From NCBI GenBank assembly GCA_030038565.1, contig JASHSS010000783.1, positions 1 through 32,787 on the forward strand: a stretch of DNA of 32,787 nucleotides. Reading direction: 5' to 3'. This DNA comes from Bryobacteraceae bacterium (GTDB taxonomy: Bacteria; Acidobacteriota; Terriglobia; Bryobacterales; Bryobacteraceae). The position numbers and the translations under genes are program-made. Of this stretch, positions 1 to 32,787 are shown piece after piece. The stretch's first letter is position 1. Every line of letters begins with the position of its first letter. A model generated the notes under the pieces. It was not told where the DNA came from. It was given only the letters and a program-made list of their open reading frames with translations, and made no database searches.

Positions 1-2340
1 GGGATCGGCGCCAATACCGGTGCATTCTCCGCGCTGCGGGCGCTGGTGTGGAATCCGCTGCCGTATCCTGCGCCCGAGCGCCTGGTGGCGCTTTATGAAA
101 CGGGCGTGGATGGCAAACCGCGCGGCGTGGCGGAGGCCAATTTGCTCGATTGGCGGCGCCACACGCCGCTCATCGAATCCATGGCCGCCTATCAGCCACG
201 CTCCTTCGGCCTCACCCTTCGTGAGAACGACCCAGTGACAGTGATTCAAACCGGGATGGTGACGGCCGGCTTCTTCCCGGTGCTGGGGGTGAGCCCCGCG
301 TTGGGGCGCACTTTCACGGAAGTGGAAGAAGCCTCCGAGGCCCACCTGCTGGTGCTCACCGGGAGGTTGTGGCGGCGGGTCTTCGCGTCCGACCGGGCGG
401 TGATCGGCCGTAAGGTTTTTCTCAACGAGGACCCCTTCACCATCATCGGGGTGATGCCCGCCGGGTTCGATTACCCGATCGGCGGAGTGCTCCCGGACGC
501 CTTCTTTCCGCTCAGCCGGCGCGACTATTGCTGCGCTCGGCTGGGATCCCAGGAGGCCGTGGCGCGGTTGGCGCCTGGCGCCGGCATCCAGGCAGCCCGC
601 GCGCAACTGGAAGCTGCGGCGGCCGCGGTGGCCCGCGACTATCCGGCCACCAACGCCGGACGCAGCGCCGGGCTGCGGCCGCTCGCCGAGACCATAGCCG
701 GGCCCCGGCGCGAACCGCTGTTCCTCCTCACCGCCGCGGCTCTCGCTCTGCTCCTGATCGCCTGCGCCAATGTGGCCGGACTGATCCTGGCGCGCGGCCT
801 GGCGCGCACGCGCGAGATGGCCATCCGGGCATCCTTGGGAGCCGGTCGGGCGGGGTGGACCGCGCCGTTCCTCGTGGAAGCCGCGGCCTTGGCGGTAGCG
901 GGCGGGTTGGGCGGCCTGGCCGCGGCGCGCCTGGTTCTGCGAATGGTCCCGGCATTCGTGCCGGGAACCGCCCTGGCGCAGCCGCTCGGGTTGGATGGCG
1001 CGGCTTTCGGCTTTGCGCTGGCGCTGTCTGCCGGCGTGGCCTTGGTCTTGGGCTCCGCGCCGGCATGGCTTCTGCCGGGGGATCTGGCGTCGCTGCTCAG
1101 GGCGGGTGGAGGGATAGGAGCGTCGGGGCCCGCGGCCGGATCCACCCGCTTCCGCAACGCGCTGGTGGTGGCGCAGGTGGCGCTCTCCGTGGTCCTGCTG
1201 CTGGGAGCGGCGGTGCTGTTGCGCAGCCTGCTGCGTCTCTCGACCGTCAGCCCCGGATTTCAGACCGCCCACGCCCTGCGCTTCGGTATCGGCCTGCCGG
1301 AGAAGCGCTACGACACCGAGCGCAAGCTCATCGATTTCCATCATGAGCTGATCGAAAGCCTCGCCGCGCTGCCGGGCGTGCGCAGCGCCGGCGCCGCATC
1401 GCGGCTTCCCCTGCGCGGAGGTGGGGTGGGACCGGGCGGCTCTTTTCAAATTGCCGGGACCAATATCCCCGTTCCCGAGCGCCCGGTAGCCAGGGTGAAC
1501 ACGGCTTCACCGGGCTATTTCGAAGCCATGGGCATTCCGCTCGTCGAGGGCCGCACCTTTTCCTGGCGCGACGATCAGCCGGGACGGCGGCGCGTAGCGA
1601 TAGTCAACCGCAGCTTCGCCCGCATGTATCTTCAGGGGCGCGAGCGGCTCGGCACGCGGCTCGATTTGCGATGGATGAGCGAGTTGAATCCTGCCGGATC
1701 GATTTGGGAGATCGTCGGCGTGGTGGGCGACACCCGGCAGGCCGATCTCGACCGGGAGCCGATCCCCGAGATTTTTCTGTCGTGGTCGCAGATTGGCGCC
1801 GATGGCGGCGTGTATGTGATTCGCGCCTCGGGCGGCGAAGCCGGCCTGGCGCGCGCCATCGCCGGGTGCGTGGAGCGCATCGATCCACACCTGGAGCGCA
1901 TCTCGCCGACCCCGCTGGAACTGGTGGTAGACCGCAACCTCGCCGGCCGCCGGGCAACCCTCCGGCTGGTGGCCGGCTTTGGCGCGCTGGCGCTGTTGCT
2001 GGCGGCGCTCGGGGTGTACGGCATGGTGGCCTTCCGCGCCGCCGAGCGGCAGCGCGAAATGGCCATCCGGATGGCCCTCGGCGCAACCGCCGCGGAGGTG
2101 CGGGCCCTGGTGCTGGGGCATGGCCTCCGGCTGGCCGCGGTGGGCGCCGCCTTGGGTCTCGCGGCGTTCCTTCCCGCCAGCCGCGTAATCCAGGCGCAAG
2201 TCTACGGCGTGAGCATGACGGATCCGTTCAGCATGGCGGCGGCCGCCGTGCTGGCAGTGGGCGCCGCCGCGGCTGCTGCGATTGCGCCATCGTTTCGCGC
2301 GGCGCGGCGGGCGCCGATGGAGCTGCTCCGCGAGGGGTAA
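1..2340 (+). CDS. ADOP-family ABC transporter permease (MacB/FtsX type), 5' end outside window
   Basis: The reading frame is open from the first base of the window, and its first residues (GIGANTGAF, then NPLPYPAPERLV) match the start of the periplasmic part of MacB-like permeases, so the gene begins upstream and the internal ATG at 46 is not the start. The visible 779 residues hold a MacB periplasmic domain, a membrane block (LFLLTAAALALLLIACANV, followed by REMAIRASLGAGR), more membrane helices, a second periplasmic domain and a second FtsX block (ERQREMAIRMALGA) ending in MELLREG. This duplicated layout is that of the 'acidobacterial duplicated orphan permeases', which usually have no ATPase gene beside them; none is seen here. 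The family acts in the inner membrane, probably as a mechanotransmission or export permease, but the substrate is unknown. Family assignment is firm, role is not. Confidence 0.93.
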   Translation, partial: GIGANTGAFSALRALVWNPLPYPAPERLVALYETGVDGKPRGVAEANLLDWRRHTPLIESMAAYQPRSFGLTLRENDPVTVIQTGMVTAGFFPVLGVSPALGRTFTEVEEASEAHLLVLTGRLWRRVFASDRAVIGRKVFLNEDPFTIIGVMPAGFDYPIGGVLPDAFFPLSRRDYCCARLGSQEAVARLAPGAGIQAARAQLEAAAAAVARDYPATNAGRSAGLRPLAETIAGPRREPLFLLTAAALALLLIACANVAGLILARGLARTREMAIRASLGAGRAGWTAPFLVEAAALAVAGGLGGLAAARLVLRMVPAFVPGTALAQPLGLDGAAFGFALALSAGVALVLGSAPAWLLPGDLASLLRAGGGIGASGPAAGSTRFRNALVVAQVALSVVLLLGAAVLLRSLLRLSTVSPGFQTAHALRFGIGLPEKRYDTERKLIDFHHELIESLAALPGVRSAGAASRLPLRGGGVGPGGSFQIAGTNIPVPERPVARVNTASPGYFEAMGIPLVEGRTFSWRDDQPGRRRVAIVNRSFARMYLQGRERLGTRLDLRWMSELNPAGSIWEIVGVVGDTRQADLDREPIPEIFLSWSQIGADGGVYVIRASGGEAGLARAIAGCVERIDPHLERISPTPLELVVDRNLAGRRATLRLVAGFGALALLLAALGVYGMVAFRAAERQREMAIRMALGATAAEVRALVLGHGLRLAAVGAALGLAAFLPASRVIQAQVYGVSMTDPFSMAAAAVLAVGAAAAAAIAPSFRAARRAPMELLREG

Positions 2341-2593
2341 GCACACCATCACTGGTGCGCCGCAACAGACCCGGCTCGGGGAACAGGGTGCGAGCGCCAT
2401 CGCCTACCGTTACCCGCTTTCCTAGCGATGCCGTCTAAGCCGCTGGATCGACCACTCTTGTAGCGGCGGCTCCGCGGATTCCGCGCCGGCGTATCCGGCA
2501 TTGTAATGGTGGTCACCCTGGGCTTCGCCCGGCCTCGCCAAAGGGCTGGATCGCGCACCCGATTTGTGCTACGGTTCCCGCAAGGAGTCGCTT

Positions 2594-2725
2594 ATGCTGA
2601 ACTGGCTGTTTCGCTTATGGCGAAGGTTTGGCGCGTGGGTGACGCAACGCCCGTTGGTGCCCGCGCATCACGACCCAATATCCCAACCGTACCATCCTTC
2701 CAATCTTCACGCTCGTCATCACTAG
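2594..2725 (+). CDS. possible small protein, 43 aa
   Basis: A short frame starts at ATG 2594, six bases after an AAGGAG ribosome-binding site (2582-2587), and ends at TAG 2723-2725. The product begins MLNWLFRLWRRFGAW, which could form a short amphipathic, tryptophan- and arginine-rich helix; the C-terminal half is rich in His and Pro and looks disordered. The ribosome-binding site is better than that of several real genes in the window. The stop codon lies in the outer arm of the adjacent inverted-repeat element, so the element may have truncated or reshaped the 3' end. I recognise no family. It could be chance, since one good ribosome-binding site and 43 codons are weak proof. Confidence 0.35.
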   Translation: MLNWLFRLWRRFGAWVTQRPLVPAHHDPISQPYHPSNLHARHH

Positions 2726-2872
2726 ACTAGCAGGTTGCGGCAAAAAGGCTCGCAGAGGGATCCTGGCAGGCGAAACCGCCTGCCCCACCCAGCGCAGAAT
2801 CAGCAGCTTGAGGAGCCAGGTGGGGCAGGCATTCAGCCTGCCGAAGCCTTTTTCCGCAGCCTGCTAGTCTAG
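2722..2872. repeat. MITE-like nested inverted-repeat element, about 151 bp
   Basis: The left arm (2722-2750) begins CTAGACTAGCAGGTTGCGGC and the right arm (2845-2872) is its reverse complement with one missing base and one substitution. Inside lie two hairpins, GGCAGGC/GCCTGCC at 2765-2784 and again at 2824-2842, and the 12-mer GCCTGCCCCACC (2778-2789) is exactly complementary to GGTGGGGCAGGC (2819-2830). The whole piece can therefore fold into one long cruciform or into several smaller hairpins. It has no coding capacity. The form suggests a miniature transposable element or a large REP-like extragenic palindrome; I see no clear target-site duplication. Confidence 0.7.
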
Positions 2873-2887
2873 CGGAGCGGCCTGGCC

Positions 2888-2906
2888 GGCAGGTGAATGG
2901 CCTGCC
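2888..2906. repeat. REP-like palindrome (GGCAGG...CCTGCC, then CCACC)
   Basis: GGCAGG (2888-2893) and CCTGCC (2901-2906) form a hairpin followed by CCACC. The core and the CCCCACC tail are the same as in the hairpins inside the 2722-2872 element, so this is probably another copy of the same interspersed family. Confidence 0.55.
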
Positions 2907-2957
2907 CCACCAACGAAGGATCGATAACCGCGCCGGTCAGCCGGGCGCCGGTACGCG

Positions 2958-2973
2958 CCTGCCTTACGGCAGG
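2958..2973 (-). terminator. hairpin enclosing the stop codon of the beta-helix gene
   Basis: CCTGCC (2958-2963) and GGCAGG (2968-2973) form a 6-bp stem whose four-base loop contains the TAA stop of the minus-strand gene that ends at 2964. There is no U-run after it, so intrinsic termination is uncertain; it may instead be a copy of the CCTGCC repeat family or an mRNA-end stabiliser. Confidence 0.35.
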
Positions 2974-4250
2974 TCCCGGCACAGGTTGCCCCGCACCAGG
3001 TTCCAGTCCGCGGCGATCCCGGGCGCGCGCGCCACGCACCGCCGCTCCATCCCGAAGCCCGTGATGAGGTTGTCTTCAATGCGATTGCCGCGCGCGGGAG
3101 AGGGCCGCGATACGCCCTTCCCCAGGTAAATACCGCTGCGCAACATATCCGGTTCATCCGCCAGGTAGTAACACGGGCCACACCGCGCGGTATTCAGGTT
3201 CGTCAGACGGTTGTGCGCGATCAGGTGGCCTTCGCCGATGACGAAGATGCCCCCGTAGCGCGCGCCATCGATCTGGTTACCGGTCACCCGCACATTCCGC
3301 GACTGCATGTCCGGGTTGCTGTCGTTGAAGACGATGCCGAAGTTGGCCATCGCGCGGCACCGGTTGTCCGCCACCACGCCATCGTGGAAGCCGTCCAGGT
3401 CGATGCACTTGCCGTTGATCTCCTCGAAGCGGTTGCCCCGGTAAGCCGAGCGGTCCACGTTGCCGGCTGTATCGAGAGCCACCGGCACATCCTCCACCAC
3501 GCTCCCCGGATAGCCGATGCGCCGGCCGCCGTTGGCTTCCACCCGGACGTCGCTGGCGTGGCCCACCTCCACCGCATCCCGGCCGATGTTTAAGAACTCG
3601 TTCCAGGCGATCAGCCCGCCGGCATTGCGCGGCGACGTGTACAGGGAATGCGTCCAAACGCCGTTGCCCAAAACGTTGCGGAACCGGCAGTGCGTCACCC
3701 GAAAGCCGGCGGTGCCTTCCTCCAGCAGGATGCCGCCGGTGGTGTTGTTACGGCCCTGGGGGTCGAGCGAGCCGCTATCGGACACCTCCACCCCGTCGAT
3801 GGAGACATCCCGCGACCGGTTCACCAGCACGGCAAAGCCGGCCACGTTGGCGATGCGCAGGCCCGCCATCGCCAGACGCCGGCAGTTCTCCGCCAGGATC
3901 CCGTTGTCCTGGGTGAACTGCGCGAAGGCGCGGTTGGAAGGCGGCAGCCCCATGCGCGTAGCGGCTTCCGCGAGGGCCGCGCGATTGCCATCCATGGAAA
4001 AGCCTTGTAGCGTCACGTCGCGCCCGGTCACCACCAGCAGGGCGGGTCCGTGAAAATCGGCGGCCGCCCGCAGGGTGGTGGCGCCGCCGGGGGCGCCTTC
4101 CACGCGGACCGGACCCTCCACCAGCATCTCCGCATGAAGTTGCACCACCCCCGCGGGCAACTGGACCACGCGGACCGCGGGAGCCGGGCCCGCCAACAGC
4201 CAGGCCGCAATCGCCAACGCCGCCGCGCCCGGCCACCCCCAGCGTGACAC
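2964..4250 (-). CDS. secreted right-handed parallel beta-helix repeat protein
   Basis: The 428-residue product starts at GTG (4248-4250) with a signal peptide (hydrophobic AALAIAAWLLAG, cleavage probably near residues 24-26), so it should be exported. The rest consists of repeating short strands rich in N, G, V and I, such as NRSRDVSIDGVEVSDSG and ENCRRLAMAGLRIANVAGF, with asparagine-ladder positions typical of NosD, pectate-lyase-like and phage-tailspike right-handed beta-helices. No catalytic set can be named, so a polysaccharide lyase, an epimerase or a plain surface protein are all possible. It begins 3 nt after the methyltransferase stop, so the two are almost certainly cotranscribed and probably translationally coupled; no separate promoter is visible. 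Confidence 0.85.
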   Translation of the reverse strand: MSRWGWPGAAALAIAAWLLAGPAPAVRVVQLPAGVVQLHAEMLVEGPVRVEGAPGGATTLRAAADFHGPALLVVTGRDVTLQGFSMDGNRAALAEAATRMGLPPSNRAFAQFTQDNGILAENCRRLAMAGLRIANVAGFAVLVNRSRDVSIDGVEVSDSGSLDPQGRNNTTGGILLEEGTAGFRVTHCRFRNVLGNGVWTHSLYTSPRNAGGLIAWNEFLNIGRDAVEVGHASDVRVEANGGRRIGYPGSVVEDVPVALDTAGNVDRSAYRGNRFEEINGKCIDLDGFHDGVVADNRCRAMANFGIVFNDSNPDMQSRNVRVTGNQIDGARYGGIFVIGEGHLIAHNRLTNLNTARCGPCYYLADEPDMLRSGIYLGKGVSRPSPARGNRIEDNLITGFGMERRCVARAPGIAADWNLVRGNLCRDLP

Positions 4251-4253
4251 CCT

Positions 4254-5546
4254 CTACACCACCTCGATCGCGACCGGCGCAAACACGCGCTTGCCCAGCT
4301 CGATCCGCACTTCGTGCCGGCCGCGGCCAATCCCCTCCGGCAGCCGGAAGTTGAATTCGTAGCGGCTCAGCAGCGGATCGGTGCAGAAGGATTCCACCTC
4401 CGCCGTTTCGAGCCCGTCCACCGTCGCGCGGAACCGCGCCGGATCGCTCACCTCCATCATCGCCACCTTCACCGAGCGGCTCAGGATGCGGTCGCCCGAA
4501 ACCAGGTTGACGCCGTCGGTAACCGCCGCGATGCGCGGCACCAGCGGACCCGGCGGCATCAGGCGCACCCAGACGGGCGCGCACAGGGGGAGCCCGTTCG
4601 AGCGCAGCTCGATGGGAACCAGGCCCGTGCGGATTCCCTCCGGCAGCGCCACGTTCACCTGCGAGACGCCATCGGCGGCCGGCTCGCCGAGGTAGATTCC
4701 GCGGCATGGCGCTCCATCGGCGGCGACCTCCAGCCGGTTCAGGTCGCAGGCGGCGGGCAGGTTCTCCACCCACACCGAGAGCGCCGCCATGGCGCCCGCC
4801 GACGGCGCTACGGCCTCTCCGGTGAGCGCGTTGCTGATGTTGCGGATGGCCGCCGCGGGGAGCTCCGGCGCCGCTCCCTCGGGCGGCTTGCGGCAGGTGA
4901 TCCACATATACTGCGTCCAGATCTGCTCCAGCGCCAGCAATCGAAAACCCTGCTCCCGGGTGAAGGCGCGGATCTCCTCGGGCGTGATGCGCACGCCGCT
5001 CCAGGTGTCGTATTTCTGCGCGTGGGGCGGCAGCCCGTTGAGCTGGCAGCGCAGGATGCCGCCCGGCTTCAACACGCGCCATGCTTCGCGCAGGTAGTCG
5101 AACACCACCTCGCGGCTGGGAATGTGCTGGAACACCGCGTAGGAATACACGAAGTCGAAGGTTTCGCCGGCGAACAGCGCCAGGTCCGCTCCGGAACCCC
5201 GGTGCGGGTGCGCGTTGGGAGTCCCGCGCAGCCTTTCGGCGGCCATCCGGATCATCTCGTCGGAGACATCCACGCCGTGTATTTCGCCGAAGTGGCGTGC
5301 CATGGGCCGCATCAGCCGTCCGGGCCCGCAGCCGATTTCGAGCGCCCGGTCGCGCCGCCCGAGGCGCTTCAACTCCGTCACCAGCGAGCGCACTACATCC
5401 GAGCCGGTGGCGAAGAACTCGTCGTCCTCCTGGCCCCGCCGCCCGAAGGCTACGTAATAGTAAGCGTCTTCACCCGCGCGCTGGTTCCAATCCGCGCGCA
5501 TCCTGGCTGCAACTGAGGAGTCTTCCATCTGGGCTGCCGGGTCCAC
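4254..5546 (-). CDS. class I SAM-dependent methyltransferase with beta-rich C-terminal half
   Basis: The 430-residue product has an N-terminal Rossmann methyltransferase domain (about residues 45-200). Motif I is ALEIGCGPGRL (68-78), followed by HGVDVSDEMI (acidic loop), VYSYAVFQHI and WRVLKPGGIL (motifs II/III). Residues about 225-430 form a separate part with two similar strands, QVNVALPEGIRTGLVPIEL and FNFRLPEGIGRGRHEVRIEL, which recall the TIGR03437/IPT-like Ig folds of Solibacter proteins; that similarity is my own reading. The substrate is unknown. I give the GTG start at 5546; ATG 5526-5528 (residue 7) is equally plausible and neither has a clear ribosome-binding site. The gene lies 7 nt after the isochorismatase-like gene and 3 nt before the beta-helix gene, one operon. 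Confidence 0.85.
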   Translation of the reverse strand: MDPAAQMEDSSVAARMRADWNQRAGEDAYYYVAFGRRGQEDDEFFATGSDVVRSLVTELKRLGRRDRALEIGCGPGRLMRPMARHFGEIHGVDVSDEMIRMAAERLRGTPNAHPHRGSGADLALFAGETFDFVYSYAVFQHIPSREVVFDYLREAWRVLKPGGILRCQLNGLPPHAQKYDTWSGVRITPEEIRAFTREQGFRLLALEQIWTQYMWITCRKPPEGAAPELPAAAIRNISNALTGEAVAPSAGAMAALSVWVENLPAACDLNRLEVAADGAPCRGIYLGEPAADGVSQVNVALPEGIRTGLVPIELRSNGLPLCAPVWVRLMPPGPLVPRIAAVTDGVNLVSGDRILSRSVKVAMMEVSDPARFRATVDGLETAEVESFCTDPLLSRYEFNFRLPEGIGRGRHEVRIELGKRVFAPVAIEVV

Positions 5547-5553
5547 TATCGGT

Positions 5554-6141
5554 CTACTGCAATGCCTTCACGAACTCTTCCGCCGTGATCACTTCGGCGC
5601 GCGAGGGGAACAGCTTCTGGACCAGCGCCGCGTGCAATTCCGCATCGCGATCGGCGCAGCAATCCGAAATCACCGCCAGGCGGAAGTCGGCGTCGCAGGC
5701 CTCCAGCAGCGTGGAGAGCACCACGCCGCTGGTGGCGATGCCGAATAGAACCAGGGTATCGATTTCCTTGGCGCGGAGGATCATCTCCAGGTCCGTTCCG
5801 GGGAAGGCGCTCACCCGGTGCTTGGTAATCACGAGGTCGTCCGGTTGGGGTCCCAGCGCGGGGTGGATTTTGCCCGAATCGCCCTGGAAAAACTTCTGCC
5901 ACTGCGGGGAAGACTTGATCGCCCCGAACAGCTTATTCCGCTCGCTGGCCTCCGGAAATCCCGGCCGGAAGCCGACCTGAACGTGAATCACCACCATCCC
6001 CGCCTTCCGTGCGGCTCCCGCGGCTGCCGCGGCGCGGGCGAGGAACTCCTCCGGGTTGGTATACATGGCGACAATCCCGGCTTGGCAATCCATGGCCAGC
6101 AGGGCAGTGTGCGCGATATCGAAGGACAAGCCGGTTCCCAT
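5554..6141 (-). CDS. isochorismatase-fold cysteine-hydrolase-like protein lacking the catalytic Cys
   Basis: The 195-residue product has the isochorismatase/nicotinamidase fold: Asp18 in LLAMDCQAG, Lys108 in DLVITKHRVSAF, and the GIATSGVVLST turn at 134-144. In true cysteine hydrolases the turn reads GVATNVCVE; here the nucleophile position (140) is Val, so the thiol mechanism is missing. That state is known in isochorismatases and PhzD, which hydrolyse vinyl ethers without Cys, so the protein may act in that way or be a binding protein. I chose ATG 6141 over a TTG thirty bases upstream because family similarity begins here. A TACACT -10-like box ends 6 nt before the ATG, suggesting a leaderless message. 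First gene of the three-gene unit running down to 2964. Confidence 0.85.
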   Translation of the reverse strand: MGTGLSFDIAHTALLAMDCQAGIVAMYTNPEEFLARAAAAAGAARKAGMVVIHVQVGFRPGFPEASERNKLFGAIKSSPQWQKFFQGDSGKIHPALGPQPDDLVITKHRVSAFPGTDLEMILRAKEIDTLVLFGIATSGVVLSTLLEACDADFRLAVISDCCADRDAELHAALVQKLFPSRAEVITAEEFVKALQ

Positions 6142-6223
6142 GGGGTTAGTGTACCGCCCGCGCTCCCCCAAAATGTCCGGCGGCGGATGCTATCTTGCTG
6201 CGCGGCCCAGATCGGCCGGCCGG

Positions 6224-7711
6224 TCACGCCTTTTTAATCTGCATCACCACCTTCGCCTCGATGTTCTTGTAATAGGTTTTGGCAAACTGCTCCGCTACAT
6301 CCTGCCCTACCTCTTCTGTCTTTTCGTTTCCTTTCAATTTGTCGAAAACGAATTCAAGAGAACTCTTAATCCCTTCCTTAGCCGAATCTGCGATGATGTC
6401 TTGTAACATTTTGATAGCATCGGCCTTGCTGACTTTGCCAAGTTTGAGCCGGGATAATGGCGACTTTTCGAAGACGATTGTTGCGAACTTTTTACTTTCA
6501 ATCCAATCGTCAAGTCCGGAGAGAAAAGTATCATAGCCGGCCTCCGTCGCAACCGCCTCGAAAAATTGGGCCGGGGTCATGTTCCCCTTGATCAGTTTGC
6601 TCGCGTTTTTAACGGCAGCCTCCAGTGCCCCCTTCATGGCCCCCTTTAACCCGCGGGCCACAAGCTTTTTAACTCGGTCAGCGCCTATCCGGGTGGCCCA
6701 CTTGTTGCTCATCAACTTTTTGGCCGCCGAATCGGCAACGCCTTTGATGACCTTTTCACCCTTCTCACCTTTCATCAGGTCATCCACAGCGCCGGTCGCC
6801 GCCCCCAACAGGCCGTCAATTACAATATTTTTGACCGCGGACTCCCCGCCGCCGCTGGTGCCGGCGATGTACTTGCCGAGTTCAGTTGCAGACGACTTAA
6901 GTAGTTCAGCCCCACCGCCCGAGATTGCACCGGCTCCCGGTGTGGCTCCCAACTCGACGTTAGCTATTGCTCCAGCTATATCGAAAGACGTATCTCTGGT
7001 GAATTCAAGGCCAGACACGATACTCCCCGCCCGGCCGATCACGTCTTCCCGATACTTAATCATGACTTTGTAGGCTTTGTCGATTGGAGGGCCATACTTA
7101 CCGAGTTGATCTTGGATTCTCTTGAAATCCCCGCTGTTCACCGCATTTTTTAGTGCCTCAAAAGACTGTTCACCGGCTTTTATGAGACTTTCATCCGGCA
7201 ATTTGGGACCCATTACGCTGCAAAACCAACTGACGATATACTGGTCTTTGTTAATATCATGGAAAGTGTCCCAATAAATCCGCGCGCCTTCCGACCGCTG
7301 CTGGGCCGCGAGCACCACCGTTCGTTTGAGCGTGGAGATCATCTCTTTGTTGAAGTTCTCAAATTCCTTTTTGGTGAAGACATAAGTCTTCCCGTTGACT
7401 GTGATTATCTGACGCGGCTCATCCGGCACGGCAGAGTGCTTCTGCGCCGCCGCGTCACCTCCTCCGAACGCCGCGGCAAAGGAAGCCGCACTGGGTCCGG
7501 CAAGTTTGGCAAGAGCAGCGGCGGTCTTGGGGCCGACAACTCCATCCTCTTTCAGCCCGGATCGCCTTTGAAACTGCTTGACTGCCTTTGTTGTATCGGC
7601 ATCGAATAAATCGTTTTCGGCGAGTTTTTGCTGAAGCACTACCTTGGTATTGAGAATTTTTTTCAGTGTCAGGACCAGCGCTTCCTTCGATCCCTGCTTG
7701 AGCATTTTCAT
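6224..7711 (-). CDS. protein with N-terminal peptidoglycan-binding domain and unknown helical body
   Basis: Residues about 1-70 form a PG_binding_1 domain (FDADTTKAVKQFQRRSGLKE, DGVVGPKTAAALAKL). The other 425 residues match nothing I know. They are mostly helical, with glycine-rich stretches (GATPGAGAISGGGAELL, VIDGLLGAATGAVDDLM), a basic patch (ATRIGADRVKKLVARGLKGAMKG) and a lysine-rich C terminus. There is no signal peptide, so cell-wall contact would need a special route or delivery to another cell. ATG 7711 follows AAAGGA by about 10 nt. Codon use is visibly AT-richer than in all neighbours, which suggests recent acquisition. Candidates include an effector or toxin-like protein or a prophage-derived protein; context does not decide. 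Confidence 0.8.
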   Translation of the reverse strand: MKMLKQGSKEALVLTLKKILNTKVVLQQKLAENDLFDADTTKAVKQFQRRSGLKEDGVVGPKTAAALAKLAGPSAASFAAAFGGGDAAAQKHSAVPDEPRQIITVNGKTYVFTKKEFENFNKEMISTLKRTVVLAAQQRSEGARIYWDTFHDINKDQYIVSWFCSVMGPKLPDESLIKAGEQSFEALKNAVNSGDFKRIQDQLGKYGPPIDKAYKVMIKYREDVIGRAGSIVSGLEFTRDTSFDIAGAIANVELGATPGAGAISGGGAELLKSSATELGKYIAGTSGGGESAVKNIVIDGLLGAATGAVDDLMKGEKGEKVIKGVADSAAKKLMSNKWATRIGADRVKKLVARGLKGAMKGALEAAVKNASKLIKGNMTPAQFFEAVATEAGYDTFLSGLDDWIESKKFATIVFEKSPLSRLKLGKVSKADAIKMLQDIIADSAKEGIKSSLEFVFDKLKGNEKTEEVGQDVAEQFAKTYYKNIEAKVVMQIKKA

Positions 7712-8032
7712 AGTCGGGTTATCCTTTCGTAGGTTAGTTTCTACTTGAGAGGGATTCGCCTCGGAATGTCATCCCGATCAAGAACAAACGGTGCTCATCC
7801 AACGGCTTCAAGTGTCTCGCGCCGAGCGACAAGGTGAAACCGGATCCGATACACAGGCACATAACATCTAGTCGAAGCTCTAATAGGTTCGCCGAACGGC
7901 GAACTGAGCTCACCCTTGGGGTGATACTCTACCATGCAATAGCGAAAATAACCAGACTAACGGGCCCGGTCATGGTCCTGGTTATAGTACCCGCACCGGC
8001 CGGAATTGTATCGAATATTCCAATCGCGCCGG
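7712..8032. other. intergenic region with three inverted repeats
   Basis: This 321-base gap separates the peptidoglycan-binding gene from the end of the MFS gene. It holds two adjacent hairpins, GTTCGCC/GGCGAAC (7887-7904, 7-bp stem) and CACCC/GGGTG (7911-7923), plus the terminator at 7943-7985. I see no credible ORF and no clear promoter for the gene starting at 7711. Confidence 0.5.
7943..7985 (-). terminator. probable rho-independent terminator of the MFS gene
   Basis: ATAACCAG (7948-7955) pairs with CTGGTTAT (7978-7985). Read on the minus strand the stem closes in CTGGTTAT and continues into TTTTCGC, giving a short U-run. It lies about 50 nt after the stop of the minus-strand MFS gene, in the right orientation. 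Confidence 0.5.
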
Positions 8033-9349
8033 TCACGCTTCCGGCGTGGGCGGCAGCGGGGGCAGTATTCCCAGTTCCCGGTAGATGGGGCGAATCGCGC
8101 GGCGCAGGCGTGGCAGGTGGGCAAAGAATCCGGCCGCGCCGGCCAGGCACAGGGCGCCTCCGCCAATAATCGTCCAGGGCGCTCCCACCCGCGCCGCCAG
8201 GGCCCCGGCGGCCAGGCTGCCGAACGGCGCCAGACCCTGGAAGGCCATCGAATAATACGCCATCACCCGTCCCCGCTTATCCTCCTCCACGATGGTCTGC
8301 AGGATGGTATTGGTGGAGGCCATGTGGCGCATCATGCCGAAGCCCGCCGTAGCCACGAAGATGAGCGAGAGCCACAGCCACCGCGAGAGTCCCAGCCCGA
8401 TCAGCCCGATGCCGAACAGGCTGGAGGACCACACAATGATCCTGCCCAGACCGAGGACGCTCGGGCGCATGGCCAGAGTGACCGCGCCGGTCAGCGCGCC
8501 CAGTCCCACGGCGGCCATCAGGAATCCCAGGTTGGAGGCGCCGCCGTGCAGAATGTTGCGGGCAAAAATGGGCATCAGCACGGTATAAGGCATCCCCACC
8601 AGGCTTACCAGTACCAGAAACAGCAGCACCGAACGGATGGGGTCCGATTCCCTCACGTAGCGCCACCCCTCGCGCAGCTCCGAAACCAGCAGAGAGGACC
8701 GGTTGCGGGCGGCCCGCGGCGTCACCCGCATGGCCAGCAGCGAGGCGATCACCGCCATGTAGCTGACCCCGTCGATCAGGAAACAATAGCCCTCGCCGAC
8801 GGCGGCGATGAGCATGCCCGCGATGGCCGGCCCGATCAGCCGGGCGCCATTCACCATCGAGGAATTGAGCGCGATAGCGTTCGCCAGATCTTCGCGGCGC
8901 TCGATCATCTGCACCACGAACGACTGGCGGGCGGGCATATCAAACGCGTTGACGGAACCCTGGAACAGGACCAGCAGGATGATTTCCCAGACCGTAATCA
9001 CGTGGCCCAGCGCCAGAAAGGCCAGGGTGAAGGATTGCAGCATCGAGAGCGTCTGCGTGACCAGCAGGGTGCGGTGCCGATCCCAGCGGTCCACCCACAC
9101 CCCGGCCAGGGGAGCCAGAAAAAGAATCGGAATCTGGCCCGCGAAGCTGGCCAACCCGAGTAGCAGGGGCGAATTGGTGAGGCGGTACACCAGCCAACTG
9201 GTAGCCACGCGGGTCATCCACGTACCGATCAGGGAGACGCTCTGGCCTTCAAAAAACAACCGGTAGTTGCGCGCGTGGAGAGCCCGCAACAGCAGGCGCC
9301 AGCGCGCCAGATTGGTCTGGTCCGTGTTCAACCGGGAATCCTGACGCAT
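8033..9349 (-). CDS. MFS transporter, EntS/MFS_3-like exporter
   Basis: The 438-residue product has about twelve hydrophobic helices. Near the N terminus it carries YRLFFEGQSVSLIGTWM and, in the loop between TM2 and TM3, AGVWVDRWDRHRTLL, the form of the MFS signature seen in the EntS/enterobactin-exporter and macrolide-efflux branch. That branch exports siderophores or drugs across the inner membrane by proton antiport, but the substrate cannot be read from sequence. The ATG at 9349 is supported by the immediate start of the conserved region. It diverges from the exonuclease gene with only 60 nt between starts, so the two promoters must overlap or be adjacent. A terminator-like hairpin follows the stop. 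Confidence 0.92.
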   Translation of the reverse strand: MRQDSRLNTDQTNLARWRLLLRALHARNYRLFFEGQSVSLIGTWMTRVATSWLVYRLTNSPLLLGLASFAGQIPILFLAPLAGVWVDRWDRHRTLLVTQTLSMLQSFTLAFLALGHVITVWEIILLVLFQGSVNAFDMPARQSFVVQMIERREDLANAIALNSSMVNGARLIGPAIAGMLIAAVGEGYCFLIDGVSYMAVIASLLAMRVTPRAARNRSSLLVSELREGWRYVRESDPIRSVLLFLVLVSLVGMPYTVLMPIFARNILHGGASNLGFLMAAVGLGALTGAVTLAMRPSVLGLGRIIVWSSSLFGIGLIGLGLSRWLWLSLIFVATAGFGMMRHMASTNTILQTIVEEDKRGRVMAYYSMAFQGLAPFGSLAAGALAARVGAPWTIIGGGALCLAGAAGFFAHLPRLRRAIRPIYRELGILPPLPPTPEA

Positions 9350-9395
9350 GCGGAGTGCCCTTGTGAAGACGGGGACCTCGCCCCAGCCGTTACTC

Positions 9396-9401
9396 TATAC
9401 T
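9396..9401 (+). promoter_or_regulatory. TATACT -10-like box, possible leaderless start for exonuclease
   Basis: TATACT lies 8 nt before the ATG at 9410, so transcription would begin at or very near the start codon. No good -35 hexamer is seen 16-18 nt upstream, and there is no ribosome-binding site before the ATG, which fits a leaderless message. Confidence 0.4.
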
Positions 9402-9409
9402 CGGACCAT

Positions 9410-10300
9410 ATGGACATTCACCTGGTGGATGGAACCTACGAACTGTTCCGCTACTACTTCGCCGTGCCCGCCGCCGCGGATGTTCAGGGCCGCGAAATCG
9501 GCGCCGTGCGCGGCGTGCTGCGATCCATCCTGTCCATGGTCGAGCAGGGCGCGACACACCTCGGCGTGGCTACCGATCACGTGGTGGAGTCCTTCCGCAA
9601 TGGCTTGTACCCCGGATACAAAACCAGCGAGGGCGTGCCCGAGCCGCTGCTGGCGCAGTTTCCGCTTCTGGAGGAAGCGCTCGAAGCCATGGGCGTGAGA
9701 GTGTGGCCCATGGTGGAGTTCGAGGCCGATGACGCCATGGCTTCGGCCGCCGCCAGGGCCGCGCGGGACGATGCCGTGCGCCAGGTGATTCTGTGCACTC
9801 CGGACAAAGATCTGGCCCAGTGCGTGGCCGGCCAAAGGGTCGTGCAACTGGACCGGCGTCGCGGCATCCTGCGGGACGAAGCCGGCGTGAAGGCCAGGTT
9901 CGGGGTGAAGCCGGAATCCATTCCGGACTACCTGGCTGTGCTGGGCGACGCCGCCGATGGATTTCCCGGGATTCAGGGCTGGGGCGAGAAAGCCGCCTCC
10001 CTGACTCTCTCCCGGTATGGCCACCTGGAGGACATCCCCAAGGACTGGCGCCGCTGGGATGCCTCCATCGCCAACGCCCGCCGGCTCTCCGCATCGCTCG
10101 CCGGTTCCTGGGAAGACGCCATGCTCTTTCGAACCCTGGCCACATTGCGGCGCGATGTGCCGGTTTTCGACTCAGTGGAGGAACTTCGCTGGCAGGGACC
10201 GCGGCCCGCGTTTGAAGAGCAGTGTCGCGCCATGGGGTCGCCCGATCTGTTCGGGCGCGCCACTGCGGCCAGGGACAAGGTACTGACAGGCACGGCATGA
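9410..10300 (+). CDS. stand-alone 5'-3' exonuclease (Pol I N-terminal/FEN-like)
   Basis: The 296-residue product matches the 5'-nuclease domain of DNA polymerase I without a polymerase. Metal-binding acids are visible in order: Asp7 (HLVDGTYELF), Glu105/Asp107/Asp108 (EFEADDAMAS), Asp132/Asp134 (CTPDKDLAQ) and Asp180/Asp183 (LGDAADGFPGIQGWGEKAA). The last lies in the helix-hairpin-helix (H3TH) segment that binds DNA. Members cut 5' flaps and RNA primers and act with polymerase and ligase. An in-frame extension back to 9275 runs antisense through the MFS gene and is rejected; the conserved domain starts exactly at ATG 9410. Its TGA overlaps an ATG of the next gene (ATGA at 10297), suggesting cotranscription. 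Confidence 0.9.
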   Translation: MDIHLVDGTYELFRYYFAVPAAADVQGREIGAVRGVLRSILSMVEQGATHLGVATDHVVESFRNGLYPGYKTSEGVPEPLLAQFPLLEEALEAMGVRVWPMVEFEADDAMASAAARAARDDAVRQVILCTPDKDLAQCVAGQRVVQLDRRRGILRDEAGVKARFGVKPESIPDYLAVLGDAADGFPGIQGWGEKAASLTLSRYGHLEDIPKDWRRWDASIANARRLSASLAGSWEDAMLFRTLATLRRDVPVFDSVEELRWQGPRPAFEEQCRAMGSPDLFGRATAARDKVLTGTA

Positions 10301-10320
10301 GAACTGCTGGGGCTAACCAT

Positions 10321-11100
10321 ATGCGGATCGCAACCGTCAAAACCGGGCAGATGCGAGGGATCCTCCTGTGCGCCTTGATGACCGCCTTCGCGTACGGAGC
10401 GCTGGGGCAGGAATTTGAAGTAGTTTCCGTGAAGCCCAATACATCCGGGTCCGGCGGTTCGCACCTGAGCAGCGATCGCGCCATGCTCACAGGGACCAAT
10501 CTCAGCCTCAAAAACCTGATCCTGATGGCGTACCAGATCAAGGATTACCAGTTGGAGGGTCCGGAATGGCTGGCTTCCGAGCGGTTCGATATCGCCGCCA
10601 GGTTTCCCCAGGCGCTTCCCGCCGATCCGGTAAAGTACGATGCGGCGCTGGGCGCCATGATGCAAAAGATGCTGGCCGGCCGCTTCAGACTGGCGATCCA
10701 CCGCGATCAAAAAATCTTCGCGGTTTACGGGCTGGTGGTGGGCAGGAAGGGCATCAAATTCAAAGCCGTGGCGGACACCGGTTCCAGCAGCAAGTCTAAT
10801 AACACCCACTACACCGGCCGGGGCGTCAGCATGAGCCAATTCGCGGAGTTCCTGGGGCGCCGGATGGACTTGCCGGTGCTCGATATGACCGGCCTCCAGG
10901 GCGTCTACGAGTTGACCCTGAACTGGGTTCCGGAGGCCCGCGAATCCGGCGACGGCAAAGGTGCGGCCGCCGATACCCCGTCCGGGCCGTCACTCCTCGA
11001 CGCGCTCACGGAACAATTGGGCCTGAAGCTCGAAAACCGCAAAGCCCCGCTTGAGATTGTGGTCGTGGACCACGCCGATAGGGTGCCGGTGGAGAATTAG
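10321..11100 (+). CDS. TIGR03435-like secreted protein of unknown function
   Basis: The 259-residue product has a signal peptide (basic start, then RGILLCALMTAFAYGALG) and the marks of the TIGR03435 family known from Solibacter and relatives: FEVVSVKPN near the mature N terminus, then NLSLKNLILMAYQIKDYQLEGP, WLASERFDIAA, MLAGRFRLAIH, FAVYGLVVGRKG, and at the end LLDALTEQLGLKLENRKAPL plus VVDHADRVPVEN. Function is unknown; the family is expanded in Acidobacteriota, often near sigma factors, BlaR1-like genes or ADOP permeases. I prefer ATG 10321; ATG 10297, which overlaps the exonuclease stop, and ATG 10351 are alternatives, and all keep the signal peptide. Confidence 0.85.
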   Translation: MRIATVKTGQMRGILLCALMTAFAYGALGQEFEVVSVKPNTSGSGGSHLSSDRAMLTGTNLSLKNLILMAYQIKDYQLEGPEWLASERFDIAARFPQALPADPVKYDAALGAMMQKMLAGRFRLAIHRDQKIFAVYGLVVGRKGIKFKAVADTGSSSKSNNTHYTGRGVSMSQFAEFLGRRMDLPVLDMTGLQGVYELTLNWVPEARESGDGKGAAADTPSGPSLLDALTEQLGLKLENRKAPLEIVVVDHADRVPVEN

Positions 11101-11101
11101 C

Positions 11102-11139
11102 GAATCGCGATGGGCGCGGCGGAGGCCCACACGCGATTC
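11102..11139 (+). terminator. strong hairpin directly after the TIGR03435 stop
   Basis: GAATCGCG (11102-11109) pairs with CGCGATTC (11132-11139), and inside it TGGGC pairs with GCCCA, giving a long two-part stem that begins two bases after the stop codon. There is no long U-run, so it is terminator-like or an mRNA-end stabiliser. Confidence 0.45.
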
Positions 11140-11271
11140 TGGACCAACTCGCGAACGACTTCTCGCACGCGCTAGGAACCGGGCCGCGGCCAGCGAGGTG
11201 GCCGCGCGAATGCCGGGCCACGCGCACCTCCCTTTGGTCCCAGGGATGCGCCACCGGGGCGCTCGGGCGAC

Positions 11272-11319
11272 GGGCAGGCTTGGCCTTCAGCCTGCCCTGG
11301 ACAGGCTGAAGGCCTGTCC
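11272..11319. repeat. palindromic repeat of the CAGGC/GCCTG family
   Basis: Two tandem hairpins, GGGCAGGCT/AGCCTGCCC (11272-11297) and GGACAGGC/GCCTGTCC (11299-11319), compete with one perfect 13-bp palindrome, GGCCTTCAGCCTG (11282-11294) with CAGGCTGAAGGCC (11302-11314). The block is followed by CCACC, as at 2785 and 2907. It lies between the TIGR03435 gene and the convergent receptor gene; the rest of 11140-11381 shows no gene. Confidence 0.6.
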
Positions 11320-11381
11320 CACCAAAGCACGCATCATGTCGTGACAGGCGCGTCAGGAAAGCGAATCATGCGGTCGGGGAC

Positions 11382-14300
11382 CTAGAAACCGAACTTCGCG
11401 GCCAGCACGATCACGCGCCCGGTAACGATGGCGCCCTGCCCCGAACCGTACGGGCTGGTAGGCGGCGCCAGGGTGCTCGACGTGGTTCCCAGGCTGCCCG
11501 ACGTGATGGAAGCGGTCGGGACGGCGAAACTCGGGTGGTTCAAAACGTTGTAGAACTGCGCTCCGATTTCGACCCAGGCCTTCTCCTTGATGAAGAATCT
11601 CTTGGTCAGGCTGGTGTCCACATCGAAGTAGCCGGGCCCGCGGAAGACGCCCGGACCGGTGACTCCGAAATCGGTCTGGATCGGAGTGTTCACCCCCGAG
11701 GTCGAGTTGTAGGTCATGAAATCGCTGGGGGTGAAGCAGGGCGGCGTGCTCGAACCGTGGACCGCGGTGCAGACCGGGTTGATGCTGGGGTCGATGACGG
11801 ATGCCAGAAATGTCTGGCTGGTGCCGCCGCCGGAGTTGATCTGCGCGGACATCTTGCTGTCGGAAGACGAGAACGGCCGCCCGGTGTATGCGTACACCTT
11901 GCCGGACAGGTTCCATCCGCCGATAGTATTTTTCAGGAAAGCGTTGGCGAACTTGTGCGGCTCGGTCCAGACGAAATCGCTGGTAATGGCATGACGGACG
12001 TCGATGCTCTCGTTGCCGTAGCCGAAGTTCAGGTTGTAGGGATTGTAGACCGAGGCCAGGCCCAGCGCGTGCGACCAGGTCCAGCCAAGTTGCCCCTGCA
12101 ATCCCCACTTCAGGGCGCGCCGGAGTTGGACGGTCATGGCGTCGTAGTTGGAGTAGCCGGCAGTCAGTACCTGCGTCACGGTCAGGAAACGGGGATCGGG
12201 CGCGGCGGTGGGCAGGCCGGCGAAACTCGTGCCGTAATACTTGTTGAGGCCGTTCGCGCCCAGCAGCAGAAAGAAATTGCTCGAGGTGTTGGAGATAGCC
12301 TGATCGTAGCCGTGATTGCCGGCATAAGTCACCGCCAGAACGTCGTGCTCGTCCAACTGGCGCTCCAATGCCAGGCTCCACTCGGTGGTTTTCGGCGCCA
12401 CGAAGTTGTTCGGCGGCGAATAGTAGCTGGGAGCGCTGAAGGGGATGCTTCCCAATGCCGCTTTGATCGACGCCAGAGTGCCGCCACCGGCGAACTGGGA
12501 GGTGAACGTATTGTAGGCCGCGGCGGCGGCATAAGCCGAGCTTGCGGAATCGGTCGGCGGGCCGGCTTCGCCGAACGTCACGCTTGGTTTGAAGACGCTG
12601 GGGGCATTGCCGAATACGCTGGATGCCACGCTGCCCGCGAAAAGCGTGGCGAACGAGCCGATGCCGCCGCGAACCACGGTTTTCGAATCCAGGTTCCACG
12701 CGAAACCGAAGCGCGGTTCCGGAATGATGCTTTCCAGGCTCTTGTACAGATTGTGTTCGCCGGTAGTGATGGTCTGGTTGTAGGGAATGCTGGCCCCGCC
12801 CGAGTAGCCCGATGTTCCGAACTGCGTGTTCATGCGCGCGAAGCAGTTATCCAGGCAGGACGGGTCGCCGTCGTGCTCGATGCGCATACCCAGCATAAAA
12901 GTGAGATTGCGCCGGATCTTCCATTCATCCTGCACATAAGCGCCTAGCGAACTCATACGCAGGTGGACCTGCAACATGTTGGGGAAATACTGGCTGAAGG
13001 AAGATCCCGCGCCCGTGGAGTTGATCTGGCCGGTCGCAAAGTCCGTCAGATCGGTGAACGTGTAAATTCCGGCGTACGCCCTTTCGGAGTTGGTGAAGTC
13101 GGTGACCTTATTGTACCGGTAGTTGGCGCCGACCTTAATGCTGTGTTTGCCCTGGATCCAGGTGACGTCATCCACGAACTGAGCCTGGCCCACGTTGCGG
13201 CCTTGCGGCATGTTGGTGGCGATGCCCAACTCTGTGCAGCAGCCGTCATTCGGGTACCAGGTCTCCGGCATTAGCGAGAGGGCCTTTTTGAGGTCCGTGT
13301 AGCCGAAATACGCGGTGTACCACATGCCGGAGCCGATGAAGTTATTCACCAGGGTAGGTGTTATAGCGTAGGTATAGGTCAACTGGCCGGCATCGGAGGG
13401 TTGGTTGCTCGTTTCATTGAAAGCCGCATTGATAAGGCTCGGTCCGGTAGCCTGCACGCCCCAATCGGGGTTGAATCGTGCGCTGATCTTCTGCTTGTCG
13501 GTGATGTTGTAGTCGCCGCGAAACACCATCAGGCTCTCTTTGTTGATCTCGCTGGCGTTTTCGGCGAAGGCGTAGGTGCAGGGCACATTGTTGGCAACGT
13601 TATTGCCGCCGAACACGCCGCCGCCGGGAGCCTGAATGTTGGAGTTCCAGAACGTGTAGACGCCGCAGCCGAGGTGGTCGTTGCCGTCCTGTAAGGGGCC
13701 GTTGCCGTTGGTGGTTGGAACCGCGTTCTTGGCGCCGGGCGCGCCGGACCACAGCGCGAAAGCATCCTGATAGAGCGGCAGGGTGGCCGCGGGCACGTGC
13801 GCCAGGGTATATTGCTCAAACTGCGGAGAAGGAATGTGCACCACGCCGGACGTCGGCAGGGCGTATTGCAGGCTCTCGTAGTTGAAGAAGAAGAACAGCT
13901 TGTTCTTCTTGATCGGGCCGCCCACCGAACCGCCGAAGTTATGGGAATCCGAGCGCGGCTGCTGCAAGCCCGCCTGGTTGTTGAAGAAATCGTTGGCGTT
14001 GAATATCTTGTCGTTGTAGTTGTGGAACAGGTTGCCGTGGAAACTGTTGCTGCCGGACTTCCCCACGTAGTTCACCTGCGCGCCCGACATGCGGCCGAAG
14101 TCGGCGCTGTAGGCGTTCAGGACCACGGACGCCTCGGCTACCTCATTGGCGCCCAGGGAATTGTTGCTGGCCCCGGAATTGTTGATGTTCAGGTAGGGGT
14201 CCATGTTGTCGGCGCCGTTGAAGGTGAAAAGGGCCGACGCCCCCGGAATTCCGTTGACGTTGAAATTGCCCGACGATCCCCCGCCCGGCAATACCAGCAC

Positions 14301-14810
14301 CCCGGGAACCGTGAACGCGACGGTGGTGATGTCGCCTCCATTGGCGGGCAGATTAGTAACTTGCGCCTGGTTGAAGCCGCTGGTCAGGTTAGCGTTCTCG
14401 GTTTGCAGCAGTTCCGCCTGCTCGGTCACCTCCACGGTGGCCTGCGTTAGTTGCACGGTCACGGTCAGGTTGACGCCCAATTCCTGCCCCACCAATAAGG
14501 TCAGTTTCTCGACCCTGGACTTCAGGCTGGTGGCATTGGCGGAAACTTCATAATCGCCCGGCTCGAGGAGTGAAAAGCGGTACTCGCCCACGCCGTTGGT
14601 GGTGGCGTTTCTGGTTACATTGGTGGCGATCTGCCTGATGGTTACGGCCGCGCCGGGCACAACCGCGCCGGTCGAATCCGAAACCACTCCCGCGATATCG
14701 CCGGTGGTCATGGTTTGACTGAATGCCGGCGCCGTCCGCAATAGCAGCAGCGCCGCGGCCAGGCTGAGCAAGGCCAGCCAGGAACGCCCATAGCGTACTC
14801 GATCCCTCAT
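11382..14810 (-). CDS. TonB-dependent receptor-like outer-membrane protein with carboxypeptidase-regulatory domain (Oar-like)
   Basis: The 1142-residue product starts at ATG 14810, 7 nt after a GGAGG ribosome-binding site, and opens with a signal peptide (SWLALLSLAAALLLLRTAP, cleavage after AFS). Residues about 36-120 form a carboxypeptidase-regulatory beta-sandwich (GDIAGVVSDSTGAVVPGAAV, GVGEYRFSLLEPGDYEV). About 125-270 form the plug (NVNGIPGASALFTFNGADNMD). The rest is an outer-membrane barrel, with KKNKLFFFFNYESLQY early and the C-terminal aromatic residue VLAAKFGF. These receptors take up large or scarce nutrients with TonB energy; the ligand is unknown and no TonB box was identified. 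In-frame sequence back to 15032 is not coding. It faces the TIGR03435 gene and diverges from the PIG-L gene. Confidence 0.93.
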   Translation of the reverse strand: MRDRVRYGRSWLALLSLAAALLLLRTAPAFSQTMTTGDIAGVVSDSTGAVVPGAAVTIRQIATNVTRNATTNGVGEYRFSLLEPGDYEVSANATSLKSRVEKLTLLVGQELGVNLTVTVQLTQATVEVTEQAELLQTENANLTSGFNQAQVTNLPANGGDITTVAFTVPGVLVLPGGGSSGNFNVNGIPGASALFTFNGADNMDPYLNINNSGASNNSLGANEVAEASVVLNAYSADFGRMSGAQVNYVGKSGSNSFHGNLFHNYNDKIFNANDFFNNQAGLQQPRSDSHNFGGSVGGPIKKNKLFFFFNYESLQYALPTSGVVHIPSPQFEQYTLAHVPAATLPLYQDAFALWSGAPGAKNAVPTTNGNGPLQDGNDHLGCGVYTFWNSNIQAPGGGVFGGNNVANNVPCTYAFAENASEINKESLMVFRGDYNITDKQKISARFNPDWGVQATGPSLINAAFNETSNQPSDAGQLTYTYAITPTLVNNFIGSGMWYTAYFGYTDLKKALSLMPETWYPNDGCCTELGIATNMPQGRNVGQAQFVDDVTWIQGKHSIKVGANYRYNKVTDFTNSERAYAGIYTFTDLTDFATGQINSTGAGSSFSQYFPNMLQVHLRMSSLGAYVQDEWKIRRNLTFMLGMRIEHDGDPSCLDNCFARMNTQFGTSGYSGGASIPYNQTITTGEHNLYKSLESIIPEPRFGFAWNLDSKTVVRGGIGSFATLFAGSVASSVFGNAPSVFKPSVTFGEAGPPTDSASSAYAAAAAYNTFTSQFAGGGTLASIKAALGSIPFSAPSYYSPPNNFVAPKTTEWSLALERQLDEHDVLAVTYAGNHGYDQAISNTSSNFFLLLGANGLNKYYGTSFAGLPTAAPDPRFLTVTQVLTAGYSNYDAMTVQLRRALKWGLQGQLGWTWSHALGLASVYNPYNLNFGYGNESIDVRHAITSDFVWTEPHKFANAFLKNTIGGWNLSGKVYAYTGRPFSSSDSKMSAQINSGGGTSQTFLASVIDPSINPVCTAVHGSSTPPCFTPSDFMTYNSTSGVNTPIQTDFGVTGPGVFRGPGYFDVDTSLTKRFFIKEKAWVEIGAQFYNVLNHPSFAVPTASITSGSLGTTSSTLAPPTSPYGSGQGAIVTGRVIVLAAKFGF

Positions 14811-15222
14811 CGCAAATCCTCCCGATACGACTAACTCCAAAACTCTGCGCGATCTTGCCTGGTGTAAAATGGCGACGCCCGCGAAACCTGCGTCGGGTGT
14901 TCTAACTCCGTTAGAAAGCCGGGCCGCCATGTTCGATTCGGCGATCCAACTCGGCCCTGGACGGCAACTCCATCGGATGCAAGACTGGATGTCCGTTTGG
15001 CAGAGTATGACACAGCGCCATACTGCATTCAAGTAAAAACGATCTATATACCCTATAATCCAATGGCTTTACTAGCGCGGTCGGTATACACATCGTTCGG
15101 GTGGTGCTGTTTACTGGCACGCCATAAATCCGCAAACTGTTGCAAAACAAGGCGTCTAGCAGCAGCCGGCCTACACCTGGTTTCCGGTACAATAGCCATG
15201 GCCACGTGCCGATCGATCCACC
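14811..15222. other. divergent intergenic region between receptor and PIG-L genes
   Basis: About 410 bases hold the GGAGG ribosome-binding site of the receptor (minus strand, just above 14810), an AT-rich stretch at 15028-15060 with a TATAAT hexamer at 15054-15059 on the plus strand, and the TACAAT box nearer the PIG-L gene. I see no separate gene. Confidence 0.45.
15188..15193 (+). promoter_or_regulatory. TACAAT -10-like box before the PIG-L gene
   Basis: TACAAT lies 29 nt before the ATG at 15223, giving a leader of about 20 nt. The -35 region is not recognisable. A second candidate, TATAAT at 15054-15059, would give a much longer leader. Confidence 0.35.
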
Positions 15223-15975
15223 ATGACTCACATCCTCGCCATTCACGCACATCCCGACGACGTGGAAATGCTCGCGGGCGGCGCCCTGGCGCTGCTGGCT
15301 CACGCGGGCCACTCCGTCACCATCGCCACCTTCACCCCCGGCGATTGCGGCTCCGCGGATCGCGGCGCCGAGGAGATCGCGTCCGTGCGGCGCCGTGAAG
15401 CCGCTAGTGCGGCAGCGCGAATCGGCGCCCGGTACCTGTGCCTGGAAATGCGCGATATGGCGATCTTCAACGACGATGCCTCCCGCCGGCGCGTGACCGA
15501 CGTCCTGCGGCGGACCAACCCGCAGATCGTGCTGGCTCCCTCGCCGGTCGATTATCTCTGCGATCACGAAACCGCCAGCCTGCTGGTACGCGACGCCTGC
15601 TTCGCCGCGCCCCTCCCCAATTACCAGACGGGCAGCCTCGCAACCGAGGCCATCCCGCACCTCTATTTCATGGACCCGGTGGGCGGGCGCGACCGCCAGA
15701 ACTGCATGGTGCGGCCCGATTTCGTGGTGAATATCGCAGCCGCCTTCGAGCGCAAACGCCAGATGCTGGCCGATCACGCCAGCCAGCGCGAATGGCTGCG
15801 CCGCCATCACGGCGTGGACGAATATCTCGAGGAAATGGAAAGGACTACTCGCGAGCGGGGCGCGCTGGCCGGGGTATCGCACGGGGAAGGCTTCCGCCAG
15901 TATCGCGGCCACCCCTACCCGCAGACCCCGTTGCTCCAGGACGCACTCGGGCCGGCGGCCATCGGCCTTCCCTAA
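15223..15975 (+). CDS. PIG-L/LmbE-family zinc-dependent N-deacetylase
   Basis: The 250-residue product shows the PIG-L fold: AHPDDVE at 9-15 supplies the zinc ligands His10 and Asp13 and the catalytic Asp12, and SPVDYLCDHETAS carries the third zinc ligand, His115. Family members deacetylate N-acetylglucosamine-linked compounds, including bacillithiol and mycothiol precursors, GPI intermediates and antibiotics such as lincomycin. The length fits the BshB/LmbE group, but the substrate cannot be told; a bacillithiol-type role is only one option. No good ribosome-binding site precedes ATG 15223, but the conserved N terminus begins there. It runs in the same direction as the guanidine cassette but stands 404 nt before it, so it is probably a separate unit. 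Confidence 0.88.
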   Translation: MTHILAIHAHPDDVEMLAGGALALLAHAGHSVTIATFTPGDCGSADRGAEEIASVRRREAASAAARIGARYLCLEMRDMAIFNDDASRRRVTDVLRRTNPQIVLAPSPVDYLCDHETASLLVRDACFAAPLPNYQTGSLATEAIPHLYFMDPVGGRDRQNCMVRPDFVVNIAAAFERKRQMLADHASQREWLRRHHGVDEYLEEMERTTRERGALAGVSHGEGFRQYRGHPYPQTPLLQDALGPAAIGLP

Positions 15976-16379
15976 ACACGCCGCCCCCGGAACCAAGACC
16001 CGGCAGGTCGGCGTATGTTCGAGTCTGCCAGGTGCCGCTCACCATCCCCCGCGCCTCGCCCTCGGGCGATAGGTTGCCGCCCCGGAGGGCGGTGGAGACG
16101 AAGGCGCGCCGGTGCGCCCCTGTGTCTCACCCCTCTCGCGCTGATTGGCGCGATAAAAACATTTTGTGCGCGCTGTCTCCCGCTGGCGCGCTTCCTCTGC
16201 CATACTGGCCTTGATGTCCCTGGCCAGACAAGCGCGGGTTACACGAGCGCGGATCGCCCTGCGGGTGTTCCTCCGCCTGACCGCGATGGATGTCTGCTGC
16301 GGACCGCCTTCCCTCCTCGCATCTTCTTAGCTCGCCCCGAATCTGTCTGTCCTGAATTCTAAGAGGGAGTGGTGTATCA
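15976..16379 (+). promoter_or_regulatory. long leader of the guanidine/urea operon with consecutive hairpins
   Basis: This 404-nt gap before the first operon gene can form five hairpins in a row: CCGCCC/GGGCGG (16077-16092), a two-part stem GAGAC/GTCTC around GGCGC/GCGCC (16092-16130), TCGCGC/GCGCGA (16136-16153), GCGCGC/GCGCGC (16168-16191) and TGGCC/GGCCA (16206-16226). Known relatives of this operon often carry a guanidine-I (ykkC) riboswitch; its conserved AGGGUUCCG and GGUCCGAGAG blocks are not found here, nor the paired ACGR loops of guanidine-II. No convincing promoter was found. A GAGGGAG ribosome-binding site lies at 16363-16369. Structured RNA is plausible, class unknown; in DNA this GC-rich some hairpins are expected by chance. 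Confidence 0.4.
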
Positions 16380-17096
16380 ATGAGCGAGTCGTCTGTGCTT
16401 TGGGAAGAGATCGTAGGGCCCGGCGCAAGCTGGTCGCACGTTTTGAAGCGCGGCACGAAGTTGCGCATCACCGATCTCGAAGGCGGCGCCAATGTGGGCG
16501 CGCTGTTCTATAACTTCGAGTGTCCGGTGGAGCGCTATAACATGCCGGACACGTTGAAGGCGCAACATATCGCCCGGCTCACCACGGGCTACGTGCTGTA
16601 TTCGGATATGGGCCGCATCCTCTGCTCCATTGTGGAGGATACGGTGGGCTGGCACGATCCGCTGGGCGGCTGCTCCAACCGCGCCCTGGCGGACGCAAAA
16701 TACGGCGAGGCCCGCTACCAGGAGCATCGCAACGAGTATCACAAGAACGGCCGCGACAGCTTCCTGGTGGAACTTGGCAAGTGGGGGCTGGGACCGCGCG
16801 ACCTGATTGCCAACGTCAACTTCTTCAGCCGCGTGGACGTGGCCGCAGACGGCGCCATGACCTTTCGGGCGGCGAACTCCCCGGCTGGTTCCTACGTCGA
16901 GCTGAGGGCCGAAATGAACACCCTCGCCATCCTCAATACCTGCCAGCATCCGCTCGATCCAAACCGCCAATATGCGCCCAAACCGGTGCTGCTTTCCATC
17001 CGCCGCAGCGCCGCGCCCGGCCCGGATGATGCGTGCCGCGTCTCGCGCCCCGAAAACGGCCGCGGCTTCATATTAACGGAGCGATATTTCCTGTGA
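16380..17096 (+). CDS. urea carboxylase-associated DUF1989 protein, probable carboxyguanidine deiminase subunit
   Basis: The 238-residue product belongs to DUF1989. It shows the paired motifs of that fold: [11 protein letters not shown] in the middle, [29 protein letters not shown] late, and an RKG-like turn, [23 protein letters not shown], early. Cys and His in these motifs are the likely metal ligands. DUF1989 pairs beside a biotin carboxylase and allophanate hydrolase have been shown to be the two subunits of carboxyguanidine deiminase (CgdAB), which removes ammonia from carboxyguanidine to give allophanate. By length this looks like the UAAP2 type, which is my judgement. ATG 16380 follows a GAGGGAG site by about 10 nt. 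First gene of the operon, 10 nt before its partner. Confidence 0.88.
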
Positions 17097-17106
17097 GGAC
17101 ACTCGC

Positions 17107-17778
17107 ATGAGCGACAGACCCGGCAGCATCGAGCTTGTGGAGAGCCGCCTTTCGCCGGCCGCCGCGGTATACCGCGCGGTGATTCCCGCCGGTGAGCCGT
17201 GGATCCACGAAATCCGCCAGGGGCAGATCTTCCGCATCGTGGACCTCAACGGCAACCAGGCCGTGGATACGCTGTTTTACAACGCGCACGATTATTCCGA
17301 CCGTTACAGCGCGCAGGACACCATCCGCGCCCAGGCGAATCTGTACCTGACCACCGGCACGCGGTTGCTGTCCACGGGCGGCACGGTGCTGCTGACCATC
17401 GTGGCCGATACCTGCGGGCGCCACGACACCCTGGGCGGCGCCTGCGCCAACGAGAGCAACATGGTGCGCTACGCCATTGAGAAGCGCTCCATGCACGCCT
17501 GCCGCAGCAGCTTTCTGAAGGCCGTCATCGAGTGGGATCGCGGCATGACCAAGCGCGACATCACCGCCAACATCAACTTCTTCATGAATGTTCCGGTGAC
17601 GCCGGAAGGCGGATTGACCTTTGAAGACGGCATTTCGCAGCCCGGCAAGTACGTCGAGATGCGCGCCGAGACCGATGTCCTGGCGCTCATCAGCAACTGC
17701 CCCCAATTAAACAATCCCTGCAATGCCTACAATCCGACGCCGGTCGAGGCGCTGATTTGGGATCCCCAAGCAAGTTGA
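17107..17778 (+). CDS. second urea carboxylase-associated DUF1989 protein, partner deiminase subunit
   Basis: The 223-residue product is a DUF1989 paralogue of the preceding protein, with [69 protein letters not shown] and the C-terminal [19 protein letters not shown]. The [14 protein letters not shown] segment and the late Cys pair are highly conserved in the UAAP1 type and probably hold the catalytic metal. It should form a heteromer with the upstream protein and convert carboxyguanidine to allophanate. It lies 10 nt after its partner and its TGA overlaps the ATG of the carboxylase (TGATG at 17776-17780), so translation is coupled. Confidence 0.9.
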
Positions 17779-20700
17779 TGTTCCAAAAGGTCCTCATCGC
17801 CAACCGGGGCGCGATTGCCTGCCGCATCATTCGAACCCTGCGGCGTTTGGGGATTGCTTCCGTGGCGGTGTATTCCCAGGCCGATCGCCATTCGCTGCAC
17901 GTGGAACAGGCCGGGGAAGCGGCGCCGATCGGACCGGCTCCCGCGGCCGAGAGCTATCTCTCGATTCCGGCGCTGATCGAAGCCGCGCGCCGCTCGGGCG
18001 CCCAGGCCATTCATCCCGGCTACGGATTTCTCAGCGAGAATGCCGCCTTCGCCGAAGCCTGCGCCTCGAACGGCATCGTCTTCATCGGCCCCACCCCGGC
18101 GCAGATGCGCGATTTCGGCTTGAAGCACACGGCGCGGCGCATCGCCGAAGAGAACGGGTTGCCGCTCGCGGCGGGCACCGGTCTGCTGGATTCGGTGGAT
18201 GAGGCGCACCGGGCGGCCGGGCGCATCGGCTTCCCGGTGATCCTCAAGAGCACCGCGGGCGGCGGCGGAATCGGAATGCGGGTGTGCCAAGGCCCGGCCG
18301 ACCTCGCCGAGGCCTATTCGGCGGTCGCGCGGCTCAGCCATGCCGGCTTTGGCGCAGCGGGCATCTACCTGGAAAAATTTCTGGCCCGCGCGCGCCATAT
18401 CGAGGTGCAGATTTTCGGCGATGGCCGCGGCGGGGTAGTGTCCTTGGGCGAGCGCGATTGCTCCGCGCAGCGCCGCCATCAGAAGGTGATCGAAGAGACG
18501 CCCGCGCCCGGACTGGCGCCGGAAGCCCGCGCGCGCCTCGCGGAATCGGCCGTTCGCCTGGGCCAGGCCGTCCACTACCAATCGGCGGGCACGGTGGAGT
18601 TCCTCTACGACGATGCGGCCGCCGCCTTCTACTTCCTGGAAGTCAACACACGCCTGCAAGTGGAGCACGGCGTCACCGAAGAGGTGACCGGCGTGGACCT
18701 GGTGGAGTGGATGGTGCGGCTGGCGGCCGGCGAGATGCCCGATTTGGCCGGCCTGCGAATCGCTCCCCAAGGCTGCTCGATCCAGGCGCGCATCTACGCC
18801 GAAGATCCCGGCAAGGGTTTCCAGCCCGGCGCGGGGCGCCTGGTACATGTGGCATGGCCCCGCAACGCCCGAGTCGAAACCTGGGTGGAATCGGGCGCCG
18901 AAGTCACCCCTTATTACGACCCCATGCTGGCGAAGATCATCGTCCGCGGACCCAGCCGCGAGGCTGCGCTGGAACGCCTGCGGGCGGCGCTGGCCGAGTG
19001 CCGCCTGGACGGCATCGAAACGAACCTGGAGTATTTGCGGCAAGTGTGCGGCTCCGCGGCGTTCCAGGCGGGCGGCATTTCGACCGCCTTCCTGGGCGAT
19101 TTCGAATACCGGCGGCACGCCATCGATGTGATCCTCGCGGGAACCCAGACCACCATTCAGGATTACCCCGGGCGGATAGGCTACTGGCACGTGGGAGTGC
19201 CGCCCTCCGGTCCCATGGATTCGCTGGCCTTCCGGCTGGCCAATCGCCTGGTGGGCAACCCGGAATCGGCCGCCGGCCTGGAAGTCACGGTCACCGGCCC
19301 CTCCCTGCGCTTCCGCTCGGACGCGGTCATCGCGCTCACCGGGGCCGATTTCGGCGCTCGCCTGGATGGCGTTCCGGTCCCGCGCTGGCAAACTATTTCG
19401 GTGAAGCCCTGCGCGCTCCTCGAAATGGGCGCGGTGGCAGGCGCGGGTGCGCGCGGATACCTGGCGGTGGCCGGCGGATTCGACGCGCCCGATTATTTGG
19501 GAAGCGCCAGCACTTTCATCCTGGGCCGCTTCGGCGGATGTTGCGGACGCGTGCTGCGGCCGGGTGACGTGCTGCCGATCGTCGCAACGGACGCCGCGGC
19601 GCTGCCACCGCTCCCGCCGGCGCTCACCCCCGCTTACTCGCATTCCTGGGACATCGGCGTCCTTTACGGACCGCACGGCGCGCCCGATTTCTTCACCCCG
19701 GCCGGCATGGAAGCATTCTTCGCCGCGAATTGGAAAGTCCACCACCATTCCGACCGCACGGGCGTGCGATTGATCGGTCCCAAGCCCGCCTGGGCGCGCC
19801 CGGATGGCGGCGAAGCGGGGCTGCACCCATCCAACATCCACGACAATGCCTACGCCGTTGGAACCATCGATTTCACCGGCGACATGCCCGTAATCCTGGG
19901 TCCGGATGGTCCCAGCCTGGGCGGTTTCGTGTGCCCGGCCACCATCATCGATGCCGAGCTTTGGAAGATCGGACAACTCAAGCCCGGCGACCTGGTGCGC
20001 TTCCGTCCGGTCTCGCTGGCCCAGGCGCGCCGCATGCAGTCGGCTCTCGATACCGCTGTCGCCACGAGGGCCGGCCGCCTGCCGCACCTGCCGCATCCCG
20101 CCCCGCCTGAGGACCCCGTGCTGCGCTCGCGCCCGGCCACATCCAACCTGCCCGCGGTGGTCTGCCGCGCCGATGGCGATCAGTACCTGCTCCTGGAATA
20201 CGGCCCCAACGTTCTCGATCTCAACCTGCGCTTCCGCGTGCACGCGCTCGAAAGCCAGTTGCGCTCACTTGGGCCGAATGGAATTTTGGACATCACCCCG
20301 GGCGTCCGTTCGCTGCACATTCACTACGACGGCCGCAAGTTGACGCGCGCCGCGCTGCTCGAAGCCCTCGACCACGCCGAGAGCCGCATCCCCGACCTGG
20401 ACGATATCGTGGCGCCCTCGCGCGTGGTGCACCTGCCGCTCTCCTGGGACGACCCTGCCACCCGCCTGGCCATCCAGAAATACACCCAATCGGTGCGGCC
20501 CGACGCTCCCTGGTGCCCCAGCAACATCGAATTCATCCGCCGCATCAACGGTCTCGGTTCGGTGGACGACGTGCGGCGCATCGTGTATTTGGCGAATTAC
20601 CTGGTGCTCGGCCTGGGCGATGTCTACCTGGGAGCGCCGGTGGCCACGCCCACCGATCCGCGCCACCGCCTGGTGACCACCAAGTACAACCCCGCCCGCA

Positions 20701-21386
20701 CCTGGACGCCCGAAAATGCCGTCGGCATCGGCGGCGCTTACCTGTGCGTCTACGGCATGGAGGGTCCCGGCGGCTACCAGTTCGTGGGCCGCACGCTGCA
20801 GATGTGGAACAGCTTTCGATCCACGGGCGAATTCGCGCCCGGCACGCCCTGGCTGCTGCGCTTCTTCGACCAGATCCGCTTCTATCCCGTTTCGGCGGCC
20901 GAACTCGCGGAAATTCGCGACGCCTTCCCGCACGGCCGCTACCCGCTGCGCATCGAAAGCCGCGATTTTCGCCTGGCCGAGTATCACGCCTTCCTCGCAT
21001 CCATCCAGCCGGAAGCCGCCGCTTTCAAACGTCGCCAGCACGATGCCTTCGTTGCGGAGCGGGAACGCTGGGCTGAGGCGCCCTCCGGTTCCGCCGATGG
21101 GCCTGGCGAACCGCCCGATCCGGGCACTGGGGCGCCCGTGGATGGCGTGCCCGAGGGTTGCCGGCCGGTCTGCGCGCCGGTGGCCGCTAACGTTTGGAGC
21201 ATCGCCGTGGCGGCCGGCCAGCGCGTGGAAGCCGGCCAGCGGTTGGTGGTCCTGGAGGCCATGAAGATGGAAATTGCCGTGGCCGCCCCGGTTGGCGGCA
21301 CCATTGAGACGCTCCACTGCGCGCCGGGCCATCTGGTGGCCGCGGGGCAACACCTGCTCACCGTGCGCCCCGAGGCAGCCGCATGA
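17778..21386 (+). CDS. biotin-dependent urea/guanidine carboxylase
   Basis: The 1202-residue single-chain enzyme has four parts in the order usual for urea carboxylase: biotin carboxylase with ATP-grasp (about 1-445, from [20 protein letters not shown], with the glycine-rich [12 protein letters not shown] and [18 protein letters not shown]), AHS2/KipA-like carboxyltransferase (about 447-760, [45 protein letters not shown]), AHS1/KipI-like (about 785-1080, [28 protein letters not shown]), and a biotinyl domain with Lys1163 in LEAMKMEI. It carboxylates urea or guanidine with ATP and bicarbonate. The DUF1989 pair before it makes guanidine the more likely substrate; I could not settle this from active-site residues. 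I start at the ATG overlapping the previous stop, where similarity begins. It overlaps the next gene by 4 nt. Confidence 0.93.
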
Positions 21387-23194
21387 AAACCCCCGCACCC
21401 TTGAACCTGGGGTCTCTGCGCGAACTCTATCGCAGCGGCGCCGCGCGGCCCTCGGACGTGGTGGCGCAGATTTTCGATTCCATTTCCCGCGAACCGCGCG
21501 AACCGGTCTGGATTTCGCTGGTGTCGCGCGACGCCGCACTGGCCCGCGCGCGGGCCCTCGAAAAAGACTCGCTGGCGCCCGCCAAGCCGCTCTACGGCGT
21601 GCCGTTCGCCATCAAGGACAACCTCGATCTGGCGGGCCTCCCCACCACTGCCGGCTGTCCCGCGTATTCCTACACGCCGGCCGCCAGCGCCACGGTGGTC
21701 CAAGCGCTGGTGGATGCCGGCGCCATCGCCATCGGCAAAACCAATCTGGACCAGTTCGCCACCGGCCTGGTGGGCGTGCGCTCGCCGCATGGCGCCTGTT
21801 CGAGCGTCTTCGACCGGCGTTACATTTCGGGCGGGTCGAGCTCCGGGTCGGCCGTGGCGGTGGCCAAGGGTCTCGCCAGTTTCGCGCTGGGGTCGGACAC
21901 CGCCGGCTCCGGGCGCGTTCCGGCCGCCTTCAATGGCCTGATCGGGCTGAAGCCCACCCGCGGCGCGCTGAGCACGCTGGGCCTGGTGCCCGCCTGCCGG
22001 TCGCTCGATTGCGTCTCGATTCTGGCCCGGACCTGTCACGACGCCCACACCGTGTGGCAGGTGGCCCGCGGCTTCGACCCGCTGGATCCCTATTCGCGCG
22101 CGCCCGGTCCCGGGCAGGATGCCGCGCCGTGGCTCAGCCGCCAACCGGGCGGCGCATTTCGCTTCGGCGTTCCGTCGGCCGCGCAACTGGAATTTTTCGG
22201 CGACCGCGAAGCCGAAGCGCTCTATCAGCGTGCGGCGGAGACGATCGAAACCATCGGTGGCCGAAGAGTGGAGATCGATTTTTCTATCTTTCGCACCGCG
22301 GCCGATCTGTTGTATTCCGGTCCATGGGTGGCCGAGCGCCTGGCGGCTCTTTTGCCTTTCGTGGAAAGCCATGCCGCCGAAATGCACCCGGTGGTCCGCG
22401 AGATCGTCATGGGCGCGCGCGGTTACAGCGCCGTCCAGGCTTTCCAGGCGGAGTATCGCCTGCGCGATTTGCGGCGCTCCTCGGAAGCCGAATGGGAAAA
22501 GATGGATGTGCTGTTCCTGCCCACCACCGGCGCCATCTACACCCACGAGGCCATCGCCGCCGACCCCATCCGCTTGAACAGCAACCTGGGCTACTACACC
22601 AATTTCGTCAACCTGCTGGACCTGGCAGCCGTGGCGGTCCCGGCTGGTTTCCGGTCCACCGGCCTGCCTTTCGGCGTATCGTTCATCGGCCCCGCCTTCC
22701 GCGACGAAGCCCTGCTGCTCGCGGCCGACCGGTTCCACCGCGCACAGGCCAGCGTGCCCGCGCCGCCCGTGGAATTGGAAGCCACGCCGCCGGGCTGTGT
22801 GGCCCTGGCGGTAGTGGGTGCGCACCTGAGCGGCCAGCCTCTGAACTGGCAGCTTACCGAGCGCGGCGGGCGCCTGATTCGCTGCTGCCGCACCGCCGCG
22901 GGCTACCGGCTTTATAAGCTGGAAGGAACCCTGCCACCGAAACCTGGATTGGTGCGCGACCCCGAATTCCGGGGACCCGGAATCGAAGTGGAAGTCTGGG
23001 CCATTCCCGAAGATCGTTTCAGCGGATTGGTGGCCGCCGTGCCGCCGCCCTTGGGAATTGGCAAGGCCACCCTGGAGGATGGAGAGGTGGTCGGTTGCTT
23101 CCTCTGCGAGCCCTTCGCCGTGCCGGGCGCGGCCGAGATCACTCGCTACGGAGGCTGGCGTCAGTACCTGGCGCCGCCCGCATCGCTTCGCTGA
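21383..23194 (+). CDS. atzF: allophanate hydrolase
   Basis: The 603-residue product is an amidase-signature enzyme with the full triad: Lys78 (PFAIKDN), Ser152 (SGGSSSGSA) and the nucleophile Ser176 ([11 protein letters not shown]), at the same spacing as in AtzF. Residues about 480-603 form the second domain seen in complete allophanate hydrolases, a gamma-glutamylcyclotransferase-like fold ([37 protein letters not shown]). Together they turn allophanate into two ammonia and two CO2 in the cytoplasm, the last step of the pathway begun by the carboxylase. ATG 21383 overlaps the carboxylase TGA in an ATGA, so translation is coupled. The transporter genes follow after 106 nt. Length and motifs are normal. 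Confidence 0.95.
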
Positions 23195-23300
23195 ATCCGG
23201 GCAATAGAAGGAATCCGGGCGGCCCGCGTTGGCTGCCGTGTTAGAATTCAAAGAACTCCGAAGGCCCCGTCGCCTTGGTTCTAATGTTTGGGGAGCGACG

Positions 23301-24356
23301 ATGCTGCGCGGCCTTTTGGTCCTCATCCTTTCGATTACCGCTTTCGCCCAGAAACCCTCCTTCACCGTGGGTTGGTCGATCTACGCCGGCTGGACTCCTT
23401 ATTACTACATGAACAAGGCCGGGATCCTGCGCAAGTGGGCCGACAAGTACGGTATCGCCATCAAGGTGCAGCGCTTCGATTATGCCCCCTCGCTGGACGC
23501 CTTCGTCGCCCGCAATATCGATGCCTGCGCCATGACGAACATGGAAGCCCTGGATATGCCAGCGGCTTCGGGCGTCCCCACCACCGTGGTCCTGATCGGC
23601 GATTACTCCAACGGCAACGATGCCGTGCTGGTGCGCGGCGGGCTGCAATTGAAGGATCTGGCGGGCAAGAAGATGCTGCTGGTGGAGAAGACCGTCTCCG
23701 AGTACCTCTTCGACCGCGCCATGACCCTCAACGGGTTGCGCGACCAGATCAAGCGCGTGCGCCTGATCAACACCTCCGATTCCGATATCGCCACCGCCTT
23801 CCTGGGCGATACCAGCGCCAATGCCGTGGTTACCTGGAAACCGATGGTCTCGCAGATCTCGAAGCAGAAGGGCATCGCCTCGCTGTTCAATTCCTCGCAG
23901 ATTCCGGGCGAGATTCTGGACCTGACGGTGGTGCGCACGGACGTGTTGAACCGTCCCGATGGCGCGGGCCGCAAGTTTGCCCAGGCCCTTTCCGGCGCGT
24001 GGTACGAGATGCTCGCAATGATGTCGGCCGCGGGACCGGCGGGCGACAAGGTGCTGGCCGCCATCGCCGAGGGTTCCCAGGACACGCTGGCATCCTACAA
24101 GGAACAGCTCTCCACCACCAAAATGTTTTACACGCCGCAATCGGCCGCCGCTTTCGGCGCCTCTCCCGATCTGAAGCAGAAGATGGCCCTGGTGCGGCAG
24201 TTCTGTTTTGACCACGGGCTGCTGGGGGCCAATACCAGGTCCCTGGATGAAGTGGCCATCCGCTATCCCGATGGAAGCGTGCAGGGGAAGGCTGACCGGG
24301 TGCGGCTGGTCTTCGACCTGGGCTATATGCAGATGGCCGCGGGAGGCAAATTGTGA
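23301..24356 (+). CDS. ABC transporter substrate-binding protein, NitT/TauT (NMT1) type, probable guanidine/urea-related uptake
   Basis: The 351-residue product begins with a signal peptide (MLRGLLVLILSITAFAQ) and the NMT1/SsuA-like opening TVGWSIYAGWTPYYYMNKAG, then IKVQRFDYAPSLDAFVARNIDACAMTNMEAL, AVLVRGGLQLKDLAGKKMLL and WKPMVSQI. It should bind the solute in the periplasm and deliver it to the permease encoded next. Homologues in urea carboxylase clusters are annotated as urea carboxylase-related transporters; guanidine or a derivative is the likely cargo here, by context only. I start at ATG 23301, 5 nt after GGGGAG; the frame extends back to 23229 but that part is not signal-like. A TAGAAT at 23242-23247 could be a weak internal promoter. 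Confidence 0.9.
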   Translation: MLRGLLVLILSITAFAQKPSFTVGWSIYAGWTPYYYMNKAGILRKWADKYGIAIKVQRFDYAPSLDAFVARNIDACAMTNMEALDMPAASGVPTTVVLIGDYSNGNDAVLVRGGLQLKDLAGKKMLLVEKTVSEYLFDRAMTLNGLRDQIKRVRLINTSDSDIATAFLGDTSANAVVTWKPMVSQISKQKGIASLFNSSQIPGEILDLTVVRTDVLNRPDGAGRKFAQALSGAWYEMLAMMSAAGPAGDKVLAAIAEGSQDTLASYKEQLSTTKMFYTPQSAAAFGASPDLKQKMALVRQFCFDHGLLGANTRSLDEVAIRYPDGSVQGKADRVRLVFDLGYMQMAAGGKL

Positions 24357-24368
24357 ACGTCAAACCAC

Positions 24369-24445
24369 GGGAATTTGGGGCATTTTGCCCAAATTCCCCG
24401 CTTAACTCCTTTGTTTTCAACGTTTGCCTTGGGCATTTTGCCCAA
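24369..24445 (+). repeat. two near-identical palindromes between binding-protein and permease genes
   Basis: GGGAATTTGGG (24369-24379) pairs perfectly with CCCAAATTCCC (24388-24398), an 11-bp stem. Fifty-odd bases later TTGGGC/GCCCAA (24429-24445) forms a second stem. Both share the core GGGCATTTTGCCCAAA. Placed after the binding-protein stop and before the permease start, they could slow or partly stop transcription, or protect the upstream message, so that binding protein is made in excess over the membrane parts. They could equally be two copies of an interspersed repeat. Confidence 0.6.
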
Positions 24446-24495
24446 AATCGCGGTGGGAGGCAGGCATTGGCCGGCCCCCTGTGGTCCTGAAACCC

Positions 24496-25353
24496 ATGCC
24501 TGCGGCCTTCCTCCTCATCCACGCCAAACCCTCCCGCGCCTGGAGCGTGCTGCTCTCCTGGACGCTCTTCGCGGCCGGCATCGGCGCCTATTTCTACGTC
24601 TCGCACGCGCGCCATCGCGACAACCCCGAAGATCGCGTCATGCCCACCATCGCCCAGATGGCCCGCGGCATGTACAACGCGGCCTTGCAACCGGCCGAGG
24701 AAGACGAGGCCACCGCGCCGCCCGATAACTTCGTCCAGCGCTTCTTCGGCAGCATGTTATGGAAAGATACCCGGGCCAGCGCCCGGCGTTTCTTCTACAG
24801 CATGGCGCTGCTCGTTCCGGCCGTGCTGTTGGGTTTGCACATGGGCCTGTTTCCCTACGCCGGCAGTTTTTTTCTGCGCTTCATTCTGTTCTTCGACAAA
24901 ATTGTGGCGCTCTCGCTGCTGCCGATTCTCTTCATCGCCTTCGGCATCGACGAACTGGCCAAAGTCATGCTGATCGTCATCGGCGTGGCCCCCACCATCA
25001 TTCTGGACACCTTCAACCTGGTGCGCGGCGTCCCGGCGGAGCAAACCGTCAAGGCCTTCACCCTGGGCGCAGGCGATTTCGACGTGGCCTACCGGGTGGT
25101 GCTCAAACAGGTGATGCCGCGCATCCTCAACAGCATCCGGCTGAACCTGAAATCCGTCATGCTGTTTCTGTTCGCGGGTGAGATGATCGCCTCCACCGAC
25201 GGCTTGGCCTTTCGCATCGCGCTGCTGCGCCGCCACATGGGCATGGATGTGATCATCCCGTATGTCCTGTGGGTGGCGCTGCTGCTGTTCCTGGTGGACC
25301 TGGGGATGCGCCGGCTCAATCGCATGCTGCATCCCTGGTTCCGGGAGAGCTGA
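24496..25353 (+). CDS. ABC transporter permease, NitT/TauT type
   Basis: The 285-residue product has an N-terminal helix (WSVLLSWTLFAAGIGAYFYV), a soluble stretch of about 60 residues, then the BPD_transp_1 domain with about five helices (FYSMALLVPAVLLGLHMGLF, LPILFIAFG, KVMLIVIGVAPTIIL and others). The EAA-like loop TLGAGDFDVAYRVVLKQVMP contacts the ATPase. It forms the inner-membrane channel of the importer. The start is uncertain: ATG 24496 lacks a clear ribosome-binding site, and GTG 24481 in the same frame is an alternative; the frame also extends to 24424, through the second palindrome, which I reject. It ends 19 nt before the ATPase gene. The long loop after TM1 is slightly unusual. 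Confidence 0.88.
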   Translation: MPAAFLLIHAKPSRAWSVLLSWTLFAAGIGAYFYVSHARHRDNPEDRVMPTIAQMARGMYNAALQPAEEDEATAPPDNFVQRFFGSMLWKDTRASARRFFYSMALLVPAVLLGLHMGLFPYAGSFFLRFILFFDKIVALSLLPILFIAFGIDELAKVMLIVIGVAPTIILDTFNLVRGVPAEQTVKAFTLGAGDFDVAYRVVLKQVMPRILNSIRLNLKSVMLFLFAGEMIASTDGLAFRIALLRRHMGMDVIIPYVLWVALLLFLVDLGMRRLNRMLHPWFRES

Positions 25354-25372
25354 GCCAGGAAAGACCCGACCT

Positions 25373-26191
25373 ATGCCTTTGATCGAAATTCGCGATGTCT
25401 CGGTGGCTTACGGAACGCCCACGCGGCCCGTTCTGGACCGCGTGTCCCTGGCCATTGAAGAAGGCGAATTCGTCTGCCTGCTAGGCCAGACCGGCTGCGG
25501 AAAATCCACCCTGCTGCGCCTGGTGCTGGGCGCCGAAAGGCCCGCCGCGGGACGCATCCTGGTGGATGGCCGCGTGCACCATCAGCCCGACCGCACGCGC
25601 GGCTACGTCCCGCAGAAGTATTCCCTGTTCCCCGATAAGACGGTGCTCGATAACATCACCTTCGGTCCCGAGGTTTGCGAATTCGGTCTCGCCGCCCGCC
25701 TGACGCCGCGCTTCTTCCGCCGCCGCCGCGAGTTCCGGCGCCAGGCGTTCGAGTACTTACAACGCATCGGCCTGGAACCCTCCGACGCCGCTAAGTATCC
25801 CGATCAGCTCTCCGGAGGCATGCAGCAGCGCGTGGCCATCGCCCAAGCGCTCATCACCCGCCCGCGCATTCTGCTGATGGACGAAGCCTTCAGCGCGCTC
25901 GATCCGGGCACCCGCAAGGGAATGCAGCGGCTCATCCGCCAACTTTGGAAGGACACCGGCGCGACCATCCTGTTCGTCACCCACAACACCCACGAAGCTC
26001 TGCGCCTGGGCACCCGCGTGGTGGTATTGGCGAAGGAAATGCCCGATAGCGGCTCCCGCGTAATGCTCGATCTGCCGGTTCCCGAGCCCTGCCGCGACGA
26101 CGACATTCCGCGCCTGGTGCGCCGCCTGGAGAGCGCCTCTACTTCTTCGGATCCCCTCGCCCCGGCCTCGGCTCTCTCGGAAAAATGGTGA
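25373..26191 (+). CDS. ABC transporter ATP-binding protein, NitT/TauT type
   Basis: The 272-residue ATPase shows Walker A GQTGCGKS (38-45), the signature LSGGMQQR near 146, Walker B ILLMDEAFSALD near 164-175 and the switch histidine in VTHNTHEALRL. A basic insert, RFFRRRREFRRQA, follows the Q-loop region. It energises the importer formed with the two preceding products. ATG 25373 follows AGGAAAG by about 9 nt. An in-frame extension back to 25262 overlaps the permease and is rejected. Its last 53 bases overlap the convergent hydrolase gene, so the operon ends here with no room for a separate terminator. Confidence 0.93.
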   Translation: MPLIEIRDVSVAYGTPTRPVLDRVSLAIEEGEFVCLLGQTGCGKSTLLRLVLGAERPAAGRILVDGRVHHQPDRTRGYVPQKYSLFPDKTVLDNITFGPEVCEFGLAARLTPRFFRRRREFRRQAFEYLQRIGLEPSDAAKYPDQLSGGMQQRVAIAQALITRPRILLMDEAFSALDPGTRKGMQRLIRQLWKDTGATILFVTHNTHEALRLGTRVVVLAKEMPDSGSRVMLDLPVPEPCRDDDIPRLVRRLESASTSSDPLAPASALSEKW

Positions 26192-27065
26192 AATCGCGAA
26201 GCGCCAGTTTCACCGGCTTGGCCTGCATACGCTCCAGTCCCGCCAGCAGTTCCAACAGATGGGCGCGCCCCAACTCCAGGCTGTGCTCCTCGGGCTGATA
26301 AGTCGTCCCAATGGGGTAATCCACGTACGGAGTGCTGGATTGCTCGATGTGGCATCCCAGAATATGGGTGACCGGCTTGCCTTCTGTAAATTCCACCAGG
26401 CGTCGCGTGCTAGCCAGATAAGCCGGAAAATCCGAGATATAAAGCCGCCCGGGATAGAGATGATCCCCAGTTAGTAAGATGCCGGTCTGGCGGTCGTAAT
26501 AGGCCACGTGCGCCGGCTGGTGGCCGGGTATCGGAAGCACATCGACGATGCGGCCGCCCAAATCGATCGCGCCGGCCTCGTCCGGCCAATGCGCAATCGC
26601 GAAGGCCTTTTCGAGCGCATCCACCGTAGCCGGCACGAGGGTTACACCGGGCATCCCCGCAAAGCCTTGGTCGCCCGCCACATGGTCGCCGTGGCCGTGG
26701 GAATGCGCCACCACCAGCGGCACAGTGGTTCGCTGGTTGCGCTTGGCCCACCCGGCGATGAGCTTCGCGGTGACCGCCGCGGCATCGCTGGCCCCCGCGC
26801 CCGTATCTACCAGCAGCGCGCGTTCGCGTCCGAAAATCAGGTACAGGAACGGCTTCTCATAATTGATGCAGCCGGATTCGCGGATGATATAGAAGGTGGG
26901 GTTATATTCGTGCACCTGCCAGTCTGGAACTTCCAGGCAGTTCGGACCGCCCGTCAGCCAGGTCTTGGGCAGAACGCCGGGCTCGATGCCCGGCGGCGTC
27001 TGCGCCACCGTCAGCGCGGCGCCGGCGGCAATCAGGATGGGCAGGCGCCGCGGAGCGGAAGGCAT
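26139..27065 (-). CDS. exported metallo-beta-lactamase-fold hydrolase
   Basis: The 308-residue product has a probable signal peptide (RRLPILIAAGAALTVA) and the MBL fold with all metal ligands visible: His123, His125, Asp127 and His128 in AHSHGHGDHVAG, His182 in PIPGHQPAH, Asp201 in LLTGDHLYPG and His239 in ILGCHIEQ. The set predicts a two-zinc hydrolase; members cleave beta-lactams, lactones, thioesters or phosphodiesters, and the substrate is open. It starts 3 nt after the receptor stop and must be cotranscribed with it, which suggests action on a compound the receptor handles, or on a related polymer. Its 3' end overlaps the convergent ATPase gene by 53 nt. Confidence 0.9.
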   Translation of the reverse strand: MPSAPRRLPILIAAGAALTVAQTPPGIEPGVLPKTWLTGGPNCLEVPDWQVHEYNPTFYIIRESGCINYEKPFLYLIFGRERALLVDTGAGASDAAAVTAKLIAGWAKRNQRTTVPLVVAHSHGHGDHVAGDQGFAGMPGVTLVPATVDALEKAFAIAHWPDEAGAIDLGGRIVDVLPIPGHQPAHVAYYDRQTGILLTGDHLYPGRLYISDFPAYLASTRRLVEFTEGKPVTHILGCHIEQSSTPYVDYPIGTTYQPEEHSLELGRAHLLELLAGLERMQAKPVKLALRDFTIFPREPRPGRGDPKK

Positions 27066-27068
27066 CGG

Positions 27069-30000
27069 TTAGAATTCGTATCGTAGCGCAAATTGGAACA
27101 CGCGCGGCCCGCCCGAGCTGGTGGTGCTGCTGGCGCCCACCTGCGAGGTGATTTCTCCGAAGGTCGTCGGGCTGAAGATGCTGGTTCCCGAGGGGTTCGA
27201 GAAGTTGACGTGGTTGAAGAGGTTGAACGCATCCGCGCGAATCTGCACCCGCTGCCGTTCCTTGATGCGGAAGTACTTGCTGAACGCCACATCGGCATCG
27301 AAGAAGCGCGGCCCGCGGATGATACCGCGCGTCCCGACCGAGCCGGGATAGGAGGCCACGAAGCTGTTTACGGCATCTGTGTTGGCGAACATGCTGGGTT
27401 GTCCGTTATTGTCGAAACCGAAGTGGGTGGCGGGCATCGCCGCGCCCGGCAACAGCATGGCGTACGACGAGTATTCGTAGTTCACGTTGTACACCCCCGC
27501 CGCGCTTAACGTAACCGGCGTGCCGGTGTTGAAGGTCACCAGTGTGGTGGCCAGCCAGCCCCCCACCACGGCGTCCAGCCAGCGATTGGCGCCCGAAAGC
27601 AGCATCTTGCCCTTGCCGAACGGCAACTCGAAAACGCCGTCCGCGGTGATGGTCTGGCGCTGGTCGAAATCCGAGGGCCCCAGGCCTCCCCTGGGATTGA
27701 AGGCGTCCTGCAGCGCGCCGCCGCCGCTGGTTTCCGAAGACGAATCGTTATCGATCGCGTGGCTCAGGGTGTAATTGAAATCGAAGCCCCAGCCGTTTTG
27801 CACCGTGCGCCGCAGAACCACGGTCGCCGCGTGGTAACTCGAAGTTCCATTGTTGGTGAATGTCTCCAAACCCGAATTCTGGAGGGCGTAGAAGGTGTTG
27901 CAGCCGTACAACGAGATGCAACCGCCGTTGGACAGGCGAATCCGGTCCATGTCGTTCAGGGTATCCAGAAAGCTGCCGGAGTAGTTGTAATACCAGTCGT
28001 AGAAGAAATTGGCGCTGGCGCTGCCGGTAATGTAGTCGTTCTTGGCGCCCGGAAACATATCTTCCATGAATGCCTGGGTGGGAACCAGGTTCGGGTTGGC
28101 TTTGACCTGGGCGGGAGTAAGTCCCGAGTTGTATAAGTTGGCCAGGACAATCCCCGCCTGCTGCAAGGTCTGTCCCGACTTAGGATCCTTAAACAGCGTC
28201 AACGGCTGGCCGTAGTCTTCGTTGACGATTTCGCGGTGGCCCAGCCGGCCCACGTATCCCACTTCCAGGCTCAGTCTGTGCGGCAGCGGCCGGGCGTAAT
28301 TGGCGCTCAGGGTGTATTCGTAGGGCGCCTTGAGGTTGTCCGCCACGCCATCGAAGGTCGTGAATCCGCCCACGATCGGCGCGGGGGTGTATGGAAATCC
28401 GGTGAACGGATCCGACGGGATGGTGGGCAGCGCGCCGCCCGTATAGCGCGGCGCCGAGGTGAAGTTAGTGTTGGATAACTGCGATTGCTGCGTGGCCAAT
28501 CCCGGCGATCCGGCAGAGGCCAGGTCGGCCGCCATGGTGGCGCCGTAGTGATCGTAGATCTTGCTGGCGCCGCCGCGGAACACGCTGCCCTTGCCGAAGA
28601 TCTTTTCCGCCAGCGTCCCGCTCTTGGTGGCATAGGCCAGGGAGATCCGCGGAGCGAAGTCGTTGTAGTCGGTGGGATAATAGCCGCGGGCGTTATTCAC
28701 CGGACCGCCGGGCGCATAAGACACCAGCGCGTCGGGCAGCGAGAAGCCCGGAATACCCAGTTCCTGCGCTCCGACGCGCTGGGCGAAATAGGAGTTCAGC
28801 GATGTGGCTGCCACTACTTCATTGCCGTTTCTCTCGTATGGTACGCCGTCGATCGAATACCGCAAACCGAACGTCACCGTCAGGTTGGGCTTCCACTTGA
28901 AGCTGTCCATGGCGTACTCGTCGGCCGCCTTGGCGGCGAAGACGGTGGTCACCGGACTGCCGAAGGGAATGGTCGTGCCCTTGACCGTGTAATTGTAAGT
29001 CGCGCTGTATTGGTTCACCAGGCCCAGCATGGCGCCGAATGCATTGGTGATATTGGTGGCATTGGCCAGCGCCGCTCCCGAGCCATACTGCGTCTGGAGG
29101 TAATTCACCACGTCCGCGTCGATGTCCGCGCCGAGGCCCAGCAGCGTGTTGCGGGTGAAGCTGTAGCTCTGAACGTTGCCGTAATTCAACCGGTCGTTGC
29201 TGATGAAGCGCAGGTTCATGCCGAATTGCGCGGTGTGGCGGCCCTTCGTCCAGGTCGCGTCGTCGGTGATGTTCTGGGTGGGCGCGATACGAATCGCCGG
29301 GCGCGAGGTGGGCGCCAGGGTTGCGAAATAAAACGACGGCACCACGGTCTCGGTTCCCGTGGAGTTGTTGCCGAGGCGCGTCTGCCCGTAAGTCAGCGCG
29401 TTCACCAGGCGCGGTGTCAGAACCGCCGTGTATCGCACCGCGATGCCGCGCGAGTTATCCTCGGTTTGCTGCGCCGGCGATTGCCCCGGAAATTCCTCCG
29501 GCGAGGTGACTTGTGCCGAGTAATTCAAGGTGCCCCGCACCATGAGGGTGTGCTTGCCGGCTTCGTCGATGTTGTAATCCATGCGCCCCACCATGGGATG
29601 CTGGTTGACCGGCTCGGGCGCGTTGAACAGATCCACGTTGAAGTTCTGGCCCTTGTCCGGAGAAGATACCGGCGAGTTGCCCTCGGGATACTGTTGGAAC
29701 AGGTTCTGCATGAAAGAGCTTTCGCCCAGGTGCAGCGGATCGATGGCCGCCACCGCCGAGGGGCTTAGCTGCGCAATCTGTCCGCTCTTCAACTGCACCA
29801 GGATGATGCCCTGCCGGAACGTGTCGCTGGGCACGGTGCGCGACACCGAAACCGCGCTGCGGTCGGTGCGGCCTTCATAATTGAAGAAGAAGAACAGCCG
29901 GTTCTTGCGAACCGGTCCGCCCACCGCCGCGCCGTATTGATTGCGGATCAGCGCCGGACGCGCCACCCCCGACCGGTTGTTGAACCAGCCGTTGGCTTCG

Positions 30001-30734
30001 AAATCGGTGTTGCGGTTGTACTCGTAAAGCGAACCGTGGAACTGGTTCGAGCCGCTCTTGGTGACGACCGAAACCTGGCCGCCCGAAGAGCGTCCTTCGT
30101 CGGCCGTGAATCCGGTAACCGTGGTGCGGAACTCCTGCACCGAATCGAGCGGAATCGGCAGTACCGAGTTGAAGCCGTTGGCGCCCTGGTTATCGTTCAC
30201 ATCCGCGCCGTCCAGCAGGACGTTATTCTGGTCCGGCCGCGCTCCGCTCACCTGGCCCGTGGGCGCCACGCCCGGCTGCACCCCCAGTAGGTTCACCACG
30301 TTGCGCACCTGCATGGGAATCTGCTTGATCTGGGTCTCGGTGAACGGATTGCCCACCGTGGCGTTTTCCGTGTTCACCACGGCCGCCTGCCCTTCCACGT
30401 TCACCACCTCGTTCACCTGGCCGACTTCCATCTTGATATTCAGCGTGGCCGGCGTATCGGTTTGCAGTGTCACCACGGTGGCATACTCGCGGAACCCCGG
30501 CAGCGAGGCCTCGATACGGTATGGGCCGGGCGGCATCTGAGTAAATACATACTCGCCCTTGCTGTCGCTGATCCCCCGGCGCACCAGCGAAGTAGTCTGG
30601 CTGGTCGCCGTAATTACGGCCGACGGCGCCACAGCCCCCTGCGCATCCGAGACCACCCCCTGCAAGGAACTGGTTTGCGCCCCCAAAGGCAACCCAGCCA
30701 ACGCAGCCAACACGATTCCCGTTGCGATCCTCAT
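27069..30734 (-). CDS. TonB-dependent receptor-like outer-membrane protein with carboxypeptidase-regulatory domain (Oar-like)
   Basis: The 1221-residue product starts at ATG 30734, about 6 nt after GAGGGG, with a signal peptide (MRIATGIVLAALAGLPLGAQ). A carboxypeptidase-regulatory domain follows (SLQGVVSDAQGAVAPSAVI, SKGEYVFTQMPPGPYRIEA), then a plug (MQVRNVVNLLGVQPGV, NNVLLDGADVNDNQG) and a long barrel (RKNRLFFFFNYEGRT early, FQFALRYEF at the C terminus). It is a paralogue of the receptor at 11382-14810 in layout but clearly divergent in sequence. The ligand is unknown. The metallo-hydrolase follows after 3 nt. A TTGACT/TAGCCT promoter-like pair lies about 110 nt upstream of the start. Confidence 0.94.
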   Translation of the reverse strand: MRIATGIVLAALAGLPLGAQTSSLQGVVSDAQGAVAPSAVITATSQTTSLVRRGISDSKGEYVFTQMPPGPYRIEASLPGFREYATVVTLQTDTPATLNIKMEVGQVNEVVNVEGQAAVVNTENATVGNPFTETQIKQIPMQVRNVVNLLGVQPGVAPTGQVSGARPDQNNVLLDGADVNDNQGANGFNSVLPIPLDSVQEFRTTVTGFTADEGRSSGGQVSVVTKSGSNQFHGSLYEYNRNTDFEANGWFNNRSGVARPALIRNQYGAAVGGPVRKNRLFFFFNYEGRTDRSAVSVSRTVPSDTFRQGIILVQLKSGQIAQLSPSAVAAIDPLHLGESSFMQNLFQQYPEGNSPVSSPDKGQNFNVDLFNAPEPVNQHPMVGRMDYNIDEAGKHTLMVRGTLNYSAQVTSPEEFPGQSPAQQTEDNSRGIAVRYTAVLTPRLVNALTYGQTRLGNNSTGTETVVPSFYFATLAPTSRPAIRIAPTQNITDDATWTKGRHTAQFGMNLRFISNDRLNYGNVQSYSFTRNTLLGLGADIDADVVNYLQTQYGSGAALANATNITNAFGAMLGLVNQYSATYNYTVKGTTIPFGSPVTTVFAAKAADEYAMDSFKWKPNLTVTFGLRYSIDGVPYERNGNEVVAATSLNSYFAQRVGAQELGIPGFSLPDALVSYAPGGPVNNARGYYPTDYNDFAPRISLAYATKSGTLAEKIFGKGSVFRGGASKIYDHYGATMAADLASAGSPGLATQQSQLSNTNFTSAPRYTGGALPTIPSDPFTGFPYTPAPIVGGFTTFDGVADNLKAPYEYTLSANYARPLPHRLSLEVGYVGRLGHREIVNEDYGQPLTLFKDPKSGQTLQQAGIVLANLYNSGLTPAQVKANPNLVPTQAFMEDMFPGAKNDYITGSASANFFYDWYYNYSGSFLDTLNDMDRIRLSNGGCISLYGCNTFYALQNSGLETFTNNGTSSYHAATVVLRRTVQNGWGFDFNYTLSHAIDNDSSSETSGGGALQDAFNPRGGLGPSDFDQRQTITADGVFELPFGKGKMLLSGANRWLDAVVGGWLATTLVTFNTGTPVTLSAAGVYNVNYEYSSYAMLLPGAAMPATHFGFDNNGQPSMFANTDAVNSFVASYPGSVGTRGIIRGPRFFDADVAFSKYFRIKERQRVQIRADAFNLFNHVNFSNPSGTSIFSPTTFGEITSQVGASSTTSSGGPRVFQFALRYEF

Positions 30735-30838
30735 GGCGTTCCCCTCTTTTTTGCGGTGTGAAGTGCGGAGACCCGAACCGGCTCCTACAGGGGAGTCTTT
30801 CTCAACGCGGAGTTACCCTTGGACAATGATTTCCAGTA

Positions 30839-30867
30839 AGGCTAACCCAGCCTCGGAATCAAGTCAA
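30839..30867 (-). promoter_or_regulatory. possible sigma-70-type promoter of the receptor-hydrolase operon
   Basis: On the minus strand TTGACT (30862-30867) and TAGCCT (30839-30844) are spaced by 17 nt in an otherwise AT-rich patch. The -35 is good, the -10 is poor. The rest of the gap to the DUF1501 stop at 31001 shows no gene. Confidence 0.35.
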
Positions 30868-31000
30868 ATCAATTAATCTTATGGCGCGTATCCAAGCATG
30901 TTGTAAACCGCGCGTTTCGAGCCTGGCCCGGAAGGCGCACCTATCCCATGGTTATCGGAAGTTAGTCGGATCGGCCGTAACGCCGGGGCCTGGTTCCCGG

Positions 31001-32548
31001 TCAGGCAACCAGGTCGTGCAGGATGTTGCCGGCAACGTCCGTAAGACGGAAATCGCGCCCGCTGTACCGATAGGTCAGCTTGGTGTGATCGATGCCGAAA
31101 AGGTACAAGATAGTGGCGTGAATGTCGTGGACGTGCACCGGCTTCTCGATGGCTTTGAAGCCAAAGTCGTCGGTGGCGCCGTAGATCGTGCCGCCCTTCA
31201 CCGCTCCGCCCGCCAGCCACATGGTGTAGCCGAATGGATTGTGGTCGCGGCCGCGCTTGATATTGCCGCCCGCGCCGCCGACTTCGCGCACCGGCGTCCG
31301 CCCGAACTCCGATCCGCAGACCACCAGGGTATCCTTCCAAAGGCCGCGCGATTTCAGATCCTTGATGACCGCCGCAAAGCCCTGGTCGGAGTTTTTGGCG
31401 TTGGTCTTATGCGCGAAGATATCCCCATGCGCATCCCAGGGGTCGCCCTTCGAGTAATATACCTGCGTCATGCGCACGCCCTTTTCCGCCAGGCGCACCG
31501 CCGTCAGGCACCCGCGCGCCACCGGGCCGGGGCCGTAGAGGTCGAGGGTGGCTTGCGATTCCTTGCGCACATCGAAAACATCGGGCGCTTCGGTCTGCAT
31601 GCGATAGGCCACTTCCATGGATTTGAGAACCGCCTCCACCTGCTGATCGCTGCCGGTCTCCGCCGTGCGCATGGCCTCGAGTTTCTGGAGCAGGTCCATC
31701 TCCCGCTTCTGTTCGACCAGGGAGAACTTGGGATTGTTGACGTAACTGATGAGTTTCTTGGGATCGAAGCTCCGCTCGATGGTGACCTTGACCGGCTTGT
31801 CCTGGCCCTTCTTATCCTTGCCCGTGGAGCGATCCTCCGGCATGGCTTCGCCGGCGTCTGGGTCGTCGGGGTTGGTGTCCGCGGCGGTCTGGACGCGATT
31901 CGAGATATAAGTGCCCTGATGTATGGCGGGCAGGAAACCGTTGCTCCACAAGGGCGGTCCCACCGTGGTGGGCACGTCGGGACATAGCACTACGTAACCC
32001 GGCAAGTTATGATTCTCGGTGCCCAAACCGTAAGTGATCCAGGCTCCCATGGACGGGCGGCCGGCCTGGTTGGCGCCGGTGTTGAGCATCAGGCAGGAGG
32101 GTTCGTGGTTCGGAATATCGGTGTACACCGAGCGGACCCAGCAGATATCGTCGGCTACTTCGCCTAAGTGGGGCCATAACTCGCTGACGTCCATCCCGCA
32201 CTGGCCGTACTTCTTGAACTTGAAGGGCGATTTCATCAACTCGCCGGTGCGGCGCTCGGTGGCGATGTGGCCGCCGGGCAGCGGCTGGCCATCGTACTTA
32301 TCCAAGGCCGGCTTGGGATCGAAGCTATCCACGTGCGACAAGCCGCCGTTCATGAACAGAAAGATGACCCGCTTGATGCGCTGGGGATAATCGAGCTTGG
32401 CCACGCCCGAGGTCCCATCCGGCAGTGTGGATTCGGCCGCCTTCAGCGACCTTCCCAGCAGGCTGGCAAACGCCATCATGCCAAAGCCGCTCCCCACGCG
32501 GCAAAGCGCCTCCCTGCGGGTCAAAGGATTCAAAGCCTTATGAAACAT
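31001..32548 (-). CDS. DUF1501 protein with probable Tat signal
   Basis: The 515-residue product starts LTRREALCRVGSGFGMMAFASLLG, a twin-arginine type export signal, and continues with the DUF1501 pattern: KRVIFLFMNGGLSHVDSFDPKPALDKYDGQPLP, DVSELWPHLGEVADDICWVRS, GPPLWSNGFLPA, DTLVVCGSEFGRTPV, GRDHNPFGYTMWLAGG, GTIYGATDDFGFKA and HDIHATILYLFGID. The fold is alkaline-phosphatase/sulfatase-like, but the usual sulfatase Cys/Ser motif is not seen and no activity is established. The family is abundant in Planctomycetes, Verrucomicrobia and Acidobacteria, where it is paired with a DUF1549/DUF1553 protein, as here. ATG 32548 follows GGAGAGAAG at usual distance. It lies 33 nt after the upstream gene. 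Confidence 0.93.
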   Translation of the reverse strand: MFHKALNPLTRREALCRVGSGFGMMAFASLLGRSLKAAESTLPDGTSGVAKLDYPQRIKRVIFLFMNGGLSHVDSFDPKPALDKYDGQPLPGGHIATERRTGELMKSPFKFKKYGQCGMDVSELWPHLGEVADDICWVRSVYTDIPNHEPSCLMLNTGANQAGRPSMGAWITYGLGTENHNLPGYVVLCPDVPTTVGPPLWSNGFLPAIHQGTYISNRVQTAADTNPDDPDAGEAMPEDRSTGKDKKGQDKPVKVTIERSFDPKKLISYVNNPKFSLVEQKREMDLLQKLEAMRTAETGSDQQVEAVLKSMEVAYRMQTEAPDVFDVRKESQATLDLYGPGPVARGCLTAVRLAEKGVRMTQVYYSKGDPWDAHGDIFAHKTNAKNSDQGFAAVIKDLKSRGLWKDTLVVCGSEFGRTPVREVGGAGGNIKRGRDHNPFGYTMWLAGGAVKGGTIYGATDDFGFKAIEKPVHVHDIHATILYLFGIDHTKLTYRYSGRDFRLTDVAGNILHDLVA

Positions 32549-32581
32549 GAATGGTCTTCTCTCCGTGTGGAAACCACACCG

Positions 32582-32787
32582 TTAATTGACAAACAGAAAC
32601 TCGCTGGAGCTGAGCAGCACCTTGGCGTAGCGCCCCCAGGCCGTCGGTTCGTATTTCACTTCCGGGGCGCCGCCGCGGCCCGCGCCGCGCCGCCCGCCGC
32701 CTGCGCCGCCGAATCCGCCCATGCCGCCCATCATGCCCATGCCCATGGGCGTTTCGGCGCCGCCCGCGGCCGCGTCGCCCCCCTCGC
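32582..32787 (-). CDS. C-terminal end of a DUF1553-type (planctomycete PSD1-like) protein, partial
   Basis: The minus strand is open from the window edge to TAA at 32582-32584. The last residues, YEPTAWGRYAKVLLSSSEFLFVN, match the usual end of DUF1553 proteins (a run like W..VAQ.LLSSNEF.Y.N), and such a gene is the standard partner upstream of DUF1501. Before this end sits a low-complexity part very rich in Gly, Met, Ala and Arg (GMGMMGGMGGFGG, then a GGRRGAGRGG-like run), which is not normal for the family. The N-terminal part, probably with DUF1549 and a cytochrome c domain, lies outside the window. Confidence 0.75.
   Translation of the reverse strand, partial: EGGDAAAGGAETPMGMGMMGGMGGFGGAGGGRRGAGRGGAPEVKYEPTAWGRYAKVLLSSSEFLFVN

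Follow-up and report, generated by a model that had tools for sequence, protein, structure and literature searches.

What controls the guanidine operon of a soil bacterium of the family Bryobacteraceae, and what is encoded in the long gap in front of it? The window, which is the whole stretch of DNA that was analyzed, comprises positions 1 to 32,787 of the + strand of contig JASHSS010000783.1 (Bryobacteraceae bacterium, assembly GCA_030038565.1). Within it, an intergenic stretch of 404 nt (15976-16379) lies directly 5' of the gene for UAAP1. The genes that follow, all on the + strand, encode the carboxyguanidine deiminase subunits UAAP1 (DUF1989, 16380-17096; TIGR03425, 345.5 bits, cut-off 205.95) and UAAP2 (DUF1989, 17107-17778; TIGR03424, 342.2 bits, cut-off 284.7), a urea/guanidine carboxylase of 1202 aa (17778-21386; TIGR02712, 1800 bits), an allophanate hydrolase (21383-23194; NF006043, 811.7 bits, and TIGR02713, 771.8 bits), and, by profile matches, an ABC transporter consisting of a substrate-binding protein (TIGR03427), a permease, and an ATPase (23229-26191). 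These profiles and the length of the gap bear out the initial annotation, which had described an unusual leader before a guanidine operon. On the other side of the gap, directly 5' of it on the + strand, is a gene for a PIG-L/BshB1-like deacetylase (15223-15975; TIGR04001, 135 bits, below the cut-off of 182.5).

The carboxylase was examined for its likely substrate. Its residue Asp698 aligns with Asn1330 of the urea amidolyase of K. lactis (alignment to 3va7/5i8i), and Asn1330 of 5i8i is what we take to be the specificity position to which a published Asp/Asn rule refers. In the accessible part of the review that gives this rule, Asp marks guanidine carboxylases and Asn marks urea carboxylases (PMC12186494). 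The window carboxylase carries the Asp (D698). Based on this residue and the gene set, the window operon is most likely an operon for guanidine use.

The initial annotation had further placed five GC-rich hairpins at 16077-16226 (+ strand), noted that the ykkC blocks are absent, and proposed an RNA responsive to guanidine or nitrogen, either new or diverged, that fits no known guanidine riboswitch, to be checked against Rfam and by covariation in orthologous leaders. Its other suggestions were a leader bound by a protein and GC-rich sequence that folds by chance. Guanidine-I to -IV riboswitches are RNA aptamers that elsewhere occupy the same place as the window leader, 5' of guanidine carboxylase/carboxyguanidine deiminase operons (excerpts of PMC12186494). 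None of them matched the window leader. A search of the whole window at the Rfam gathering threshold gave 0 matches, and a search of 15500-16900 at E up to 10 revealed no guanidine riboswitch and four meaningless eukaryotic/sRNA matches, which agrees with the annotation on this point. Rfam likewise had no match in the leader loci of eight relatives (L087, L089, and L090 being left out) or at 13 UAAP loci without the leader. Across the class, guanidine-I was found at cut-off in 0 of 299 genomes; if guanidine controls these operons, another sensor must therefore serve. Five of the 299 genomes, of Acidobacteriaceae type (f11), contain sub-threshold guanidine-I (ykkC) matches of 35-43 bits (L248-L252; cut-off 63), which are possibly a diverged ykkC relative. 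In genome G770, the sub-threshold match and the leader-bearing operon are on different contigs.

The hairpins are present in predicted folds, but they are not convincingly beyond chance. The fold of the 404-nt leader has a z score of -1.30, with 9 of 100 shuffles equally or more stable, and that of the 150-nt hairpin region has a z score of -1.74, with 9 of 200 shuffles equally or more stable. Conservation lies elsewhere in the gap: at E ≤ 0.01, positions 16077-16213 were matched in 3 of 65 orthologous upstream regions and positions 16331-16379 in none, compared with 59 of 65 for positions 16214-16330. Hairpins 1-4 are 5' of a -10-like box (16201-16206) and of the inferred transcript start at ~16214, and hairpin 5 straddles this start, so nearly all of the hairpins would be absent from the mRNA and outside the functional element. 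A consensus fold of the true 5' leader from 10 aligned leaders, one of which (L202:675-762) lacks the 5' part, contained 5 pairs, 0 of them with a compensatory change. The conserved covarying stems of a guanidine riboswitch or any other structured RNA were thus not seen, and the block that is conserved changes at codon third positions. By the covariation criterion that the annotation had set for itself, the proposal of an RNA fails. Although its position ahead of a guanidine operon and its weakly stable predicted fold speak for an RNA element, the lack of an Rfam match, of conservation, and of covariation appears to have largely refuted this reading, to which we assign a negligible probability. 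What survives of the proposed guanidine- or nitrogen-responsive leader is not a fold; it is a conserved coding upstream ORF (uORF) at 16214-16330 and its peptide, a feature that the annotation had overlooked.

This uORF runs on the + strand from ATG to TAG and encodes a peptide of 38 aa, MSLARQARVTRARIALRVFLRLTAMDVCCGPPSLLASS, as judged from its translation, its orthologues, and its coding signature. A DNA search of 101 relatives pointed to positions 16240-16318, with matches in two genomes (G039 and G041) that are both directly before UAAP1; three further weak matches were found in genomes without a UAAP1 hit. In the aligned UAAP1-upstream DNA of relatives, the block varies mostly at every third base and therefore reads as a small ORF. 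Its conserved core, LRLTAMDVCCGPP, corresponds to codons 20-32 (16271-16309), with the pattern match at 16286-16308 occurring once in the bacterium's own genome. The peptide has no match in Pfam or NCBIfam. A peptide profile run against 396 genomes of the phylum gave a significant match in its own genome only (1.4e-18), the next matches (E 0.015 and weaker) being chance-like.

Comparison of the orthologues provides the coding signature. The core LRxTxMDVCCGPP was found in 69 distinct copies across Acidobacteriota (L168 and L176 being excluded), with changes at third positions. L20 and R21 are present in 69 of the 69, V18 in 66, and T23 in 63, which gives a fuller, near-invariant core of V-x-L-R-[LIM]-T-x-M-D-V-C-C-G-P-P, located a few codons 5' of the stop in an ORF of 31-43 codons; the tail after CCGPP is variable in length and sequence. 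An alignment of 35 peptides has L20, R21, T23, M25, D26, V27, C28, C29, G30, P31, and P32 invariant. In codons 13-24, which are outside the search pattern, the omega-like ratio was 0.134 in frame and 0.83 and 6.1 in the other + frames. One antisense frame reached 0.30; its third positions coincide with those of the uORF, and stops interrupt it in 10 of the 69 sequences. In the frame of the uORF, codons 13-32 contain no stop in any of the 69. It should be noted that the search pattern itself fixes MDVCCGPP, and conservation of these residues is claimed only from a pattern-free survey. In this survey UAAP2 served as the anchor for the whole class, in which it is present in 49 of 399 genomes; 34 of the 49 were surveyed, and the best match to LRLTAMDVCCGPP within 700 nt 5' of the first gene was scored. 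Nineteen of the 34 genomes score 10-11, all with an exact MDVCCGPP, 15 score ≤4.3, and none fall between. The element is either near-perfect or absent. Among the 15 genomes without the leader is G758, whose UAAP2 stands apart from the others. The conserved ORF is almost certainly a real coding uORF.

The pattern ATGGAYGTNTGYTGYGGNCCNCC was used to determine the genomic partners of the leader. Of 200 genomes of the family, 41 contain it, each a single time (reversed control, 0 of 200), and 52 of the 200 have UAAP1. Thirty-six of the 41 leaders are directly 5' of UAAP1, and the other five precede an allophanate hydrolase alone (G064, G183, and G167), a decayed operon (G176), or a beta-barrel gene (G138). 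A wider scan of one genome per species (84,980 species) returned 72 places. Two of these, in a Chloroflexi MAG (L168) and a Thermoplasmatota MAG (L176), are inside other ORFs and were rejected as off-target, and four (L141, L158, L179, and L196) end too near the motif to judge. In 65 of the 66 assessable places, the leader stands before UAAP1 (58 places, including a decayed one), before UAAP2 alone (4), or before an allophanate hydrolase alone (3); in the 66th (L167, the same place as L088), the leader is before an outer-membrane beta-barrel gene. All 70 on-target places come from records labelled as Acidobacteriota groups, and no leader was found in plasmids (tblastn) or viral contigs (pattern). 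The features generic to leader-peptide uORFs, namely a conserved short ORF, selection at the protein level, and a fixed place upstream of the same genes, are all present. At the level of sequence, these comparisons show that the peptide is under strong purifying selection and linked, through the genes that it precedes, to the guanidine-carboxylase pathway.

The association is not universal. Of the 52 family genomes that have UAAP1, 16 lack the exact motif, one of them having a shortened leader, which suggests that the leader is dispensable in some lineages. In twelve of the 16, UAAP1 is directly behind another ORF, beta-propeller-like by eye, and in G040 a transporter gene is upstream of UAAP1 (this breakdown leaves out G190).

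Several loci depart from the standard arrangement. Natural internal deletions are found in genus g54, where L004 (G101) keeps only CCGPP and its sister L006 (G053) keeps the promoter-like block, the ORF being gone. At L091/L077 (G176), the UAAP1 and carboxylase frames are broken and the leader peptide is still perfectly conserved. At L087, L089, and L090, the leader is before a lone allophanate hydrolase, an arrangement that would result if the genes in between had been lost and the leader retained. In Terracidiphilus gabretensis (L130), the leader precedes a UAAP1-carboxylase pair, and in four Acidobacteriaceae loci (L133, L151, L169, and L188), it precedes solo UAAP2-type DUF1989 genes; one MAG (JOPF035) contains three copies of the leader. 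Silvibacterium bohemicum, like T. gabretensis a cultured relative, also has the leader. At L088 (G138, 3900-7951), an intact leader is directly before an outer-membrane beta-barrel gene (OMP_b-brl_4 plus CarboxypepD_reg), a family that is also represented in the window by a gene on the minus strand (11382-15032).

The start of the uORF was then considered. In the window, the -10-like hexamer CATACT (16201-16206, + strand) is 7 nt before the ATG. Among 41 leaders, 35 have a hexamer [ACG]AT..T with its end 6 or 7 nt 5' of the uORF start, compared with 2.6% per sequence expected by chance, and 6 are without a -10-like box at 6-7 nt. A Shine-Dalgarno match of at least 4 before the uORF was found in 0 of the 41. 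The position of the -10-like box together with the missing Shine-Dalgarno suggests that the uORF is probably leaderless, with the transcript beginning at or beside the ATG; the leaderless start characteristic of polycysteine attenuators would thus be shared by these 35 leaders. A promoter scan of 15976-16400 found neither a sigma-70 hexamer pair nor an intrinsic terminator, and since the hexamers are not paired, support is limited to the -10 side of the promoter. Farther 5', an AT-rich stretch followed by TTTTGTGC (16152-16169, + strand) represents a -46 motif of many relatives that a Gibbs search of 35 sequences recovered at 9.5 bits (6.2 bits in shuffles), and which we treat as a lead only for a possible activator or -35-region site. 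The motif, approximately AAAnTTTTTnnGCGC and about 46 nt before the uORF start, is 5' of the -10 box in the window, L003, L005, L026, and others. In some of these it takes the form of a palindrome, ATCGA-TTTTT-TCGAT, placed where an activator would bind.

Downstream of CCGPP, the window has a C-rich, G-poor segment (16310-16365, + strand), which by composition is a candidate Rho-loading (rut) region. Over 65 leaders, the first 60 nt after CCGPP have a C content of 0.33 and a G content of 0.19, compared with 0.30 and 0.27 in 155 upstream windows that served as controls. An excess of C over G is seen in 59 of the 65 and, when the sequences are clustered, in 30 of 33 clusters (p 1.7e-9, a value inflated by sequence kinship; decayed L077 was left out of the count), and the excess is weaker among leaders with long spacers (13 of 17). 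A Rho gene is encoded in the genome (719 bits, cut-off 509). By composition, the locus thus has what the TnaC and CruR systems have, a rut-like segment with C>G beside the pause site in a genome that encodes Rho. By eye, L076 and L078 (genus g5) have a hairpin with a T-run, AGCGGTTCCCGCTGGTTTTT, right after CCGPP, and intrinsic termination may replace Rho in these two leaders.

Taken together, the uORF very probably encodes a cis-regulatory leader peptide, one that probably signals to the ribosome and RNA polymerase when the operon is turned on. Our current hypothesis is that RNA polymerase would start at or beside the uORF ATG and that ribosomes would initiate there without a Shine-Dalgarno. 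In the presence of the signal, the ribosome would pause at the Cys-Cys-Gly-Pro-Pro codons (16295-16309, + strand), which the known RAGP/RAPP/RGPP arrest motifs suggest as the pause site by analogy. Gly-Pro-Pro would then occupy the catalytic center, and the exit tunnel would hold LRxTxMDVCC. Halted there, the ribosome would cover the C-rich, G-poor segment so that Rho could not load, and transcription would continue into the UAAP1-UAAP2-carboxylase-allophanate hydrolase-transporter genes. In the absence of the signal, the ribosome would finish and leave, Rho would load, and the operon would be attenuated. This proposal is based on the run of invariant residues ending in Gly-Pro-Pro, which resembles a sequence that the ribosome senses in its tunnel, the known precedents, the C>G segment, the presence of Rho, and the lack of conserved Shine-Dalgarno sequestration described below. 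By analogy with known arrest peptides, we regard a pause that depends on the nascent peptide as reasonably probable, whereas Rho as the effector, likewise argued from precedent, falls a little short of an even chance; for the entire chain from leader peptide through pausing at CCGPP to shielding of the Rho site, the sequence features leave the balance about even.

Our search of the open-access literature found no publication on this peptide or on leader-peptide regulators of Acidobacteriota. One close parallel is TnaC of the tnaCAB operon of E. coli, which like the window uORF is a small uORF before a catabolic operon and has conserved residues over a tunnel-length stretch that ends in Pro (excerpts of PMC10941005). 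Its rut site comes right after the arrest site, beside the stop codon (same excerpts), and the window has its candidate rut after CCGPP. However, TnaC arrests at Pro plus the stop codon on free tryptophan, whereas the tail of the window peptide after GPP is variable and its arrest would be by analogy; no sequence similarity between the two was seen, and the leaderless start belongs to the window uORF. A second parallel is provided by SecM, ApdA, ApdP, ApcA, and the RQH family (RAPP/RGPP-type), in which a Gly-Pro or Pro-Pro core is near the C terminus, conserved residues are just upstream of the core, and the peptide is encoded 5' of the regulated gene, as in the window (parts of PMC10987492 and PMC12992588). 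According to the same parts, uORFs with RAPP, RGPP, and RAGP are known arrest peptides. Of the RAPP-like motifs, RGPP arrests most strongly, and known arrest peptides that have lost the Arg (AAPP) no longer arrest (portions of PMC12992588). This speaks against the pause model, as the core is CGPP in all copies and lacks the Arg of R-[AG]-P-P or R-A-G-P that RAPP/RGPP-type peptides need. Two other differences from these peptides are that no export signal is expected of the short window peptide and that its downstream genes are metabolic. With no Pfam or NCBIfam match and no publication found in that search, the CCGPP uORFs appear to form a leader-peptide family that is new in itself but of an already familiar general type.

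The same features can be read in other ways. The uORF ribosome could act on translation, in the manner of Erm leaders, by opening or closing the UAAP1 Shine-Dalgarno (the candidate AGAGGGAG, 16362-16369, + strand) or through coupling or re-initiation, and the short spacers between uORF and gene (26-160 nt in most leaders) fit this, as does the pyrimidine stretch after CCGPP, which pairs with the Shine-Dalgarno in some leaders (L008, L010, L011, L012, and L173). Across 45 short-spacer leaders, however, sequestration as a conserved switch was not supported: Shine-Dalgarno accessibility is 0.26 compared with 0.28 in shuffles (p 0.12) and changes little, to 0.31, when the RNA under a stalled ribosome is removed, so that an Erm-type sequestered site is true of some individual leaders only. 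The spacers of Acidobacteriaceae, mostly about 180-290 nt, also do not fit, and we consider translational control unlikely. A small protein acting in trans, for instance a thiol peptide, a metal binder, or a protein that works together with the DUF1989 enzymes, would account for the strong conservation at the protein level, the two vicinal Cys, and the conserved link to DUF1989 genes. It would not be expected to lie always on the same strand and close 5' of the first gene, to vary in the length and sequence of its tail, to have no Pfam or NCBIfam match, or to persist before a solo allophanate hydrolase where a search at the threshold applied gave no UAAP1, which makes it improbable.

The paired cysteines invite two further explanations. 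Leaderless polycysteine short ORFs of mycobacteria were reportedly described by Canestrari et al. 2020. These are short ORFs with a leaderless start that precede an operon and have Cys codons in a row, as in the window (excerpts of PMC9031893), and they provide a precedent for an attenuator in which Cys codons slow the ribosome when Cys-tRNA is short and the operon answers to cysteine or sulfur supply. The tandem Cys codons, present in every copy used, and the leaderless geometry are consistent with such a device. Unlike the mycobacterial ORFs, the window family has only two Cys, many invariant non-Cys residues, and no link to sulfur genes. At least eight of these residues (L20, R21, M25, D26, V27, G30, P31, and P32) are as invariant as the cysteines and are unneeded for codon counting; MDVCCGPP is unvaried in the 19 leaders of the pattern-free survey; and the Cys codons are ordinary, with UGC in 63 of 69 and 60 of 69 in the leader compared with 38 of 45 in window genes. 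All 65 assessable operons are headed by guanidine or allophanate genes and none by a sulfur gene. Because the non-Cys residues vary no more than the cysteines and the operons do not begin with a sulfur gene, cysteine limitation, the main alternative cue, appears disfavoured and is quite unlikely. The other explanation is that the vicinal Cys pair is a metal site in a nascent chain that senses metal in the manner of CruR (DUF2946, Bordetella). The uORFs for CruR and for CutF (Rhodobacter) combine a Cys pair with a Pro-Pro pause motif, like the window (portions of PMC9426467 and PMC9973294), and CruR has a Cys motif plus RAPP, a C>G bubble, and Rho-dependent control of read-through (excerpts of PMC9426467); one orphan copy of the leader, moreover, precedes an outer-membrane beta-barrel gene (L088). 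However, CruR and CutF are longer, exported, copper-sensing proteins, whereas the window family has 31-43 residues, with Cys-Cys beside Gly-Pro-Pro, and precedes guanidine genes. The Cys motif of CruR is 45 residues before RAPP and outside the tunnel at arrest, while here the Cys would abut GPP inside the tunnel, and the downstream genes are not metal genes. Metal sensing is thus very improbable.

For the preferred reading, a leader peptide at which the ribosome pauses, the signal would probably come from the guanidine-to-allophanate pathway, as a metabolite or as a nitrogen cue. The partners that recur beside the leader are DUF1989 genes and allophanate hydrolase. In G064, G183, and G167, the leaders are intact before a solo allophanate hydrolase, and the carboxylase search gave no full-length match, only hits to the biotin-carboxylase domain, which argues against guanidine as the sole possible ligand. 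These leaders point instead to a signal common to the pathway, for instance allophanate or nitrogen status, or to more than one role. That the nascent LRxTxMDVCCGPP is itself, within the exit tunnel, the receptor for guanidine or a pathway product (carboxyguanidine or allophanate) is a tentative idea and more doubtful than the pause.

The CCGPP uORF thus represents a compact, strongly conserved candidate regulator of the guanidine pathway in Acidobacteriota, where guanidine-I stayed below cut-off. If the ribosome does pause on a pathway metabolite, the peptide would add a new ligand class to the few metabolite-sensing nascent peptides. Should that ligand be guanidine, the guanidine riboswitches would have a peptide analogue, which, judging from the accessible part of PMC12186494, would be the first regulator other than an RNA to respond to guanidine. 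Even if the cue were nitrogen or cysteine status, the uORF would still represent a new leader-peptide family, one that is without a match in Pfam or NCBIfam.
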